In this document: positions 1-64,000 of the stretch, piece by piece
Layout: each line of letters begins with the position of its first letter
Numbering within the stretch: position 1 is the first letter of the stretch
Assembly: GCA_030824585.1 (NCBI GenBank)
Contig: JAVBXM010000008.1
Location: 37,832-101,831 of the forward strand
Reading direction: 5' to 3'
Length of the DNA stretch: 64,000 nt
Source: Phaeospirillum sp.
Lineage (GTDB): Bacteria; Pseudomonadota; Alphaproteobacteria; Rhodospirillales; Magnetospirillaceae
Notes under the pieces: model-generated
What the model saw: the letters and a program-made list of their open reading frames with translations, nothing else
Databases searched by the model: none
Told to the model about the DNA's origin: nothing
Program-made: the position numbers and the translations under genes

Positions 1-105
1 TGAAGCGCGGGCTGTCCGGTTTCTAAAAACCATTCCAACCTGACCGCTACAGCGTGATGCCGTTGCTGCGGGCCAGTACGGATATGATGGTCTGGGCCAT
101 TGTCG

Positions 106-963
106 TCACCACCAGCCGCTGAAGATGCTGCCGATCTTACCGGCAACCCAATCGACCGCTTTGGCAAGCGCCGTTCCGGCGACCTCGACGATCACGTCGA
201 GAATCCCCTTTTCCGCATCCCTCTTTGCTTTTTTCGAACGGTATTCCTTCTGTACCTCGCGCAACACGCCGACCCGCTTTTCGGCAGGCAGGGCGTGAAC
301 GATGCCGTCCACCAGTTCCACCAGACCGTATTTCTCTGCGGCGGAAGCGGCCAGAACCTGACCGGGAGGCAGGCCGAAGAACCCCGCCACCACGCGGCAT
401 TTTTCCTCGATATTGGCCGCTTGGCGGGAGCCGGGTTGATGCGCCTTTTCGTCCCATTCCCGGAACGGTTCGATCTTGTCCACTTGGCTGAGGACCACGA
501 AGAAGGGCTTGCCCACATCCAGATACGGCCTGACCAGCCGTTTGAAGAAATCCTGGTCCACGGCCAGGGCGCGATCATCGGCCTTGACGATCCACAGCAC
601 CAGATCGAGCTTGGGCAGCCATTGCCGATAGAGCGCGTCATATTCGGCGTCACGATCTTCGCTCTCACCCACGCCGGGAACGTCGAGCAGGGTCATGCCC
701 CTGCCCACAAGGTTGAGCCTGACCTGTTGGGGCGTGCGGGTGCAGGCGGCAATGTCGCTGATCGGGCATATGTCCCTGCCGAACAGGGCATTGCACAGGC
801 TGGACTTGCCCGCCCCGGTCTTGCCGAAGACCCCGACCATCGGTTCGTACTGGATGATGTCGTTGAGCCGCGACGATATTTGGGTCCGGTATTCCGCAGG
901 GATGTCGATGCCCTGGCGAGCCAGGGCATCGAGGAAGGATTCCACATTGTTCACGTCGATCAT
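106..963 (-). CDS. Era/dynamin-like small GTPase
   Basis: Predicted 285-residue GTPase of the TRAFAC class (Era/YeeP/EngA-like). The P-loop GKTGAGKSSL lies near residue 47, the G3 motif DVPGVGES follows, and SQVDK (NKxD-like G4) follows that. A short C-terminal segment ending in SIFSGWW could be a membrane or oligomer anchor. The ORF track runs to 1458, but the ATG at 963 with an AGGAACG ribosome site just upstream fits, and everything before it looks like non-coding read-through. Such single-domain GTPases are common in prophage-derived and accessory regions, and the exact role is unknown. It is transcribed alone, away from the window centre. The GTPase call is firm; the function is not. Confidence 0.8.
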   Translation of the reverse strand: MIDVNNVESFLDALARQGIDIPAEYRTQISSRLNDIIQYEPMVGVFGKTGAGKSSLCNALFGRDICPISDIAACTRTPQQVRLNLVGRGMTLLDVPGVGESEDRDAEYDALYRQWLPKLDLVLWIVKADDRALAVDQDFFKRLVRPYLDVGKPFFVVLSQVDKIEPFREWDEKAHQPGSRQAANIEEKCRVVAGFFGLPPGQVLAASAAEKYGLVELVDGIVHALPAEKRVGVLREVQKEYRSKKAKRDAEKGILDVIVEVAGTALAKAVDWVAGKIGSIFSGWW

Positions 964-1053
964 GGTCGTTCCTGTCTTATGTGAGGGGGGAGTTCGCCCA
1001 TTTCGGGCGAGGACAGAATCCCTCCTGTCATCATCGTTCCCTCCAAAAGTGAG

Positions 1054-1084
1054 ACGCCCTGCATCCGTCAGGAAGGCAGGGCGT
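1054..1084. other. 9-bp inverted repeat (possible terminator or leader hairpin)
   Basis: ACGCCCTGC and GCAGGGCGT form a perfect 9-bp stem with a 13-nt loop. On the minus strand a short T-containing stretch (CTCACTTTTGG) follows, so it could end transcripts arriving from the gene at 1385-2710 before the GTPase gene. No classical U-tract is present. Apart from this hairpin and the phage remnant at 1261-1401, I see nothing in 964-1384. Confidence 0.4.
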
Positions 1085-1260
1085 CGGTTGCTATCGGAGA
1101 GGTAATATGTGTCTGAAATTATTTGGAATATTTTGGAAATAACTACCGAACACATCCTAACGCCGACGGGCGCCAGTTGGAGATTTGATGTCGGCTTTGC
1201 GCCCTTGGCGGCTGCTCTGAGGGTTGGCGTCAGTCCCCGGCAGCGGACACTGCAATTTAA

Positions 1261-1401
1261 TGCACTGTCACCATAATTTCCAAGGTGATCGCCCCGCCCG
1301 CGACTGGGCTGTACCCGGTCGGCGTGGCCATCACCGCCGCCGACAATGGCACCGCCATGGTGCGGGTGCGTTTGGACGGTGTGGCTACCGCTGCCGAGTA
1401 A
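1261..1401 (+). pseudogene. C-terminal remnant of a DUF2190-type phage protein
   Basis: An open frame of about 46 codons follows a TAA and ends at TAA 1399-1401. It reads KVIAPPATGLYPVGV, then AMVRVRLDGVA, before the stop. This matches the C-terminal end of DUF2190 proteins (capsid cement/decoration proteins of tailed phages), which typically finish with a V-A-x-A-A-x(n)-V-R-V-R-L-x-G pattern. No start codon or N-terminal half is present, so this is a decayed prophage scrap. Its 3' end overlaps the 3' end of the convergent gene at 1385-2710. The assignment is by recall of the family pattern only. Confidence 0.55.
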
Positions 1402-2710
1402 GCGACCCAGCTCCCCAATCGAAATCCAGATCAAAGACGAGATAGTCGTCATCCTCATCCGTTCCGCCGGTCTCGAAACGGGCTGCCTGGATCGTGTGCC
1501 CCCGGGTCAGCTCGTTATCGAACATATTCGGATGGTCTCCGAAGGCATGACGCTTGAATTCATCGAGCTGCAGACGCCCGGCCAGATACTCCTGGACCAA
1601 CCGTGACGAAATTTTGATGGTCATCTGCCCTCCCCCCGTCGTAACAACCGTAGCAAGGTACCATCCACGTTTCTCGGGGCCAAAGGCGCCTTGACGGTGA
1701 AGGTCTCTGGCCTGGTACCCCTCAAACCGCGGCGGTGGCAACTGAGCGGCGAGGGCCGTCAGCCGTTCATATTCGCCCGTCGGCACGCTCTCCCTCCGAT
1801 CGAAGCAACTCACCTTCCAGAAGATGCGGGATTCAGGGACGAGCCACATCTGCCGCTCCCGGTACGGCGAAAACACGCAAACCACGTCGATGCTGCTGTG
1901 CTTGCGCAGCCAGTGGCGGATAATTTCTTCCCCGCCGACCTCCTGGCCGGCTGAACTGATGGGACGCATTCGGCGCAGCAGGTCGCAGCCAGCATCCACC
2001 AGGAAAACGCATTTCAGCGTACCGGCTCCCGCATCTCGGACCTGGCTGGCCTTCTGCTTCAGTGCCTTGTAAATCGGGTTGTCTTCAAGATCGTATGCGA
2101 CAGGCGGCATACGGCAGAAGACTCGAAAATGCGGGGATGGCGCGTCCCGACGGCTCACGACGACATCAGTCTTTCCCTCGACGATGCGGATGGACTCTGC
2201 GCCCGCCCCACCATTCGGTGCAAACCACCAATCAATGGCCTTCTGTACTGCCGGGGTCAGTTTGAAGCCCGGATCAACGCATCGCTCACGATGAAACCGT
2301 CGGTCCCAGTAACTTCGCTCCATGAACTCGAAGTACAGCCGCCGTCCAGCCCCCTTGCTCACCCGATCCGCATAATTCGCAATGATGTTTGCCGTCCGGT
2401 CCATGGCCTCCTTGCCGGAGAAGCTGTCATCGGACAGGGCGCGAACCTCGACAATAGCGGGGGCCGATGCAAAGAGGTTTTCCGAAAAGGCATCAGGGCG
2501 ACGCGCAGTGCTGGACAGATCCGGTTCGACGGTCACATCGGCAACGCGCGAAACAGCCCAGAGCATTGCCAGTTCGGCCTCTGCACCGAGAGCTGCGTCG
2601 GTGTTCCTGTTCTCCAGACGCCCCAACAGGTCATGGACCTTGCGCGCATCAAGTGATGCGGACAGGTCGTCAAGCATGGATCGTAGTCGGCGTCGGGCAA
2701 AAATCGGCAT
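1385..2710 (-). CDS. Unrecognised 441-aa protein with a possible PD-(D/E)XK-like N-terminal half
   Basis: Family not recognised. The N-terminal 150 residues show an order typical of restriction-endonuclease-like folds: an acidic residue in a helix (GAEAELAML), then RRPDAF, then AIVEVRAL (E-x-R in place of E-x-K), then a helix-rich stretch. The C-terminal half has no motif I can name; it ends with an acidic run (GGTDEDDDYLVFDLDFDW). The ATG at 2710 is the first start; its ribosome site is weak. It is convergent with the phage remnant and divergent from the helicase at 3046. It may belong to the accessory cargo of this region. The reality of the gene is likely; the nuclease reading is tentative. 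Confidence 0.65.
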   Translation of the reverse strand: MPIFARRRLRSMLDDLSASLDARKVHDLLGRLENRNTDAALGAEAELAMLWAVSRVADVTVEPDLSSTARRPDAFSENLFASAPAIVEVRALSDDSFSGKEAMDRTANIIANYADRVSKGAGRRLYFEFMERSYWDRRFHRERCVDPGFKLTPAVQKAIDWWFAPNGGAGAESIRIVEGKTDVVVSRRDAPSPHFRVFCRMPPVAYDLEDNPIYKALKQKASQVRDAGAGTLKCVFLVDAGCDLLRRMRPISSAGQEVGGEEIIRHWLRKHSSIDVVCVFSPYRERQMWLVPESRIFWKVSCFDRRESVPTGEYERLTALAAQLPPPRFEGYQARDLHRQGAFGPEKRGWYLATVVTTGGGQMTIKISSRLVQEYLAGRLQLDEFKRHAFGDHPNMFDNELTRGHTIQAARFETGGTDEDDDYLVFDLDFDWGAGSLTRQR

Positions 2711-3045
2711 GCCGTGATGATGCCACAGTTTTCTGCACGCGGCACGCGCAGGCAGGGGTTACGGTGACAGTGCACTCAATTCAAAGTCTGCTTTACCGCT
2801 CCCGTCTCCGAAACCGGACTGTCCCCTCCCGGCCCACAGTTTCCGTTCCGCTTCGCGCCCATGTTAGACATTCGGTGAGACTCGACCGTTGCTTGATAGC
2901 GGACTGGCCGCTGCCGAATATGACCGCGATTGAGTGGAAAATGCTCTAGCGCTATTGAGAGTGTCGCGGCTTGCTTGTAGCATCAACGCGTGCGGCCGGG
3001 CGCATTGCGGCACATTGCATTGACTAAACACCGGGGGGGGGCATC
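2711..3045. other. Intergenic region between divergent accessory genes
   Basis: This 335-bp spacer separates the minus-strand gene starting at 2710 from the helicase starting at 3046, so it must carry the promoter(s) of both. I see no convincing ORF or repeat. A run of nine G residues sits directly before the helicase TTG start and could serve as a rough ribosome site. Confidence 0.4.
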
Positions 3046-5577
3046 TTGGACTTTGATGACATCGACTTCTCTGGAGAGGTCGCTCGACCGACCAACCCCA
3101 TCGAAATTTTCGAAGCTCTGCCAAGGTTGCCGGACACGCCAAATGACCTATGGCGAGGCCAAGCGCGAGCGCTAGAGGAGTGGCATTCGGCGCGCGCTAA
3201 GCGCGACGTCCTGGTGTCTCTAAACACCGGTGCGGGAAAGACGCTCGTTGGATTGCTAATCGCACAAAGCCTGGTTCATGAGGGCATTGAGAACGTCGTT
3301 TATGCCTGCGCGACGATAGACTTGGTGGAGCAGACAAAGAGAGAAGCAGAGCGTATTGGGATCTCCTGCACCACCCGTGTTCGACAAGGGTTTGACAATG
3401 ACCTATTCGAGACCGGAAGGGCGTTCTGCATTACAACTTATCAGGCGCTATTTAATGGCCATAGTGCTATTGTTAGTCGATATTTCCCTGGAGCGGTCAT
3501 CCTGGATGACGCGCACGTTGCTGAGTCGGTTATGCGAAGTGCGTACACCTTGCGTCTCCAAGGTGAGCAGACTGCAGCACTTCAGAAGGCTATTGTAGAA
3601 CTCTTTGAGCCCGACTTTGCGGCACTCGAAAAGCGGGGCGAATTTCAGGATGCCGTGGCTGGCCGGTACGGCAAGATAGTCCTTGCCCCTGCGCGCTCAG
3701 TCCGAGAACGCAGCGCTCGACTGCGAGCTCTTCTCGAAGAACATGGTGTGCAAGACGGGGATTTGTCCTATCCCTTCGCACACCTTCGGGACAAAATAGA
3801 CAGGTGCGCGGTTCTTTTTGGCTACGGCTGTGTAGAAGTAACGCCACCATTCCTTCCCGCGCTGGCCCATCCGATTTTTGAGCGGAAAATCAGGCGTATC
3901 TACCTCTCTGCGACTTTAAAATATAAGGCGGACTTGGCTCGAGCGTTTGGTCGGTTGCCTCAACATACGGTGGAGCCAGACAGTGACGCAGGTAATGGCG
4001 AGCGTTTAATATTGCAGTCGCGGTTGCTGGACGCTTCGAAGAAGGAAAAGAAGTTCGGCAAGGAGTTAATTAAGCAACTGGCAACCACGCGGAAGGTGGT
4101 AGTGGCCGTTCCGACTTATACTGACGCAGAGGAATGGGCTGAAGTAGGAAATCCGCCAACTCCTGACCAATTCTCGGCAGAGCTTGAGAAATTCCGCAAG
4201 GATCCAGCTGGTTCATTCATTCTCGTTAACCGCGTGGACGGCATCGATCTGCCCCACGACACCTGCCGCATCATGATAGCAGAGGGGTTACCAAAGGGCG
4301 GTTCGCTCCTAGAGCGCTTCCAGTGGGAATTTTTGCGCATGCGGCACTTCCAAGCGGCACGCATAGCCAATCGGGTCGTCCAGCTCTTTGGTCGCATCAA
4401 CCGCGGTCGTAGCGACTTCGGTACGGTCTTAGTCAGCGGCGAAGAGTTTAATTCGTGGCTAGCGACCGAGCGAAATTTGGCGCTGCTTCCTGATCTCCTG
4501 CGCAAGCAGATCCAGCTTGGCGCAATAGTGCAGGAGCGGATGGAGATTAAGAATGACGCTAAAGTCACCGATATAGTCGATCGGGTAATTAACCGGGATA
4601 AGGGTTGGCTTGATCTGTACGCTCGCTTCTTCGGGCAGGTTAAAGTAGCTGAACGACATGTGGAGCGCACGGAGATCGCGGAGAATGGTCTCGCAAATGC
4701 TGCGTTGGCCGAGGCGGAGTTCGCCCAATTGTGTTGGGACGGGGATTGGGGCGCGGCAAGGAACGTGTTTGAGGAAACTATTGAGAGTACTGTGCAGGCT
4801 GATGAGTACTTGGCGGGGTGGCACGAATTTTGGCTTGCGGCATGTCATGATCAAGAGGGGGACCCTGAAGGAGCTCTTGTCGCCTACCGTAAGGCCCGAC
4901 ATAGACTTGGTTCTAATTTGTATATACCGCGAGGAGGAATAGGAGGGCAGGATGAGAATGCCGTAGCTCTGACGCCTTTTGCGCAAGCTTTGGACAGAGT
5001 TGTTTCTCTTACCGCCCATAAGCAGTTTGAGAAGGTTTTCGAGAAACTGCGCGCTGCAATGACCCACTTGGATGGGGGTACGCCAGGCCAAATGGAGGCT
5101 GCTTACCGAGCTCTTGGCGAAGCTCTTGGCTTCATATCTACGCGTCCTGATAACGACGCCGGAACTGGTCCAGATGTACTTTGGGATTCCCCGGATAATC
5201 AATGTTGTCTTGCTATTGAGCTTAAAACGGATAAGAAAACACCCGCCCGGTACACAAAGGACGACATCGGGCAAGGGCACAACCACCTAGAATGGGTAGC
5301 CGCCAACTTTCCTGATAGGAAATGCTTGGGGCTCATTTACGTTGGGCCGGAGGGCGTATGCACCGAAGAGGCCAGCCCTTCGAAAATGATGTTTCAGGGG
5401 ACGCCCAGCAACGCCGTTGTCGTCCGGGATCGCCTTTTTGCCTTGATTTCTGACCTCCGGAAACTGCTTCCGCTCGAGCGCCCCAATGCCATGAAGGAGG
5501 CTGCTTCACTAAACCAATGGTCTCTAGCTGCGCTCGTCAGCGAACTGGGCCCGCATGACCTAAAAAATGGCGCATGA
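3046..5577 (+). CDS. SF2 DEAD/DEAH-type helicase with C-terminal PD-(D/E)XK-like nuclease domain
   Basis: 843 residues. The helicase core has motif I NTGAGKT (residues 60-66), motif II DDAH (about 154-157), motif III SAT in YLSATLK, and motif VI-like QLFGRINRGRSDFG, so a nucleic-acid translocase or helicase is firm. The middle part is helical with no recognised fold. Near residues 715-770, GPDVLW followed by CLAIELKTDKK and then GQGHNHLEW has the D...ExK...Q order of PD-(D/E)XK nucleases, suggesting a helicase-nuclease fusion. The start is TTG after a G-run; no in-frame ATG occurs nearby. Codon use is more AT-rich than the core genes. It is followed after 96 bp by a metallopeptidase and then an HD-HSP90 protein, all on the plus strand: a likely defence operon. 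Confidence 0.85.
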   Translation: MDFDDIDFSGEVARPTNPIEIFEALPRLPDTPNDLWRGQARALEEWHSARAKRDVLVSLNTGAGKTLVGLLIAQSLVHEGIENVVYACATIDLVEQTKREAERIGISCTTRVRQGFDNDLFETGRAFCITTYQALFNGHSAIVSRYFPGAVILDDAHVAESVMRSAYTLRLQGEQTAALQKAIVELFEPDFAALEKRGEFQDAVAGRYGKIVLAPARSVRERSARLRALLEEHGVQDGDLSYPFAHLRDKIDRCAVLFGYGCVEVTPPFLPALAHPIFERKIRRIYLSATLKYKADLARAFGRLPQHTVEPDSDAGNGERLILQSRLLDASKKEKKFGKELIKQLATTRKVVVAVPTYTDAEEWAEVGNPPTPDQFSAELEKFRKDPAGSFILVNRVDGIDLPHDTCRIMIAEGLPKGGSLLERFQWEFLRMRHFQAARIANRVVQLFGRINRGRSDFGTVLVSGEEFNSWLATERNLALLPDLLRKQIQLGAIVQERMEIKNDAKVTDIVDRVINRDKGWLDLYARFFGQVKVAERHVERTEIAENGLANAALAEAEFAQLCWDGDWGAARNVFEETIESTVQADEYLAGWHEFWLAACHDQEGDPEGALVAYRKARHRLGSNLYIPRGGIGGQDENAVALTPFAQALDRVVSLTAHKQFEKVFEKLRAAMTHLDGGTPGQMEAAYRALGEALGFISTRPDNDAGTGPDVLWDSPDNQCCLAIELKTDKKTPARYTKDDIGQGHNHLEWVAANFPDRKCLGLIYVGPEGVCTEEASPSKMMFQGTPSNAVVVRDRLFALISDLRKLLPLERPNAMKEAASLNQWSLAALVSELGPHDLKNGA

Positions 5578-5673
5578 GACGCTCTGTATTCGGTTGGGAA
5601 CCCCTGAGCGACACCACTCAGGGGCCTCCAGATGTTTGATCAAAGGGCCGGCGCGGCTCCAGGAATGCATTAG

Positions 5674-6621
5674 ATGACCATTCTCCCGTCGATTTTCGCC
5701 GCCTTTCTCGAGCCGATTAAGCTCGTCTACGTGGGGGCATGTACAGACCTTGGCACTGATCCCACTGAGATTGGGTTAGCAGTGGAGGATCTGTCCTTCA
5801 ACAAGGGGGGGTACGAAGGCGAGTTTGCGGCTGTCGAACAACCACCGCAGGTGCGAATTACGTGGAACGGGCTCGCGAGCCTCTGGGCTTTCAGCCAGGC
5901 GGCTGCTCGAGTAGCGCGAGCGATGTTCGAGGCGCAGCGAGCTGCCGATCCAGAAGGACCTCCGCCCGAGTTGCCAATCGAAGGCGATCTGAAGATGGGT
6001 GTTGACATGTTTGAACTGTCAGTTCGTCTCGCTCGGCATCGTTTCGATTCTTGGGTTGATTGGGCGCCTAAGCCCGACGCCCTGGCAAAAAGTGGCGGAG
6101 ACGCTGAAGGCAACCAGCTATTCCTCGGGGCGCTGGGTTGGATAATCCGCCATGAGCTCGCCCACCACGTACTCAGGCATCATGCGCGCCGATCGATTAT
6201 TCCGGACGAAAATAAAGCACAGGAACTCGAAGCTGACGACCAGGCCACCCGCCAGATGAAAGGGAGCTATAAGGCTGATCAAGGACGGGCATACGGCGTC
6301 AGGCCCTCTCCGAATGAGATGGAACTCGAACGCCGTGCTCTGGCGATGTTTGTCGGGATGATTTGGGTGGTGCAGTTCGAACTCGGACCGCATGGCGAGA
6401 GCGCAACGCACCCCGATTCTGCCCGACGACTGCGTGGATTAGTTGATAGTCTCGCCCTTTCTCCGGACAGCTTCGCGGCCGAGATCCTCTCATACCTCGT
6501 CAAGGTTCTGATCGACCCTGAAGGCGATTGGCCCGCGGACACAGAGGAAGCAACATCGGGCGACGCAGCGATTAACGCAATGGTCATGATAACCCGCCAC
6601 ATTAACGCGCAAACGTGGTGA
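5674..6621 (+). CDS. Lit/U49-like zinc metallopeptidase
   Basis: 315 residues. The signature is HELAHH (HExxH) in WIIRHELAHHVLRHH, followed about 30 residues later by QELEADDQA, which would supply the third zinc ligand; this spacing is typical of gluzincin-like peptidases such as U49 (Lit) and M48. E. coli Lit is a prophage-encoded protease that cleaves EF-Tu on phage T4 infection, so a U49-type enzyme in a putative defence operon is a plausible effector. There is no signal peptide, so it should be cytoplasmic. An AGGA about 10 nt before the ATG supports the start. The metallopeptidase class is good; the U49 assignment is from pattern and context only. Confidence 0.75.
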   Translation: MTILPSIFAAFLEPIKLVYVGACTDLGTDPTEIGLAVEDLSFNKGGYEGEFAAVEQPPQVRITWNGLASLWAFSQAAARVARAMFEAQRAADPEGPPPELPIEGDLKMGVDMFELSVRLARHRFDSWVDWAPKPDALAKSGGDAEGNQLFLGALGWIIRHELAHHVLRHHARRSIIPDENKAQELEADDQATRQMKGSYKADQGRAYGVRPSPNEMELERRALAMFVGMIWVVQFELGPHGESATHPDSARRLRGLVDSLALSPDSFAAEILSYLVKVLIDPEGDWPADTEEATSGDAAINAMVMITRHINAQTW

Positions 6622-6940
6622 TGCAGCAGCAGTTGGATCAACGTTTTTTCGGAAGCGGTTCTTACCGACTGGGAAACAGCCCCACGCCAGATCCGCGGGG
6701 TGATTGTGGATGGCACTGCGGGACGGCATTAACAATGCCACGCTGATTTTCTGTCAGTGAGAAGGCTACTGACCTGCATTGGGAAAATTCCTCCAGTTTG
6801 AAGTAGAGTCCGGCCCCTCAGAGGACGGACGACATGAAGCGCAGCAGGTTTATCTAATTCAAAAGCGGACCGCACATATTGCGTCGCCCCCGGCGACATG
6901 CGTCTATGTTCGTTCGTCGGACTGTGTAGAAGTAAGCACC

Positions 6941-9559
6941 ATGGGGATGTTCGAAGATACCGGAATTTGGACCCGTTCGATGGATAGGGGAACCGCGCGG
7001 GATGACGCTGCGAGGGAGAGACTCCGAGTCGCGTACCGCACCTTTTGGGATAACGCGGTTGTTTTATCGCGCGAAATTCAGCGCGATATTTCGAATCTCA
7101 CGCTCCACGACGAAGCCCATTTCGAGGCCCTTTGGAGCAGAGCTGACCAGATTGCGGGACCTAGCCTGTCGCTCACTCCACTTGAGGCGTTTGTGCTGGG
7201 AGGAGCGATCCTGCTGCACGACAACGCCAACTCGCTCGCGGCGTTCGAGGGCGGGCTGGAAGCGCTGAAGGTTACGCCAGAATGGCGAGATGCGGCGGCC
7301 GAATGGCTCGAGCGGGCAGTTGACGAGGCCAAACCTCCGGCGGTTCCGCCGGAGGCAGTCCCACAGGTGTTGTTTGATGTACTACGTGGCTTGCATGCTG
7401 AGAGGGCGCGCACGCTTGCCAGTATGACCGTCAACGCAGGTGGAAAGACATTTCACCTCCTGCCCGATGACCAATTGAGAATCCATCTGGGCGATCTCAT
7501 CGGTGAAATCGCGGCCAGTCACCATTGGGATATTTCGACCCTCCCGGACCGCCTCCCACCGCTTGTAGGAACCTTAGCTGGAATGCCGGCAATGTGGACG
7601 ATCCGTCCCGTGCTTCTCGCATGCCTGCTTCGCTGTGCGGACGCCGTTCAACTCGACCAACAGCGCGCTCCCGACTTTTTGTATGCGATGCTGCGGCTGA
7701 GGGGCGTGTCCGAACTGCACTGGCGTGCGCAGAACAGGCTGGCGACGCCGGTTGTGGCGCCAGACGACCCCTCGGCCCTGATCTTCAGCTCAACGATGCC
7801 CTTTAGAGCGGATGATGCGGAAGCATGGTGGGTTGCCCATGACGCCATTCAGGTTGCAAACCGCGAGCTTCAGGCCTCGAACTCTCTTTTGCGAGACCTC
7901 CGACTGCCCCCTTTCGCGGTGAACAGGGTGGAAGGTGCGCGCTCCCCCGCGGCTCTCGCGCAGCACATGCGCGTTGTCGGCTGGAGGCCGGTCCAAGCTG
8001 AGGTGAAGATCACGCAAGTCGACAAAGTTGTGGAGATGTTTGGCGGCGCCGAGCTGTACGGGCAGGATCTTTCGGCTGCCCTACGTGAACTCATTCAAAA
8101 CGCCGCTGATGCCATCCGCTTCAGACGTGAACTAGAGCCACCGACTGCCGATTACAATGGGAGCATTATCCTTCGAATGGGACCTTGCTCTGGCCAAGGT
8201 GGGGATGTCTGGCTGGAGGTAGAGGACGACGGCTTGGGCATGTCCGAGGCGGTGCTCACGGGACCACTAATCGACTTCGGCTCAAGTTACGTCTCATCAG
8301 CCCTTGTGAAATCCGAGCGCCCAGGGCTGCTGTCCAAGGGACGGAAAAGGATCGGAAAATTCGGCATTGGCTTCTTCTCGAGCTTCATGCTCGGGGACGA
8401 GGTGATCGTTACGTCCCGACCATTCGATGCCGGATTTGACCAAATACGCACTCTTCATTTCCGCCAAGGTATAGGCCATCGTCCTCTGCTGCTTGACGAT
8501 CGTCCGTCTGATCTTGGGTGCAACACCTCGACGCGCGTACGACTTCGGTTGACGCCGGAACGATGCGAAGAGTTACTGAGGATGCCGGGAGGTTTTGGGG
8601 AGAAATTACCGCTTACCCTAACTGACCTAGTGGGAATGCTCTGCCCGATGCTGGATGCCGACATCTATGTCGAAGTCGGGGGCATGCGGCGTATGGTCCA
8701 CTCCCGCCGCTGGATGGACGAGGATCGCCTCTCATGGCTTCGGCGGATCACTGGGGCCGATGCCCGCAACGAAACGCATCTCGACGAAAATCTCATTGCG
8801 GCCGCTCCTCTCCTTACTTTTCTCGATCCGAACGATCCGAACGCTGGCCTTGCCTGCATTACGGGATCACCCGGTGCGGGTGTTATAGCGGTGGGGACTT
8901 TGAGGGCGAGTATGGTCTTCAATCGCTTCTCGGATGACTTCGTTGGAGCGATAGACCACCTGCCGGACAACCCGCGGCGTAGTCACGGAAAGCCAAGATT
9001 GGATGCGCATCTGGCAGAATGGGCCTCGGATCAGGCCCTCCGTAACCACGATATAGGTACTCCCGTCCCCCGCCGCATTTACGCTGCCGAGCGCGTTGCT
9101 CAATTCGGCGGCGACGCAACACCGATCGCGATGGTCCGGCTGAACCGTGAGTGGGTCGATCTCCAAACAGTACTCGACCAGCTAGCTGCGTCAGGACCGA
9201 TCTATGCGCCATTGAAGCTTTCCGGCCATGAAAAACGATTGATGATGACCGTCGTGCGCGAGCGACACACTGGATTCCTCGACAACTATCTTCCCGGTGA
9301 ATTGGAATATTTGATCCCAACGATTGAGACGAGCTCCGATGATAAAGCGCTTTATGCAGTACCAACCGAGGAAGATTCGGCCGAGAACGGCATCTGCATG
9401 CTTCTTACGAGGCTTGCGCTTTCTCGTGGACTAACTGTCAAAGGTGAGATTCAGCAACGTGTTGACTTCGCGCGCTATGTTGGACCGGCTTCCCCCCGGG
9501 AGGGTTTGGAACCCGGGAAGCTTATCGGTTGCAGCGGCCTCCGCTTATGGGTTGAATGA
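6941..9559 (+). CDS. HD domain plus HSP90-type (GHKL) ATPase protein
   Basis: About 872 residues from the ATG at 6941; the track's TTG at 6779 adds 54 residues of uncharacteristic sequence. The N-terminal part resembles an HD-type helical domain: LTLHDEAHFEALW (H...H) and GAILLHDNANS (HD). The middle is a GHKL ATPase of HSP90 type: ELIQNAADAIRF (N-box), EDDGLGMS (G1), then GKFGIGFFSSFMLGDE (G2, HSP90-like lid region) and GCNTSTRVRLRL. HD domains fused to HSP90-like ATPases are known from computational surveys of bacterial conflict systems. It is the last gene of the helicase-peptidase-ATPase run and could act as sensor or chaperone for the other two. The domain call is strong; the function is inferred. 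Confidence 0.8.
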   Translation: MGMFEDTGIWTRSMDRGTARDDAARERLRVAYRTFWDNAVVLSREIQRDISNLTLHDEAHFEALWSRADQIAGPSLSLTPLEAFVLGGAILLHDNANSLAAFEGGLEALKVTPEWRDAAAEWLERAVDEAKPPAVPPEAVPQVLFDVLRGLHAERARTLASMTVNAGGKTFHLLPDDQLRIHLGDLIGEIAASHHWDISTLPDRLPPLVGTLAGMPAMWTIRPVLLACLLRCADAVQLDQQRAPDFLYAMLRLRGVSELHWRAQNRLATPVVAPDDPSALIFSSTMPFRADDAEAWWVAHDAIQVANRELQASNSLLRDLRLPPFAVNRVEGARSPAALAQHMRVVGWRPVQAEVKITQVDKVVEMFGGAELYGQDLSAALRELIQNAADAIRFRRELEPPTADYNGSIILRMGPCSGQGGDVWLEVEDDGLGMSEAVLTGPLIDFGSSYVSSALVKSERPGLLSKGRKRIGKFGIGFFSSFMLGDEVIVTSRPFDAGFDQIRTLHFRQGIGHRPLLLDDRPSDLGCNTSTRVRLRLTPERCEELLRMPGGFGEKLPLTLTDLVGMLCPMLDADIYVEVGGMRRMVHSRRWMDEDRLSWLRRITGADARNETHLDENLIAAAPLLTFLDPNDPNAGLACITGSPGAGVIAVGTLRASMVFNRFSDDFVGAIDHLPDNPRRSHGKPRLDAHLAEWASDQALRNHDIGTPVPRRIYAAERVAQFGGDATPIAMVRLNREWVDLQTVLDQLAASGPIYAPLKLSGHEKRLMMTVVRERHTGFLDNYLPGELEYLIPTIETSSDDKALYAVPTEEDSAENGICMLLTRLALSRGLTVKGEIQQRVDFARYVGPASPREGLEPGKLIGCSGLRLWVE

Positions 9560-9977
9560 CTTCAAAGCGCCCCTTGATGCGCCCCCAAGAAGATGACCGC
9601 TTTCCATGACCCAGTTCACCTAAACAGACCTGCCCATTTCGGCCCATTGATGACGGCTCCGCGCCCATCTCGGTCATTCAACTCGTCCGGACTATTCTTC
9701 CAAAGCGGACCTCTGACTGAATCGCAGATACGGCTGCTGGCTGACTGGCCCACCATCATCTCGCCACAATCGATCTTTCAAATAACGTTGTTCAGAAAGA
9801 TTGATTTGTGGAGGCAGGCATGCATTCGGGCAGCCAGGACCATCCGGAAAGCCGCTGGAACACTAAGGAAAGGGTATGGGCTGAAGCAGCCCCTGCCCAC
9901 ACTCCGCCAACTCGGCCACCAGATTTGATCCACCCCTGTCGGACTTTCGTCACGTCCCGGCGGTAGCGGAGGGTGCC
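9560..9977. other. Intergenic region before the trehalose operon
   Basis: About 420 bp between the HD-HSP90 gene and the next plus-strand gene. The ORFs shown here have no recognisable protein features. The stretch probably contains the right boundary of the defence cargo and the promoter of the osmotic-stress operon. No clear promoter, tRNA or repeat was seen. Confidence 0.35.
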
Positions 9978-10574
9978 ATGTGGCTGGAATTTATGACGAA
10001 ATGGCTGGGAGGTCGGGCCGCAAGGCGCATGGGCACGGGCGTCCTCATCGTTTCGATGGCGATGGCGACCGGTGCAGCATCTGCGAAGGTCATCGTCTGC
10101 CCTCCATCGATAGCCCCTCAACCGAATATTCAAGCTCGCGTCATGGCCTTGGAGGACATTCAGGCGCTGCCGAACAAGCCCGACCCGAAGGTTGAGGGGC
10201 TGGTCGTCGTGACCGAGGGATACCTCATCCGCGCGATTTCCATCCGCCCGACGGTATCGCGATGCGGAGCCCGGGTTGAGCGCAGCTACCGTCTCCGCTT
10301 GCTGCCCAAGAAGCCGTCCTCTCTGAAGGGGCGTTTCAGTTTTCGTCACGCTGTCGTGGCGACCGTGCCAGCCAGATTGGTGGAGGGCCGCGTGGACGCC
10401 AACGGGGCGCCCATCGCCCTGGTGGGCAAGCGGGTTCGCCTTTCCGGCATGCTGACCTTCGCCGCGACGAGCAAGGAGAAGCTGAACAAAACCCAAGGCA
10501 CCCTGTGGGAGTTGGTTGCCGTCTCCCATATCACTTCCTGCCCCACGGGCGCTTGCCCCGCTACAGGTCCATAG
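9978..10574 (+). CDS. Small exported protein of unknown function
   Basis: 198 residues, family not recognised. A positively charged N-terminus followed by a hydrophobic stretch (TGVLIVSMAMATGAASA) looks like a Sec signal peptide cut after ASA-K. The mature part is beta-rich, with cysteines at CPPS, SRCGAR and near the C-terminus (SCPTGACP) that could form periplasmic disulfides. GGAGG five bases before ATG 9978 is a strong ribosome site. It ends 12 bp before the membrane-anchored OtsA gene, so the two are probably cotranscribed, and it may act with OtsA's periplasmic domain. Confidence 0.7.
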   Translation: MWLEFMTKWLGGRAARRMGTGVLIVSMAMATGAASAKVIVCPPSIAPQPNIQARVMALEDIQALPNKPDPKVEGLVVVTEGYLIRAISIRPTVSRCGARVERSYRLRLLPKKPSSLKGRFSFRHAVVATVPARLVEGRVDANGAPIALVGKRVRLSGMLTFAATSKEKLNKTQGTLWELVAVSHITSCPTGACPATGP

Positions 10575-10586
10575 AGGAGAACATCC

Positions 10587-12827
10587 ATGCGAATGGCAAT
10601 CCGGTTCGTCCTCCCCCTTCTCCTCGTGCTCGGCGGCATCGCCTGGGGCGGAGCGCCGCTGGTCGGCTCGCTGGTGGAGCGTTGGTTCCGCGCCGACGTG
10701 GAGATGCGCTCGCAGCTGGTGTTCAACTCGGTCCAGGAATCGGTGACCGGGCTGGTCCTGGCCAAGGCCGACCGCAAGATCGACGCCCTGTTCAAGCACA
10801 TCACCCAGGACGAGCGCCTGCTCGCCCTGGGCCTGTGCACGCCCGATGGGCAGTTGGCCCAGAGGTCCACGGCATGGCCGAAAGCCCTGGCCTGTCCCCC
10901 GGCACCCGTCCTGAACCATGCCTTCGCCGTCCAGCACATCGACGGCGGGCCGGTCCTGGTCGCAACCTTCGCCCTGGCCGCTGACAACACCTATCTCGGC
11001 CGCCTGGTCATTCTCCACGATTTGCGCTTCATCGAACGGCGCAGCGACAGCGCCGAGCTTTATCTCGCGGGCTTTCTCGCCCTGCTGGGATTGGGGGCGG
11101 CGGGCGTGACCGTGGTGGTCGCCCGGCTGACGCTTCGCGGCTGGATCAAGGCGGTGCGCAAGGGATTGGCGGGGAACAGCGACGGCAAGGACGATTCCGC
11201 CCTTTCGTCAGATGTGGAGCCGCTGGTGCGCGAGATGCGCAAGATCCTGCGCGATCTCGACACGCCGCGCGTCCTGACCGAAGCCATCCGGGTGGATTGG
11301 AGCCCTGACAGCCTGCGCAGCGTGTTGCGCGACGAGTTGCCCGGGGCCGAGGTGATGGTCATCTCCAACCGCGAGCCCTACATCCACAATCTCGAGGACG
11401 GCAAGGTGGTGCTGCAACGCCCGGCCAGCGGTCTGGTGACGGCGCTGGAACCCATCATGCGGGCCTGCGGCGGCACCTGGATCGCCCATGGCAGCGGCTC
11501 GGCCGACCCGTCCATGGTCGACGAGAACGATCATCTTCAGGTGCCGCCGGACGCGCCCGCCTATACCCTTCGCCGCCTGTGGCTGTCGGACGAGGAACAG
11601 GACGGCTATTACTACGGCTTCGCCAATGAGGGCATGTGGCCGCTCTGTCATATCGCCTTCGTGCGGCCCAGCTTCCGCGCGGCGGACTGGGAGCAATACG
11701 TGGCGGTCAACCGCAAGTTCGCCGATGCCGTGGTGGCCGAGGCCAAAACGCCCAATCCGGTGGTCCTGGTCCAGGATTACCACTTCGCCCTGCTGCCCAG
11801 GATGGTGCGGGAACGCCTGCCCGAGGCGACCATCATCACCTTCTGGCACATTCCCTGGCCCAATCCCGAGGTCTTCGGCATCTGTCCATGGAAGGAGGAG
11901 ATTCTGTCGGGACTGTTGGGCTCGTCCATCCTGGGCTTCCACACCCAGTTCCACTGCATCAATTTCCTGGATTCGGTGGACCGCTTCCTGGAAAGCCATA
12001 TCGACCGTGAACACAGCACGGTGCGGGCCGGAAACAGCACTACCCTGGTGCGCCCCTATCCCATATCCATCGAATGGCCGCCCAGCGCCCTGGCCAGCCA
12101 GCCGCCCGCCGAAAAGTGCCGCGAGAGCGTGCGGCACAAATACGGCATCGCTCCCGAGACCAAATTGGCGGTGGGCGTCGAACGGTTCGATTACACCAAA
12201 GGCATTGCCGACCGCTTCCATGCGGTGGGCAGCCTGCTGGCCGCCCATCCCGAATGGATCGGCCGCTTCACTCTGCTGCAGATCGCCGCGCCGACGCGCT
12301 CGCGCCTTGCCGCCTATCGCGACACCCAGGTCGAGGCGGAAAGGGCTGTCGCCGATGTCAATGCATGCTTCGGCCGCAACGGCTGGGTGCCGATCATCCT
12401 GGTGCCCAAACATCATGAGCCCGAGGACGTGTTCACCCTGTTCCGCGCCGCCGATGTCTGTCTGGTGTCCAGCCTGCACGACGGCATGAATCTGGTGGCC
12501 AAGGAATTCGTCGCCGCCCGGGACGACGAGGACGGCGTGCTGGTGCTGTCCACCTTTGCCGGGGCGTCGCGCGAATTGCTGGAGGCGCTGATCGTCAATC
12601 CCTATGACGTCCAGGCCATGGGCGAGGCGCTGCATACGGGCCTGTCCATGCCCGCCGTGCAGCGCCGCGAACGCATGCGGCTGATGCGCGAGATGGTGGG
12701 AGAGAACAACATCTACTTCTGGGCGGGCCGGATGCTGCTGGATGCCGCCCGCATGCGCAAGCGCCGTCATATCGAATATCGCATCGAAGCGGTGACCCAG
12801 GGCGCCATCATGGTGGGGAACACATGA
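10587..12827 (+). CDS. otsA: Membrane-anchored trehalose-6-phosphate synthase (GT20)
   Basis: 746 residues, against about 470 for ordinary OtsA. The C-terminal ~500 residues are a GT20 glycosyltransferase: [19 protein letters not shown], the donor/acceptor-site motif [21 protein letters not shown], and the nucleotide-sugar motif [14 protein letters not shown]. It should transfer glucose from a nucleotide sugar to glucose-6-phosphate; related GT20 enzymes make glucosylglycerol phosphate, which cannot be excluded. The extra ~230 N-terminal residues contain one TM segment (about 5-25), a ~130-residue predicted periplasmic domain, a second TM (about 155-180), then a cytoplasmic linker. This is the layout of a bacterial sensor protein. 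Its end overlaps otsB (ATGA). Confidence 0.88.
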
Positions 12828-13585
12828 TGGGTGGCCTTCCTCTCTCGGCGGACCAGGCCGGGTGGGCCTTGTTCCTGGATATCGACGGGACCTTGCTTGA
12901 CCTGGCGCCCACTCCCGACGGGGTGGTCATTCCCGAAGGGTTGCCGCAAGTGCTTGACTCCCTGGCCCGCGCCTTGGGGGGCGCCTTTGCCCTGGTCAGC
13001 GGCCGGTCTCTCGACAGTATCGACAGTCTCTTTCCCGGCCCATGGGATGCGGTGGGCTGTCACGGCGCGGAATGGCGCCTGGGCGGCCAGAGGTTCACTC
13101 CGCCGCCGCCCTGGCCCGACGGCCTTGTCGCAGGGATCGAGGCCGCCCGGCGCAGGCTTCCCGGCGTCATGATGGAGCGCAAAAGCCAGTCCCTGGCGCT
13201 CCATTTCCGCGCCGCTCCCGAGCAGAAAGCCGCCGTCCGTACCCTGGCCGCAGCCGCCGTCGCAACGGATGCGCATGGCCTCGACCTGCTGGAGGGAAAA
13301 TCGGTGATGGAGATCATTCCCGCCGGAAACAGCAAGGGCCTGGCCATCGAGCGCTTCATGCGACTACCCCCCTATGCCGGTCGGCGGCCGGTCTTCGCCG
13401 GCGATGATGTGACCGATGAAAGCGGTTTTATCACCGTCAACGCCATGGGCGGACTGTCCATTCATGTGGGTGACAGCCCAACGACCCAGGCGCTGTTCCG
13501 CTTTCCCGATCCCCGGGCCATGCGCCATTGGCTGAACGGACTCGATACCGCAATAGGAGGACACCAAGACCATGAGCACCCTTGA
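12824..13585 (+). CDS. otsB: Trehalose-6-phosphate phosphatase
   Basis: 253 residues, HAD superfamily. Motif I is FLDIDGTLLDL with the nucleophile Asp, motif II is LVSGRSLDSI, and the C-terminal motif is VFAGDDVTDESGF, all typical of OtsB, which releases trehalose from trehalose-6-phosphate. The start ATG overlaps the otsA stop (ATGATGA), implying translational coupling, and the 3' end overlaps the GH15 gene by 14 bp. With otsA it makes a complete two-step trehalose pathway for osmotic or desiccation protection. Confidence 0.9.
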   Translation: MMGGLPLSADQAGWALFLDIDGTLLDLAPTPDGVVIPEGLPQVLDSLARALGGAFALVSGRSLDSIDSLFPGPWDAVGCHGAEWRLGGQRFTPPPPWPDGLVAGIEAARRRLPGVMMERKSQSLALHFRAAPEQKAAVRTLAAAAVATDAHGLDLLEGKSVMEIIPAGNSKGLAIERFMRLPPYAGRRPVFAGDDVTDESGFITVNAMGGLSIHVGDSPTTQALFRFPDPRAMRHWLNGLDTAIGGHQDHEHP

Positions 13586-15350
13586 TCTCGGCGTCATCGG
13601 CAATTGCAACATTGCAGCCCTGGTGGACGCGCAAGCCACCATCGTCTGGGGGTGTTTCCCCCGCATGGACGGTGACGCGGTGTTTCATGCCCTACTTAAC
13701 GAAGGAAAGGGCGATGGAATGTTCTCCATCGAACTGGTCGACCAGCTTCATTCGGAACAGGCTTACCTTCCAAATTCGGCCATCCTGCGCACGACGCTTT
13801 ATGACCATCATGGCGGTATTGCCGAGGTGGTGGATTTCGCGCCTCGCTTCGCCTTGTACGAGCGCATCTTCCGCCCGCCCATGATCGTCCGGCGGATCAG
13901 GGCGATCCAGGGGCGGCCGCGGGTGCTGGTGCGGCTGCGGCCCGGTTTCGAGAATGGCGGGCTGAAGCCCCAGCTCACCCGGGGCAGCAATCATCTGCGC
14001 TATGTGTCGCCCGCCCAGACGCTGCGCCTGACCACCAATGCGCCGGTCTCCTACATCACTGAGGAACGGCCCTTCGTCCTTGACCGGCCCATCGACATGC
14101 TGCTGGGCAGTGACGAAAGCCTTCAGGCCGGGGTGGAGACCACGGCCCGCGACCTGTTCGAGCGGACGCTGGACCATTGGCGCAGTTGGGTCCGCTCGCT
14201 GTCCATTCCCTTCGAGTGGCAGGACGCGGTGATCCGTGCGGCCATCACCCTGAAGCTGTGCAATTTCGAGGAAACCGGCGCCATCGTCGCGGCGCTCACC
14301 ACCTCCATCCCGGAAGCGCCCGAGACCCAGCGTAACTGGGATTACCGCTTCTGCTGGCTGCGCGACGCCTATTTCGTCATCCATGCCCTGAACCGTCTCG
14401 GCGTCACCCGGACCATGGAGGACTACCTGCGCTTCATCAACGACATCGTCGAGGAAGCCCAGGACGGGGAGTTGCGGCCGGTCTACGGCATCACCCGCGA
14501 CACCTCCATCGACGAGATCACCATTCCCCATCTGGCCGGGTATCGGGACTTCGGGCCGGTGCGGGTGGGCAATCAGGCCCATATCCAGATCCAGAACGAC
14601 GTCTATGGCAGCGTGGTGCTGGCCTCGACCCATGCCTTCTTCGACCAGCGCCTTGCCCATCCGGGCAATGCCGCCCTGTTCGAGCAGTTGGAGCGCCTGG
14701 GCAATCGCGCCGTCGCGGTGTTCGACAAGCCCGACGCGGGGCCGTGGGAGTTGCGCACCATCGCCTCGGTCCACACCTTCTCGTCCGTGATGTGCTGGGC
14801 CGCCTGCGATCGCCTGGCCAAGATCGCGCGCCATATCGGCCAGACCGACCGCGCCATCTACTGGCGCCGCGAGGCCGACCGCCTGCACGCCATCATCTGC
14901 CAGCGGGCCTGGAATGCTGAAAAGGGCTGCTTCGCCTCCACCTTCGACGGCGACGAGTTAGACGCTACCCTTCTTCTGCTCCACGAAGTGGATTTCCTGG
15001 CCGCCGACGACCCGCGCTTCGCCGCCACGGTGGATGCCGTCGCCGGCACCTTGCGCACCGGCGACTTCCTTTATCGCTATGTGGCCGAGGACGATTTCGG
15101 CCGCCCTTCGACCGCCTTCCTCATCTGCGTCTTCTGGTATATCGACGCTCTGGCCGCCCTGGGGCGGCACGACGAGGCCCGCGCCCTGTTCGAGACGGTG
15201 CTGGCGCGTCGTAATCCGCTGGGGCTGCTATCCGAGGATATCGACCCACGCAGCGGTGAATTGTGGGGTAATTTCCCCCAGACCTATTCCATGGTCGGGC
15301 TGATCAACTGCGCCATGCGGCTGTCCAGGAATTGGGAGGACGCTTTCTGA
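13572..15350 (+). CDS. Glycoside hydrolase family 15 protein (glucoamylase/trehalase-like)
   Basis: 592 residues. The GH15 signature RNWDYRFCWLRDAYF is present, with GYRDFGPVRVGN downstream and a late segment (LLSEDIDPRSGELWGNFPQTYS) that carries the usual catalytic glutamate region. GH15 enzymes hydrolyse alpha-glucosides; bacterial members linked to ots genes include trehalases, so here it may recycle trehalose. No signal peptide is seen. GGAGGA precedes ATG 13572, which lies inside the end of otsB; the stop codon is shared with the next start (TGATG). Family is firm, substrate inferred from the operon. Confidence 0.87.
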   Translation: MSTLDLGVIGNCNIAALVDAQATIVWGCFPRMDGDAVFHALLNEGKGDGMFSIELVDQLHSEQAYLPNSAILRTTLYDHHGGIAEVVDFAPRFALYERIFRPPMIVRRIRAIQGRPRVLVRLRPGFENGGLKPQLTRGSNHLRYVSPAQTLRLTTNAPVSYITEERPFVLDRPIDMLLGSDESLQAGVETTARDLFERTLDHWRSWVRSLSIPFEWQDAVIRAAITLKLCNFEETGAIVAALTTSIPEAPETQRNWDYRFCWLRDAYFVIHALNRLGVTRTMEDYLRFINDIVEEAQDGELRPVYGITRDTSIDEITIPHLAGYRDFGPVRVGNQAHIQIQNDVYGSVVLASTHAFFDQRLAHPGNAALFEQLERLGNRAVAVFDKPDAGPWELRTIASVHTFSSVMCWAACDRLAKIARHIGQTDRAIYWRREADRLHAIICQRAWNAEKGCFASTFDGDELDATLLLLHEVDFLAADDPRFAATVDAVAGTLRTGDFLYRYVAEDDFGRPSTAFLICVFWYIDALAALGRHDEARALFETVLARRNPLGLLSEDIDPRSGELWGNFPQTYSMVGLINCAMRLSRNWEDAF

Positions 15351-16189
15351 TGCCGCCGGCCGGGCTGGAATACCTCTATGCCAGCCTGATCGTGGCCGTC
15401 GCCCTGGCCGCCTTTGTGGTATCGGTGCGGCTGATGGTATGCACGGCGCGGTGCCGGGCCCGCAATGGCCGCCTGCTGATGATGCTGGGCGGTATCGCGA
15501 CTCTGCTGGCCCTTGGCCTCGCCAATCTGTTCGACGCCTTCGACAATGTGGTTTGGCACCGGGAGGTGCCGATCATCCCTTCGGCCTGGCTGTCGGGCAT
15601 TGCCGGCGCGGTCATCGTCCTGTGGTTCGAGGTCTTCGGCCGTTATGCCGTGGAGCGTGCCGAATTCGAACGCCAGCTGGAAATTCTGGCGACCACCGAT
15701 CCCTTGACCGGTATTCTCAACCGCCGCGCCTGCCTGGAGCGCGGCAAGGCTCTGACGGAATCCGCCAAGCGCTATGGCCACCCCATGACCGTGATGATGT
15801 TGGATATCGACCACTTCAAGCGGATCAATGACCGCCACGGCCACGACACGGGAGACGAAGTTCTGCGTCTATTCGTCGCTGTGGTCGCCAAGTGCCTGCG
15901 GCAGGTGGACGTCTTTGGCCGCATGGGGGGCGAAGAATTCGCGGTGCTGATGCCGGAAACGGCGCAAAAAGGTGCCCAGATCGCCGCGGAACGCATCCGC
16001 CAGGCGGTGGAGAAGGGAAAACTGAACCAGGGCGGGCAAGAATTGTCCGTGACTGTCAGCGTGGGCGCCGTGGTCGGCACCCACAGTGTGGACGACGCAC
16101 TGAAACTGGCCGACGAGGCCCTTTACCGTGCCAAGCGTGAAGGCCGCAACCGGGTGGTCATGACCGAGGCCCAAGGAGAAAATATTTGA
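15350..16189 (+). CDS. Membrane diguanylate cyclase (GGDEF)
   Basis: 279 residues from the ATG at 15350, which overlaps the GH15 stop (TGATG) and is preceded by GGGAGGA; the track start at 15332 is less likely. The first ~105 residues carry about three TM helices. The rest is a GGDEF domain beginning ATTDPLTGILNRR and containing an intact catalytic GGEEF (GRMGGEEFAVLM), so c-di-GMP synthesis is expected. I see no clear RxxD inhibitory site before GGEEF. Its place inside a trehalose/Na+ antiporter operon suggests that osmotic conditions feed into c-di-GMP signalling. The stop overlaps the nhaD start. Confidence 0.88.
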   Translation: MPPAGLEYLYASLIVAVALAAFVVSVRLMVCTARCRARNGRLLMMLGGIATLLALGLANLFDAFDNVVWHREVPIIPSAWLSGIAGAVIVLWFEVFGRYAVERAEFERQLEILATTDPLTGILNRRACLERGKALTESAKRYGHPMTVMMLDIDHFKRINDRHGHDTGDEVLRLFVAVVAKCLRQVDVFGRMGGEEFAVLMPETAQKGAQIAAERIRQAVEKGKLNQGGQELSVTVSVGAVVGTHSVDDALKLADEALYRAKREGRNRVVMTEAQGENI

Positions 16190-17499
16190 CCGAACACCTG
16201 CCCGATCTGACCGGCCATTGGGTCGGACTTGCCGCCGTGGCGGTGTTCGTCTTCGCCTATGCCTTGGTGATCACCGAGGAAACCACCCATCTGCGCAAAT
16301 CCATTCCGGTGGTGGTGGCGGCAGGGATCCTGTGGGTGATGATCGCTCTGGCCTTCAACGCCCAGGGCCTTCCACACGCACTGGAGGTGCCGATACGCCA
16401 CGTCTTCCTGGAATATGCCGAGCTGATGCTGTTCCTGCTGGCAGCCATGACCTATGTGAACTCGCTGGAGGAACGCCGCGTGTTCGACGCGCTCAGGGCC
16501 TGGCTGGTCCGCTCGGGCTTTGGCTACCGCGCCCTGTTCTGGCTGACGGGCACCCTGGCTTTCTTCATCTCGCCCGTGGCCGACAATCTGACCACCGCCC
16601 TGGTCATGTGCGCCGTGGTGCTGGCGGTGGGCAAGGATTCACCCCGCTTCGTCGCCATGGGCTGCGTCAATATTGTGGTCGCCGCCAATGCCGGTGGCGC
16701 CTTCAGCCCCTTCGGCGACATCACCACCCTGATGGTCTGGCAAAAGGGTGTGGTTCAGTTCAACGAGTTCTTTCTCTTGTTCCTGCCGTCGGTGGTCAAC
16801 TTCGTGGTGCCCGCCGCCCTGATGCATCTGGCACTGCCCGGCGGCCGGCCGGAGGCCAGTGACGATGTGGTGAAGCTGAAGCCCGGCGCTTGGGGCGTCC
16901 CGGTCCTGTTCGCCCTGACCATCATCACCGCCATCTGCTTCCATAACTATCTGCATTTGCCGCCGGTGATCGGCATGATGACCGGGTTGGGCTATCTGTT
17001 GCTGCTGGGCTATTACCTGCAAAAGACCCATGGCCGCCGGGGAGCCTCCACCGAGAACCCCTTCGACGTGTTCCGCAAGATCGCCCGCGTGGAGTGGGAC
17101 ACGCTGCTGTTCTTTTACGGTGTGATGATGTGTGTCGGTGCGCTGGGCGTGCTGGGCTATCTGTCGGTGATGTCCAACCTGCTCTACGGCCAGCTGGGCG
17201 CCACGGCGGCCAACGTCATCATCGGCCTTCTGTCGGCCATCCTGGACAATATCCCGCTGATGTTCGCGGTCCTGACCATGCAGCCCGACATGCCGCTCGG
17301 GCAGTGGCTGCTGATCACCCTGACCGCCGGTGTAGGCGGCTCGCTCCTGTCCATCGGCTCCGCCGCCGGGGTGGCGCTGATGGGCCAGGCGCGGGGCGTC
17401 TATACCTTCGGCTCACACCTGAAATGGAGCTGGGCGGTGGCGGCGGGCTATGTGGCCAGTATCGTCACCCATCGGCTGATCAACACGGGCACGTTCTAG
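16186..17499 (+). CDS. nhaD: Na+/H+ antiporter NhaD
   Basis: 437 residues with about 11-13 TM segments. Family features: the hydrophobic N-terminal helix, FFISPVADNLTTALVM, and the later GLLSAILDNIPLMFAV with a membrane-embedded DN pair, which is characteristic of the NhaD branch of the ion-transporter superfamily. It exchanges Na+ or Li+ for protons across the inner membrane. TTG at 16186 is the start; AAGGAG lies at good distance and the codon overlaps the upstream stop. It is the last gene of the osmotic/salt operon, matching trehalose accumulation with sodium export. Confidence 0.88.
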   Translation: MTEHLPDLTGHWVGLAAVAVFVFAYALVITEETTHLRKSIPVVVAAGILWVMIALAFNAQGLPHALEVPIRHVFLEYAELMLFLLAAMTYVNSLEERRVFDALRAWLVRSGFGYRALFWLTGTLAFFISPVADNLTTALVMCAVVLAVGKDSPRFVAMGCVNIVVAANAGGAFSPFGDITTLMVWQKGVVQFNEFFLLFLPSVVNFVVPAALMHLALPGGRPEASDDVVKLKPGAWGVPVLFALTIITAICFHNYLHLPPVIGMMTGLGYLLLLGYYLQKTHGRRGASTENPFDVFRKIARVEWDTLLFFYGVMMCVGALGVLGYLSVMSNLLYGQLGATAANVIIGLLSAILDNIPLMFAVLTMQPDMPLGQWLLITLTAGVGGSLLSIGSAAGVALMGQARGVYTFGSHLKWSWAVAAGYVASIVTHRLINTGTF

Positions 17500-17627
17500 C
17501 CAACAGTATAGATCTTTAATTTATGATGCTCTAATGTGGTTACAAAATAGTAATTCACATGGCGGCGTCATGTCATCTCGGCTTCGTATAGTGGTCCGCT
17601 CTCTTCTATCGAGGAAAGATCACAATC

Positions 17628-18128
17628 ATGAGAATCTCTGGTTACATCGGTACTGTTGGCATCGTCGGTATGATCCTGGCGAATTCCGCCTTCGCCAATG
17701 ACAGGGGCGTAGTCAACCCGAGCTGCAAGCCGGAACCGGAGAACCAGTGCGCCTTCGGTGAGCTTCGCAAGGCAAGTCTTGCCGGCAAAGACCTTCACAG
17801 CGGCAATTACGATACCGCCCGCATGGATGAAGCGAATTTGGCCGGTGCCGACCTCAGCGATTCCTCCATGCAGATCGTCAATCTGACCCGCGCCAATCTG
17901 GCCAAGGCCAACCTGAAGCGCGTTCATCTGCATGCGGCGAATCTGAGCAATGCCAATCTGGCGGAAGCGAATTTGAGCGGCGCCACCTTGACCAAGGCAT
18001 CCCTTCGTGGGGCCAATCTGAGCGGCGCCAATCTGTTGAAGGCCTCGCTTCAGGGCGCGGACCTCTCCGGTGCCACCTGGATCAACGGCCGCGTCTGCGC
18101 CGAGGGCTCCATCGGCGGGTGCAAATAG
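17628..18128 (+). CDS. Exported pentapeptide-repeat protein
   Basis: 166 residues. A signal peptide (SGYIGTVGIVGMILANSAFA) is followed by CAFGELRKAS and about 18 consecutive A(N/D)Lxx pentapeptides (ANLAGADLSD, ANLAKANL, ANLSGANLLK), which should form a right-handed quadrilateral beta-helix. Two cysteines near each end may be disulfide bonded. Pentapeptide proteins have varied roles and none can be assigned. The gene has its own AT-rich upstream region of about 130 bp, so it is probably monocistronic. Confidence 0.85.
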   Translation: MRISGYIGTVGIVGMILANSAFANDRGVVNPSCKPEPENQCAFGELRKASLAGKDLHSGNYDTARMDEANLAGADLSDSSMQIVNLTRANLAKANLKRVHLHAANLSNANLAEANLSGATLTKASLRGANLSGANLLKASLQGADLSGATWINGRVCAEGSIGGCK

Positions 18129-18197
18129 GCGATCGGGGGGAGGATCGAGCCACTCCTGGAAGGTTGGACCGGCTCCGGCGCCGTTTAAAGCGAATGG

Positions 18198-19505
18198 CTA
18201 GACCCTGTCCATTCGGGGCTCGCGTCGGATTCCCCGCTCGATGAACGCCTCGGCCAGGGTGCGATACATGGGATTGGGGCAAACCAGCCGCGACACGCCG
18301 TAGGCGATCACCGCCGCCGCCATCAGGGGCAGGGTCAGCGACTGGCTGCTGGTCATCTCCATGACGATGACCACGGCGGTGATGGGCGCCTGTACCACGC
18401 CGGTGAAGTACCCAACCATCCCCAGAATCGCCAGGGCGCCGATGGGAGCGCCCGGGAGCCACGGCACCAGATTGGCGCCGAGGCCCGCTCCGACCGCCAG
18501 CGATGGGGCGAAGACGCCGCCAGGAATGCCGCTGACATAAGACAGCATGGTGGCGGCCAGCTTCATCAGGCCAAAGCTGGCGCTCAACTCACTCTTGCCC
18601 TCGATCAGCCCCTTGGCCTCCTCGTAGCCGGTGCCGTAGATGCTGTTGCCGGAGCTCATGCCCAGAACGGCCATGCCCAGGCCGCAGAGGGAGGCGAAGA
18701 CAAAGGGATGGTCCTTGACCCATTGGCCTGCCCGACCGGGCAGCCCCAGCGTGACGGCGATCAAGATGCGGGCGAACAGGCCGCCCAGCAATCCGCCGCA
18801 GATGCCGCAGATCAACACCGGCCGCCAGGCCGCCGCCAAATCCAAGACCGCATCGGTACGGCCGAAATACGTGTAGTTGCCTACCACCGCCATGGCGGTA
18901 ACGCCGGAGACGATAACAGTGGTCAGCACTGTGCCGCTGGTGCGCTCCTCGAATGAGCGCGACAACTCCTCGATGGCGAAGACGATTCCGGCCAAAGGGG
19001 TGTTGAAGGCGGCGGCAATTCCGGCGGCGCCGCCGGCCAGAATCAGGGTACGGTCGATCTCTTGGATTGGCAGCCGGATCCAGCGCCCCAGGGCATGCAT
19101 GATGGCGGCGCCGATCTGGACCGTCGGGCCTTCACGGCCCACCGAAGCCCCGACACAAAGGCCAAGGCTGGTCAGCAGCACCTTGCCGGCCGCCAAGCGT
19201 AGAGACAGCACGGAGTTGCGATCGGCCAGGACCGGAAGCTTCATGGCGGCGATGGTCTGGGGGATGCCGCTGCCTTGGGCACCGGGAAACACCCGCCGGG
19301 TCAACCACAACACCCCGACAAGCCCCAGGGGCGTGATGACAAAGGCCAGAGCCGGATGAATGGCGATGGCTTGGCTGAACAGGTGATTGCCCAGGGTGCT
19401 GGTGCGTTCGAACAGCATGGCGGCCAGGGCCACAAGCACCGCTCCGCCCCAGAACAGCATGCGGTGCAGCCAGATCTTGAGCGAGAATTTGGGGTAGCGG
19501 ATCAA
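18198..19505 (-). CDS. ClC-family chloride channel/transporter
   Basis: 435 residues, polytopic. Selectivity motifs are all present: GSGIPQ, GREGPTVQIG (with the gating glutamate) and GIPGGVFAPSLAVGAG. There is no C-terminal CBS pair, as in short bacterial ClC exchangers. It would move chloride, possibly coupled to protons, at the inner membrane. The start is uncertain: the track uses TTG at 19505 without a clear ribosome site, and the frame continues upstream through RIAKITHRLRR without a good ATG/GTG. It is oriented against the surrounding plus-strand genes. Confidence 0.87.
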   Translation of the reverse strand: MIRYPKFSLKIWLHRMLFWGGAVLVALAAMLFERTSTLGNHLFSQAIAIHPALAFVITPLGLVGVLWLTRRVFPGAQGSGIPQTIAAMKLPVLADRNSVLSLRLAAGKVLLTSLGLCVGASVGREGPTVQIGAAIMHALGRWIRLPIQEIDRTLILAGGAAGIAAAFNTPLAGIVFAIEELSRSFEERTSGTVLTTVIVSGVTAMAVVGNYTYFGRTDAVLDLAAAWRPVLICGICGGLLGGLFARILIAVTLGLPGRAGQWVKDHPFVFASLCGLGMAVLGMSSGNSIYGTGYEEAKGLIEGKSELSASFGLMKLAATMLSYVSGIPGGVFAPSLAVGAGLGANLVPWLPGAPIGALAILGMVGYFTGVVQAPITAVVIVMEMTSSQSLTLPLMAAAVIAYGVSRLVCPNPMYRTLAEAFIERGIRREPRMDRV

Positions 19506-19739
19506 GCGGCGCAGGCGGTGGGTTATTTTGGCAATCCTCTGACTGGCTGGCCGTCTCCACGCTTACAGGATCTGGTCTTCGCACCGAGTGCCTTGAAATC
19601 AACCCTTCCGTTTACATGACAACTCCGCGCCCGTGGTGGTTACCCGGCCTGAAGCGGCTTGCCATTCCACCGCCCGATCCTCTACCACCTGGGGCAGCGA
19701 CAACCTCCATTTGCCGACCCGCTTGGGCCATCGCTCCAG

Positions 19740-20009
19740 GGCCACAATCGTCGCTTCCGTCTGGCGAAGCTGCTCAAGCTGCCGCGCTGGTTCAAGATCG
19801 ACACCCCCATCGGCCAGTACAATCCCGATTGGGCCTTTGTCACCGAACGGGATGAACGCCTCTATTTCGTGCGGGAAACCAAGAGTACGCTCGACAGCGA
19901 GGAGCGTCGCACCAAGGAAAACCAGAAAATCCATTGTGGACGCCGCCACTTCGAAGTGATCGGCGCCAATTTCGACGTGGTCACGTCCTTGGCCGAGGTG
20001 GGATTCTGA
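19740..20009 (+). pseudogene. C-terminal remnant of a type III restriction endonuclease (Res) subunit
   Basis: The frame ending at TGA 20007-20009 reads LPRWFKIDTPIGQYNPDWAF, then LYFVRETKSTL and KIHCGRRHFEVI. This is the C-terminal nuclease end of type III Res proteins: NPDW followed by a (V/R)ETK segment forms the PD-(D/E)XK site. The helicase part and any start are missing, so this is a deletion relic. It sits beside an integrase and a tRNA-derived att site, as expected for decayed island cargo. Confidence 0.72.
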
Positions 20010-20089
20010 TGACTGATTACGACGTCGAGGAGAAAACCGTTTCCGAGGGAGATTATGAGCCTGCCGATGCGGGCGCCTCCGTAGGCTAA
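20009..20089 (+). CDS. Possible 26-aa ORF after the Res remnant
   Basis: ATG 20009 overlaps the stop of the Res remnant (TGATG) and reads MTDYDVEEKTVSEGDYEPAD before ending at TAA. It is very acidic. The overlap suggests it was once a translationally coupled downstream gene or the start of one; it may now be non-functional. Confidence 0.3.
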   Translation: MTDYDVEEKTVSEGDYEPADAGASVG

Positions 20090-20222
20090 ATCTTGCATTT
20101 CAATTCGCCAGAAAGAGCAATAAGCCCTCACCGCTCCCTCGTCACAAACCCCGCAACCACTTCCTCCTGACTGATGAACCCGTGATGCGACTGCCCTTCA
20201 CCGGAAAGGAAAAGCGCACTTC

Positions 20223-21509
20223 CTATGCCCGCTTCAGCGCCACCACCGTTCGGGGTTGAACGATCCCCAACTTCGGTAGAGCTGCCCGGATGGCCGTGGC
20301 GATGTGGGACGGAGCCAGATGGGCATAGTGCTTTTCGGTCATCCGGGTGTCGGCATGCCCCAGGTTGGCGGCAATAACCGAGAGGTGGGCTCCGGCCTGG
20401 ACCAGATGGCTGGCATAGGTGTGGCGCAGGATGTGAAAATTGGCGGGAGGCACGATATTGGCGGCTTCGCAGGCGTCGGCCAATGGGCGGAACTGATGTG
20501 ACTTCCCCCAGGCCGTCCCATCTGGCCGGGCGAAGACCAAAGCGTTGCTGGCGCGTCCAACAATGTGATCGGTAAAGAACGCAGCGCCGTCGTCACCGAG
20601 AACGACATGCCGGGGCTTACCTCCTTTGCTGGCACGAATGGCAATGGTCTGGGCGGTTTCGTCAAAGTCGGAGCAGCGCAGAGCCGTCAATTCCCCATAG
20701 CGGCACCCAGTCAGTAATGCGGCCTGGACGAGGGGGCGGAAGGATTCACCGCAGGCATTGACCAAGCGGACGCATTCATCGGGCTTCAGATAGCGGATTT
20801 TTGCCGAATCGGCCTCTCGAAACGGCTTGACCCGACGCCACGCGATATCGGACTGGATTTTCCCTTCATGAAAAGCGTAATTCAGCGCCGCCTTTAGGGC
20901 GGTCAGCGTGCGGTTGGCGGTGGCTTGCCGACGCCGAAGGGCGTCATGATCCTCGGAGGTGTCTCGGTATTTCTGGTCATCCCCCTTTCTCGTGCGAAGG
21001 CGAGGCGGTGTGGCAGCGACCTCGGCGTGCCAATCGCGCAGGCGCTTTGTCGTCAGCTTTTCGAGCGTCACATCCCCCAATTTGGGGAGGATGAAGGCAT
21101 TGATCCGACTTTCCAACTCCTTCAGGGATTTGCCGCCCTTTCTTTTGTATTCGGAAACATAATCCTGCATCACCACCGTGATCGTGGCCTTGCCGGGTGT
21201 CATGGTCCTCTCGCCGACGGCCTCCATGGCCGACGAGGAAAACCATTCACGCGCTTTGGTTTGGGCATGGACATAGTCGAGAGCGGTGAGGCCATCGGCG
21301 TCCATCACATCATCAGCGGGGCCGAGCGAGACCTCGCGGCGAAAGCCCTCCTTCACGAACTTTGCGATCCACATCCCGCCCTTTGCCCCCTTGCGATAGC
21401 CGAGGGCGCAACCGGGGGCGATCGTGGTCCAATGGATGGTCTTCCCTGTCGGCAGTTTGGAGCGGGCGGAGCGAGTGTCAATCTTGGCGTTGCGGACGGT
21501 ACGGGCCAT
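20223..21509 (-). CDS. Tyrosine recombinase / island integrase
   Basis: 428 residues from ATG 21509 (GGAAG eight bases upstream), a better start than the track's 21536. Layout: an N-terminal DUF4102-like/arm-binding region, a SAM-like core-binding domain (KLTTKRLRDWHAEV), then the catalytic domain with LLTGCRYGELTALR (first Arg), a Lys-containing beta segment (RASKGGKPRHVVL), HILRHTYASHLVQAG (HxxR) and LGHADTRMTEKHYAHL (His and nucleophile Tyr). All catalytic residues are present, so it may be active. It lies 136 bp from a tRNA-Glu 3' fragment, its probable attachment site, and is transcribed away from it. Confidence 0.9.
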   Translation of the reverse strand: MARTVRNAKIDTRSARSKLPTGKTIHWTTIAPGCALGYRKGAKGGMWIAKFVKEGFRREVSLGPADDVMDADGLTALDYVHAQTKAREWFSSSAMEAVGERTMTPGKATITVVMQDYVSEYKRKGGKSLKELESRINAFILPKLGDVTLEKLTTKRLRDWHAEVAATPPRLRTRKGDDQKYRDTSEDHDALRRRQATANRTLTALKAALNYAFHEGKIQSDIAWRRVKPFREADSAKIRYLKPDECVRLVNACGESFRPLVQAALLTGCRYGELTALRCSDFDETAQTIAIRASKGGKPRHVVLGDDGAAFFTDHIVGRASNALVFARPDGTAWGKSHQFRPLADACEAANIVPPANFHILRHTYASHLVQAGAHLSVIAANLGHADTRMTEKHYAHLAPSHIATAIRAALPKLGIVQPRTVVALKRA

Positions 21510-21644
21510 TGCGAGCTTCCCACAAATTTCCCACAATTATGTACCCGAACGGTGCCGATCTCACAAGGACAAATATACACTAACTCATTGATTTTAAATT
21601 ATTCGCTAGCGTTCGCCGGCGTCCGGAAAGTCACGTTTAGTCCC

Positions 21645-21689
21645 CCTCTCACGGCGGTAACCGGGGTTCGAATCCCCGTGGGGACGCCA
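21645..21689 (+). other. tRNA-Glu(CTC) 3' fragment: probable attachment site
   Basis: The segment CTCTCACGGCGGTAAC, then CGGGG-TTCGAAT-CCCCG, then TGGGGACGCCA is the anticodon loop (CTC), anticodon 3' strand, T arm and acceptor 3' strand with CCA of a tRNA-Glu. No 5' half precedes it: the acceptor partner CGTCCCC and the D arm are absent. A truncated tRNA 3' end beginning in the anticodon loop beside a tyrosine integrase is the classic far-end copy made by an element that integrated into the intact tRNA gene. The intact copy is not in this window. Confidence 0.8.
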
Positions 21690-21796
21690 AGCGATTTTTC
21701 CAATAAAATCGATCAGGTAACCGCTAGTGAAAACGGCGTTGCGAGTGCATTTGTGAGCGTCTTCGGTGACGCCCTCGGTTGCTCTTGAACGTCGGT

Positions 21797-21919
21797 TTAC
21801 GGCGCTCCAGTACTGCCGGCGTGGGTAATTGTGCTCCAAGTGGAGCGGTCCGGCCAAGCCTGAGACCCAGCCAGAGCGGCGCCGCAGACCAATAGGCTGG
21901 CGCCCGGCAACGCGCCCAT
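21797..21919 (-). CDS. Possible 40-aa exported peptide
   Basis: A short ORF downstream of the cytochrome b561 gene on the same strand, beginning MGALPGASLLVCGAALAGSQA, which looks like a signal peptide, with a weak AGG before the ATG. The remaining ~19 residues have no recognisable feature. It could be a small secreted peptide or chance. Otherwise 21690-21949 shows nothing. Confidence 0.25.
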   Translation of the reverse strand: MGALPGASLLVCGAALAGSQAWPDRSTWSTITHAGSTGAP

Positions 21920-21949
21920 GGCCTGGAACAAGGTTTTCCCCAGGGATCG

Positions 21950-22525
21950 TCAGCGTAGGGTGAACATCTTGTTCAGGGTTCCGTGCCCGGCGAACTGGTG
22001 GAGTATCCCGAGCAGCGGATGGACGATCAGGTAGGTCCACATCACCGGCGCCATGGCTTCGTGCACCTCCTTCACGGCCCGCAGGGCCGGGGACAGGCCG
22101 CCGTCGGGAGCCATGCCGATAGCCAGGGCAGTGCCGGTCGCCGCCATGCCCAGCGCCAGCAGCAATCCGGCTCCCTGCACCGCGGCGGGCAGGGGCCTGG
22201 GCCCGTCACCGGCGGGCAGGCGTCCGCGAAGCGCCTGGCGGGCGGTTTCCCCGACGTCGCGGCCAAGGTCGGCCCGCCGGGCCTTGGAGAACCACGGGAA
22301 CAGCATCATCGCCTCGCCCCGGGCCAAGCTGCGGCCCAGAGCCCACAGCCAGTGGACGGACACGATCCCCAACAGCCCGATACCCAGCCCTTCGTGGACT
22401 TCATACCATTGGTTGGGTAGGCGTCCGGGCTTGGGGTAGATCATCACAAGGCTGGTGATCATCTGCAGCGAAACGCCAAGGGCGACGCACAGGTGAAGAA
22501 TTCGGGTCAACGGGTCGTATTTCAT
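21950..22525 (-). CDS. Cytochrome b561-type membrane protein
   Basis: 191 residues with four TM helices and histidines placed for b-type haems: RILHLCVAL, WYEVHEGLGIGLLGIVSVHW, AVKEVHEAMAPVM and YLIVHPLLGILHQFAGH. This matches the cytochrome b561/NiFe-hydrogenase-type cytochrome b family, which passes electrons between the quinone pool and a periplasmic partner. A short cytoplasmic loop is rich in Arg/Ala/Pro. No partner haem protein is adjacent; the neighbour on the right starts divergently at 22796. Confidence 0.82.
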   Translation of the reverse strand: MKYDPLTRILHLCVALGVSLQMITSLVMIYPKPGRLPNQWYEVHEGLGIGLLGIVSVHWLWALGRSLARGEAMMLFPWFSKARRADLGRDVGETARQALRGRLPAGDGPRPLPAAVQGAGLLLALGMAATGTALAIGMAPDGGLSPALRAVKEVHEAMAPVMWTYLIVHPLLGILHQFAGHGTLNKMFTLR

Positions 22526-22795
22526 GGGGACCTCCAGATCAGGGGCGGGGCTTGGCCGTCCAGGCGGTCACCCGCCATCCGGCCGATTCCGGGCCCGATT
22601 ACGAGCGGCCCGGACCGTCGCCAATATCCTGCTGTCCTCCAGGCTAGGGCATTCCACCTGAATGGATCGGGACTCGGCCGTTCATGCTGGAGTCATGTTC
22701 GGCCGGCCTTCCCGTTTGGGGCATACGTATGTTTACCTGATGGACCTAGTCAAAAAGTGATAAGAAAAATTCCAGTTTGATGAACCCAGAAAACC

Positions 22796-25648
22796 ATGGC
22801 GATGCCGGCATTTTTTCAGAACCTTGATCTCAAGACCAAAATCGTCGCCGCCAGCATCGGCATGTTCGTGGCGGCCATCTGGCTGCTGGCCCATGACGTG
22901 GTGGAGGAGGTGCGCGACGACGTCAAGGCGGTGGTCGCCGCCGAGCAGACCGCCCTGGTCGAGCACATCACCGACAGTCTCGAGGAAGAGGCCAAGCTCC
23001 GCATCAACACCCTGAAGGACGTGGCGTCGCTGATCTCCCCGGAGCTCATGGCGAATCCGGAACGCCTGGGCACCAGGCTCGGGGAGCTCAAATACATCGG
23101 GCGGCTATTCAATCTGGGCGTGTCGGTGATTTCCCCCGAAGGAACCGGCCTGGTGGATTTTCCCGTGCTGAAGGGGCGGAGCGGATCGGATTTCTCCCAA
23201 CTGGACTATTTCCAGGGCATCGTGGCCGGCGAGGAGGTGGCGGTCAGCCGTCCGCGCCTGGGACGGTTCAGCAAGCAGCCGGTGGTCCTGATCGCCGTTC
23301 CCATCCGCAATGCGGACGGCCGGATCATCGGCGTTCTGGCCGGGGCCAATTCGGTTTCGGACAGCGACTTCTTCACCGAAATCATTCCGCGCCAAAGCCG
23401 TCTGGACGGGGAGTTCCACATCGTCTCTCCCCGCGATCGTCTTTTTGTCGCCTCCACCCGCAAGGACCGCCTCCTGCAGCCCCTTCCGGCGGCGGGCGTC
23501 AACCGCATGCTCGACCGCTACGCCCAGGGATACGAGGGGTCCGGGGTCTCGCTCAATGCCGAGGGTGTCGAAACCCTCAGCTCGTCCAAGCGCATCGAGA
23601 GCACCGGCTGGGCGGTCATCGCCACCATGCCGACCGCCACCGCCTTTGCTCCCATCCGGCGGCTGGAATTCGAGATCTACAAGGATGCCGCGCTGGCCTC
23701 GGCCTTCATCGGCGTGTTGCTCTGGCTGTTCGTCCGGCGCCAATTGCTGCCGCTGGAGCATTCGGCCGAGATGCTCAACGCCATGGCGACCGGCGGCCGC
23801 CCCCTCAGCCCGCTGCCGGTGGAGGGCGGGCCGGAAATCCGCCAGTTGTTGGACAGTTTCAACAAGCTCCACGAACGCATCGGCGCCCAGAAGCAATCCC
23901 TTCAGGACAATGCCGAGCAGTTGAGACTGGCGGCATCGGTGTTCGACGGCACCAGCGAGGCCATCGCCATCACCGATTCCGACGGCCGGATCATCAGCGT
24001 CAATAAGCCGTTCTGCCGCCTGACCGGCTACGAGCCCGGGGAACTGGTCGGCCAGAATCCCAGCCTCCTGAAGTCGGGTCGCCACGACGCCGCCTTCTAC
24101 GCCGAGATGTGGCGCTCGCTCACCGCCACCGGCAATTGGTCGGGCGAAGTGTGGAACCGCCGCAAGACCGGCGAGATCTATCCCGAACGCCTGACCATCT
24201 CCACCATCTACGATGCCCAGGGGCAGGTGCAGCGCCGTGTGGCCATCGCCTCGGACATCACCGCGCAGAAGCAGGCCGAGGACATCATCTGGCATCAGGC
24301 CAACCACGACCTGCTGACCGGCCTGCCCAACCGGCGGCGGTTCCTGGAACTGCTGGAGGGGGAGCTGACCCGGGCGGACAGCCTGGACATGGTGGTGGGC
24401 GTTCTTCTCGTCGATCTCGACCGCTTCAAGGAGGTCAACGATACCCTGGGCCACGCCATCGGCGACCGGCTGCTGCTGGAGGCCGTGCGGCGGATCGCCA
24501 CCTGCCTTTCCGAGGGCGACGTCATGGGCCATCTGGGGGCCGACGAATTCATCATCTCGCTGCTGGACGGCCAGGATACCGCCCGGCTCGAGGCGGCGGT
24601 GGCCGCCATCCGCATGGTCATCGCCCAGCCGTTCCGTTCGGATGCGGATACCATCCACCTCACCGCCAGCATCGGCATCACCGTCTATCCCACCGACGGC
24701 AGCGACATCGAGGAACTGCTCCGCAACGTGGACCAAGCCCTGCGCGAGGCCAAGGACGGTGGCCGCGACCGCTCGAGCTGCTTCACCGAATCCATGCGGG
24801 AGGCGGGGCAAACCCGGCTGCAACTGGCCAACGACCTGCGCGGGGCGCTGGCCGCCGGGCAATTCGAGGTCTACTACCAGCCCATCATCCACATGGAGAC
24901 GCGGGCCATCGTCAAGGCCGAGGCCCTGCTGCGCTGGCGCCACCCCGAGCGCGGCTTCGTCAGCCCCGCCCTGTTCATTCCCATCGCCGAGGAAACCGGC
25001 CTGATCTGCGACATCGGCAATTGGGTGTTCCGCCAGGCCTCGGCCGTGGCCAGGCGGCTGTGCGACCGCTGCGGCTACATGCTTGACGACGCCTGCCGCC
25101 GGGAATTGCTGGCCAGCCCCTCGGCGCCCTGTCCGTTCCAGATCGCCGTCAACAAGTCGCCCCGCCAGTTCTTTTCCGGGTTCAGCCATCTGGAATGGCC
25201 CGAGCACCTGCGCGACCTGAACATCTCGCCCCGATGCATCTCCATCGAGGTCACCGAAGGGCTGCTGCTGGGCCAGCACGCCGAGGTGACCGAGCGGCTG
25301 ACCAAATTCCGCGAGGCCGGCATGCAGGTGGCCCTGGACGATTTCGGCACCGGCTATTCCGCCATGTCCTACCTAAAGCGCTTCGACATCGACTACATCA
25401 AGATCGACCAGTCCTTCGTGCGCGACATGACCACCGATTCCAGCGATCGCGCCATTGCCGAGGCGATCATCGTCATGGCCCACCGCCTGGGCATGAAGGT
25501 GGTGGCCGAAGGCATCGAGACCGAGGAGCAATACGCCCTGCTGGCCGCCGCCGGCTGCGATTTCGGCCAGGGCTACCTGTTCGCCCGGCCCATGCCGGCC
25601 GAGGAATTCGAACCCCTGATCGGCGCCCTCGGCCCGCGGGAGGCCTGA
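22796..25648 (+). CDS. Cache-PAS-GGDEF-EAL c-di-GMP protein
   Basis: 950 residues. TM1 (about 20-37), a large periplasmic domain resembling dCache (FNLGVSVISPEG, IAVPIRNADGRIIGVLAGAN), TM2 (about 295-315), a HAMP-like linker, a PAS domain (ASVFDGTSEAIAITDSDGR), then GGDEF and EAL. The GGDEF signature is degenerate (LGADEF), whereas the EAL domain keeps KAEALLRW, the DDFGTGYS loop and EGIETEEQ. The protein is therefore more likely a phosphodiesterase than a cyclase. An insertion with cysteines (LCDRCGYMLDDACRREL) in the EAL domain is unusual. Starts at ATG 22796 with a poor ribosome site. Confidence 0.85.
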   Translation: MAMPAFFQNLDLKTKIVAASIGMFVAAIWLLAHDVVEEVRDDVKAVVAAEQTALVEHITDSLEEEAKLRINTLKDVASLISPELMANPERLGTRLGELKYIGRLFNLGVSVISPEGTGLVDFPVLKGRSGSDFSQLDYFQGIVAGEEVAVSRPRLGRFSKQPVVLIAVPIRNADGRIIGVLAGANSVSDSDFFTEIIPRQSRLDGEFHIVSPRDRLFVASTRKDRLLQPLPAAGVNRMLDRYAQGYEGSGVSLNAEGVETLSSSKRIESTGWAVIATMPTATAFAPIRRLEFEIYKDAALASAFIGVLLWLFVRRQLLPLEHSAEMLNAMATGGRPLSPLPVEGGPEIRQLLDSFNKLHERIGAQKQSLQDNAEQLRLAASVFDGTSEAIAITDSDGRIISVNKPFCRLTGYEPGELVGQNPSLLKSGRHDAAFYAEMWRSLTATGNWSGEVWNRRKTGEIYPERLTISTIYDAQGQVQRRVAIASDITAQKQAEDIIWHQANHDLLTGLPNRRRFLELLEGELTRADSLDMVVGVLLVDLDRFKEVNDTLGHAIGDRLLLEAVRRIATCLSEGDVMGHLGADEFIISLLDGQDTARLEAAVAAIRMVIAQPFRSDADTIHLTASIGITVYPTDGSDIEELLRNVDQALREAKDGGRDRSSCFTESMREAGQTRLQLANDLRGALAAGQFEVYYQPIIHMETRAIVKAEALLRWRHPERGFVSPALFIPIAEETGLICDIGNWVFRQASAVARRLCDRCGYMLDDACRRELLASPSAPCPFQIAVNKSPRQFFSGFSHLEWPEHLRDLNISPRCISIEVTEGLLLGQHAEVTERLTKFREAGMQVALDDFGTGYSAMSYLKRFDIDYIKIDQSFVRDMTTDSSDRAIAEAIIVMAHRLGMKVVAEGIETEEQYALLAAAGCDFGQGYLFARPMPAEEFEPLIGALGPREA

Positions 25649-25651
25649 GGC

Positions 25652-27379
25652 TCAGGCGCCGACCCGGACCCGGGCGCCGAATTCGGCGATGGTCCGCCGC
25701 AGGGTATCGGACTGGCTGGACAGCGCGTGGGCCGACGACAGGACCTTGTCGGCGATGGCGCCCACGTCCTCGGTCTCGCGCGTCACGGCGCCGATATTGG
25801 CGGCGACCTCCTGGGTGCCCCTGGCCGCCTGCTCGGCGCTGCCGGCGATCTCGCCGGTGGCGGCGCGCTGCTGTTCCATGGCCCGCGCGATATCGGTGGA
25901 AATCTGGTTGATCTCCCCGATGATGGTGACGATGCCCTGGATGGCGTCCGCCGCCTGGGAGGTGGCGGCGCGCACCGACACCACCTGACGGCCGATATCC
26001 TCGGTGGCCTGGGCGGTCTGGCTGGCCAGATGCTTGACCTCGCCCGCCACCACGGCAAAGCCTTTTCCCGCCTCTCCCGCCCGGGCCGCCTCGATGGTGG
26101 CGTTGAGCGCCAGCAGGTTGGTCTGCCCGGCAATGGCGTTGATCATGCCCACCACCTCGTCGATATGGGTGGCGATGTCGGCCAGCCCGGTGACGATGTC
26201 GCTGGTCCGCGACGCCTGGACCACCGCCTTGTCCGAGATGGCGGCGGCCTGGGCGACGCGGCGCGATATCTCGTTGACCGAGGCGGTCATCTCCTCGGCG
26301 GCCGAGGCCACCGTCTCGACGTTGAGCGACGCCTTGTCGGCCGCCCCGGCGGCGGCGGCGGCCTGGGCCGAGGCGGTCTTGGACATGTCCGACATGGTCA
26401 GGGAGCTGGATTGCATGGCCTCGGCGGCGCCCGACAGGGCGGAAACCACCTCGGCGATGGTCGCCTCGAGGGAATCGGCCAGGCCTTCCATCATGGAGGT
26501 CCGCTCCTGGGCGGCGCGGCGGGCGGCGGCCTCGGCCTCGGCCTCCATGGCGCGGTTCTTCAAGATGTTGCCGCGAAACACCTCCAGGGTCTCGGCGATG
26601 GCGCCGATCTCGTCGGAGCGGCCGTGGCCGTAGACCGTGGCCTCGGTGTCGCCGTCGGCCAGGCGGCGCAGGCTGTCCACCGCCCGGTTCAGCGGCTTGG
26701 CGATGCCCAGGTGCCCCAGCAGGGCGCCGAGCACGAAGCCGCCGGTGGTGCCGATCACCGCCACGGCCAGCATCACGGTCAGGGCCGTGGTCTTGGCCTC
26801 GGCGGCGCTCTCGAAGATGCGCGCGGCGGAGGCTTCGGCGGCGGCGGTATAGGCCAGCACCGATTTCTCGAAGCGCCCGGCCACCGTGCTGCTGGTCATG
26901 GCGGCCTCGGTGATGATCATCTGGCCCTCGGACACCTCGACGGTGGCGCCGTGCTGGGCCACCTTGGCGATGGTGTCGTCCTGGGAGCCGAGATAGGCCG
27001 CCTGTCCGGCCTCGATGGCGCGCAGCGATTCCTGCCGTTCCGGCCCGGTCAGGCTCTTGAGTTGGGCCAGAGCCTCCTTCAGGTCCTGCCGCTGGCTCTC
27101 GATCCGCTTGCGGGTCTCGCGCAGATTGTCGGGGGTGGGGTCCGAGGCCAGGACGTATTCGCTGCGGTTGAGCGTCAGGGCCAACTGGTTCAGCCGGGTG
27201 GCGGCCATGACCGTGCGGCTGGTGGTCTCGATGGCCGAAAGGGAATCCGACAGCCGGCCGATGCCGGCGATTCCCGCCATGGCGATCACCAGGGTGACCA
27301 CCGAGCACAGGGCGGTGACCAGCAGGACCTTGACCGAGATGCGCAGGCGGCCCAGCGCCATGAATCCCTGTCCGGCCAT
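25652..27379 (-). CDS. Methyl-accepting chemotaxis protein
   Basis: 575 residues from ATG 27379; the track's 882-aa frame runs into antisense-like sequence. The start overlaps the stop of the upstream oxidoreductase (TGATG), indicating cotranslation. TM1 (about 18-38), a helical ~160-residue periplasmic region of four-helix-bundle type, TM2 (about 190-215), a HAMP domain and a long signalling coiled coil. The hairpin tip reads MINAIAGQTNLLALNATIEAARAGE with the conserved core, followed by GFAVVAGEVKHLA. Being last in the p-cresol accessory operon, it may steer cells towards phenolic substrates, or away from toxic levels. Confidence 0.92.
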   Translation of the reverse strand: MAGQGFMALGRLRISVKVLLVTALCSVVTLVIAMAGIAGIGRLSDSLSAIETTSRTVMAATRLNQLALTLNRSEYVLASDPTPDNLRETRKRIESQRQDLKEALAQLKSLTGPERQESLRAIEAGQAAYLGSQDDTIAKVAQHGATVEVSEGQMIITEAAMTSSTVAGRFEKSVLAYTAAAEASAARIFESAAEAKTTALTVMLAVAVIGTTGGFVLGALLGHLGIAKPLNRAVDSLRRLADGDTEATVYGHGRSDEIGAIAETLEVFRGNILKNRAMEAEAEAAARRAAQERTSMMEGLADSLEATIAEVVSALSGAAEAMQSSSLTMSDMSKTASAQAAAAAGAADKASLNVETVASAAEEMTASVNEISRRVAQAAAISDKAVVQASRTSDIVTGLADIATHIDEVVGMINAIAGQTNLLALNATIEAARAGEAGKGFAVVAGEVKHLASQTAQATEDIGRQVVSVRAATSQAADAIQGIVTIIGEINQISTDIARAMEQQRAATGEIAGSAEQAARGTQEVAANIGAVTRETEDVGAIADKVLSSAHALSSQSDTLRRTIAEFGARVRVGA

Positions 27380-30327
27380 CACAGGGTTCCCGCCTTGCCC
27401 GCCCGCCAGCGGTCCCGCTCGGTGGCCAGCAGATGGGCGTGCTCCTCCTCCTCGGCCTGGAGCTCGCGGTAAAGCTGGGCCTCGGGCGAGCCGCCCGCCG
27501 CCTCCGCCGCTTGCCGGGCGAAGAACGAGGCGGCCCGCAATTCGAAGGCGATGGCGGCGGCGAACAGGGTTTCGGCATCGTCCACCGGGCCGTCCAGTCC
27601 GGCCAGCGTCACCGCCTGGGCCAGACCCATGCCGCCCACCGGGACGTCCACGTGGTAGCGCCGGGCCAGGGTCCGCATGTGCTCGTCCTCCATGGCCGCC
27701 AGCTTGGCGAACAGGGCGGTGACCTCGGGAATTGCGGCCTCCTCGGCGGCGCGGGCATAGAAATTCCGGCCGCCCAGTTCGATCTCGAAGGCGGCGCGGA
27801 TGGCGGCCAGCTCGGCGTCCCCGGCCGCGCCGGGGCGCTCCAGGGCGTCCAGCGCCCCGCCGCAATGGGGGCAGCGGCCGTGGGGAAAGGCGAAGCCCTC
27901 GGACACCTTGGCGCAGGAGCGGCAGCGCCATTGCAGCTCCTGCCCGGCGCAGCAGACATAGCCTTCCTCGCCGTCCTCCACCGGGCGGTGGCATTTGGGG
28001 CAGGTAGCGCCGCCGGGCGTGAAGGCCTCGGCCGTGGCGCCATCCACCGGCCACATGGCCTTGTCCCGGTCCAGCCAGGTGGCGACGGCCTTGGCGGCGC
28101 GGCGCCCGGCTCCCATGGCGAGGATCACCGTCGCCCCGCCGGTGACGATATCGCCGCCGGCGAACACGCCGGGCAGGTTGGTGCACTGGGTGGCCTCGTC
28201 CACCACGATGTTGCCCCACTTGTTGAGGTCGAGCCCCGGCGTGGCCTGGCCGATGATGGGATTGGCCTTGGTACCCAGGGCGTAGATGACGGTGTCGCAT
28301 TCCAGCTCCACCCGTTGGCCGGTGGGCACCGGCTTGCGGCGGCCACGCTCGTCGGGTTCACCCAGTTCCATGCGCTCGACGGTCATGCCGCGCACGTTGC
28401 CGGCGTCGTCGATGAGGATTTCGACGGGCGAGTGGAGGAAGTGGAACTCGATGCCCTCCTCCTTGGCGTGGCGGATTTCCTCGATGCGGGCCGGGGCCTC
28501 GGCCTCGGTGCGGCGGTAGACGCAGCGCACCACCGGCGCGCCCAGGCGCTTGGCCACCCGCAGGCAGTCCATGGCGGTGTTGCCCGCCCCGATCACCACC
28601 ACGCTTCGCCCCAGCCCGATGGGCGTGTCGCGGTAGGGAAAGCGGTCGCCGCCCATCAGGTTGACGCGGGTCAGGAACTCGTTGGCGGAATAGACCTGGC
28701 CGGCGAACTCGCCGGGAATCCCCAGGAAGGCCGGCGCCCCGGCCCCCGCCGCGACGAACACCGCGTCGAAGCCCATCTCGCCGGTCAGTTGGGCGATGGT
28801 GAAGGTCTTGCCGATCACCTTGTTGGTTTCGAAGCGGACGCCGATATCCTTCAGCCGCTGAATCTCGCGGTCGATGATGGGGCGCGGCAGGCGGAAGGCG
28901 GGAATGCCGTATTGCAGCACGCCGCCCAGCACGTGCAGGGCCTCGTAGACCACGACCTCGGTGCCGAAGCGCACCAGATCGGCGGCGGCCGCCAGCCCGG
29001 CCGGGCCGGAGCCCACGATGGCGACGCGGCCCAGGCGGCGGGCGACCTTGGGCGGTTCGGCCCTGGCCGGGCGGGCGAAATCGCCGACGAAGCGCTCCAG
29101 GCGGCCGATGGCCACCGGCTCCAGCTTCTTGTTCTTGGCGATGACGCATTGCGCCTCGCACTGGCTTTCCTGGGGGCAGACCCGGCCGCAGATGGACGGG
29201 AAGATGCTGGAATCGTAGATGGCGTCCAGGGCGCCTTCCAGGTCGCGGACCAGCATGTGGCGGATGAAGCGTGGAATGTCGATGCCCACCGGACAGCCGG
29301 CGATGCAGGTCGGCTTGTGGCACTGGATGCAGCGCTCGGCCTCGCGCAGGGCCTCGGCCATGCCGTAGCCCAGATTGACCTCGTCGAAATCGCGGGCCCG
29401 CTGGGCGGCGTCGCGCTCGGGCATGGGCACCTGATGGGGCTCGAGCGCCGAAAGCTTCTTGTAGGTGCGCTTGCCCTCGACCACCAGTTGCTGTTCCAGG
29501 CTGCACACATGGGCGAAATCGGTGTTGGCGGCCGCCTCCTGCGCCTTGAAGCGGCGCTGGCGGGCGTGCAGCTCGGTGAAGTCCACCAGATGGCCGTCGA
29601 AATCGGGGCCGTCGACGCAGGCGAACTTGACCTCGCCGCCCACCGTGACCCGGCACGAGCCGCACATGCCGGTACCGTCCACCATGATGGTGTTGAGCGA
29701 TACCAGGGTCTTGACCCCGAACGGCCGGGTGGTCTCGACGCAGGCGTTCATCATGGGCAGCGGCCCGATGGCCACCACCAGGTCGGGGGGATCGACGCGG
29801 CAGAGGTCCTCGAGCGCTCCGGTCACCAGCCCCGGCCGCCCGAAGCTGCCGTCGTCGGTACAGATGATCACGTCGTCGGCCCAGCGGGAAAAGCGGTCCT
29901 GCCAGAACACCAGGTCCTTGCTTCGGAAGCCCATGATGGCGGTGGTGCGGTTGCCCGCTTCCTTGAAGGCCCGCAACTGGGGGAACACCGGCGCGACGCC
30001 CAGGCCGCCGCCGACCAGCACCACGTGGCCGGCCTTGCCGATATGCTGCGACAGGCCCAGCGGCCCGACGAAATCGTCGAAGGTATCGCCCTGGCGGTAA
30101 TCGTCGCGCATCTCGCGCGTGGTCTTGCCCAGGGCCTGGATCACCAGGGTGACGGTGCCCCGCTCGCGGTCGTAATCGGCGACGGTGAGCGGAATGCGTT
30201 CGGCGCCTTCGTAGAGGCGAAGCATGACGAAATGCCCCGGCTTGGCCGCCCGCGCCACGTCGGGGGCATGGACTTCCCACAGGAAGGTGGAGTCGGAAAA
30301 GGCTTCGCGGCGGACGATCGGGTACAT
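27379..30327 (-). CDS. Four-module fusion: SudB/NfnA + SudA/GltD oxidoreductase + rubredoxin-like + ferritin-like
   Basis: 982 residues from ATG 30327 (GAGG upstream). (1) Residues 1-270: ferredoxin-NADP reductase-like SudB/NfnA module with LVGGGLGVAPVFPQ and a [2Fe-2S] site GTGMCGSCRV...FACVDGP. (2) About 320-760: GltD/SudA module with N-terminal Fe-S cysteines (CIQCHKPTCIAGCP, CGRVCPQESQCEAQC), the FAD fold VAIVGSGPAGLAAA and the NADPH fold VVVIGAGNTAMDC. (3) About 780-850: zinc-ribbon/rubredoxin-like pairs (CPKCHRP...CC; CRSC...CPHC). (4) About 860-980: ferritin-like helices with E, EDEH, E and EEEEH positions for a diiron site. It could pass NADPH electrons to a rubrerythrin-like peroxide-reducing centre in one chain. 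Second-to-last gene of the operon starting at 36995. Confidence 0.85.
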   Translation of the reverse strand: MYPIVRREAFSDSTFLWEVHAPDVARAAKPGHFVMLRLYEGAERIPLTVADYDRERGTVTLVIQALGKTTREMRDDYRQGDTFDDFVGPLGLSQHIGKAGHVVLVGGGLGVAPVFPQLRAFKEAGNRTTAIMGFRSKDLVFWQDRFSRWADDVIICTDDGSFGRPGLVTGALEDLCRVDPPDLVVAIGPLPMMNACVETTRPFGVKTLVSLNTIMVDGTGMCGSCRVTVGGEVKFACVDGPDFDGHLVDFTELHARQRRFKAQEAAANTDFAHVCSLEQQLVVEGKRTYKKLSALEPHQVPMPERDAAQRARDFDEVNLGYGMAEALREAERCIQCHKPTCIAGCPVGIDIPRFIRHMLVRDLEGALDAIYDSSIFPSICGRVCPQESQCEAQCVIAKNKKLEPVAIGRLERFVGDFARPARAEPPKVARRLGRVAIVGSGPAGLAAAADLVRFGTEVVVYEALHVLGGVLQYGIPAFRLPRPIIDREIQRLKDIGVRFETNKVIGKTFTIAQLTGEMGFDAVFVAAGAGAPAFLGIPGEFAGQVYSANEFLTRVNLMGGDRFPYRDTPIGLGRSVVVIGAGNTAMDCLRVAKRLGAPVVRCVYRRTEAEAPARIEEIRHAKEEGIEFHFLHSPVEILIDDAGNVRGMTVERMELGEPDERGRRKPVPTGQRVELECDTVIYALGTKANPIIGQATPGLDLNKWGNIVVDEATQCTNLPGVFAGGDIVTGGATVILAMGAGRRAAKAVATWLDRDKAMWPVDGATAEAFTPGGATCPKCHRPVEDGEEGYVCCAGQELQWRCRSCAKVSEGFAFPHGRCPHCGGALDALERPGAAGDAELAAIRAAFEIELGGRNFYARAAEEAAIPEVTALFAKLAAMEDEHMRTLARRYHVDVPVGGMGLAQAVTLAGLDGPVDDAETLFAAAIAFELRAASFFARQAAEAAGGSPEAQLYRELQAEEEEHAHLLATERDRWRAGKAGTL

Positions 30328-30401
30328 GGGGCCTCGTCGAATGGGAAAAGGTCGCGGAGCCCCCTTCCGAGGAAGAGGGCCCCGTTGGAAAGGGCGGGCG
30401 G

Positions 30402-31718
30402 TCAGTTGCCCGAACGCATGGCGTCCACCGAGAACCGGTTGGCCGGCGACAGGGACGGGTCCACCTGGCCCTTGAACTGGCCGGTGGTGCAGTGCTGGGC
30501 CTGGACGTCGACCATGGAGAACATGTCGTCGAGCGCGATGCCGGTGCCCTTGTTGACCGGCAGGTGGGTGTCGGGATGGGCCTTGCCGATGGTGAAGTTC
30601 TTCCACAGCTTGCCGTTGCGGTCGTAGGTCAGCGTGCGGGACGCCGCCATGGTCTGGGCGTCGAAGAACATGGTGCGCTTGCCCACCGGGTGGTTGGGAT
30701 CGACCGGGGTGACGTCCACCTCGTAGGCCTTGCGCAACTGCCAACTGGTGTTGGGGAAGCAATTGCCCTTGCCGCCGAAGGCCACGAACTTGTAGCCGGG
30801 CTCGGCGTATTCGGAGGCCAGCTCCTGCTCGTTGTGGTTATAGAAGGGCATCAGGATGTTGCGGGTGCCCTTGAAGGTCCACTTCATGTCCGAGGTCCGG
30901 CCGTTATAGCCCTCGAAATCCTCGATCATGATGTCCGAGCCCAGGAAGGAATCGGTGATCTGGCCGGTGGACAGCTTGCGCACCCGGCGCTGGAAGCCGA
31001 GATACAGCCAGGTGGAATCCAGCTTGCTGTCGTCCTCGTAGCGGTGGATCAGCAACTGGGTGTCGGCCACGTCCTGGGGCTCCAGCACCTTGACGTAGGT
31101 GGCCCGGTACATCTCGGACGGGTTGGGCTCGATGTTGGGCATGGGCGCCTGGCCGGTGCGGTGCATGAAGTTCAGCCAGTGCATGCTCATCTTCAACACG
31201 CGCTCGACCTTGCCGTCGGCCATGGCGCGATAGGTCCAGTAGGTCGGGCTGTTGGCGGCGGAATCGCCCCAGTTGATGCCGTACTTGAAGTTCCAGGCGA
31301 TCTTCTCGCCGGCGCGGGAATCCGAGACCTGGGGCTCCTCGGGGAAGGGGCGGCCGGCCACATAGCCCTTGATCTCGCCGACCTTGTCGCCCAACTGGAC
31401 CTTGCCCAGGTTCTTCTCGGTGGCGTCCACATAGGATTTGCTGACGTCGAACGAGGCGGTGGGGCCGACCTTGACCTCGTACCAGCCGTTCTTGATGGCG
31501 TCGTACATGCCGGGATCAAGGGCGTCCTTGGCCTGTTCGACGTTGCCCTGGTTGATCACCGCGCCCGGCTTGACCACGGAATGGGTGGGAGTTCCTGCCT
31601 TGTAGGGCAGGAAGGACTTGTCGACGGTCTCGGATGCCGCGGCGGCGCCGATGCCGGCTCCCAGCCCCAGGCCCATGCCCAGGGCGACGGTCATGATTCG
31701 GTTCATTGGGCGATTCAT
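30402..31718 (-). CDS. DUF1329 envelope protein
   Basis: 438 residues from ATG 31718 (GGAGGAAAC just upstream; the 31775 start is read-through). A signal peptide (MTVALGMGLGLGAGIGAAAASA-type) leads into a DUF1329 sequence: WTYRAMADGKVERVLKM, YLGFQRRVRKL, DIMIEDFEGYNGR, WKLRK-like WQLRKAYEVDV. These proteins have a lipoprotein-carrier-like (LolA/LolB) beta fold and nearly always accompany DUF1302 proteins and an RND permease, as here. Probable periplasmic or outer-membrane role in moving hydrophobic compounds; the exact cargo is unknown. Confidence 0.85.
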   Translation of the reverse strand: MNRPMNRIMTVALGMGLGLGAGIGAAAASETVDKSFLPYKAGTPTHSVVKPGAVINQGNVEQAKDALDPGMYDAIKNGWYEVKVGPTASFDVSKSYVDATEKNLGKVQLGDKVGEIKGYVAGRPFPEEPQVSDSRAGEKIAWNFKYGINWGDSAANSPTYWTYRAMADGKVERVLKMSMHWLNFMHRTGQAPMPNIEPNPSEMYRATYVKVLEPQDVADTQLLIHRYEDDSKLDSTWLYLGFQRRVRKLSTGQITDSFLGSDIMIEDFEGYNGRTSDMKWTFKGTRNILMPFYNHNEQELASEYAEPGYKFVAFGGKGNCFPNTSWQLRKAYEVDVTPVDPNHPVGKRTMFFDAQTMAASRTLTYDRNGKLWKNFTIGKAHPDTHLPVNKGTGIALDDMFSMVDVQAQHCTTGQFKGQVDPSLSPANRFSVDAMRSGN

Positions 31719-31799
31719 TGTTTCCTCCGGTTGTCTTTTTGATTTGGACCACGCCCCGCCCGGACCGCCCGCCATGGGCGTCCGGACGGGCCGGGCCTC

Positions 31800-33650
31800 C
31801 TAGAAGCGGAACGTGGCGTTGGCGAAGATTTCCGTCTCGTCGTGGGCCATGCCGATGATGCCGGTCCGCAGGTTGCCGAAGGGCTCGGTGCCCAGCCAGG
31901 CGCCCTTGGAGGCCTGGCCGTCCCACGGCACGCCGGTGGCGGCGTCGGCGTTGTTGCCGAAGGTGTTGCGGTACTCGCCGAACTTGACGTTGGCGCCCAG
32001 GCGGAAGCGCCAGGCGGCGGCGGGAATCCACTCGACCGAAGGCTCCAGCACGTTGGCCCCGGCCCGGAAGTCGCGGGCGAAGACCATCTGCGGGCTGACG
32101 GTGTCGGCCATGTACCAGCCCTTGACCATCAGGGTGCCGATCCAGTTCATGTCCCAGTCGGGCATGCCGATGACGCCGTTCTGACGGCTGTGGTACAGCT
32201 CGTGCTGCAGAATGTGCTGGCCGAATACCTGGCCGCTGATCAGGAAGGCGCGGCGCTCGTTGAGGAACGGAATGAAGGTGCTGCGGTCGGCGCCGATGAC
32301 GTAGCGCACCACGTCGGACTTCTTGTAGAGCTGCTTTTGCGCCGTCGAGGCGAATTCCTCGCCCTGGGTGTAGACGCTTTCCAGCCGGAAGGCGGTGTCG
32401 ATGGGATCGACGGTGAAGTCGAGCGAACCGCCGAAGATGTTCAGGCGGGGGAACTCGATGTCGAAGGCCGGGGCATAGTCCCACACCCCGTAATTGCCGT
32501 TCATGCCGTTGCGGCTGACGATGCCGCCCCGCAGCGACGGCATCTGCGAACGCATGGTCAGCGCGTTGACCGAGAAGCCGACGCCCTTGATCTCGCCCTC
32601 GACCTTGCCGCCATAGGTCATGTTCGACAGGTTCCACTCGGGCATATTGGCCTGGCGGATGCCGATCTGGTTGCGGCCGAAGTTGAGCGCGTTGTTGCCG
32701 CCGTTATAGTTGCCGACGGTACAGCCGTTGTCCCAGCAGTTCTTCAGGGCGCGGAACATGCCGGCGGCGCCGGCCGGATTGTTGGGGCTGCCGGCCTGGC
32801 CCAGGTTGTTGGGCCGGAACTTCTCGAACATCCACAGGCCCTGGACGTTCAGGTCGTCGAAGGGGCCGCGCGCCCCCATGCGGTAATCGGCGCGGACCAT
32901 GCCCATGGGAATGCGGATGTCCTGCAACTCGTCATAGATGTTGTTGCGCGAGTAATCGACCGGGTTGACCACGTCGAGCACCCGGAACAGGTCGGTTCGG
33001 CCCCAGACCAGTTGCTGGCGCCCCACCCGTAGCGCCAGGGTGTTGCTCCCCACCGGCATCTCGGCGTCGACGAACAGTTCGCGCACCACGTCGGCGCGGG
33101 AATTCAGTTCGGGGGCCGCCAGATCCCTCTGGCTGTAATCCATGTAGTCCTTGATGCAGCCGCGGCTGTCCACGTCGCAGGGACGGACCGGGGTGGCGAA
33201 GATCAGGCCGTTGTCGGGGCGCCGCCAGCCGTTGACGAGGGCCAGGCCCTCGTTGGGATTGCCGGCCCCGGTCACCATGTCGGCGATGGGCAGGACGTTG
33301 CCGCTGCCCCACGACGTCGCCTTCGAACCGTCGTTGTTGTCGAATTTCACCGAACTGCCGGCGCGGCTGCCGTACTCGGTGGGGTTCAGGTCGTAGACGC
33401 CGTCATACGAGGCCCGCAGGGTGGCGTGGACCTTCATCATGCTGAACGGGCCGCCCACGTTGAGCTTCTTGTCTAGATCGCTCTGGCCCATGCTGCGGGC
33501 CTTGGACAGGCCGGTGGTGGGCCGGAAGCGCACCTCCTCGTCCAGCTTGTTCTTGACGACCCAGCCGTCGGCGTCGGCCGCCAGTGCCGGCAGCGCCAGC
33601 ATCAGCGGCCAGATCAGGGCCATGGTGGTTAAGGTCAAACGACGTCTCAT
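31800..33650 (-). CDS. DUF1302 outer-membrane protein
   Basis: 616 residues from ATG 33650 (GGAG five bases upstream). Signal peptide LTLTTMALIWPLMLALPALAADA, then a long beta-rich sequence ending in IFANATFRF, an aromatic C-terminus typical of outer-membrane barrels. Internal motifs such as LRVGRQQLVWGRTDLFRVLDVVNP and DYRMGARGPFDDLNVQGL are characteristic of DUF1302. Together with DUF1329, the RND permease and the YCF48-like lipoprotein it likely forms an envelope transport system for aromatic or hydrophobic substrates. Confidence 0.85.
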   Translation of the reverse strand: MRRRLTLTTMALIWPLMLALPALAADADGWVVKNKLDEEVRFRPTTGLSKARSMGQSDLDKKLNVGGPFSMMKVHATLRASYDGVYDLNPTEYGSRAGSSVKFDNNDGSKATSWGSGNVLPIADMVTGAGNPNEGLALVNGWRRPDNGLIFATPVRPCDVDSRGCIKDYMDYSQRDLAAPELNSRADVVRELFVDAEMPVGSNTLALRVGRQQLVWGRTDLFRVLDVVNPVDYSRNNIYDELQDIRIPMGMVRADYRMGARGPFDDLNVQGLWMFEKFRPNNLGQAGSPNNPAGAAGMFRALKNCWDNGCTVGNYNGGNNALNFGRNQIGIRQANMPEWNLSNMTYGGKVEGEIKGVGFSVNALTMRSQMPSLRGGIVSRNGMNGNYGVWDYAPAFDIEFPRLNIFGGSLDFTVDPIDTAFRLESVYTQGEEFASTAQKQLYKKSDVVRYVIGADRSTFIPFLNERRAFLISGQVFGQHILQHELYHSRQNGVIGMPDWDMNWIGTLMVKGWYMADTVSPQMVFARDFRAGANVLEPSVEWIPAAAWRFRLGANVKFGEYRNTFGNNADAATGVPWDGQASKGAWLGTEPFGNLRTGIIGMAHDETEIFANATFRF

Positions 33651-33691
33651 TGGACTCCCTCCCTGTAGTCGCCCCCCTTGGGCGAGTTGGT

Positions 33692-36040
33692 TCAAACGGC
33701 CTGGTCGGCCTCACGGGTGATGAATTTCGGGCGGAACGCGGCGATCCAGGCCGGCACGAAGACCATGGCCGAGACGGCGCAGACGATGATCATGAAGATC
33801 AGCAGCTTGGCGGCGTCGGCCTGGAACCGCAGGTCCGAGACGAACACCCAGGCGACGATGCCGCCCACCAGGGTGGTCACCGTGCAGGTCACCGCCAGTC
33901 CGGTGGTGGCGATGGCCCGCCCGATGGCCGCCTGGAAGTCCAGGTGCTCGTGCAGTTCATCCCTGATGCGGTCGATGATGTAGACCGCGTAGTCGATGCC
34001 GATGCCCAACCCCACCGAGATCAGCGGCACGGTGTTGATATTCAGCCCGATGCGGTTGACCGACAGGTAGGCGTAGGTCATGGCGGTGGGCACCAGCATG
34101 GCGATGAACATCAAGAGGCCGGCGTGCCACGAGCGGTAGGTGAAGCCCACCAATCCGCAGATCAGCACGAAGACCATGGGGATGACCTTGAGATTGTCCG
34201 AGAAGATCTCGCGGTTGACCGCCGCCGTGACGCCCAGCACGCCGCCGGCCAGCTCGATGGTCACTCCTTTGGCCAGGGCGGCGACCGCCTTGGCGCCCTC
34301 GGCGGCCATGGCGATGGCGCGGTCCACGGTCTCGCCCTTGTGGTCCTTGTAGAACAGGGCGAGGTTGGCCTTGGAATAGTCCGAGGTGATGAAGTCGTTC
34401 AGTGTGCCGGGAATCGGGCTGGACGCCATGTAGGCGAACAGCACGCCGCCCACCAGTTGGGCGTCGTGGGGAATCTGCTCCCAGCGCTGGTCGCCGTTAT
34501 GGATCAGCTTGTTGACCTGGCGCACCAGGGTCGGCACCGACTTGACGCCGCCCAGTTCGGGGTCGAGCAGCATGTGGTTGTTGAAGGTCTCGATGGCCTT
34601 CATGGCCTCGGGGTCCTTCAGCCCGCCGGGCTTGTCGGCCTTGGCCACCAGCAGCAACTGCTCCGAGCCGGGGAACAGGGCGTTCACCGCCGCCGAGGAC
34701 AGGTTGTAGTCGTGGTCGCGGTAGAGCAGCGGCGAACCGGGCTCGGATTCGCCGATGGTGATGTCCTTGGCCACCACCAGCGAGCCCAGGACCAGCAGCC
34801 CGCCGAGCGCGCTCATGGCCATGGCGCTGCGGCGTCCGGCCACCAGATGGCCCAGGCGGCCCAGCGCGGCACCCAGCACCGAGTGCTTGCGCACCGTCGC
34901 CTTGGGCGTCGGCATGTAGCTGAGCAGCAGCGGTACGGTGACCAGCACGTTCAGCATGCCCGACAGGGCCCACAGCGCGGTGAACACGCCGAGCTCGAAA
35001 TTGATGCGCACCGAGCCGGTCACCAGCAGGATCAGGCCGACGGCGTCGCAGGTGATGCCCAGCGTGCCGGGATGGAACATCTCGCGCAGCGTCTGCTCCG
35101 CCGCCTTGCGCCCGTCGCCGACCCGGGCCAGCTCCTGGTACCAGCGTTCGACGATCTGGATGCCGTGGCTCATGGAGCGCGCGGCGATCAGGAACGGAAT
35201 CACCAGCATCAAGGGGTCCAGGTGGTAGCCCAGCACCACGATGTAGCCCAGGCCCCAGACGGTGGAGATGAAGATGCCGACCAGCGGCAGCGCCACCCCG
35301 TGGAAGCGCCGGAAATAGGCGACCAGCAGCACCAGGACGATCACCGCCGTATAGGCGAAGACCTGCAGGCTTTGCGGCAGGTAGGAATAGACCCAGCCGA
35401 TCAGGGCGGGCTGGCCGGTGGTGTGGATGCGGATGCCGCCCTTGTTCTCACGCGCACGGATGTCCTGCAGTCCCTGGAAGATGCCCAGGTAGTCCAACTG
35501 GCCGCCGTCGATGAACTGGGCCTTGATCAGCGCCGCCTTGAGATCGGGCGAGACGATCAGCCCGAACACCCGGGGATCGACCAGCACCTTGGCCTTCATG
35601 GCCGCCAGTTGCTCCGGCGTCATGGCGCCGAGCGCCGGGTTGTAATAGACCTCGGAGCGCACGCTGCCTTCCTCGGTCAGCGAGATGAAGCGCGCCGTGC
35701 GGTGGGTGATGGACGACACCAGGTTGTGGTTGACGCCCGGCAGGTTGTCGATGGCGCCGGTCACCCGGTCGATGGCCGCCAGGTTCTCGTTGGAAAAGAT
35801 GGTCCCCTCGGAGACCTCGACGGCCACGGTCAGCACGTTGGCGCCGCCGAACAGGCCCCTGATCTCGTTGTGGACCTTGATGAAGGGATGCTGCTGCGGC
35901 AGCAGGCCCTCGAAATCGGTGTAGATCTTGAGCGCCGGAATCTTGGCCGCGAAGGCCAGGGTCACCAGCAGCACCAGGGTAAGGACGAGGCCGCGTCGCG
36001 CGAACAGGCGGTCGGGCAGCGTCTCGATGAAGCTTTTCAT
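33692..36040 (-). CDS. RND/MMPL-type permease
   Basis: 782 residues in the two-repeat layout of the MMPL/HpnN-like RND branch: TM1, large periplasmic loop, TM2-6, TM7, second periplasmic loop, TM8-12. GLGIGIDYAVYIIDRIRDE in the second half is the conserved TM10-11 signature with an acidic residue for proton coupling; the first half has a matching FLIAARSMSHGIQIVERWYQE. It is energised by the proton motive force. Gene order YCF48-RND-DUF1302-DUF1329 is a recurrent module in proteobacteria that use aromatics or sterols. Whether it imports, exports or traffics lipids is not shown by the sequence. Confidence 0.85.
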   Translation of the reverse strand: MKSFIETLPDRLFARRGLVLTLVLLVTLAFAAKIPALKIYTDFEGLLPQQHPFIKVHNEIRGLFGGANVLTVAVEVSEGTIFSNENLAAIDRVTGAIDNLPGVNHNLVSSITHRTARFISLTEEGSVRSEVYYNPALGAMTPEQLAAMKAKVLVDPRVFGLIVSPDLKAALIKAQFIDGGQLDYLGIFQGLQDIRARENKGGIRIHTTGQPALIGWVYSYLPQSLQVFAYTAVIVLVLLVAYFRRFHGVALPLVGIFISTVWGLGYIVVLGYHLDPLMLVIPFLIAARSMSHGIQIVERWYQELARVGDGRKAAEQTLREMFHPGTLGITCDAVGLILLVTGSVRINFELGVFTALWALSGMLNVLVTVPLLLSYMPTPKATVRKHSVLGAALGRLGHLVAGRRSAMAMSALGGLLVLGSLVVAKDITIGESEPGSPLLYRDHDYNLSSAAVNALFPGSEQLLLVAKADKPGGLKDPEAMKAIETFNNHMLLDPELGGVKSVPTLVRQVNKLIHNGDQRWEQIPHDAQLVGGVLFAYMASSPIPGTLNDFITSDYSKANLALFYKDHKGETVDRAIAMAAEGAKAVAALAKGVTIELAGGVLGVTAAVNREIFSDNLKVIPMVFVLICGLVGFTYRSWHAGLLMFIAMLVPTAMTYAYLSVNRIGLNINTVPLISVGLGIGIDYAVYIIDRIRDELHEHLDFQAAIGRAIATTGLAVTCTVTTLVGGIVAWVFVSDLRFQADAAKLLIFMIIVCAVSAMVFVPAWIAAFRPKFITREADQAV

Positions 36041-36050
36041 GGGGCGGTCC

Positions 36051-36995
36051 TCAATTGGTCTTGGTGGCGGGGATCGGCATCAGCGTGCCGGTGCCGGCCA
36101 GCACCAGCCCCGTCCCGGTGGCGGCCAGGCCGCGCAGATCGGCCATGGGAACGCCGGAAATCGGCGTCCAGGCGCCGCCGGTCCGCCGCGCCGCGATGCC
36201 GGCCGCGCCCGCCACCACCGCTTCGTCGCCGGGCAGGGCCAGGACGCCGTACAGCGGCGCCTCGACCGGCGCATTGCCCCGAATCCAGGTGCGGCCGCCG
36301 TCCAGGGTCTCCAGCACGGCGCCGCCGAGGCCCACCACCAGCCCGCGCCGCTCGGTCTCGAAATGCATGCCCTGGGGATAGAAATCCTCGCCCAGCCCAC
36401 CGCCCGGCGCCCAGGTGGCGCCGTTATCGGTGGTGATCAGCACCCGGCCGAACTCGCCGGTCACCACGCCGAAGGCGGGGGTGGGGAACTGGACGTTGAG
36501 CAATTGGATATCCTCGTCGAGGGATTTGGACGTCCAGCTCTTGGCCCCGTCGCCGCTGGTCACCAGTAGGCCGCGCGCCCCCGTCACCCACAGGCGGTTG
36601 TCGGCCGCGCAGGCCACGTCCAGATGGGCGTCCGACGGCGGCAGGTCGCGGGGCGACCAGGTGGCGCCGTCGGGCGTGCCCAGCCACAGCCGGCCGCCGA
36701 AATCCAGCGCCGCGAACGAGCCGTCGCCGCAGGCGGTCACCTTGATCAGCGCGCCGCCCTGGGCCAGGTCCCGGCGCTTCCAGGTGGCGCCGTTGTCGCC
36801 CGAGACGATCACCGCCCCGAACGAGCCCACGGCGACCAGCGCCTTGCCGTTGCCGGCCACCGATTGCAGGTGGTCGATGCGGCGCACCGCCTTGGCCATC
36901 TCGGCCGCCACGCCGCTGTGGCGCTGGTCCCCCTGGCAGGCGCCAAGGCCCAGCACCGCCAGCGCCACGGCCAGCATTCTCAAGCGATAAGACAT
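36051..36995 (-). CDS. YCF48-like beta-propeller lipoprotein
   Basis: 314 residues. The N-terminus LAVALAVLGLGACQGDQ is a lipobox (LGAC), so it is a membrane-anchored lipoprotein. The rest has about seven BNR/YCF48-type repeats, each with a GATWxxR or D/N-G-G-x-T-W core (DNGATWKRR, DNGATWAPG, DGGRTWIRG). YCF48 proteins help assemble membrane complexes in photosynthesis; homologues next to RND/DUF1302/DUF1329 genes presumably help that transport complex. AGGGGAGGAC precedes ATG 36995. It is the first gene of the minus-strand operon, about 90 bp below a sigma54-type promoter. Confidence 0.85.
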   Translation of the reverse strand: MSYRLRMLAVALAVLGLGACQGDQRHSGVAAEMAKAVRRIDHLQSVAGNGKALVAVGSFGAVIVSGDNGATWKRRDLAQGGALIKVTACGDGSFAALDFGGRLWLGTPDGATWSPRDLPPSDAHLDVACAADNRLWVTGARGLLVTSGDGAKSWTSKSLDEDIQLLNVQFPTPAFGVVTGEFGRVLITTDNGATWAPGGGLGEDFYPQGMHFETERRGLVVGLGGAVLETLDGGRTWIRGNAPVEAPLYGVLALPGDEAVVAGAAGIAARRTGGAWTPISGVPMADLRGLAATGTGLVLAGTGTLMPIPATKTN

Positions 36996-37093
36996 GTCCT
37001 CCCCTTTCTTGACCGGCCCCCATCGATTGGGCGGGGGGCGTGATCACCACCGGACTTTCCTCGACCGTGGTCGGGTGGTGACCCGAGGGAGTT

Positions 37094-37109
37094 AGCAACC
37101 GCTATGCCA
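37094..37109 (-). promoter_or_regulatory. Sigma54 (-24/-12) promoter of the YCF48-RND-DUF1302-DUF1329 operon
   Basis: On the minus strand the sequence is TGGCATAGCGGTTGCT, with GG and GC separated by exactly ten bases (consensus TGGCAC-N5-TTGC). The start of the first gene is at 36995, leaving an untranslated leader of roughly 85-90 bases. It pairs logically with the sigma54 activator encoded at 47566-48945. Confidence 0.7.
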
Positions 37110-37327
37110 GTGCGCGGGATCTCGCCAAGAAGCATCATGTTGCGTTGCAATAAACGACAGTATCGGCCAGATGTGATTGGATTCGGCGTGTGGCTATCTA
37201 CTTATGGAGTGGCTCTGGAATCGATATATGTTGTTCCAAATGGCGACACTGTCTTGCATCTGTACACAGTGCATGGAATCTCGCGCCCGCAATTGGAGTG
37301 GATCGTTTTGGGTCAGTGTCGCGAAAT

Positions 37328-37343
37328 CGGTCAGTTCCTTGCC
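37328..37343 (+). promoter_or_regulatory. Weak candidate sigma54 promoter for the aryl-alcohol dehydrogenase
   Basis: CGGTCAGTTCCTTGCC has GG-N10-GC and TTGC but a poor -24 box. It would start transcription about 90 bases before ATG 37444. GTGTCGCGAAAT just upstream (37316-37327) shares an inverted 11-base match (TTTCGCGACAC) with the palindrome at 39843-39861. Apart from this and the promoter at 37094-37109, I see nothing in 36996-37443. Confidence 0.35.
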
Positions 37344-37443
37344 GCGTGTTGCCGTGGGTTCGCCCCGGCCCTTGGGGCGGAAGGCGGTGGCACCGGGATT
37401 GCAGCGGACGGGGGACAAACAGCTCCAAACGGGAGGACCGTCC

Positions 37444-38544
37444 ATGAAAGTCAATGCCGCCGTTACCCGGGCCAAGCACGCCCCCATGTCCCTGGAAGTT
37501 CTCGATCTGGCCGAACCCCGGGACGGGGAGATCCTGGTCCGCGTCGTCGCCACCGGCGTCTGCCACACCGACATCGCCATGCGCGACCAGACCTATCCGG
37601 TGCCCCAGCCCATCGTGCTGGGCCACGAGGGGGCCGGCGTGGTGGAGAAGGTGGGGCGCGGCGTCACCAAGGTCGCGGTGGGCGACCATGTGGTGATGTC
37701 CTATAATTCGTGCGGCCACTGCGACAGCTGCAACGAGCACGCTCCCAACTACTGCCACGACTTCTTCGGCCACAACTTCGCCGGCGTGCGTCCCGACGGG
37801 ACCAGCGCGCTGAGCAAGGGGGGCGAGGTCATCCACGGCAACTTCTTCGGCCAGTCGTCCTTCGCCAATTTCGCCCTGTGCCACGAGCGCAACGTGGTCA
37901 AGGTCTCCAAGGACGCGCCGCTGGAGCTGCTCGGGCCGCTGGCCTGCGGCATCCAGACCGGGGCGGGCGCGGTGATCAACGCGCTGAAGGTCGGGGCGGG
38001 CCGCACCATCGCGGTGTTCGGCGCCGGCTCGGTGGGCCTGTCCGCCGTGATGGCGGCCCGCGTGGTGGGGGCCGTCACCATCGTCGCCGTGGACGTGGTG
38101 CCCGAGCGCCTGACCATGGCCAAGACCCTGGGGGCCACCCATGCCCTCAATCCCAAGGAGGTGGACGTGGTGGCCGAGATCATGAAGATCACCGGCACCG
38201 GTGTGGATTTCGCCTTCGAATCCACCGGCATTCCGGCGGTGATCCGCAACGCCATGGAAAGCCTGGCGCCGCGCGGCACCTGCGGCATCGTCGGCGCCGC
38301 CTCGCTGGATACCGAGATCACGCTCAACGCCATGCACCTGATGACGGCCGGGCGCTCCATCCGGGGCATCGTCGAGGGCGATTCCACTCCGGACGTGTTC
38401 ATTCCCCAACTGATCGAACTGTATCGCCAGGGGCGCTTCCCCTTCGACAAGCTGGTCAGCTTCTATCCCTATGAGAAGATCAACCAGGCGGTCGAGGACG
38501 CCGAGACCGGCAAGGCCATCAAACCGATCATCCGCATGGGCTGA
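37444..38544 (+). CDS. Zinc-dependent aryl-alcohol dehydrogenase
   Basis: 366 residues from ATG 37444 (GGGAGGACC upstream; longer ORF-track starts are unsupported). MDR superfamily: catalytic zinc ligands in CHTD and GHEGAGVVE, a structural zinc lobe with CGHCDSCNEHAPNYC, and the NAD fold VFGAGSVGLSA. The overall sequence resembles benzyl-alcohol/aryl-alcohol dehydrogenases (LGPLACGIQTGAGAVIN). Beside p-cresol genes it probably oxidises 4-hydroxybenzyl alcohol to 4-hydroxybenzaldehyde, a step the methylhydroxylase can also perform. It ends at a strong bidirectional terminator. Confidence 0.87.
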   Translation: MKVNAAVTRAKHAPMSLEVLDLAEPRDGEILVRVVATGVCHTDIAMRDQTYPVPQPIVLGHEGAGVVEKVGRGVTKVAVGDHVVMSYNSCGHCDSCNEHAPNYCHDFFGHNFAGVRPDGTSALSKGGEVIHGNFFGQSSFANFALCHERNVVKVSKDAPLELLGPLACGIQTGAGAVINALKVGAGRTIAVFGAGSVGLSAVMAARVVGAVTIVAVDVVPERLTMAKTLGATHALNPKEVDVVAEIMKITGTGVDFAFESTGIPAVIRNAMESLAPRGTCGIVGAASLDTEITLNAMHLMTAGRSIRGIVEGDSTPDVFIPQLIELYRQGRFPFDKLVSFYPYEKINQAVEDAETGKAIKPIIRMG

Positions 38545-38563
38545 GACGGGCGCTAAAATAATA

Positions 38564-38595
38564 AAACCCCGGAGCGGTCGCCCGCTCCGGGGTTT
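38564..38595. terminator. Bidirectional intrinsic terminator
   Basis: AAACCCCGGAGCG and CGCTCCGGGGTTT form a 13-bp stem around a 6-nt loop, with CCTTTT on the plus-strand side and an A/T-rich TATTATTTTA on the minus-strand side. It separates the convergent dehydrogenase (ends 38544) and membrane protein (ends 38612). Confidence 0.85.
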
Positions 38596-38611
38596 CCTTT
38601 TGCCTCGGCGC

Positions 38612-39703
38612 CTATTGGGCGGCGTCCGGGGCGGGGCGCGACAGCGGCCAGAAGGCGAAGCCGTCGCCGAGCGCCACGAACACCGGGAAGGTCACCGACA
38701 GCATGGCGGTGGCGATCCACAGGTCCAGGCCGTAGGTGGGGGCGCCGCCGGGCATGGCGCCGACCAGCATGACGGCGGCGGCGGCGTAGACCCGGTACAT
38801 CACCACGGCCAGCACCACCACCAGGACCAGCAGAGCCAAGCCCTTGACCGGCTGGCGGATGGCCTGGAACGGCGCGGTCTGCATCATGACCAGCATGATG
38901 AATTCACCGAACAGGCCCGAGACCGGCACGCGGACCATGTAATCCACCACGTCCATGCCCATCACCTTGATGCCCAGGGTCCAGACGACCCAGGAGACGG
39001 CCAGCACCAGCACGGCGTTGAGCAGGCCGAACAGCGGCTGGCGCCCCAGGGCCGGAAGCGCCGCCGCGATGGTGGCCGACGGCCAGAAGTCCAGCAGCAC
39101 GAACCACATGATCACCGAGACGGTGGTGACGATGAACGAGAGCGCGTTCCAGGCGGGGAAGGCTCCCTTGGGGTCCAGGGCGGCGGCATAGAAGGGGGCG
39201 TCCTTCATGGCGCCGAAATCGAAACCCAGCTTGAAGGTGACCAGGGCGGTGACATAGGCCAGGACGAAGACGCCCAGGCCGATCGCTCCCGGATGCTTGG
39301 AAACGGCGGCCATGGGCCAGCACTGGAACACCGCCACCAGCCAGAAGGCGCAGCACACCGAGACGATGGTGTACATGATGGCGAAGGGCTTGGGCACGCC
39401 GAAGCCGCCATCCACCAGGGCCAGGATGGTCGGCGTCATGATCAGGGCGGCAGCCAGCATCAGCCCCAGGATGGCCACGCCCTTCACCGGCTGGGCCAGA
39501 CGGCCGAGAAAGCCGGGATAGGCGCTCTGCCACACCAGGCCGATGACGATCTGGCCCGGGATGGCGCTCATGATCAGCAGCGCCACCCAACTGCCGAAGG
39601 TGGCGGGGTCGAACTGGGCGCAGATGCCCAGGGACAGGCTGACCGCCACCAGGGCGGTGACGATTCCGAGAACGGGCTGCTTGAGCCCAAGAGAGTTCGG
39701 CAT
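38612..39703 (-). CDS. Polytopic membrane protein of unknown family, divergent from pch genes
   Basis: 363 residues from ATG 39703 (GGGGGAAACC upstream). About ten or more hydrophobic helices with little hydrophilic sequence, for example VLGIVTALVAVSLSLGI, VAILGLMLAAALIMTPTIL and GLALLVLVVVLAVVMYRVY. Two similar short segments, LAQPVKGVAILG and IRQPVKGLALLV, suggest an internal duplication. I do not recognise the family. It is divergent from pchC, has its own sigma54-type promoter, and shares the palindromic region with pchC, so it is probably induced with the pathway: an attractive candidate for p-cresol or 4-hydroxybenzoate transport. Confidence 0.75.
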   Translation of the reverse strand: MPNSLGLKQPVLGIVTALVAVSLSLGICAQFDPATFGSWVALLIMSAIPGQIVIGLVWQSAYPGFLGRLAQPVKGVAILGLMLAAALIMTPTILALVDGGFGVPKPFAIMYTIVSVCCAFWLVAVFQCWPMAAVSKHPGAIGLGVFVLAYVTALVTFKLGFDFGAMKDAPFYAAALDPKGAFPAWNALSFIVTTVSVIMWFVLLDFWPSATIAAALPALGRQPLFGLLNAVLVLAVSWVVWTLGIKVMGMDVVDYMVRVPVSGLFGEFIMLVMMQTAPFQAIRQPVKGLALLVLVVVLAVVMYRVYAAAAVMLVGAMPGGAPTYGLDLWIATAMLSVTFPVFVALGDGFAFWPLSRPAPDAAQ

Positions 39704-39755
39704 GGTTTCCCCCATCGAGTTCCGTTGTCGCGTCGAGCGCGTTGAGCCCTTGGGT

Positions 39756-39771
39756 AGCAACCCCCATGCCA
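39756..39771 (-). promoter_or_regulatory. Sigma54 (-24/-12) promoter of the membrane protein gene
   Basis: Minus-strand TGGCATGGGGGTTGCT has GG-N10-GC and both consensus halves (TGGCA, TTGC). It lies about 53-68 bases upstream of ATG 39703. It faces away from the matching promoter at 39914-39929. Confidence 0.7.
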
Positions 39772-39810
39772 TCGTCCCGTTCCCGGCGAAGCGGCGGCAT
39801 GGGGAAGGGC

Positions 39811-39861
39811 TGTCGCGTTTTCGGCTGTCCCGTTTCAACGCAGTGTCTCGTTTCGCGACAC
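39811..39861. promoter_or_regulatory. Candidate activator-binding (UAS) region between divergent sigma54 promoters
   Basis: Three related elements start at 39811 (TGTCGCGTTTTCG), 39826 (TGTCCCGTTTCAA) and 39844 (TGTCTCGTTTCGCGACA). The last is part of a 19-bp near-perfect palindrome, GTGTCtCG-TTT-CGcGACAC. The block lies 40-100 bp upstream of the minus-strand promoter and 50-120 bp upstream of the pchC promoter, where NtrC-family enhancer sites usually sit. An inverted copy of TTTCGCGACAC occurs at 37316. Confidence 0.6.
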
Positions 39862-39913
39862 CTTCCGCCGGCCGGCAGGGGCGGAGAATGGCGATCCCGG
39901 CCCGCTGGGCATC

Positions 39914-39929
39914 TGGCATCACCCTTGCA
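39914..39929 (+). promoter_or_regulatory. Sigma54 (-24/-12) promoter of pchCXFA
   Basis: TGGCATCACCCTTGCA has GG and GC with ten bases between and a full TTGCA -12 box. The pchC start (GTG) is at 39999, giving a leader of roughly 60 bases. Confidence 0.75.
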
Positions 39930-39998
39930 GTGCCATGCTGCGCAAACCGGCCTCAAAGGATAGAGGGCCGGGCAACGGCAAGTTGGGGGAGGTCCCAA

Positions 39999-40331
39999 GT
40001 GAAGAAGAAAAGAAATCAAGCAGCCGTGCTGGCCGGCTCGCTCGTCATCGGCTTCGTTGCTTCTGTCGCGGCCGGGGATGCCTGGGCGCAGGTCGCCGGG
40101 CAATGGCGGGATGCCCAGCATGTCTATTCCAAGATCTGCGCCAACTGTCATGAAATCGGTGTCGGCCCGGTGATCAAGGGCCGCAACCTCGACCCCGACT
40201 ATTATCAGAGCGTGGTGCGTCACGGCATGCGGGCCATGCCCGCCTTCCGCCCCACCGACGTGGACGATGCTATGCTGCGGCAGGTGGCCGAGATGCTGTC
40301 CAAGAGCCCGGCGCCGGGAGGGGCGAAATGA
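39999..40331 (+). CDS. pchC: p-Cresol methylhydroxylase cytochrome c subunit
   Basis: 110 residues starting at GTG 39999 behind GGGGGAGG. Signal peptide (QAAVLAGSLVIGFVASVAAGDAWA) then a small class I cytochrome c with CANCHE for covalent haem and a C-terminal axial Met region (GMRAMPAFRPTDVDD). In the periplasmic PCMH enzyme it accepts electrons from the flavoprotein subunit PchF. Its position at the head of a pchC-X-F-A order, as known from Pseudomonas putida, supports the name. The stop overlaps the pchX start. Confidence 0.85.
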   Translation: MKKKRNQAAVLAGSLVIGFVASVAAGDAWAQVAGQWRDAQHVYSKICANCHEIGVGPVIKGRNLDPDYYQSVVRHGMRAMPAFRPTDVDDAMLRQVAEMLSKSPAPGGAK

Positions 40332-40813
40332 GGCTGTCGCGCCGCGCCGTGCTGGGAGCCGCCCTGGGTGGCGGCACCCTGGCCGCCCTGCGCGGGCTGC
40401 CGGCGGCGGCCATGACCGCCCCGGTCTCCGGCGCCACCCTGGTGCTGGCCGATCCGTCGGTGAGCCCCGGCTTCGCCGAGGCGGTCCGCAACTGGACCGG
40501 CGGCACCGTCCGCACGGTGACCGGGCCCCAGACCCTGGCCGACGCCGCCCGCTGGCTGGCGGCGGCGCCCGGGCGGCGGGTGGTCGGCCTGGTGGAGGAT
40601 TCCGACGGCGTGCTGTTCCAGCAGATGGTGCCGCGCGGCCGGGCCACCTGGCTGTCCGCCGTTCATCACGCCCCGCGCCCCGTGGCCGGATCGGACTGGG
40701 AGATCGCCCTGGGCGACGGCCTGGGCCGCATGGCCGCCGGACGCGCCACGGGCGGAAATCTGGATGCGGGCGGCCCATCGGTGGCCCGGATGTCCTTCGT
40801 GGTGGCCGGCTAA
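40328..40813 (+). CDS. pchX: PchX-like exported protein between pchC and pchF
   Basis: 161 residues. The ATG at 40328 overlaps the pchC stop (ATGA). N-terminus MRLSRRAVLGAALGGGTLAAL has a twin-arginine-type SRRAVLG motif followed by a hydrophobic core, so Tat export is likely. The mature part has alternating beta/alpha character (TLVLADPSVSPGFAEAV, RVVGLVEDSDG) but no known domain. In Pseudomonas a gene called pchX, of unclear role, occupies this same position. It may assist maturation or export of the flavocytochrome; name is by position, not by sequence comparison. Confidence 0.65.
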   Translation: MRLSRRAVLGAALGGGTLAALRGLPAAAMTAPVSGATLVLADPSVSPGFAEAVRNWTGGTVRTVTGPQTLADAARWLAAAPGRRVVGLVEDSDGVLFQQMVPRGRATWLSAVHHAPRPVAGSDWEIALGDGLGRMAAGRATGGNLDAGGPSVARMSFVVAG

Positions 40814-40837
40814 CCATAAAGAAATCAGGAGAGGAAC

Positions 40838-42385
40838 ATGGCCAGCAAGTATGTCGCCCTGCCCAAGGGCGTTTCGGAAAAGAACTTCGACGCCGCCATC
40901 CGCGAGTACCGCGAGATTCTGGGCGCCGCCAACGTCTTCACCGATGCCGAGCATCTGGTGTCCTACAACAAGATCATGATTCCCGACAGCAACGAGAACC
41001 ACCAGCCGTCGGCGGCCATCTGCCCGGCCTCCACCGAGGAGGTCCAGCGTTGCGTGGCGGTGTGCAACAAGTACAAGGTCCCGGTGTGGCCGATCTCGAC
41101 GGGCCGCAACCTGGGCTACGGCTCGGCGGCGCCGGGCTCGCGCGGGCAGGTGGTCATGGACCTGCGCCGCATGAACAAGATCATCGAGGTGGACGCCGAT
41201 CTGGGCACCGCCCTGGTCGAGCCGGGCGTCACCTTCCAGCAGCTCTACGACTACCTGCAGGACAACAAAATTCCGCTGTGGCTGTCGTGCCCGGCGCCGT
41301 CCTCCATCGCCGGCCCGCTGGGCAACGCCGCCGACCGCGGGGTGGGCTACACGCCTTATGGCGAGCACTTCATGTTCTCGTGCGGCATGGAAGTGGTGAT
41401 GCCCACCGGCGAGGTGCTGAAGACCGGCATGGGCTCGCTGCCCAATTCCAACACCGCCCAGGTGTTCAAGTGGGGGTACGGCCCCTATCTGGACGGCATC
41501 TTCACCCAGTCCAATTACGGCATCATCACCAAGATGGGCTTCTGGCTGATGCCGGCCCCGCCCGCCTTCAAGCCCTATGTCATCCGCTATCCCGAGGAAA
41601 CCGACATCGTCGACATCGTCGAGACGTTGCGGCCGCTGCGCATGGCCATGGTCATCCCCAACGCGGTGGTGATCGTCCACGCCCTGTGGGAGCTGGGCTC
41701 GTTCCTCAAGCGTGCCGATTACTACACCGGCCCCGGCTCCATTCCCGATTCCGTGGTCAAGGAGATGGTGAAGAAGCACAAGGTCGGCATGTGGAACGTC
41801 TATTGCGGCCTCTACGGCACGCCCGAGCAGAACGAGGTCAACTGGAACATCATCCAGCACGTGGTCAAGTCGTCGGGCAAGGGTGAGTTGCTGACCGCCG
41901 AGCAGGTGGGCGATGATCCGGTATTCAAGTACCGCGCCGATCTGATGCAGGGCAAGATGAACACCGCCGAGTTCGGACTCTACAATTGGCGGGGCGGCGG
42001 CGGCTCGGCGTGGTTCGCCCCCGTGAGCCAGGCGCGCGGCAGCGAGACCATGAAGCAGATGGAGATGACCAAGCGTATCCTGGGCAAGTACGGCTTCGAC
42101 TACGTCTCGGAGTTCATCGTCGGCTGGCGCGACATGCACCATATCGTCGACCTGCTCTACGACCGTACCGATCCGGCCCAGATGCAGGCCGCCCACGCCT
42201 GTTTCGACGAACTGCTGACGGAGTTCTCCAAGCACGGCTACGGCACCTACCGCGTCAACACCGCCTTCATGGACAAGGTCGCCGACACCTACGGGCCGGT
42301 GAAGAAGGAGGTCAACCGCAAGATCAAGCGGGCGCTGGACCCCAACGGCATCATCGCGCCCGGCAAGTCCGGTATCTGGAACTAA
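40838..42385 (+). CDS. pchF: p-Cresol methylhydroxylase flavoprotein subunit
   Basis: 515 residues, vanillyl-alcohol-oxidase/PCMH family. N-terminal FAD-binding PP-loop domain (PASTEEVQRCVAVCNKYKVPVWPISTGRNLGYG, GSRGQVVMDLRRMNKI), then a cap domain and the C-terminal segment NRKIKRALDPNGIIAPGKSG shared by the family. FAD is covalently tyrosyl-linked in PCMH; I cannot fix that residue here. It hydroxylates p-cresol with water at the methyl group, giving 4-hydroxybenzyl alcohol and then the aldehyde, without O2. It has no signal peptide, as is true of known PchF, which is thought to travel with a partner. AGGAG precedes ATG 40838. Confidence 0.88.
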   Translation: MASKYVALPKGVSEKNFDAAIREYREILGAANVFTDAEHLVSYNKIMIPDSNENHQPSAAICPASTEEVQRCVAVCNKYKVPVWPISTGRNLGYGSAAPGSRGQVVMDLRRMNKIIEVDADLGTALVEPGVTFQQLYDYLQDNKIPLWLSCPAPSSIAGPLGNAADRGVGYTPYGEHFMFSCGMEVVMPTGEVLKTGMGSLPNSNTAQVFKWGYGPYLDGIFTQSNYGIITKMGFWLMPAPPAFKPYVIRYPEETDIVDIVETLRPLRMAMVIPNAVVIVHALWELGSFLKRADYYTGPGSIPDSVVKEMVKKHKVGMWNVYCGLYGTPEQNEVNWNIIQHVVKSSGKGELLTAEQVGDDPVFKYRADLMQGKMNTAEFGLYNWRGGGGSAWFAPVSQARGSETMKQMEMTKRILGKYGFDYVSEFIVGWRDMHHIVDLLYDRTDPAQMQAAHACFDELLTEFSKHGYGTYRVNTAFMDKVADTYGPVKKEVNRKIKRALDPNGIIAPGKSGIWN

Positions 42386-42401
42386 GGGAGGAGCAAAAAT
42401 C

Positions 42402-43844
42402 ATGAAGGAATACAAGCTGTTCATCGGCGGCGAATGGGTCGCCTCGTCGGGCAACACCGTCGCCGACAACATCGATCCGGCCACCGGCAAGGCCTTCGCC
42501 CGCGTCCACCAGGCCGGGCTGCCCGACCTGGAAAAGGCGGTGGCCGCCGCCCATGCCGCATCCAAGGAATGGGGCAACACGCTGGCCAACCAGCGCGAGG
42601 CCATCCTGATCAAGGCCGCCGACGTGCTGGCCGGGCGTATCCCGGAAATCGCCGAGGTGCTGCGCTACGAATCCGGCTCAACCTTCGGCAAGTCCATGTT
42701 CGAGGTGTCGTTCTGCGTCAACCTGCTGCGCAGCGCGGCGGGCGAATGCCGGCGTATCTTCGGCGAGACCATGCCGTCCGATTCCCCCGGCCTGTTCTCC
42801 ATGAGCGTGCGCCGGCCGCTGGGCGTCATCGCCGGCATCGCGCCCTACAACTTCCCCTTCCTGCTGGCCTTCAAGAAGGTGGCCATGGCGCTGGCGGCGG
42901 GTAACGCCTTCGTGCTGAAGCCGGCGGGCTATACCCCCATCTCGGGCCTGATGATCGCCGAGGTGATGGAAGCCGCCGGCCTGCCCAAGGGCGTGCTGAA
43001 CGTCATTCCCGGCCCCGGCGGCAAGCTGGGCGACGCCCTGATCGCCGATCCCCGGGTCAAGATGGTGACCTTCACCGGCTCCACCGAGGTGGGCCGCCAT
43101 ATCGGCGAGATGGCCGCCCGGCACTTCAAGAAGTGCACCCTGGAGATGGGCGGCAAGAGCCCGCTGATCGTGCTCAAGGACGCCGACATCCCCTATGCGG
43201 TGGACGCCGCCTGCTTCGGCATCTTCCTGCACCAGGGCCAGGTCTGCATGGTCAACTCGCGCATCATCGTCGAGGAACCGATCTTCGACGAATTCTGCAA
43301 GGCCTTCACCGCCAAGGTCCGCACGCTGCAGGTGGGCGACCCCCACCACCCGCACACCGTGATCGGCCCGCTGATCAACCAGGGCCAGTGCGCCGTGGTG
43401 CAGGGCCACGTGGACGACGCGGTGAAGAAGGGCGCGCGGCTGCTCAACGGTGGCAAGTCCGACGGCGCCTTCTACGAGCCGACGGTGCTGGCCGGGGTCA
43501 CCGACGACATGGTGGTCTACCGCGACGAGACCTTCGGGCCGCTGGTGTCCATCATCCGCGCTGGTGATTCCGAGGAAGCCCTGGAGATCGCCAACGACAG
43601 CAATTACGGCCTGTCCTCGGCGGTGATCACCAACGACCTGCAGAAGGCCATGGACCTGGCGATGCGCCTTGAATCCGGGGCCGTCCACCTCAACGACTGC
43701 ACCATCTACGACGAGCCGCACGTGCCCTTCGGCGGCATCAAGGAAAGCGGCATGGGCCGCGAGGGTGGCAAGTGGTCCATGGAGGAGATGACCGAGATCA
43801 AGTGGATCACCATTCAGATGGGCAAGCGCCACTTCCCGTTCTGA
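42402..43844 (+). CDS. pchA: 4-Hydroxybenzaldehyde dehydrogenase (ALDH superfamily)
   Basis: 480 residues, full-length aldehyde dehydrogenase. Cofactor region PYNFPFLLAFKK, general base in LEMGGKSP, nucleophile Cys in HQGQVCMVNSRI, and ETFGPLVSII near the end. Homologous to the vanillin/benzaldehyde dehydrogenase branch. In this operon it should oxidise 4-hydroxybenzaldehyde to 4-hydroxybenzoate with NAD(P)+, completing the upper p-cresol pathway. GGGAGGAG precedes ATG 42402 and the pchF stop is 16 bp away. Confidence 0.87.
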   Translation: MKEYKLFIGGEWVASSGNTVADNIDPATGKAFARVHQAGLPDLEKAVAAAHAASKEWGNTLANQREAILIKAADVLAGRIPEIAEVLRYESGSTFGKSMFEVSFCVNLLRSAAGECRRIFGETMPSDSPGLFSMSVRRPLGVIAGIAPYNFPFLLAFKKVAMALAAGNAFVLKPAGYTPISGLMIAEVMEAAGLPKGVLNVIPGPGGKLGDALIADPRVKMVTFTGSTEVGRHIGEMAARHFKKCTLEMGGKSPLIVLKDADIPYAVDAACFGIFLHQGQVCMVNSRIIVEEPIFDEFCKAFTAKVRTLQVGDPHHPHTVIGPLINQGQCAVVQGHVDDAVKKGARLLNGGKSDGAFYEPTVLAGVTDDMVVYRDETFGPLVSIIRAGDSEEALEIANDSNYGLSSAVITNDLQKAMDLAMRLESGAVHLNDCTIYDEPHVPFGGIKESGMGREGGKWSMEEMTEIKWITIQMGKRHFPF

Positions 43845-43870
43845 GCCGTCATCCTTCCCGGCTCATACTG

Positions 43871-43913
43871 GGCCGGATCGCACTGTCCCCACTTCGCGAT
43901 CCGGCCAACTTTT
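43871..43913 (+). terminator. Hairpin after pchA (terminator or attenuator)
   Basis: GGCCGGATCGC and GCGATCCGGCC make a perfect 11-bp stem with a 14-nt loop, followed by AACTTTT. It lies in the 88-bp gap between pchA and the CoA ligase, so it may partly separate the two. Confidence 0.65.
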
Positions 43914-43932
43914 CCCCCAGGACGGTTCCCAC

Positions 43933-45474
43933 ATGACCGAATGCAATCGCCGCAAAAGTCCGCTCAACAACGCCAGCGAACAGATCGCCGGCTGGCAGGC
44001 GGCCGCCGGGCTGGGCGGCAAGGCCGCCATCCTGGCCGCCGAGCGCGCAGTCACCTTCTCGGACCTGGCCGAAAGCATCAACCGGGTCGGCAACGGCCTG
44101 CTGGCCGGCGGCGTGCGGCCCGGCGACCGGGTGATCCTGCTGATGGCCGACACGCCCGAGCTGATCGCCGCCTATCTGGCGGTGATGAAGGTCGGCGCGG
44201 TGGCCATCGCGCTCAATACCCGCGGCAGCGCCGGCGATATCGGCCATGCCATGGAGGACAGCGGCTGCGCCGCCCTGCTGACCGACCATACCCTGCTGTC
44301 CCTGTTCCAGTCGGCCCTGGACCGTACCGATTACCGCCCGCCCCTGGTGGTGGACGACGTGGCCGCCTTCGCCGCCGGCCAGCCGGCCGAACTGGCGGCC
44401 CATGCGGTCCTGCCCACCGATCCCGCCTTTATGATCTACACCTCTGGCACCACGGGGGCCGCCAAAGGCGCCATCCACCGCCACGGCGACGTGGAGATCG
44501 GCGACCTGCACCTGCGGCAGAATTTCGGCGTGGCCCCCGGCGACCGGGTGTTCTCCACTTCGAAGCTGTTCTTCGCCTATGCCCTGGGCCACAGCCTGAT
44601 CGGCGCGCTGAAATGCGGCGCCACCGTTATCCTTTATGCCGGCTGGCCCGATGCCGAGGCGGTGGCCGAGGTGGTCGAGCGTCACGCTCCCACCATCTTG
44701 CTCAGCGTGCCCACCCTTTATCGCAACCTGCTCCGCAGCCAGGTGGTCGGCCGCCCCGCCTTCCGCCGTATCCGTCACTTCATCTCCGCCGGGGAGCGGC
44801 TGCCGGAATCGGTGTTCTCGGAATGGCTCCAGGCCACCGGCCAGCCCATCCTGGAAGGGATCGGCACCAGCGAGATCGTCTTCCTGGCCATCGCCAACAC
44901 GCCGTTGGCCTATCGCATGGGCTCGTCGGGCCGCCCCCAGCCCTGGGCCCGGGTCAAGCTGCTGGACGAGGACGGCAAACCGGTGCGCGAGCCCGGCCGC
45001 ACCGGCATCTTGTGGCTGAAGATGGCCTCGGTGGCCGCCGGCTACTGGAACCAGCCGGACAAGACCGCCGAGGCGTTCCAGAAGGGCTGGTACCGCACCG
45101 GCGACGTCTTCTCGGTGGATGCCGAGGGTTGGTGGGAACACCACGGGCGCGGCGACGACATGCTGAAGATCTCCGGCCAGTGGGTCAGTCCCGCCGAGAT
45201 CGAGGAGCACGCCCTGAAGCTGCCCGGCATCGCCGAGGTGGCCGCCGTGGGGGTGACCACCCAGGACGGGCTGGTCCGCCTGGGCCTTGCCGTGGTCCGT
45301 GCCGATTTCGCCCCGGGCACCGAGGTGATGGAGGCCAATCTGCGCCAGCATTTCGAGCGCAGCCTGTCCATCTACAAATGTCCGCGCCGCATCCGCTTCG
45401 TCGACGAGATGCCGCGCACCGTCACCGGCAAGCTGCAGCGCTTCCGGGTCCGCGACCTGTTCGCGCCGGAATAG
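43933..45474 (+). CDS. Aryl-CoA ligase (4-hydroxybenzoate/benzoate-CoA ligase family)
   Basis: 513 residues, ANL adenylate-forming enzyme. AMP motif IYTSGTTGAAKGAIHRH, then GTSEIVF, YRTGDVFSVD, GRGDDMLKISGQWVSP and the C-terminal Lys in TVTGKLQRF. The pattern (HGDVEIGDLHLRQNFGV..., FFAYALGHSLIGAL) is that of benzoate/4-hydroxybenzoate-CoA ligases. Here it most plausibly activates 4-hydroxybenzoate to 4-hydroxybenzoyl-CoA, the entry to anaerobic ring reduction. No hydroxybenzoyl-CoA reductase genes occur in the window. Confidence 0.85.
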   Translation: MTECNRRKSPLNNASEQIAGWQAAAGLGGKAAILAAERAVTFSDLAESINRVGNGLLAGGVRPGDRVILLMADTPELIAAYLAVMKVGAVAIALNTRGSAGDIGHAMEDSGCAALLTDHTLLSLFQSALDRTDYRPPLVVDDVAAFAAGQPAELAAHAVLPTDPAFMIYTSGTTGAAKGAIHRHGDVEIGDLHLRQNFGVAPGDRVFSTSKLFFAYALGHSLIGALKCGATVILYAGWPDAEAVAEVVERHAPTILLSVPTLYRNLLRSQVVGRPAFRRIRHFISAGERLPESVFSEWLQATGQPILEGIGTSEIVFLAIANTPLAYRMGSSGRPQPWARVKLLDEDGKPVREPGRTGILWLKMASVAAGYWNQPDKTAEAFQKGWYRTGDVFSVDAEGWWEHHGRGDDMLKISGQWVSPAEIEEHALKLPGIAEVAAVGVTTQDGLVRLGLAVVRADFAPGTEVMEANLRQHFERSLSIYKCPRRIRFVDEMPRTVTGKLQRFRVRDLFAPE

Positions 45475-45484
45475 GGAGGCAACG

Positions 45485-45673
45485 GTGGAGTATACCTGGG
45501 AAGAGATCGACCAGATGGCGGATATTCTCGAGGCCGAGATCGCCGGCGGGCGTTTCGACCCTCCCGCCGCCCGCACCCTGGCGCTGCGGGTGGCGGACCT
45601 GTGCCCCGATATCCGCGCCAGCATGAATCTGATTGCCGCGCGCATGACGGAGTATGTTGAACCGGCCAAGTAG
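45485..45673 (+). CDS. 62-aa protein after the CoA ligase
   Basis: A small, helical, acidic protein (MEYTWEEIDQMADILEAEIA... ending EYVEPAK) that starts 10 bp after the ligase stop, with GGGAGGCAAC just before its ATG. The strong ribosome site and tight spacing argue that it is real and cotranscribed. No family recognised; it could be a small partner of the ligase. Confidence 0.6.
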   Translation: MEYTWEEIDQMADILEAEIAGGRFDPPAARTLALRVADLCPDIRASMNLIAARMTEYVEPAK

Positions 45674-45754
45674 GCCAGTGTAAATACGGTAAATCACGCG
45701 CCAGAAAACGATGCGCGGAAAATTAAGAATAATGATTGTGGGAGGAACTATGAG

Positions 45755-47569
45755 GTGCAACCTCGGGATATGACGCTGCCCGATCTGGTCAGTTTTGACC
45801 CGGATCATGGCTTGATTTCATTTTGTGGACGCCGTGCGGTGTTGGTCCAGGCCGACGCCATGGGAGCCTTGCGCAAGGAGCTGATCGACACCCTGGGCGT
45901 CGACATCGCCAAGGTGATCCTGACCCGCTTCGGCTATAGCTGCGGCCAAAGCGACGCACGGCATCTGCACGCCCTGATGGGCGATGACGCCGTGTCGGAG
46001 TTCGTCCTGGCCGGGCCGAAGCTGCACATGCTCGAAGGCGTGGTCTGCGTCGAGACCCATGCCCTGCTCATCGACCCGGAGACCGGCCATTACGACATGG
46101 CCGGCGTGTGGAAGAACTCGTACGAGGCCGAGCAGCACGTAAGGTTGTTCGGCGTGTCGTCCGATCCGGTGTGCTGGACGGTGTCGGGCTATGCCTCGGG
46201 TTTCTCGTCGGTGGCGTTCGATACCCCGATGATCTGCATCGAGGACCAGTGCGTCGGACGCGGCCATGCCGAATGCTCGTGGCGCCTGATCTCCTCGGAC
46301 ATCTGCGGCCCCGAGCACGACGAGCATCGCCGCCTGTTCATGCCGCTCAACCTGCAGCAGCACATCAACCTGCTGGAGCAGAAGGTGCAGCAGCGCACCG
46401 CCGATCTGGCCGCCTCGGAATCGCGCTACCGCGATCTGGTGGACAACCTGTCGGAGATCGTCTTCAGCCTGGACGGCAACGGCCAGCTGGTCCACCTCAA
46501 CCGGGCCGGCCGCCGCCGGCTGGGCCTGGCGGCCGACGGCGAGATGGTGCCGCTGGCCCGCCTGATGACCATGCCCCACCGCCGCCGCCTCGCCCGTTTC
46601 CTGCGTCAGGTGGGCGACAGCGGGTCCGAGGGGCGGATCGAAACCGCGCTGCGCAGCCTGCACGGCGAGGAAATTCCCGCCCAGATGCAGATCAGCCCGG
46701 TGATGGACGGCGAACGGCTGGCCGGCTACCGGGGGCTGGCCATCGATATTTCCCAGCGTCAGGCCCGCGAGCGCAAGCTGACCGAATACGCCTCCAGCCT
46801 GGAAAGCCAACTGGCCCAGGCCACCCGTCTGGCCGGACTGGGGCAGTTCGCCTCGGGCATCGCCCACGAGATCAACAACCCCATGGGGTTGATCTCCGCC
46901 TATGCCGAGGACCTGCTCGACACCATCGGCGACGGCGGCGGCGGCGGGGACCCGGTGGACGTCGAGCGCCTGCGCCGCGGTCTGGCGACCATCCAGGAGC
47001 AGGCCTACCGCTGCAAGTACATCACCCAGAACGTGCTGTCCTTCGCCCGTGACCAGGTGGTCAACCTGGAGCCCACCAACCTGGGCGCCCTGGTGCGCGA
47101 CAAGGTGGCCTTCTTCAGCGACCGGGCCGGCGGAGTCGCCCTCGACATCCGCCTGACCGTCAACGACGACCTGCCGCCGGTCCGCACCGATCCCAGCCTG
47201 ATCGGCCAAGTTCTGCTCAATCTGCTGAAGAACGCCGCCGAGGCCACGGAATCCAACGGCCGTCTCATGGTGTCGCTGGGCCGTTTCCGCAGCCGTATCC
47301 GCCTGGAAGTGGCCGATGACGGCCCGGGGCTGGCGCCGGAGATCATGGAAAAGGTCTTCGACCCGTTCTTCACCACCAAGGAGCCCGACAGGGGGACCGG
47401 CCTCGGCCTGTCCATCTGCTACGGCATCGTGCGCTCCCTGGGGGGAACCATCACCTGCGGCAACCGCCCGGCCGGGGGGGCCTGGTTCCGCGTGTCGCTG
47501 CCAATGGTATCCGAAGGGCCAACGGCATCCGAGGGGCCAATTGTATCCGAGGGGAGTGTCGAGCGATGA
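45755..47569 (+). CDS. Aromatic-sensing histidine kinase (XylR-N/V4R - PAS - HisKA - HATPase)
   Basis: 604 residues from GTG 45755; ATG 45770 is an alternative. Residues 1-95 resemble the XylR_N aromatic-effector domain ([30 protein letters not shown]), 125-185 a V4R domain ([31 protein letters not shown]). These domains normally sit on XylR/DmpR-type sigma54 activators; here they feed a coiled coil, PAS domain and kinase: H-box [42 protein letters not shown]. No TM segment, so it senses in the cytoplasm. The stop overlaps the response-regulator start (ATGA). A p-cresol two-component system called PcrSR is, as I recall, described in Aromatoleum; this pair may correspond. Confidence 0.85.
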
Positions 47570-48945
47570 CGGACGCCCGCTTGCTCATCGTCGACGATGA
47601 GCCGCATTACCGCCAACTGCTCAGCGAGCGGCTGAGTCGCCGGGGCTGGGCCACCTTCACCGCCGCCAATGCCCAGGAGGCGCTGGCCATCGCCGAGACG
47701 GTGGGCGTCGACGTCGCCCTGGTGGACATCATGATGGCCGGCATGGACGGGTTGACCCTGTTCGAGCACCTGCGGCGCATGGACCCGGCCATCGAAGGCA
47801 TCATCCTGACCGGCCACGCCAATGTGGACACCGCCATCAAGGCCATGAAGCTGGGGGCCTTCGACTATCTGTCCAAGCCCTACAAGCTGAGCGAACTGGA
47901 AATCGTGGTGGACCGCGCCTTCGAGCGCCGCCGCCTCAACCATCGCTGCGCCGGGCTGGTCGCCCAGGTGGAGCATCTGCGCGGGCGCGGCATCGACCGC
48001 ATGGTGGGGGAGGGCCAGCCGTGGCTGAGTACCGTCAACCTGGCCCGCAAGGCGGCGGCCCAGGACGCCCCGGTGCTGATCACCGGCGAAAGCGGTTCGG
48101 GCAAGGAGGTCATCGCGGCGGCTCTCCACCAGTGGAGCCAGCGGGCCGGCAACGTCTTCGTTCCCATCAATTGCGGCGCGCTGCCCGACAATCTGCTGGA
48201 AAGCGAGCTGTTCGGCCACCGGCGCGGAGCCTTCACCGGGGCCATGGCCGACAAGGAGGGATTGTTCCAGGTGGCGTCCAGCGGCACCCTGTTCCTGGAC
48301 GAGATCGGCGAGTTGCAGCCCAGCGGCCAGGCCAAGCTGCTGCGGGTCATGGAGACCGGCGAGTTCCGCCCCCTGGGCCAGACGGCGCTGCGCCGCACCG
48401 AGACCCGGGTGGTGGCCGCCACCAACCGCGACCTGAAGGCCGAGGTCAAGGCCGGGAGATTCCGCGAGGATCTCTATTACCGCCTCAACGTCCTGACCAT
48501 CCGGGTGCCGCCGCTGCGCGAGCGCCGCTCGGATATCCCGCTGCTGATCGCCCACCTGATGGCCCGCAGCCAGGCCCAGGTCCGCGACATCGAGCCCGCC
48601 GCCATGGCCCGTCTGGTGGATTATTCCTGGCCGGGCAACGTCCGCGAGCTGCGCAACGTCATCGAACGGATGCTGATGCTGGTGGAGGGGCCGCGTGTCA
48701 CTGAAAACCTCGTCACCTCGCTGATCAGCGAGCCGACCGACCGGGGGCGCGGCGCCGGCTCGCCCCGGTTCGACCACATGATGAGCCTGGACGAGATGGA
48801 CCGTGCCTATGTGCGCTGGGTGCTGGCCCAATGCGACGGAAACATCAGCACGGCGGCCAAGAAGCTTAAAATTTCCCGCTCGACCCTTTACCGTTACGTG
48901 GAGCCGGAAAACGGCACGGCCGGCTTGGCGAAGTCGTCGGCCTAA
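47566..48945 (+). CDS. NtrC-family sigma54-dependent response regulator
   Basis: 459 residues in three modules. Receiver 1-120 with DDE, phosphoacceptor Asp in LVDIMMAGMDG and Lys in LSKPYKL. AAA+ domain about 140-370 with Walker A GESGSGKE, the sigma54-contact loop GAFTGA, Walker B GTLFLDEIG and the R-finger region PLRERRSDIPLL. A Fis-type helix-turn-helix at the C-terminus (NISTAAKKLKISRSTLYRYV). Its start overlaps the kinase stop, making a cognate pair. Intact GAFTGA means it can open sigma54 promoters; the matching -24/-12 sites at 37.1 and 39.8-39.9 kb are the obvious targets. Confidence 0.9.
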   Translation: MTDARLLIVDDEPHYRQLLSERLSRRGWATFTAANAQEALAIAETVGVDVALVDIMMAGMDGLTLFEHLRRMDPAIEGIILTGHANVDTAIKAMKLGAFDYLSKPYKLSELEIVVDRAFERRRLNHRCAGLVAQVEHLRGRGIDRMVGEGQPWLSTVNLARKAAAQDAPVLITGESGSGKEVIAAALHQWSQRAGNVFVPINCGALPDNLLESELFGHRRGAFTGAMADKEGLFQVASSGTLFLDEIGELQPSGQAKLLRVMETGEFRPLGQTALRRTETRVVAATNRDLKAEVKAGRFREDLYYRLNVLTIRVPPLRERRSDIPLLIAHLMARSQAQVRDIEPAAMARLVDYSWPGNVRELRNVIERMLMLVEGPRVTENLVTSLISEPTDRGRGAGSPRFDHMMSLDEMDRAYVRWVLAQCDGNISTAAKKLKISRSTLYRYVEPENGTAGLAKSSA

Positions 48946-48974
48946 CGGAATGGTCGGCCGGACGGAATGGTCGG
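48945..48974 (+). repeat. Direct repeat ACGGAATGGTCGG
   Basis: Two exact 13-base copies (48945-48957 and 48962-48974) lie at the end of the response-regulator gene and before the deaminase. Probably a local slippage duplication; no function evident. Confidence 0.5.
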
Positions 48975-48999
48975 TATGACGGGGGGAGGGGAGGGCGCC

Positions 49000-49437
49000 A
49001 TGGATACATTCATGCAGGCCGCCATCGACGAGGCCAGGAAGGGGTTGCAGGAGGGGGGGATCCCCATCGGTTCGGTGCTGGTGCATGACGGCAGGATCAT
49101 CGGGCGCGGGCATAACCGGCGGGTCCAGAAGGGCAGCGCCATCCTGCACGGCGAGATGGACGCCCTGGAGAATGCCGGCCGGCTCTCCGCCGGGACCTAT
49201 CGGGACTCCGTCCTGTATACGACGCTTTCGCCCTGCTCCATGTGCAGCGGCGCCATTCTTCTCTATGGCATTCCCAAGGTGGTGATCGGCGAGAACCGGA
49301 CCTTCGTGGGCGAGGAGGATCTGCTGAGGTCGAGGGGCGTGCGGCTCGAGATTCTCGACGACGCCACCTGCATCGATCTCATGCGCCGGTTCATCCGGGA
49401 CAAGCCCACCTTGTGGAATGAAGACATCGGGGTGTGA
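49000..49437 (+). CDS. Nucleoside/base deaminase, yeast-type cytosine deaminase homologue
   Basis: 145 residues from ATG 49000, preceded by GGGAGGGG; upstream in-frame starts are less good. Zinc site HGEMDALEN (H and catalytic E) and LSPCSMCSGAILLYGIPKVV (PCxxC). The segment GENRTF and the C-terminus TLWNEDIG match the fungal FCY1 cytosine deaminase pattern rather than bacterial TadA or CodA. It likely converts cytosine (or a related base) to uracil for salvage. The gene ends one base before the convergent hydrolase gene. Confidence 0.82.
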   Translation: MDTFMQAAIDEARKGLQEGGIPIGSVLVHDGRIIGRGHNRRVQKGSAILHGEMDALENAGRLSAGTYRDSVLYTTLSPCSMCSGAILLYGIPKVVIGENRTFVGEEDLLRSRGVRLEILDDATCIDLMRRFIRDKPTLWNEDIGV

Positions 49438-49438
49438 G

Positions 49439-50536
49439 TCACTGCACCGCGTCGTCGTCGATCATCACGGCGTAGCAGGGCTTCTTGCTGTGGGCGGCGC
49501 AGAACTCGGTGGCCTCCCGCACCGCTTCGTCGGTATCCCTGCGTCCGGTCCGCCAGCCGAAGGCCCCGGTCGACGACATGACGAAGGCCTTGTGCGTCGC
49601 TCCGTCCAGGTATTTGACGAAGGCGGCGCGGCCGTTGTCCGACAATCCCCGCGGATAGGCGATGGCGGCTTCGTCGCGCGGCGGCAGGGGGCGTTCGAAC
49701 TGGGTCAGCCCCTGGGCGGCGAGAAATTGCTCCACATGGCGGGTCCACAGGGGCGCGCCCTTGGTGGAGAACAGGTAATGGCCGTCGGTGCCGAAATCCG
49801 GGGCGGCGATGAATTGTGCCCGCCCGCCCGTCTCGGTGAACGCGCCGTGGAACCGTCTGGCCAGGGACGGGCCGAAGAAATGGTCGTTCTGGGTGTAGAC
49901 CCACAGCATGGGAACCCGCGAGGCGCGGCCGAAGGTGCGGAAGGCCTCCACCAGACGGGCTTCCGTGCAGACCTGATCGGGTTTGGTCGATCCCCGGCCG
50001 CCGGCGAAGCTGATGGCCGCCACCAGGCCGGGCGGCGGGTCGGCGGTCAGGGCCACGGTGGCGAAGCCGCCGGCCGACTGGCCGACGGCCAGCACCTTCG
50101 AGGCGTCCACGTAGGGCTTCTTGGCCATCTGGGCGATGGCCTGGCGGATGTCCTCGGCGCTGGTGCGGCCGGATTTTTCGTAATCCGGGCTGTCGCACCG
50201 CCCCGAGCTTTCCGCGTACTCGCCTTCCGAATTGCCGTAGCCCCGGCGCATCACCGCCACCGCCACCCATCCCCGGCGGGCGAATTCGCGGGCCTTGGAC
50301 AATTGCCCGCGCGCATGCATGCCGATGCGGTCCTCGGCCTTGCGCGGCGCTCCGTGGCTGATCACCACCAGGGGATGCCGGCGGCCGTCATCGGGCCGTA
50401 CCACCAGCGCTTCGAGCGCCACGGCCGAGCCCTGGAAGGCGGCCGAGAGGGTGACGTCCTCCTCCACCAGCCCGATGGCCCGCGCCGGAAGGGAAAAGCC
50501 CAGCAGAAGGCAGAGAATGAGGACTATCCTGCTCAT
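49439..50536 (-). CDS. Exported alpha/beta hydrolase (dienelactone-hydrolase-like)
   Basis: 365 residues from ATG 50536; the longer ORF adds spurious upstream sequence. Signal peptide IVLILCLLLGFSLPARA. The alpha/beta hydrolase core shows LVVISHGAP (oxyanion region), the nucleophile elbow GQSAGG, and later Asp/His-containing segments (YTQNDHFFGPS, DGATHKAFV). A C-terminal extension includes two cysteines (FCAAHSKKPCY) that might pair. Probably a periplasmic esterase or peptidase-like hydrolase of unknown substrate. Confidence 0.8.
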   Translation of the reverse strand: MSRIVLILCLLLGFSLPARAIGLVEEDVTLSAAFQGSAVALEALVVRPDDGRRHPLVVISHGAPRKAEDRIGMHARGQLSKAREFARRGWVAVAVMRRGYGNSEGEYAESSGRCDSPDYEKSGRTSAEDIRQAIAQMAKKPYVDASKVLAVGQSAGGFATVALTADPPPGLVAAISFAGGRGSTKPDQVCTEARLVEAFRTFGRASRVPMLWVYTQNDHFFGPSLARRFHGAFTETGGRAQFIAAPDFGTDGHYLFSTKGAPLWTRHVEQFLAAQGLTQFERPLPPRDEAAIAYPRGLSDNGRAAFVKYLDGATHKAFVMSSTGAFGWRTGRRDTDEAVREATEFCAAHSKKPCYAVMIDDDAVQ

Positions 50537-51079
50537 GGGGGGCGTTCCTTCCGGTTGGGGGTGGCGATACGGCAAATGGTCATTGGGCGACCGACAATCC
50601 ACCCTTGCCGCCCAACTTGACCTTGCTGGTGGGCTGTTCTGGCCCGCTCCAGGATGCGCAACGTCTCCCCCATTGCCCCCTGGACTCCTCCCCCCGGCAA
50701 GCCTTGACCGTGCCATGGTAGCTCGAATTCGGACAAGCAGCATAAAGAGCTGGCCTCCTTTTGCTGTCTTTTGCTGTCGACGATCAAAACGAAAGAAGGG
50801 AGGCGAATGGAAGGAAGCCATTAGCCCTACCCTTACCAAGGTGATGGGGAAGGGTTGCTTCGGAGGCTCCGAGTTTTTCATTTGCCCGCAATGAGTGTCA
50901 TCTGGGGTGCCGTTCTCTTAGATGATAAGATGAGTAAAAATTATGATGAGTGCTTTGCCGCCGCATCACTCAATCACATAGTTATTTATACTACGCATAA
51001 TAAGCTAAATGATTGCATTTATTGTATATTTAGCTATTATAACTTTTGGCGGCGCGTGCTCGCGGCAAGGGAGGTGGGG
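50537..51079. other. Intergenic, partly AT-rich region
   Basis: About 540 bp. The last ~150 bp (50930-51060) are strikingly AT-rich compared with the surroundings and probably carry the promoter of the orphan at 51080. ORFs in the track across this stretch lack protein-like features. No RNA gene or repeat was recognised. Confidence 0.4.
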
Positions 51080-52738
51080 ATGGTCATCGATCAAAAATTA
51101 ACGTCATTCGCTGTGTTCCGCTTTATCGCTGTGGTGATGATCGGAATGATCGGGACAGGCGCGCAAGCCTTTGATACCCCGCCTTCGAAGGAGGCTATCG
51201 CGGAGGCTGCAATGCCGGCGAGGCAGGCGATGCCACCCCTCGCGATGAAGCCTGAGGACACGGTCGGCGAATTTAAGACTGATAAATTAATCATCCGATA
51301 TGTGTTGGGCAAAGAGCGTGATCCCAGGTATCGCGACGATACCTATGTCGCGTGGCAATCTCATTTGCGGATCGGCGACAGCTTGGTGATGGGGACCCCA
51401 GACCGGGGGACACTTGGTAACTTCTTGCGAAAGCTCGCGGGATCGGTTGTCGGGACGGAGAAGGAAATATCCGCACTCATCGTTAAAATCGATAACGACA
51501 AGCCGTTGACGTTGTTCTCTGCAAAGGTGACCAATCCGGTGGGGGAGCAGGTCGGTGATTATTCCGATGGGAATCTGGCGGGTGGTTATCGTTTGGTGAG
51601 CGGGCAGCCGCGTCCGCTGTCAATCACAGCATCGGCAACTGTCAGAACGGAATATGACGCTAGACTTCCGGGAAATTTGATCAAGCTGACGAAGTTCGTC
51701 GGCTCTCTTGCCGCGATACCGACGGGAGCGGCCTCATTCATCTTTAATAGCGTTGTGGATATCGATATCCATAGCGCCAATGCTGCTGTAAGCGAAATGT
51801 TGAATGAAGGGGGGAAGATCGGTGATCGTACTCTTGTACTCACAGACGAGCAGGCTCGTCGTGTAAAACTTATTCAGATTGTGCTTTTTGATAAATCTCT
51901 TATCAACGGCAATGCTAAATATATAGGCTCAATAGATATTAATCCTGTGTTTGCAAATAGCCTAATAACGCAGGAACGAAATTATAGTGCTTTGAATAGG
52001 GATCTGATTTATAGAAAAATCCATGATGACCCTAAGGTGGTATATGCTGATTTTATTTCGGAACAGACTCGGGCGAGTATGCTCGATCCGCTTGAGGCAA
52101 TGCTTGGAATTGTTTGTGCCGATACAAGGAAAACATTCACGGGCTATGAGTTTAGCCCGAATGATGTTGCCGCTTTGATGTGGGCATCCCTCCGGAGCAG
52201 CAGGAGCTTTAGCGCGGTATCTGCGAGGGGTAATTATGGTACTTGCCCGGATGGCGATGATATCAAGCGATTTGCCCAGTTGGAGTTAAGTTGGCCTCCT
52301 TTGCCGGACGACCCGACAGGATTCAAGGCTCAGGTAAACACAACTCTGACGATTTTGGCGGGTAGAATTAAGAGTGGCTTTCCTATGGAAAGATTTTTTT
52401 CTGCAAATGTAAATTTCTTCCAGAGCGAAAATGTGACTCTAAGCAAAGACGATAGCATTCCGGTAGGAACGCAGACGAAGCTGGAACCGGTACGGATCAG
52501 TGCGATTTTGACCAAGATTAAGGCGCCAGATAGATCTGTCGGGTTTGGCAATTGGTCGTTTTCAGTAAATTCGGCTCAAGCCTATCTGATGACAGACCAA
52601 AAGTGCTACGCCGTCAGTCTCACATTTGATCCGGAGGGTTTTTCAGTTCCTGAGGGGACAGTGAGGAAGATCAATGAAATATTGATCGTTCCGACCGATA
52701 TGCGGCCCTGCGAGAGACTCAATCAAAACGTGGCGTGA
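51080..52738 (+). CDS. AT-rich exported orphan protein
   Basis: 552 residues from ATG 51080 (GGGAGGTGGGG upstream; the track start 50855 is not supported). The N-terminus is a signal peptide (FRFIAVVMIGMIGTGAQA-F). The mature protein has no motif I recognise; it is rich in beta-strand-like sequence. Codon use (many ATA, AAT, TTT, AGA codons) is clearly different from the GC-rich neighbours, pointing to horizontal acquisition. It is isolated, followed by a hairpin and then tRNA-Thr. No function can be suggested. Confidence 0.7.
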   Translation: MVIDQKLTSFAVFRFIAVVMIGMIGTGAQAFDTPPSKEAIAEAAMPARQAMPPLAMKPEDTVGEFKTDKLIIRYVLGKERDPRYRDDTYVAWQSHLRIGDSLVMGTPDRGTLGNFLRKLAGSVVGTEKEISALIVKIDNDKPLTLFSAKVTNPVGEQVGDYSDGNLAGGYRLVSGQPRPLSITASATVRTEYDARLPGNLIKLTKFVGSLAAIPTGAASFIFNSVVDIDIHSANAAVSEMLNEGGKIGDRTLVLTDEQARRVKLIQIVLFDKSLINGNAKYIGSIDINPVFANSLITQERNYSALNRDLIYRKIHDDPKVVYADFISEQTRASMLDPLEAMLGIVCADTRKTFTGYEFSPNDVAALMWASLRSSRSFSAVSARGNYGTCPDGDDIKRFAQLELSWPPLPDDPTGFKAQVNTTLTILAGRIKSGFPMERFFSANVNFFQSENVTLSKDDSIPVGTQTKLEPVRISAILTKIKAPDRSVGFGNWSFSVNSAQAYLMTDQKCYAVSLTFDPEGFSVPEGTVRKINEILIVPTDMRPCERLNQNVA

Positions 52739-52750
52739 ATGACGGCCTTG

Positions 52751-52779
52751 GGAGTGGCCGCCGCTTGGCGGCCAACTCC
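52751..52779. terminator. GC-rich hairpin after the orphan gene
   Basis: GGAGTGGCCGCC-GCTT-GGCGGCCAACTCC forms a 12-bp stem with one bulged A, 12 bp after the stop at 52738. It lacks a T-run, so it may be a weak or Rho-assisted terminator. Confidence 0.45.
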
Positions 52780-52918
52780 GTCCAGCCGGCTTTCACCGAT
52801 GAACCGGGAGGTCACTCAGTACTCCGGGCAAGGCAAGATAGCCGCTGGCCGGCGGCGAGCAGCCTCTTGAACCAGGGGGAATATCCCCGGCGGCCCATTC
52901 CAGAGTACCAGAAAGGAC

Positions 52919-52946
52919 AAAACCCCTTGGTTTCCCAAGGGGTTTT
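52919..52946. terminator. Intrinsic terminator of tRNA-Thr
   Basis: AAAACCCCTTGG-TTTC-CCAAGGGGTTTT is a perfect 12-bp symmetrical hairpin. On the minus strand it follows the tRNA 3' end directly and ends in TTTT; it could work in both directions. Confidence 0.85.
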
Positions 52947-52948
52947 GA

Positions 52949-53024
52949 TGGTGCTGCCGAAAGGAATCGAACCTTCGACCTTACCCTTACCAAGGGTATG
53001 CTCTACCGACTGAGCTACGGCAGC
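52949..53024 (-). tRNA. tRNA-Thr (GGT)
   Basis: Minus strand, 76 nt including encoded CCA. Acceptor GCTGCCG pairs with CGGCAGC, the D arm is AGCTC...GAGC, the anticodon arm ACCCT-TGGTAAG-type has anticodon GGT, and the T arm contains GGTTCGATTCC. Immediately followed by a strong terminator. Confidence 0.95.
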
Positions 53025-53147
53025 AATTTCAGGGAGTGGCGGGCCACCCCGTGAAGAGGGGCGCTTTATGCCACACTCGATATGCCGACGCAAGCGTCTT
53101 TCCGGGCCTCTTGACGAGCTTTTCCCAAGGGGCCAAAACTGGCGCCC

Positions 53148-53345
53148 ATGAGCCAGGATGATCAGCCCGTTCTGTCCGACAGGGGACGCACCGAAGCCGC
53201 CGCCCGCCAGCGCCGTCAGGCCGAGGCGTTGCGCGCCAATCTGGCCCGGCGCAAGGCCCAGGGGCGCGCCCGCGCCGAGGGTGAGGCCGGGAGCGAGGGC
53301 GGGGGCGAGCCTTGCCCGCCCTCCGACCCTGGAGTACAAGACTGA
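53148..53345 (+). CDS. Small charged protein upstream of dcd
   Basis: 65 residues, beginning MSQDDQPVLSDRGRTEAAAR, with a highly charged Arg/Ala/Glu helix followed by a Gly/Glu-rich tail. Small proteins of this type (LSxRxxxEAAARxxRxAxALRxNLxRRKxQ) are widespread in Alphaproteobacteria and of unknown function. It ends 23 bp before dcd and is probably cotranscribed. Confidence 0.65.
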   Translation: MSQDDQPVLSDRGRTEAAARQRRQAEALRANLARRKAQGRARAEGEAGSEGGGEPCPPSDPGVQD

Positions 53346-53368
53346 GGAGAGTTTAAGGGGAGCGCCTC

Positions 53369-53923
53369 ATGTCCGTCATGCCCGATACCTGGATTCGCGA
53401 GATGGCCAAGACGAAGGGCATGATCGAGCCCTTCACCGAGAAGCTGCAGCGCGAAGGCGTCATCTCCTACGGCCTGTCCTCCTATGGCTACGACGCCCGC
53501 GTCAGCCGCGAGTTCAAGATCTTCACCAACGTGGACTCGGCGGTGGTCGATCCCAAGGCCTTCGCGCCCAACAGCCTGGTGGACCGCGAGACCGACGTCT
53601 GCGTCATCCCCCCCAACAGTTTCGCCCTGGCCCGCACGGTGGAGTATTTCCGCATTCCCCGCGACGTTCTGGTGATCTGCCTGGGCAAGTCCACCTATGC
53701 CCGTTGCGGCATCATCGTCAACGTGACCCCGCTGGAGCCCGAGTGGGAAGGCCACGTCACCTTGGAATTCTCCAACACCACGCCGTTGCCCGCCAAGATC
53801 TACGCCAACGAGGGGGCCTGCCAGTTCATCTTCCTGAAGGGCGATTCAGTGTGCGAGACCTCGTACGGCGACCGCTCGGGCAAGTATCAGGGGCAGCAGG
53901 GTGTCACCCTGCCCCGGCTCTAG
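53369..53923 (+). CDS. dcd: dCTP deaminase
   Basis: 184 residues, the usual length. Family motifs: [47 protein letters not shown] and the C-terminal [10 protein letters not shown]. It forms the homotrimeric enzyme that deaminates dCTP to dUTP, feeding dTMP synthesis. The catalytic Glu lies in GHVTLE. AAGGGG-type ribosome site before ATG 53369. The last 23 bp overlap the start of the next gene. Confidence 0.95.
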
Positions 53924-55454
53924 GCCCTCGGAGGCCGAGGCCTTCCTGGCCGACCCGCGCAGCCATGGCGGCGCGGCGGTGGAGCGCATCGATACCCACA
54001 TCTCGGCCCTGTTCCTGGCCGGCGACCGGGTCTTCAAGCTGAAGAAGCCCATCCGCCTGCCGTTCCTCGACTTTTCCACCCTGGCGGCGCGCAAGGCCGC
54101 CTGCGAGGCCGAGCTGGAGATCAACCGCCGCGCCACGCCCGACCTCTATCTCGGAGTGCGGGCGCTCACCCGCGCGCCCACCGGCGGGCTGGAACTGGAC
54201 GGCAAGGGCGAGGCGGTGGACTGGGTGGTGGAGATGCGCCGCTTCGACCAGGACACCCTGTTCGACCGGTTGGCCCGGCGAGGCGAGCTTGACCGCGAGC
54301 GCTGCAACGCCCTGACCGAGGCCATCGCCGCCTTTCACCGCGTCGCACCGGTGCGCGGCGACCGGGGCGGGCGGGCCGGACTGGACTGGACCATCGCCAC
54401 CAACCGCCTGTCCATGCTGGCCCATGTTCAAGAACAAGGTGGCGTTCCCGCCATCCTGCCGGTGGACGGGGTGGAGGACCTGGCCCGGCTTTCCTTCGCC
54501 GCCCTGGAACGCTACTCCCTGCGGCTGGAGGCGCGGCGCGCGGCGGGGCTGGTGCGCCAGTGCCACGGCGACCTGCACCTGGGGAACATCTGCCTGTGGC
54601 AGGGACGGCCGGCCCTGTTCGACGCCATCGAGTTCTCCGAGGACATCGCCTGCATCGACGTGATCTACGATCTGGCCTTCCTGCTGATGGACCTGGACCA
54701 TCGCGGGGCGCGGCGGCAGGCCAACTGGGTGATGAACCACTACCTGGACCTCACCGCCGATTTCGCCGGCATGGCGCCCATGCCGCTCTACCTGTCGTGT
54801 CGCGCGGGAGTGCGCGCCCATGTGTGCGCCACCATGGCCGCCGGAGCCCAGGGCGCGGAGCGGGACAGGCTGGCGGCCGATGCCCGCTCGTATCTGGCCG
54901 CCGCGCGGACCTACCTGGAGCCGGCGGCTCCCTGCCTGCTGGCGGTGGGAGGTCTCTCGGGCAGCGGCAAGTCGCGCATGGGCCGCGAACTGGCCCCCTT
55001 CCTGGCGGTGCCCGGCGCGGCGGTGGTGCGCAGCGATTCGCTCCGCAAGCACCTGATGGGCGTGCCCATTGGTGAAAAGCTCGGCCCGGCCGGCTATGAG
55101 CCGGAGGTCACCGAGCGCACCTACCAGCGCCTCTACGACACTTGCGCCGCCCTGCTGGCCGATGGCCGCGCGGCGGTGGCCGACGCGGTGTTCGCCAAGC
55201 CGGAACAGCGCGAGGCCATCGAGCGGGTGGCCAAGGCGGCGGGAGTGCGCTTCGACGGCCTGTGGCTGGAGGCGCCGGCCGAACTGTCGAAGGTCCGCAT
55301 CGCCGAGCGCAAGGCCAACGTCTCGGACGCCACGCCCCAGGTGCTGGAGCGGCAATTGTCCTATGACTTGGGCGCCATCGCCTGGACGCGCATCGATTCC
55401 TCGCCGCCCAAGGACGTGACCCTGGCCGCCGGCAGGGCCGCGTTGGGCGTATAG
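53901..55454 (+). CDS. Aminoglycoside-phosphotransferase-like/AAA ATP-binding fusion
   Basis: 517 residues from GTG 53901, inside the end of dcd. Residues 1-330 are a protein-kinase/APH-like domain: [15 protein letters not shown] (Lys), catalytic [11 protein letters not shown] and [21 protein letters not shown]. Residues 350-517 are a P-loop kinase domain ([17 protein letters not shown]) with a Walker B-like segment. This two-domain family is conserved in proteobacteria and annotated as a bifunctional APH/ATP-binding protein; the natural substrate is unknown and antibiotic resistance should not be assumed. Confidence 0.85.
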
Positions 55455-55532
55455 TTCCCCTCGGTTCGGGCGGATGTTCAACCCACCGGATCGGGCGCAT
55501 AATGCCTGAATGTCGTGACAAGGAGAGCCGTC

Positions 55533-56399
55533 ATGTCCGCCTTCAAATCCATTCTCGTTCCGGTCGAGGACGAGCTGTCCGCCGCCATTCCGCTGGACAC
55601 GGCGTTGCGTCTGGCCGGGCGTTTCTCCGGCCATGTCACCGGACTGCATGTGCGCAGCGATCCCACCAACGCGGTGCCGCTGGTGGGCGAGGGAATGTCG
55701 GGGGCCATGGTCGAGGAGATGATTGGCATCGCCGAGACCCAGTCCGCCCAGCGCGCCAAGCTGGCGCGGACCGCCTTCGACGCCGCCCTGGCCCGCAACG
55801 GCGCGCCGCTGGCCGACAAGCCGCCGGTCGACGGCCTGTCCGCCGAGTGGGTCGAGGTGGTCGGGCGCGAGGAGGACGTGGTCACCTGGCGCGGCCGGGT
55901 CTCCGATCTTGTGGTGTTCGGCCATCCCGGCGGCGAGGCCGAGGTGGCGGCCAAGATTACCCTGAACACCGCGCTGATGGCGTGCGGCCGCCCGCTGCTG
56001 CTGTGCCCGGCCGACCCGGCGCCGCTGCCCGGCAACAACGTCTGCATCGCCTGGAACGGCAGCGCCGAGGCCGCCCGCGCCGTCGCCTTCGCCATGCCCT
56101 TCCTGAAGGGGGCGTCGTCGGTGACCATCCTGACCGTGGCCGAGCATGCCGGGGGGCCCGCTCCCGCCGGGGAGCTGGAAGGCTATCTGGCCTGGAACGG
56201 CATTTCGGCCGTCACCACGGTCATCCACGCCCCCAGCTCCCATGCCGGCGAGGAATTGCTGCGCCAGGTCCGCCAGATCGGCGCCGATCTGCTGGTCATG
56301 GGGGCCTATACCCATTCGCGCCTGCGTCAGCTGATCCTGGGCGGCGTCACCCGCCATGTCATCTCCCAAGCGCCGCTGCACGTGCTGATGTGCCATTGA
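55533..56399 (+). CDS. Universal stress protein (tandem UspA)
   Basis: 288 residues from ATG 55533 (AAGGAGAG upstream). Two Usp domains: the first begins FKSILVPVEDE, the second ends MGAYTHSRLRQLILGGVTRHVI, which holds the G-2x-G-9x-G(S/T)-like ATP-binding pattern. Tandem Usp proteins respond to stress, often bind ATP and act in the cytoplasm. The stop is shared with the Nudix gene start (TGATG). Confidence 0.88.
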   Translation: MSAFKSILVPVEDELSAAIPLDTALRLAGRFSGHVTGLHVRSDPTNAVPLVGEGMSGAMVEEMIGIAETQSAQRAKLARTAFDAALARNGAPLADKPPVDGLSAEWVEVVGREEDVVTWRGRVSDLVVFGHPGGEAEVAAKITLNTALMACGRPLLLCPADPAPLPGNNVCIAWNGSAEAARAVAFAMPFLKGASSVTILTVAEHAGGPAPAGELEGYLAWNGISAVTTVIHAPSSHAGEELLRQVRQIGADLLVMGAYTHSRLRQLILGGVTRHVISQAPLHVLMCH

Positions 56400-57106
56400 T
56401 GGGATTGGAAGGATCGCGGCGGCGGGCCGATTACCGCCGCTACCGTGAACTGGTGGAGAGCCGGCCGGAGCTGTTCGAGCGGCCGGGGGACGGTATCGCC
56501 ATCCTGCTGGACGAGGCGGATATCGCTGCCGCCTCGCGGGCCGTGGCGCGGCGCAACCGGGGCAAGGGCCTGCCGGCCGCCGCCTCCTCGGTCGGCGTGC
56601 TGGCCGAGGATGCCTATATCCTGGTGCTGCGCGACGCGGTGCGCTTTCCCGACGGCTCGCTGGGGACCCATAACCGGGCGGTCTATGCCAACGGCTCCAG
56701 GGGCGTCGGAGTGTTGCCGATGTTCGAGGGACGGATCGTCCTGCTGCGGGTCTTCCGCCACGCCGTCGGCCGCTTCCTGCTGGAAATTCCCCGCGGATCG
56801 GTCGAAGCGGGGGATGGATTGGAGGAAACCGTGCTGCGTGAGATTGCCGAGGAGGCCGGTGGCGAGGTCACCGGCGTTACCCATCTGGGCCGGGCGTTCT
56901 GCGACACCTCGCTGTCCAATGCCGGTCTCGACTACTTTCTGGCGGAATTGTCGGGGGTGGGCGAGCCGCAATTGTCCGAGGGTATTTTCGACGTGGTCCA
57001 GGTGACGCCGGCCCGCCTCGCCGAGATGGTGGCCGAGGGAAGTCTCGAAGACTGCCACGCCATCAACGCCTTTTGCATGGCCCGGCTGAAAGGGCTTCTA
57101 CCATGA
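56399..57106 (+). CDS. Nudix hydrolase
   Basis: 235 residues from ATG 56399. Nudix box GSVEAGDGLEETVLREIAEEAG: the catalytic REIAEEAG half is intact, but the first conserved Glu (after G-x5) is Asp. The ADP-ribose pyrophosphatase-like branch fits (LLRVFRHAVGRFLLEIPRG). An N-terminal extension of about 80 residues is unassigned. It overlaps both the Usp gene before it and the phosphatase after it, so the three form a translationally coupled set. Confidence 0.85.
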   Translation: MGLEGSRRRADYRRYRELVESRPELFERPGDGIAILLDEADIAAASRAVARRNRGKGLPAAASSVGVLAEDAYILVLRDAVRFPDGSLGTHNRAVYANGSRGVGVLPMFEGRIVLLRVFRHAVGRFLLEIPRGSVEAGDGLEETVLREIAEEAGGEVTGVTHLGRAFCDTSLSNAGLDYFLAELSGVGEPQLSEGIFDVVQVTPARLAEMVAEGSLEDCHAINAFCMARLKGLLP

Positions 57107-57690
57107 CCATTTTTCTCGTCCGCCACGGCCAGTCCGAGGGCAATCGCGATCTGGTGTTCTCGGGCGTCAGCGACCATCCGCTGACCGAACTGGGGCGGAC
57201 CCAGGCGCGGGAGGCTGGCCGCACCCTGTACGGGCTGCGCTTCGCCCATGTGCTGACCTCGCGGCTGTCGCGGACCATAGAGACCTGCGACCTGCTGCTG
57301 GAGGCCGCCCAGGCGCGGGTCGGCCGCCGACGGGAGCTGGACCGGTTGAGCGAGCGGAATTTCGGTATTTTCGAGGGCGTCGCCGATGACGAGGCCACCC
57401 TGGCGGCCGATCCGGTCCGCCGGCGGGTTGCCTTCGACGTGGCGTTCCGGCCCGAGGGCGGCGAATCTATGGTGGACTGTCTGGAACGGGCCGTGACCTG
57501 CTTCGAGGCGGATGTTCTGCCTCTGGCGGCGGATGGCCATGTGCTGGTGGTGTCCCACGGCAACGTGGTGCGCTCGCTGGCGCTGCATCACCTGGGCTGG
57601 CCGGTGGAGATGCTGCCCGAGATGCCGTCGCGCAACTGCCTGATCACCCGCATCGAGCCGGCGGGCTGGCGGGTCAGATCCGCTCGCTGA
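57103..57690 (+). CDS. Histidine phosphatase (phosphoglycerate mutase-like)
   Basis: 195 residues from ATG 57103, which overlaps the Nudix stop. The catalytic RHG motif is in FLVRHGQSEGNRD, with a second His in VLVVSHGNVVRS and SRLSRTIETCDLL for phosphate binding. Like gpm-type 2,3-bisphosphoglycerate-dependent mutases by length and the SGVSDHPLTELG segment, but could be a generic phosphatase. The 3' end overlaps that of coq7 (convergent) by 17 bp. Confidence 0.87.
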   Translation: MTIFLVRHGQSEGNRDLVFSGVSDHPLTELGRTQAREAGRTLYGLRFAHVLTSRLSRTIETCDLLLEAAQARVGRRRELDRLSERNFGIFEGVADDEATLAADPVRRRVAFDVAFRPEGGESMVDCLERAVTCFEADVLPLAADGHVLVVSHGNVVRSLALHHLGWPVEMLPEMPSRNCLITRIEPAGWRVRSAR

Positions 57691-58228
57691 GCCAGATGGC
57701 CAGACGGCAGCCGCCCTTGATGGCCGCCGACAGCAGGGGATAGGCCGGAGCCTGTTCGGCGCCGTGTTCCAGGCCGATGTCGCGGTGCTCGATCTCGTCG
57801 TCGCGGAATTTGAGGATGGTGTGCTTCAGCGCCGCCTCGTCCTCGCCCAACTGCTCCGCCTGGCGGGCGTAGTGCTCGTCGATGGTTTCCTCCACCGCCA
57901 CGGTGCAGGCCATGGCCGCCTTTTCGCCCAGCAGGGCGGTCCCCGCCCCCAGGGCGAAACCGGCCAGATGCCACAGCGGCGACAGGGCGGTCGGCCGGGT
58001 GCGACGCTCGGCGATCAGGCGGTTGAAGGTGTCCAGGTGCTCCTGCTCCTGCTCGGCCATGCGCTTGAGCAGCGGAGCCGCCTTGGCCCCCTTGCGGCCC
58101 AGGATGGCCCGCTGTCCCTCGTAGATGCGGACGGCGCCCAGTTCGCCCGCCTGGTTGACCCGCAGGAAGCGGTCGATCAGGCCGGCATGGTCCAGGTCAC
58201 CGGGAATGCGTTTCTCAGCGGTCTTCAT
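57674..58228 (-). CDS. coq7: Demethoxyubiquinone hydroxylase (Coq7 type)
   Basis: 184 residues from ATG 58228 (GGAGGCC upstream). Diiron ligands in the expected order: RVNQAGELGAVRIYEG, AEQEQEHLDTF, VEETIDEHY and FRDDEIEHRDIG. Coq7 hydroxylates demethoxyubiquinone in ubiquinone synthesis and needs O2. It starts just after the dsbB stop, suggesting cotranscription. Confidence 0.93.
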   Translation of the reverse strand: MKTAEKRIPGDLDHAGLIDRFLRVNQAGELGAVRIYEGQRAILGRKGAKAAPLLKRMAEQEQEHLDTFNRLIAERRTRPTALSPLWHLAGFALGAGTALLGEKAAMACTVAVEETIDEHYARQAEQLGEDEAALKHTILKFRDDEIEHRDIGLEHGAEQAPAYPLLSAAIKGGCRLAIWLSERI

Positions 58229-58230
58229 GG

Positions 58231-58704
58231 CTAGGCCTCCGAACGCTTCACCGCCCACAGCACCGCCAGGCCCAGCAGGGCCGAGAACGGCACGTTGAGG
58301 GCGGCCATGGTGATGCCGTGGAACGACCATGCGGGAGTGTCGCACTGGGCTTCCGCCGGCTTGCTCATCTCGGCCAGCAGGTCGGTCACCGCGATGGCGC
58401 CCTGCTGGCTGCCCGAGCAGACTGCCGAGGCCCACCAATGCTGCTCGACCCCCACGTGGTACACGGCGATGCCGCCGTTGATCAGCAGGGCGAAGCCGGC
58501 GAGGCGCAGCAGCAGAGAGGCGGGCAGGCCGCCTTTGAGGGCCAGCAGGCCGAGCAGGGCGGCCAGGGCGAACGGCACCCGCTGGATCAGGCACAGATTG
58601 CAGGGGCGCAGGCCGAACCCGTACTGGGCGACCAGGGCGAAGGCCAGGGAGGCCAGGCAGATGCCGGCCACCGAGAGGGCGATGGGGCGGGACGCGATCT
58701 TCAT
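58231..58704 (-). CDS. dsbB: Disulfide bond formation protein DsbB
   Basis: 157 residues with four TM helices. First redox pair CNLC in LRPCNLCLIQRVPF, second pair in SAVCSGS and AEAQCDTP in the second periplasmic loop. It reoxidises DsbA using quinone as acceptor. The first pair is CNLC where many DsbB have CxxC with polar residues, which is within family range. Confidence 0.9.
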   Translation of the reverse strand: MKIASRPIALSVAGICLASLAFALVAQYGFGLRPCNLCLIQRVPFALAALLGLLALKGGLPASLLLRLAGFALLINGGIAVYHVGVEQHWWASAVCSGSQQGAIAVTDLLAEMSKPAEAQCDTPAWSFHGITMAALNVPFSALLGLAVLWAVKRSEA

Positions 58705-58801
58705 TGCGCCGCACTATAGGCCTCGCCGCCACGCTTGACCACCCTCTCGGGGGCGAACACAATCGCCGCGGATTGTGGCGCCGCCTCTGGCGAAAGGACC
58801 G

Positions 58802-59740
58802 ATGGTGACTCTCGACGACATCCGGGCGGGCGGCAAGGCCGCCCTGGCCCGTGCCCTGGCCGAACTGGAGCGTTTTCCCGACGCGCCCGCCACCGTGGCG
58901 CTGCTGGACGGCGCCTATGCCGAGCCGCGCGCCCATGTGGTGGGCATGACCGGTCCGCCCGGCGTCGGCAAATCCACCCTGATGAACGCCCTGATCGGCG
59001 GCTGGCGCGCCGATGGGCGGACGGTGGGCTGCATCGCCGTCGATCCGTCGTCGCGGCGCTCGGGCGGCGCCCTGCTGGGCGATCGGACCCGGCTGACCAC
59101 CGACCCCGAGGACCAGGGCATCTTCGTGCGCTCCATGGCGGCGCGCGACCGCCTGGGCGGCCTGGCGGCGCTGACCGTCTCGGCCATGGTGCTGATGCGG
59201 GCGCTCTACGACGTGGTGCTGATCGAGACGGTGGGGGTGGGCCAGAGCGAGACCGACGTGGTCGGCGTGGCCGACACGGTGCTGTTCTGCGTCCAGCCGG
59301 GCTCGGGCGATTCGCTGCAGTTCATGAAGGCGGGCATCGCCGAGATTCCCCATGTGGTGGTGGTCACCAAGGCCGATATGGGCGCGGCGGCGGTCCGGGC
59401 CCGCGCCGACGTGCTCGGCGCCCTCGGCCTGGGCGGCGGCGGCCATCACGAGGGCTGGGAAACGCCGGTGCTGATGGTCTCGTCCGCCCGGCGGGAAGGA
59501 ATGGAGCCCCTGGTCGCCGCCATCGACGCCCACGCCGCGTGGCTGGGGGACGGAGGAGGGGAGAGACTGGCGGCCGCCCGCCATGCCCAGGCCGAGGCCT
59601 GGCTGGAGGAGGCGGTGCGCGAGCGCTTCGGCCGCGAGGGGGTGCGCCGGGCCGGCGACCTCTCCCTTCCCATGGGAGTGTCGCCCTTCACCCGGTTGTC
59701 GGAATTGTCGGCCCGGTTGGGTTTCGACTCTAAAGGTTGA
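58802..59740 (+). CDS. MeaB/ArgK-family GTPase
   Basis: 312 residues from ATG 58802 (AAAGGACC upstream). SIMIBI-class GTPase: P-loop GPPGVGKSTLMNAL, a switch segment (CIAVDPSSRRSGGALLGDRTRL), ETVGVGQSETDV and VVTKADM. MeaB loads and protects adenosylcobalamin-dependent mutases such as methylmalonyl-CoA mutase. No mutase gene is in the window. Confidence 0.9.
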   Translation: MVTLDDIRAGGKAALARALAELERFPDAPATVALLDGAYAEPRAHVVGMTGPPGVGKSTLMNALIGGWRADGRTVGCIAVDPSSRRSGGALLGDRTRLTTDPEDQGIFVRSMAARDRLGGLAALTVSAMVLMRALYDVVLIETVGVGQSETDVVGVADTVLFCVQPGSGDSLQFMKAGIAEIPHVVVVTKADMGAAAVRARADVLGALGLGGGGHHEGWETPVLMVSSARREGMEPLVAAIDAHAAWLGDGGGERLAAARHAQAEAWLEEAVRERFGREGVRRAGDLSLPMGVSPFTRLSELSARLGFDSKG

Positions 59741-59768
59741 TTAAAATTACCAGCTCTCCTCGCAGATA

Positions 59769-61142
59769 TTGACAACCCCCCTCCATTCGACGGACCATCA
59801 CTCGACTATTGTCTTGGGGGGGAACGTGCCCTCATCCGCTGTTGCCGGGGTTGAAAAGGTCGTCGTGGATCACGAGCTTCTCGAGCTCGTGTCGGCGCTC
59901 GTCTGCATCCTGCGCCAGGGCAACGTGGCCTTCGTCAATCAGGCCGGCGTCAAGGTACTTGGACTGGGCTCGCAGGCCGATGCCCTGGGGACTCCCTTCG
60001 TGGAGTTCGTCGAGGCCGATTACCGCTTCCTGGTGGAGGCCGGCTGGGAATTGCTGGCCGAGGAAGAGTTCCTGCCGCTGAAGCTGATGCGCCGCGACGG
60101 TACCCTGTTCGAGGCGGAAATCCGTGTCCGGTTGATTCCCGGCCCCGAAGAGAGCTTCCTGGTCGAGGCGCGCGACATCTCGAAATTCGTCAAGTCAGCC
60201 GAGGCCCTGCGCGAGCGCGAGGAGCGGCTGCAGGGCGTGCTGGCCTCGGTGGCCGAAGGCATCATCACCGTGGACGAGCGTGGAATCATCGAAACCGCCA
60301 ATCCGGCCGCCGAGCGCATGTTCGGCTACGGCAAGGGCAAGTTGGCCGGTCAGCACATCGGCGTGATGATGGGGGCGGAACTGCGCGAGCAGCATCAGGA
60401 ACAGTTCACCCGTTACCTGTCGGGCTCCGCCAAGCTGATGGGCCGTTCGGTGGAAAGCCTGGGCCATCGTGCCGACGGCTCCCATTTCCCCATGGAAATT
60501 TCGGTCAGCGAGCTTCGCTACGGCAAGGGGCGGCTGTTCACCGGCATCCTGCGCGACATCTCCGAGCGCAAGGAGAACGAGGAGCGCATCAAGCGGCTGG
60601 CCCACCACGACACCCTGACCGGCCTGCCCAACCGCAACCTGCTCAACGACCGCATCAGCCACGCCCTGGCCCGCGTGCGGCGTCACGGCGGCCGCATGGC
60701 GGTGCTCTACGTGGACCTGGACAAGTTCAAGCCCATCAACGACACCCTGGGCCACGAGGCCGGCGACGCCGTCCTGCGCGAAGTGGCCCGGCGGCTGGAC
60801 AATTGCGTCCGCAGCTCCGACACGGTGTCCCGGGTCGGCGGCGACGAATTCGTGGTGGTGGTCGAAGAGATCGGCCGTCCCGGCGAGGCGGCCATGGTGG
60901 CGCGCAAGATCATCGAAACCCTGGGCTCGCCCATTCCCTACAACGAGCATGCCTGCCATGTGGGCGCGTCCATCGGCATCGCGGTGTTTCCCGACGACGG
61001 CAACACCATGGACGAGGTCAGCAAGGCCGCCGACGTGGCCATGTACCGGGTCAAGCACTCGGGCCGCAACGGCTATTGCTTCTATTCCGACTCGGTGCCG
61101 GTGGACGAGATCGACCTGGCCGAGGTTCCGATCGGCGGCTGA
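59769..61142 (+). CDS. PAS-PAS-GGDEF diguanylate cyclase
   Basis: 457 residues by the TTG at 59769; GTG 59826 is an alternative, and neither has a good ribosome site. Two PAS domains (about 30-135 and 145-265; the second with GIITVDERGIIETANPAAERMFGY) precede a GGDEF domain starting HHDTLTGLPNRNLLND and containing an intact GGDEF (VGGDEFVVVVE). No TM segments, so it is cytoplasmic. No EAL domain follows. It probably makes c-di-GMP in response to an unknown PAS signal. Confidence 0.88.
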   Translation: MTTPLHSTDHHSTIVLGGNVPSSAVAGVEKVVVDHELLELVSALVCILRQGNVAFVNQAGVKVLGLGSQADALGTPFVEFVEADYRFLVEAGWELLAEEEFLPLKLMRRDGTLFEAEIRVRLIPGPEESFLVEARDISKFVKSAEALREREERLQGVLASVAEGIITVDERGIIETANPAAERMFGYGKGKLAGQHIGVMMGAELREQHQEQFTRYLSGSAKLMGRSVESLGHRADGSHFPMEISVSELRYGKGRLFTGILRDISERKENEERIKRLAHHDTLTGLPNRNLLNDRISHALARVRRHGGRMAVLYVDLDKFKPINDTLGHEAGDAVLREVARRLDNCVRSSDTVSRVGGDEFVVVVEEIGRPGEAAMVARKIIETLGSPIPYNEHACHVGASIGIAVFPDDGNTMDEVSKAADVAMYRVKHSGRNGYCFYSDSVPVDEIDLAEVPIGG

Positions 61143-61195
61143 GGGCTATCGCGGCCACGGCGCCCGCGCCAGGCGGGCTTGGGCGCCGATTGGGA

Positions 61196-61522
61196 TCAGG
61201 GCTTCATCTCGGAGATTATCTGCTCGCGCGCCACTTCCAGCAGCACCGCCATCTGGTGGCGGATGGCATGCTCGTCCAGGGTCACGCCGCTGGCGATGAA
61301 GTCGCGGGCGATCTTGTGCCCGGCATCGCGGTCGGTGGCGTCGAATTCCACGTCGACCACCGACAGGGCGTAGGTCTTGGCGGCATCGCCGGAAATTCCC
61401 ATCTGCTCGGCGGCCCACAGCCCCAGGAGCTTGTCGCGGCGGATCTTCGCCTTGAATTCCTGTTCCTGGTCCAGCCGGTACTTGGCCTCGAAGGCTTTCT
61501 CGCGATCATCAAAGGCAGTCAT
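61196..61522 (-). CDS. DUF1476 protein, F1-ATPase inhibitor zeta-like
   Basis: 108 residues from ATG 61522; the ORF start at 61585 is upstream read-through. MTAFDDREKAFEAKYRLDQEQEFKAKIRRDKLLG is the hallmark N-terminus of the alphaproteobacterial DUF1476 family. In Paracoccus this protein (zeta subunit) inhibits the F1F0-ATPase. Here it should act in the cytoplasm on ATP synthase. It is monocistronic and divergent from the NRDE gene. Confidence 0.9.
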   Translation of the reverse strand: MTAFDDREKAFEAKYRLDQEQEFKAKIRRDKLLGLWAAEQMGISGDAAKTYALSVVDVEFDATDRDAGHKIARDFIASGVTLDEHAIRHQMAVLLEVAREQIISEMKP

Positions 61523-61632
61523 GGCGCGCCGAGTTCCGTATCCTTTGTGACAATTGGCGCTTGCAGGTGAAAGCTGCAGTCGCAAGCCGTGTTATAACGG
61601 GCGAAAGCGTCGCTAGAAACGGATTTTTGCGC

Positions 61633-62397
61633 ATGTGCACTCTTGTTTTGCTTCGCCGGCCCGGCCACGACTGGCCGCTGGTGGTCGCCGCCAACCGCGA
61701 CGAGATGAGCAGCCGGCCATGGAAGCCGCCGGGGCGCTGGTGGGACGACCGCCCCGAGGTGGTGGCCGGGCTGGACGAAATGGCGGGCGGCACCTGGCTG
61801 GGCGTCAACGATACCGGCGTGATGGCGGCCATCCTCAACCGCATGGGCACCCTGGGCCCGGCGCCGGGCAAGCGGTCGCGCGGCGAACTGGTGCTGGAGG
61901 CCCTGGATCACGCCGACGCTGCCGACGGGGCCAAGGCCCTGGCGGAACTGAACGGCGATTCCTACCGGCCGTTCAACATGGTGGTGGCCGACAATCGCGA
62001 CGCCTTCTGGGTGCGGGCCGACGGCCGGCGGGTGGAGGTTCACCCCATCGCCCCCGGACTGCACATGCTGAGCGCCCTGGACCTGGACGACCACGCCAGC
62101 CCGCGCATCGCCGCCTATCTCGGCCGCTTCGCCGCCGCCGCCCCTCCCGTTCCCGATCCCTCCCATCCCGAGGGCGGCGACTGGGCCGGCTGGCAGGCCC
62201 TGATGGCCGATACCGGCGGCTGCGGTTCCGACGGCGAGGAGATGCCCGCCATGTGCTTCCTCCGCCCCGATGGTTTCGGCACGGTATCGGCCTCGCTGGT
62301 CGCCCTGCCGGCCCCGTCCCTGGCGGAAACCGGGCGGGTCTGGCGCTTCGCCGCCGGGCGGCCCGATCAGGTGGGGTATTCCGCCGTCGACGGGTGA
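61633..62397 (+). CDS. NRDE (TANGO2-like) family protein
   Basis: 254 residues from ATG 61633. The diagnostic start MCTLVLLRR with Cys2 and the NRDE motif in VVAANRDEMSSRP, followed by GTWLGVNDTGV. These proteins have an Ntn-hydrolase-like fold with Cys2 as the potential nucleophile; the eukaryotic homologue TANGO2 is linked to metabolic homeostasis, but the bacterial substrate is unknown. Confidence 0.88.
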   Translation: MCTLVLLRRPGHDWPLVVAANRDEMSSRPWKPPGRWWDDRPEVVAGLDEMAGGTWLGVNDTGVMAAILNRMGTLGPAPGKRSRGELVLEALDHADAADGAKALAELNGDSYRPFNMVVADNRDAFWVRADGRRVEVHPIAPGLHMLSALDLDDHASPRIAAYLGRFAAAAPPVPDPSHPEGGDWAGWQALMADTGGCGSDGEEMPAMCFLRPDGFGTVSASLVALPAPSLAETGRVWRFAAGRPDQVGYSAVDG

Positions 62398-62576
62398 GGG
62401 GATATGGCCCACTGGCGGTGCCGCTTCGTTTCGTTGTTTCCCGGAACCGAGCCTGCTATACCAAGCTCGAAACCGGGTGACGGACTCGTCCGCCGCCCCT
62501 TCGCCGTCCGCGCGTTTCCTCCATCCGACCTCCGTGGAGGGATGTGCCGCGGGCGCCATTGATTTGGATTTTTTCC

Positions 62577-63341
62577 ATGGCAAGACGCAGACAGATTTAC
62601 GAGGGCAAGGCCAAGGTCCTGTTCGAAGGACCCGAGCCCGGCACCTTGGTGCAGTATTTCAAGGATGATGCCACCGCCTTCAACAACAAGAAGCGCGGCA
62701 CCATCACCGGCAAGGGGGTCCTGAACAACCGCATTTCCGAGTACCTGATGCTGCGCCTGGGCGAGATCGGTGTTCCCACCCACTTCGTCCGCCGCCTGAA
62801 CATGCGCGAGCAACTGGTGCGCGAGGTGGAGATCATCCCGCTCGAGGTCGTGGTGCGCAACGTGGCCGCCGGCTCGCTGGCCGAGCGTTTCGGCCTGTCC
62901 GAGGGTACTCCGCTGCCCCGCTGCATCGTCGAGTGGTACTTCAAGTCCGACGCTCTCAACGATCCCATGGTGTCGGAAGAGCACATCACCGCCTTCGGCT
63001 GGGCCACCACCCAGGACCTGGACGAGATGATGTCGCTGGCCCTGCGCGTCAACGACTTCCTCTGTGGTCTGTTCCTGGGCGTCGGCATCCGGCTGGTGGA
63101 CTTCAAGGTCGAGTTCGGCCGCCTTTACAATGGCGACGACATGCAGATCGTCCTGGCCGACGAGATCAGCCCCGATTCCTGCCGCCTGTGGGATATCCGC
63201 ACCGGCGACAAGATGGACAAGGACCGCTTCCGCCGCGACCTGGGCGGCGTGGAGGAAGCCTATCAGGAAGTGGCCCGCCGCCTGGGCATCCTGCCGGAAG
63301 GCGGTCCCCGCGATCTAAAGGGCCCCGCGCTGATGCAGTAG
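62577..63341 (+). CDS. purC: SAICAR synthetase
   Basis: 254 residues from ATG 62577, preceded by a weak site. Motifs: [59 protein letters not shown] and [14 protein letters not shown]. It catalyses the ATP-dependent joining of CAIR and aspartate in purine biosynthesis. It is followed by purS, the usual alphaproteobacterial order purC-purS-purQ-purL, though purQ is not immediately next here. Confidence 0.95.
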
Positions 63342-63390
63342 GCGCTTGCCTCCTTAACGTTCCCATTCGTCAAGAAACGGAAAGACCGAC

Positions 63391-63633
63391 GTGAAAGCCA
63401 AAGTCCACATCACTCTCAAGAACGGCGTTCTCGATCCCCAGGGCAAGGCGGTGCAGCATGCGCTCGGCTCGCTCGGCTTCGGCGGCGTCAACGACGTGCG
63501 TCAGGGCAAGTACATCGAGCTCGACCTGGCCGAGACCGACCGGGCCAAGGCCAAGGACGCGGTGGAGCAGATGTGCAAGGGCCTGCTGGCCAACACCGTC
63601 ATCGAGAACTACTCCATCGAACTGGTGGATTGA
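63391..63633 (+). CDS. purS: PurS, FGAM synthase small subunit
   Basis: 80 residues from GTG 63391. KAKVHITLKNGVLDPQGKAVQHAL and the ferredoxin-like beta-alpha-beta pattern ending in ENYSIEL are typical. PurS links PurQ and PurL in the FGAM synthase complex. The gene lies 49 bp after purC. The sequence continues with another start 7 bp after its stop. Confidence 0.93.
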   Translation: MKAKVHITLKNGVLDPQGKAVQHALGSLGFGGVNDVRQGKYIELDLAETDRAKAKDAVEQMCKGLLANTVIENYSIELVD

Positions 63634-63640
63634 GCGGAAC

Positions 63641-64000
63641 GTGGCGGTGCGGCGGCTTGCCCTCGGAATCCTGCTCGGCCTGGCCGCGGCTGCGGCCGTT
63701 CCGGCCAGGGCCGAGGACCCGGCGATTCGGACCCAGCCCCTGAAGACCGAGATATTCGAAGACATCGTCGATGGCATCGGCGGTGTGCTCGGCGTGCTGG
63801 TCGGCCCGCCCATTTCCAGTCCGTCCCCCTACCTCAATACCCCGGAGGCGGTCATGCCGGAACGCCGGCCGGAGGCGCCGGCACCGGTGAAGGCGGCCGC
63901 GCCGCCCGCGGCTCCGGTTCTGCCCCAGGCCGCCGCTCCCATCGTGGTTCCGTCGCCGGCCGTGGCCGCGCCGGTTCCGCCGGCACCGCTCCCATCGGCA
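63641..64000 (+). CDS. Partial exported Pro/Ala-rich protein (runs off the window)
   Basis: Open from GTG 63641 to the window edge, at least 120 residues; not in the ORF track because it has no stop. Signal peptide RRLALGILLGLAAAAAVPARA, then about 40 ordinary residues and a Pro/Ala/Val-rich linker (APVKAAAPPAAPVLP), which in exported proteins often joins a cell-wall-binding or catalytic domain. The domain lies beyond 64000. AGCGGAAC precedes the start, and it follows purS by 7 bp. Confidence 0.65.
   Translation, partial: MAVRRLALGILLGLAAAAAVPARAEDPAIRTQPLKTEIFEDIVDGIGGVLGVLVGPPISSPSPYLNTPEAVMPERRPEAPAPVKAAAPPAAPVLPQAAAPIVVPSPAVAAPVPPAPLPSA

Follow-up and report, generated by a model that had tools for sequence, protein, structure and literature searches.

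A membrane protein with ten predicted helices and no named family, encoded beside the p-cresol methylhydroxylase genes of Phaeospirillum sp.: a candidate carrier for simple phenolics

Why is a membrane protein of no named family encoded back to back with the p-cresol methylhydroxylase genes of Phaeospirillum sp.? The gene lies in a stretch of 64,000 nucleotides, here called the window; the features of interest are collected in Table 1. An earlier note on this DNA had described an open reading frame for a strongly hydrophobic protein of 363 residues. We found it at exactly that location, intact, with no internal stop codon and a GRAVY value of 1.17. Its GC content by codon position (0.64/0.48/0.90) follows the same pattern as that of the coding neighbours, and alignments with orthologues of 82, 81, and 76% identity begin at a matching ATG.

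Table 1. Features of the window and of related plasmid loci
Feature	Position	Strand	Remark
DUF1329, DUF1302, MMPL/RND, and YCF48-like genes	30402-36995	-	all on one strand
sigma54-type element TGGCATAGCGGTTGCT	37094-37109	-	just upstream of the DUF1329-DUF1302-MMPL/RND-YCF48 run
sigma54-type element of ADH	37388-37403	+	full score; opposite TGGCATAGCGGTTGCT
Zinc alcohol dehydrogenase (ADH)	37438-38544	+	presumed 4-hydroxybenzyl alcohol dehydrogenase; convergent with the membrane-protein gene
Inverted repeat, G+C-rich, flanked by A and T runs	38564-38600		probable shared terminator, read from the sequence
Membrane-protein gene (focal gene)	38612-39703	-	363 aa; ten helices; unnamed family; probably monocistronic
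sigma54-type -24/-12 element TGGCATGGGGGTTGCT of the focal gene	39756-39771	-	TGGCAT-N5-TTGCT; about 53 bp upstream of the ATG
Palindrome TGTCTCGTTTCGCGACA	39844-39860		candidate shared activator site between both promoters; same place in four loci
sigma54-type -24/-12 element TGGCATCACCCTTGCA of pchC	39914-39929	+	TGGCAT-N5-TTGCA; kept in L006, L007, L008
pchC, c-type cytochrome subunit of p-cresol methylhydroxylase	39999-40331	+	Pfam Cytochrome_CBB3; synteny
pchX-like gene, small protein with Tat-like N-terminus	40328-40813	+	without Pfam family; conserved in L006, L007, L008, L022
pchF, flavoprotein subunit of p-cresol methylhydroxylase	40838-42385	+	Pfam FAD_binding_4, FAD-oxidase_C
Aldehyde dehydrogenase	42402-43844	+	presumed 4-hydroxybenzaldehyde dehydrogenase; named from sequence
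AMP-forming acyl-CoA ligase	43933-45474	+	presumed 4-hydroxybenzoate-CoA ligase; L009 homologue has AMP-binding_C
XylR_N/V4R/PAS histidine kinase	45755-47569	+	PcrS-like phenolic sensor; Pfam domains
sigma54-activating response regulator	47566-48945	+	PcrR-like; Pfam domains
Truncated family copies by IS5 elements	L012 12025-12798; L013 12025-12792		Klebsiella pneumoniae plasmids

The earlier note had recognized no family for the protein, and the profile and structure searches it proposed gave the same picture. No profile in Pfam, transporter profiles included, or in NCBIfam matched the focal protein up to E = 10, and no credible match was found among PDB sequences. Ten family members and two further paralogues likewise matched nothing in Pfam (nine relatives tested to E = 1, also for transporter profiles). 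Matches to MFS_1 or AAHS profiles were absent from the focal protein (Pfam, NCBIfam) and its relatives (Pfam), as were enzyme, receptor, and signalling domains. A search of viral contigs returned no relatives. The refuting condition named in the earlier note, clear homology to a known non-transport family, did not turn up in these searches; nor did sequence, or AF2 models of only fair confidence, reveal homology to any transporter. The family is new and unannotated, and its functional type is probably one already known.

Two AF2 models (pLDDT 64 and 65; pTM 0.65 and 0.71) agree on ten membrane helices arranged as five hairpins. Every hairpin opens with a QPxxG-like motif, namely KQPVLG (residues 8-13), AQPVKG (70-75), KHPGAIG (136-142), RQPLFG (221-226), and RQPVKG (283-288). 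The two related QPVKG segments pointed out in the earlier note are present (71-75 and 284-288), but they understate a pattern that extends to all five hairpins. Three of the five close with WP (130, 208, and 353), and the other two with the related proline motifs WQSAYP and QTAP. Most of the basic residues are found on the side of the motifs, which suggests that the N- and C-termini are both inside. The charged residues kept without exception in ten diverse members (lowest identity 34%) are D177, D205, and D251; E267 and H137 vary.

Both models were compared with the PDB and one with BFVD. Neither showed a convincing resemblance to any solved fold. The top matches, GltPh, POT peptide carriers, GPCRs, and MurJ, were rejected as noise (E at least about 0.08, TM-score at most about 0.3). 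The best MFS-fold matches reached a TM-score of about 0.3 at E above 0.1, with ten predicted helices compared to twelve. Since the confidence of the models is only fair, the lack of a matching fold says little for or against a carrier. As predicted, the protein would share the general traits of secondary carriers, being polytopic, devoid of ATPase and signalling domains, and equipped with conserved carboxylates at the membrane edge. A carrier is the simplest function for such a domain-free, Asp-bearing membrane protein.

The start codon of pchC is GTG, as judged by comparison with the related locus L007. The pchX-like gene shares 4 bp with pchC, and in related loci it retains its place between pchC and pchF. 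Identities amount to 91-93% for pchF in orthologous loci and, in L007, L008, and L022, to 79-90% for the aldehyde dehydrogenase and 76-90% for ADH. In L006, the pchF orthologue (7625-8938, -) matches residues 1-309 only and then continues into unrelated sequence, which indicates a disrupted gene or a misassembly.

The 295 bp separating the focal gene from pchC hold two strong sigma54-type elements, one per gene. The divergent promoter facing pchC that the earlier note had read is there, accompanied by a second one for the focal gene, and both occupy corresponding positions in L006, L007, and L008. The site of the focal gene is conserved at L006 9933, L007 9927, L008 9932, and L022 5123 (all +). 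When this 295-bp region was shuffled with its dinucleotides preserved, two sites scoring this high occurred in 0.13% of cases. Over the whole window, sigma54-like sites were not above chance (6 seen versus 11.5 expected at the threshold). The case for the promoters is therefore built on where they lie, which way they point, and their conservation. The outer pairs of the palindrome between the promoters covary across four close loci (GTGTC/GACAC, CTGTC/GACAG, GTATC/GATAC), as expected for a dimer-binding site. Upstream of the ADH and YCF48 operons the palindrome was not found, apart from one half-site-like stretch near 37317. Downstream, the inverted repeat probably terminates both the focal gene and the convergent ADH gene. 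Flanked by a sigma54-type promoter and this strong repeat, the focal gene is probably transcribed alone. Its control together with the pch genes, as proposed in the earlier note, is supported by the promoter evidence.

PcrSR controls the p-cresol genes in Aromatoleum aromaticum EbN1 (PMC10715001). The EbN1 regulons PcrSR, PheR, and EtpR combine V4R sensors, sigma54 activation, and cmh/pch or pps genes; the window resembles them in its sigma54 -24/-12 promoters and in the nearby PcrSR-like pair with its V4R domain. By this model, p-cresol would be sensed by the kinase-regulator pair (45755-48945), the response regulator would bind the palindrome, and the two back-to-back promoters would fire, so that p-cresol methylhydroxylase and the membrane protein are made together. 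With its five hairpins and both ends presumably inside, the latter could use the three invariant Asp residues to couple proton movement to substrate passage.

What such a protein might carry is indicated by the gene contexts of its relatives. In the window, L006, L007, L008, and L022, the gene is divergent to pchC-pchX-pchF and, where the contig allows, convergent to ADH. In L023, it lies directly downstream of an SDR-cytochrome-pchX-pchF run on the same strand, accompanied by a second PchF-like gene. In L009 and L043, it is found downstream of ppsA/ppsB/ppsC-like genes and faces a MobR-like activator; UbiD, CBS, and UbiX-like genes are located at a greater distance. The L009 member shares the strand of the pps-like genes (domains PEP-utilizers, PPDK_N, and double CBS), which we name from their domain architecture and the established knowledge of phenylphosphate synthase rather than from a curated model. 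The facing XylR_N/V4R sigma54 activator is closest to the phenol regulator MobR, below the cut-off of that model, and the UbiD carboxylase, with CBS and UbiX-like genes beside it, lies about 10 kb from the member. In L042, the relative belongs to a protocatechuate 4,5-cleavage cluster with ligA/ligB, a PcaQ-like regulator, and an aromatic-acid MFS carrier nearby.

The aromatic link is weaker in L040, where the neighbours are a GMC oxidoreductase, a TonB receptor, and an NHL gene; an adjoining fragment best matches the reductase of p-hydroxyphenylacetate 3-hydroxylase (below cut-off), and a TTQ amine dehydrogenase light chain is nearby. Aromatic genes were not found in the neighbourhoods of L010 (LuxR, TonB receptor, amidase) and L024 (two neighbours without Pfam match, LuxR-like by eye). 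Truncated copies of 37% identity, flanked by IS5, occur on IncFIB/IncHI1B plasmids of Klebsiella pneumoniae. They are donor-derived relics, and no aromatic catabolic genes were found near them. HAD-IIA phosphatase and UPF0261-type genes accompany the phenol and alkylphenol-type clusters (L009 4892-5761, -, and 13140-14480, +; L023 9608-11708, -, and 15092-16330, -; UPF0261 in L023 named by eye from its similarity to the L009 gene). They may be unrecognized parts of phenol catabolism.

The tight linkage to pchCXF in six loci could point to a membrane partner of the oxidizing enzyme, which would either pass electrons on to quinone or help to assemble the flavocytochrome. We consider this highly improbable. 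The ten-member alignment contains no conserved His pairs in helices, the trait of b-type cytochrome anchors; H137 is the only His kept in most members, and the remaining ones have Pro, Asn, or Lys in its place. On this ground we rejected a role as electron-transfer anchor. Moreover, the phenol-cluster relative in L009 has no cytochrome or PchF gene near it, and its genome lacks a strong PchF match, which largely refutes such a partnership; other PchF genomes, in turn, lack the membrane protein. Since the family is attached to p-cresol methylhydroxylase, phenylphosphate synthase, and a ring-cleavage cluster alike, a partner specific for the methylhydroxylase is unlikely. The factor common to these loci is a phenolic compound.

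We therefore propose, with about even confidence, that the protein represents a hitherto undescribed carrier family of the inner membrane, the cargo being simple phenolics such as p-cresol, phenol, and related compounds, or their 4-hydroxybenzoate product. The earlier note had suggested a p-cresol or hydroxybenzoate carrier. This remains plausible, but the phenol, alkylphenol-type, and protocatechuate genes adjoining the relatives weaken a p-cresol-only reading and make phenolics in general the likely class of ligands. A transport role, its cargo, and its direction are all what we infer from sequence and its context, and we judge import of the substrate to be the most likely direction, because the gene rides with first-step enzymes in L009 and L023. 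The main objection is physical: both phenol and p-cresol are expected to cross membranes unaided and to reach equilibrium within milliseconds (PMC10715001), so that the need for a carrier is not obvious.

The same membrane protein might instead relieve phenol or aldehyde stress while the pathway operates, as an exporter or tolerance protein. Its promoter is of the same kind as that of the pathway, and the neighbouring MMPL/RND-DUF1302-DUF1329-YCF48 operon, which has a sigma54-type site of its own, is reminiscent of the "solvent efflux" cluster of strain EbN1, which is co-regulated with p-ethylphenol genes. This operon and ADH look co-regulated with pch. However, the cluster thereby already has a dedicated efflux-type operon, whose protein families differ from that of the focal protein and show no match to it, and in L009 and L023 the gene sits at the end of a first-step enzyme operon. 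We consider export an unlikely role.

Within the carrier reading, and as a minor share of its probability, the cargo could be 4-hydroxybenzoate or another aromatic acid recaptured after leakage. 4-Hydroxybenzoate is the product at which the pch and pps routes meet, a ligase gene is near in the window and in L009, and the L042 relative lies within a protocatechuate cluster. PcaK-type MFS aromatic acid/H+ symporters are also polytopic and encoded in 4-hydroxybenzoate/protocatechuate clusters, but they have twelve helices, against ten predicted for the focal protein, which shows neither an MFS profile match nor detectable homology to them. L042, however, contains its aromatic-acid MFS gene in addition to the family member, and the members in L009 and L023 go with the first-step enzymes. 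We consider this narrower version improbable.

The protein family is rare. Members were detected in 1 of 399 genomes in a sample of the phylum, in 7 of 297 in the order, and in 6 of 55 in the taxonomic family; the order of a Colwellia genome yielded 2 of 395. Of the 55 genomes, five encode PchF (E below 1e-60) and all five carry the membrane protein, as does one further genome, the one with the phenol cluster. The co-occurrence (Fisher p 1.7e-6, not corrected for kinship and physical linkage) mostly restates that the genes are linked. It does show, however, that the protein accompanies the pathway and lies outside the core of the lineage. The protein is missing from seven of the eight PchF-like genomes in the phylum sample and is therefore accessory; oxidations of this kind can proceed in its absence. 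In G141, one of these genomes and a more distant one (PchF identity 63%), branched-chain-type ABC uptake-like genes (named by eye) are located near pchF instead.

In the consulted papers on EbN1, phenol and p-cresol are taken to enter passively, and a search of their text turned up no such membrane protein. The literature searched, mostly outside subscription journals, contained nothing relevant on phenol or p-cresol carriers, which does not prove their absence. A bolder extension of the carrier proposal, which we regard as rather doubtful, is an unrecognized superfamily of five-hairpin permeases for neutral phenols, by which p-cresol and phenol uptake would be carrier-mediated and induced in some denitrifiers.

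The wider interest of the family is that degraders are assumed to take up phenol and p-cresol by diffusion alone (PMC10715001). A conserved membrane protein, linked to the pathway by its promoter and attached to different first-step reactions of phenol degradation, is a concrete candidate for probing that view. This unannotated family may also be of use in biosensing and bioremediation.

Follow-up and report, generated by a model that had tools for sequence, protein, structure and literature searches.

In Aromatoleum aromaticum EbN1, the p-cresol genes are controlled by the two-component system PcrSR together with a σ54 promoter, as described in PMC10715001, where the deletion data are credited to Vagts et al. 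2020. The locus we describe here lies in a 64,000-nucleotide stretch of DNA (the window) and resembles the EbN1 system in several respects. Both have a σ54-type two-component system among p-cresol genes, with a V4R sensor that carries the His and Trp residues, and in both the p-cresol methylhydroxylase gene is preceded by a σ54 promoter. However, the EbN1 paper describes one σ54 promoter before cmh, whereas four are predicted here in two divergent pairs. The accessible text of PMC10715001 does not mention an enhancer or palindrome site. The likeness to EbN1 described here is one of architecture.

Other features of the locus have counterparts elsewhere. At zraP/zraSR of E. coli, the NtrC-family regulator ZraR binds between divergent units (PMC8249747), both of which are σ54-dependent (table in PMC3844500). 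However, the signal and genes are different, and the regulator genes themselves form one of the divergent units there. Ahead of its σ54 promoter, GcsR of Pseudomonas aeruginosa has three palindromic sites in tandem, each of ~18 bp, which were read as three dimers giving a hexamer (PMC4894688), but it is a one-component TyrR-like protein with the consensus TGTAACG-N4-CGTTCCG that serves one operon. NorR of E. coli also requires three upstream sites for assembly of its AAA+ oligomer (PMC2941729), although it is a one-component regulator with a GAF domain. The pch loci on Novosphingobium plasmids (L115 and L117) resemble this locus in the σ54 promoter that precedes the pch genes and in an XylR_N-like sensor domain, but they have a single-protein XylR_N-type regulator and no TGTC-N9-GACA triplets.

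Divergent σ54 promoters that share an NtrC-type enhancer, tandem triple sites, and the p-cresol PcrSR system are therefore each already known. What appears to be new here is a motif and a 15/18 geometry for a PcrSR-type regulator, and the proposed extension of its regulon to two membrane-gene sets. For p-cresol regulators of this type, the locus thereby supplies a concrete motif and arrangement of sites that can be tested for binding, and shared control would tie two uncharacterised membrane-gene sets to p-cresol catabolism. The conserved spacing also makes the locus a simple case in which to study how the distances between sites shape assembly of an activator hexamer, and how two opposing promoters can share one enhancer. 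From the sequence and by analogy, we consider it very probable that the locus encodes a PcrSR-like p-cresol two-component system whose shared enhancers serve two divergent pairs of σ54 promoters, and this is our best reading of it.

Genes of the cluster and the sensor-regulator pair

The genes of the cluster are as follows.

31800-33695, leftward: DUF1302 gene
33692-36040, leftward: MMPL gene
36051-36995, minus strand: YCF48-like (BNR) gene, followed leftward by the MMPL and DUF1302 genes
37444-38544, plus strand: zinc-binding alcohol dehydrogenase, under the second rightward putative σ54 promoter
38612-39703, minus strand: membrane protein of 363 aa, helices predicted throughout (low-confidence model, pLDDT 41)
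39999-40331, plus strand: pchC-like cytochrome c (PF13442)
40328-40813, plus strand: small protein with a Tat-like leader (MRLSRRAVLGAALGGG...), in the same gene order as the annotated Tat protein beside Sulfuricurvum pchF
40838-42385, plus strand: pchF-like flavoprotein (FAD_binding_4 / FAD-oxidase_C)
42402-43844, plus strand: aldehyde dehydrogenase (PF00171)
43933-45474, plus strand: acyl/aryl-CoA ligase-like protein (from sequence and orthologues)
45755-47569, plus strand: PcrS-like sensor kinase (XylR_N, V4R, PAS, HisKA and HATPase)
47566-48945, plus strand: PcrR-like response regulator (receiver, σ54-activating AAA+ with GAFTGA, and Fis-type HTH)

The aldehyde dehydrogenase probably acts on 4-hydroxybenzaldehyde, and the ligase-like protein is probably a 4-hydroxybenzoate-CoA ligase. 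Judging from adjacency, the YCF48-like, MMPL and DUF1302 genes probably form one operon, for export or an outer-membrane function, that would be driven by the second leftward σ54 promoter. The membrane protein encoded at 38612-39703 has no Pfam or NCBIfam match. Its family was found in 5 of the 60 genomes searched, counting its own. In genome G029 (locus L125), the neighbourhood of a homologue with 61% identity includes two σ54 activators of the one-component XylR_N kind, as well as PEP-utilising/PPDK-like genes, possibly for phenol phosphorylation. Separately, the gap from the CoA ligase-like gene to the sensor-kinase gene contains a short open frame of ~63 codons (VEYTWEEIDQMADILEAEIAGG..., 45487-45675).

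Among PDB structures, the N-terminus of the sensor gives matches to the phenol sensors MopR, PoxR and CapR. A His (in GPKLH) and a Trp (in VWKNS) are retained in the alignment, and we take them to correspond to the phenol-anchoring MopR His106 and Trp134. The pair has the composition of a PcrSR-type system: a V4R/XylR_N sensor with both residues and a regulator made of a receiver, a GAFTGA AAA+ domain and a Fis HTH, encoded with genes for p-cresol methylhydroxylase, aldehyde dehydrogenase and CoA ligase. According to PMC10715001, the conserved His and Trp anchor the phenol hydroxyl. Besides this regulator, the window encodes no other GAFTGA protein and no other σ54 activator.

Divergent promoters and tandem dyads upstream of pchC

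The membrane-protein gene and pchC diverge from a 295-bp spacer (39704-39998) that contains the following features.

39756-39771, minus strand: putative σ54 -24/-12 site TGGCATGGGGGTTGCT, in front of the membrane-protein gene (start codon 39703-39701)
39811-39827: dyad 1 of enhancer A, TGTCGCGTTTTCGGCTG, the weakest of the window; its counterpart in locus L033 is CGCCCCGATTTGAGACG
39826-39842: dyad 2 of enhancer A, TGTCCCGTTTCAACGCA, 18 bp ahead of dyad 3
39844-39860: dyad 3 of enhancer A, TGTCTCGTTTCGCGACA, within the palindrome 39843-39861 and identical in loci L031 and L124
39914-39929, plus strand: putative σ54 -24/-12 site TGGCATCACCCTTGCA, in front of pchC (GTG at 39999)

The first-pass annotation had proposed two -24/-12 matches with GG-N10-GC spacing that face away from each other, and both are found where it placed them, each in a TGGCAY...TTGCW context. 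In 20,000 dinucleotide-preserving shuffles of the spacer, a strong σ54 pattern arose on the plus strand in 0.01% and on the minus strand in 0.035%, and never on both. Across the 4.94-Mb genome, the pattern TGGCAYNNNNNTTGCW has 17 matches, compared with 2 for the reversed control, and 4 of the 17 fall inside this cluster within 2.84 kb. The genome has a single match for rpoN (Sigma54_DBD, 223 bits). No σ70-like promoter was detected in the spacer region. Shared σ54 control, as first suggested, is consistent with the presence of rpoN, with this lack of a σ70-like promoter in the spacer, and with PcrR as the only σ54 activator of the window.

It is conceivable that σ54 and the enhancer drive pchC only, with the leftward -24/-12 site a chance or vestigial match and the membrane protein using another promoter. 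The G029 homologue of the membrane protein, which has no strong -24/-12 match directly ahead of it, would fit this idea. However, the leftward site is rare in the shuffles, it is retained in four loci, and its distance of 82 bp to dyad 3 is invariant in three of these, so that we regard control of pchC alone as quite improbable. On the basis of the sequence, the spacer is well supported as a two-way σ54 control region.

Between the two sites lie three TGTCnCGTTT elements (39811, 39826 and 39844), which had been reported as one element inside a near-perfect palindrome plus two others. The elements are real: the 64-kb window has no others, and no shuffle contained three. A near-perfect 19-bp palindrome (GTGTCTCGTTTCGCGACAC, 39843-39861) is also present, with 7 of 9 arm positions paired. 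The trio is better read as three tandem 17-bp dyads of the type TGTC-N9-GACA than as a palindrome with two half-sites. The palindrome by itself is unremarkable, since a 19-bp palindrome with no more than one unpaired arm position occurs in ~7% of the spacer shuffles, and TGTCNC-N5-GNGACA with up to one mismatch shows no enrichment over chance in the 64-kb window. Significance comes from position, tandem spacing and conservation. We rejected the palindrome as the only binding site because it is one of three spaced dyads.

The near-perfect symmetry of the 19-bp element could also suggest an RNA hairpin, a terminator, or a binding site for a dimeric repressor that has no part in σ54 activation. 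We give this very little credence, as the palindrome lies upstream of both proposed starts and is one of three spaced dyads. No terminator-like site was found in the spacer region; two such calls lie inside pchC (40021-40038, minus strand). Measured to the -24 G, the dyad centres lie 63-91 bp from the pchC promoter, and the corresponding distance for the membrane-protein promoter is 82 bp. Relative to the predicted starts, these positions agree with the ~80-200 bp expected of repeated dyads in an NtrC-type upstream activating sequence, and the several dimer sites at conserved spacing also fit such an enhancer. We also searched for an enhancer of the XylR/DmpR type (TTGANCAA-N2-TTGNTCAA) and found no TTGA...TCAA dyads between or upstream of the promoters; the 64 kb contain one match with 3 mismatches, at 33678, which is at chance level.

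A second promoter pair and the spacing of the dyads

A second divergent σ54 pair, absent from the first-pass annotation, lies within 36996-37443, with dyads of the same kind in between.

37094-37109, minus strand: putative σ54 site TGGCATAGCGGTTGCT, in front of the YCF48-like gene (36051-36995); kept in L031 (1426, minus) and L033 (1105, minus)
37232-37266: enhancer B1, dyads TGTTCCAAATGGCGACA (37232) and TGTCTTGCATCTGTACA (37250), 18 bp apart
37299-37333: enhancer B2, dyads TGGATCGTTTTGGGTCA (37299) and TGTCGCGAAATCGGTCA (37317), 18 bp apart
37388-37403, plus strand: putative σ54 site TGGCACCGGGATTGCA, in front of the zinc alcohol dehydrogenase gene (ATG at 37444); kept in L031 (1719, plus) and L033 (1405, plus)

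All four σ54 promoters of the cluster are conserved in position in L031 and L033. Only pairs of dyads are evident at B1 and B2, and clear third dyads are not supported there. Locus L033 has an additional dyad (TGTCCCAAATCGCGGCA, 1624-1640) between its rightward σ54 site and adh, downstream of the promoter.

We then ranked all 64,000 positions of the window with a weight matrix trained on the dyads of L031 and L033 only. The top four positions were 39844, 37232, 37250 and 37317, although the independence of this ranking is only partial, since the training drew on orthologous sequence. The alignment with the window was also known when the training dyads were chosen, which leaves L032, L124 and the spacing tests as the only near-independent evidence. 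In the spacing tests, all ten main dyads from four loci have a partner exactly 18 bp away on one side. With shuffled flanks, the mean was 0.02 of ten and the maximum 2, and other offsets gave 3 of 1040. In region A, the third dyad lies 15 bp further out than the 18-bp pair. Summed over five loci, the (15,18) spacing scores 166, and the runner-up among 256 spacings scores 55 (distribution mean -52, sd 43). The outermost dyad of L031 scores low.

The distant locus L032 was excluded from the triplet matrix. Its (15,18) triplet upstream of pchC scores 31.2, the best of 19.8 kb, where the best match elsewhere is negative, and the order of the triplet relative to pchC is the same as in the window.

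Conservation, choice of regulator and proposed mechanism

The loci that bear on conservation are listed below.

L031: orthologous locus in a near genome, sensor identity 88%
L033: orthologous locus in a near genome, sensor identity 83-84%
L032: orthologous locus in a distant Acetobacteraceae assembly, sensor identity 64%
L124: relic locus in genome G008, without the regulator

The 15/18-bp spacing is retained in these four loci, including the distant L032. In L032, a σ54 site (TGGCACCCGTTTTGCG, 17402-17417, minus strand) lies upstream of pchC and another lies before adh (18457, plus strand). Both σ54 sites of the membrane protein/pchC spacer are retained in L031, L033 and L124. The three-way identity of the spacer is ~40%, but it rises to peaks of 80% in 20-bp windows at two places, the pchC promoter and 39841-39860, which covers dyad 3. 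In L033, the central palindrome reads GCGTATCGTTTCGATACAT, where the fifth pair has changed from C-G to A-T on both sides with palindromy preserved; such a compensatory change is expected for a two-fold binding site. The proposal of an NtrC-type enhancer serving both genes is thus supported at the level of sequence, as promoters and dyads were kept while the remaining spacer drifted.

The relic in G008 (L124, 8000-13800) has a truncated pchF with an ArdC-like gene after it, and its adh and YCF48-like genes have been cut and fused by a deletion that removed region B. Enhancer A and both of its σ54 sites are intact, and no PcrS or PcrR orthologue was found in the G008 genome. The cluster looks like a recent loss. 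As PcrS and PcrR are missing, conservation of the enhancer in G008 is not evidence of present binding by PcrR.

The dyads co-vary with the regulator genes across loci. Triplet scores are 31-37 in five loci, namely four PcrSR loci and the relic. Nine loci that carry a PchF or membrane-protein homologue without PcrSR gave no triplets (best score 10.1), and neither did 77 unrelated loci (maximum 19.4). Comparable 18-bp pairs were lacking at the genome's remaining 13 strong σ54 sites (best 15.5, compared with 32-34). Our search found no PcrS relatives on plasmids, and a sampled search of the phylum and of the class of G509 gave no matches for Aromatoleum-type loci.

These data also bear on which protein binds the dyads. 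The promoters and shared enhancer could be real while the dyads are bound mainly by another regulator, for example one responding to redox state or carbon source, with the local regulator acting elsewhere. The genome does encode about ten full σ54 activators, and the G008 enhancer persists without PcrSR orthologues. However, G008 appears to be a recent relic with truncated genes, the dyads co-occur with PcrSR genes and are missing from PchF loci that lack them, the remaining strong σ54 promoters of the genome lack comparable dyad pairs, and PcrR is the sole σ54 activator in the window. We therefore think binding mainly by another regulator is unlikely, though less so than the alternatives considered above. 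By adjacency and co-occurrence, the regulator encoded at 47566-48945 is the candidate dyad binder. By analogy with Aromatoleum PcrSR (PMC10715001), we infer that p-cresol is the signal. The two-component regulator of the cluster probably switches on both divergent genes when p-cresol is sensed.

We propose the following mechanism for the PcrSR-like system. p-Cresol or a close phenol would bind the XylR_N/V4R domain of the sensor, as its conserved His and Trp suggest, and the kinase (45755-47569) would phosphorylate the NtrC-type regulator encoded next to it (47566-48945). Dimers of this regulator may then fill the dyads at 39811, 39826 and 39844. Since the outer dyads are 33 bp apart, or ~3 helical turns, three dimers could build one AAA+ hexamer, and such assembly on the three dyads is suggested by analogy with GcsR (PMC4894688) and NorR (PMC2941729). 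Presumably by DNA looping, the hexamer would open σ54-RNA polymerase at either of the flanking -24/-12 promoters. The leftward output would be the membrane protein, and the rightward output pchC-X-pchF-aldehyde dehydrogenase-CoA ligase, with pcrSR downstream. Region 36996-37443, whose four dyads form two 18-bp pairs, would likewise drive the alcohol dehydrogenase gene on one side and the YCF48-MMPL-DUF1302 genes on the other, and the four promoters would make one pathway-specific regulon.

A further idea is tentative, and we lean somewhat against it. The fixed, asymmetric 15 + 18 bp ruler of three dyads may be a property of this enhancer family that scaffolds a single AAA+ hexamer firing two divergent σ54 promoters, with the outer sites on one face of the DNA and the middle site on the opposite face. 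In this lineage, the p-cresol regulon would then include the membrane protein and the YCF48-MMPL-DUF1302 export system.

Finally, a pchF homologue with 59% identity is present on plasmid pSULKU01 of Sulfuricurvum kujiense, a member of the Campylobacterota (locus L116), where a distinct sensor kinase and response regulator of its own adjoin the cytochrome gene.
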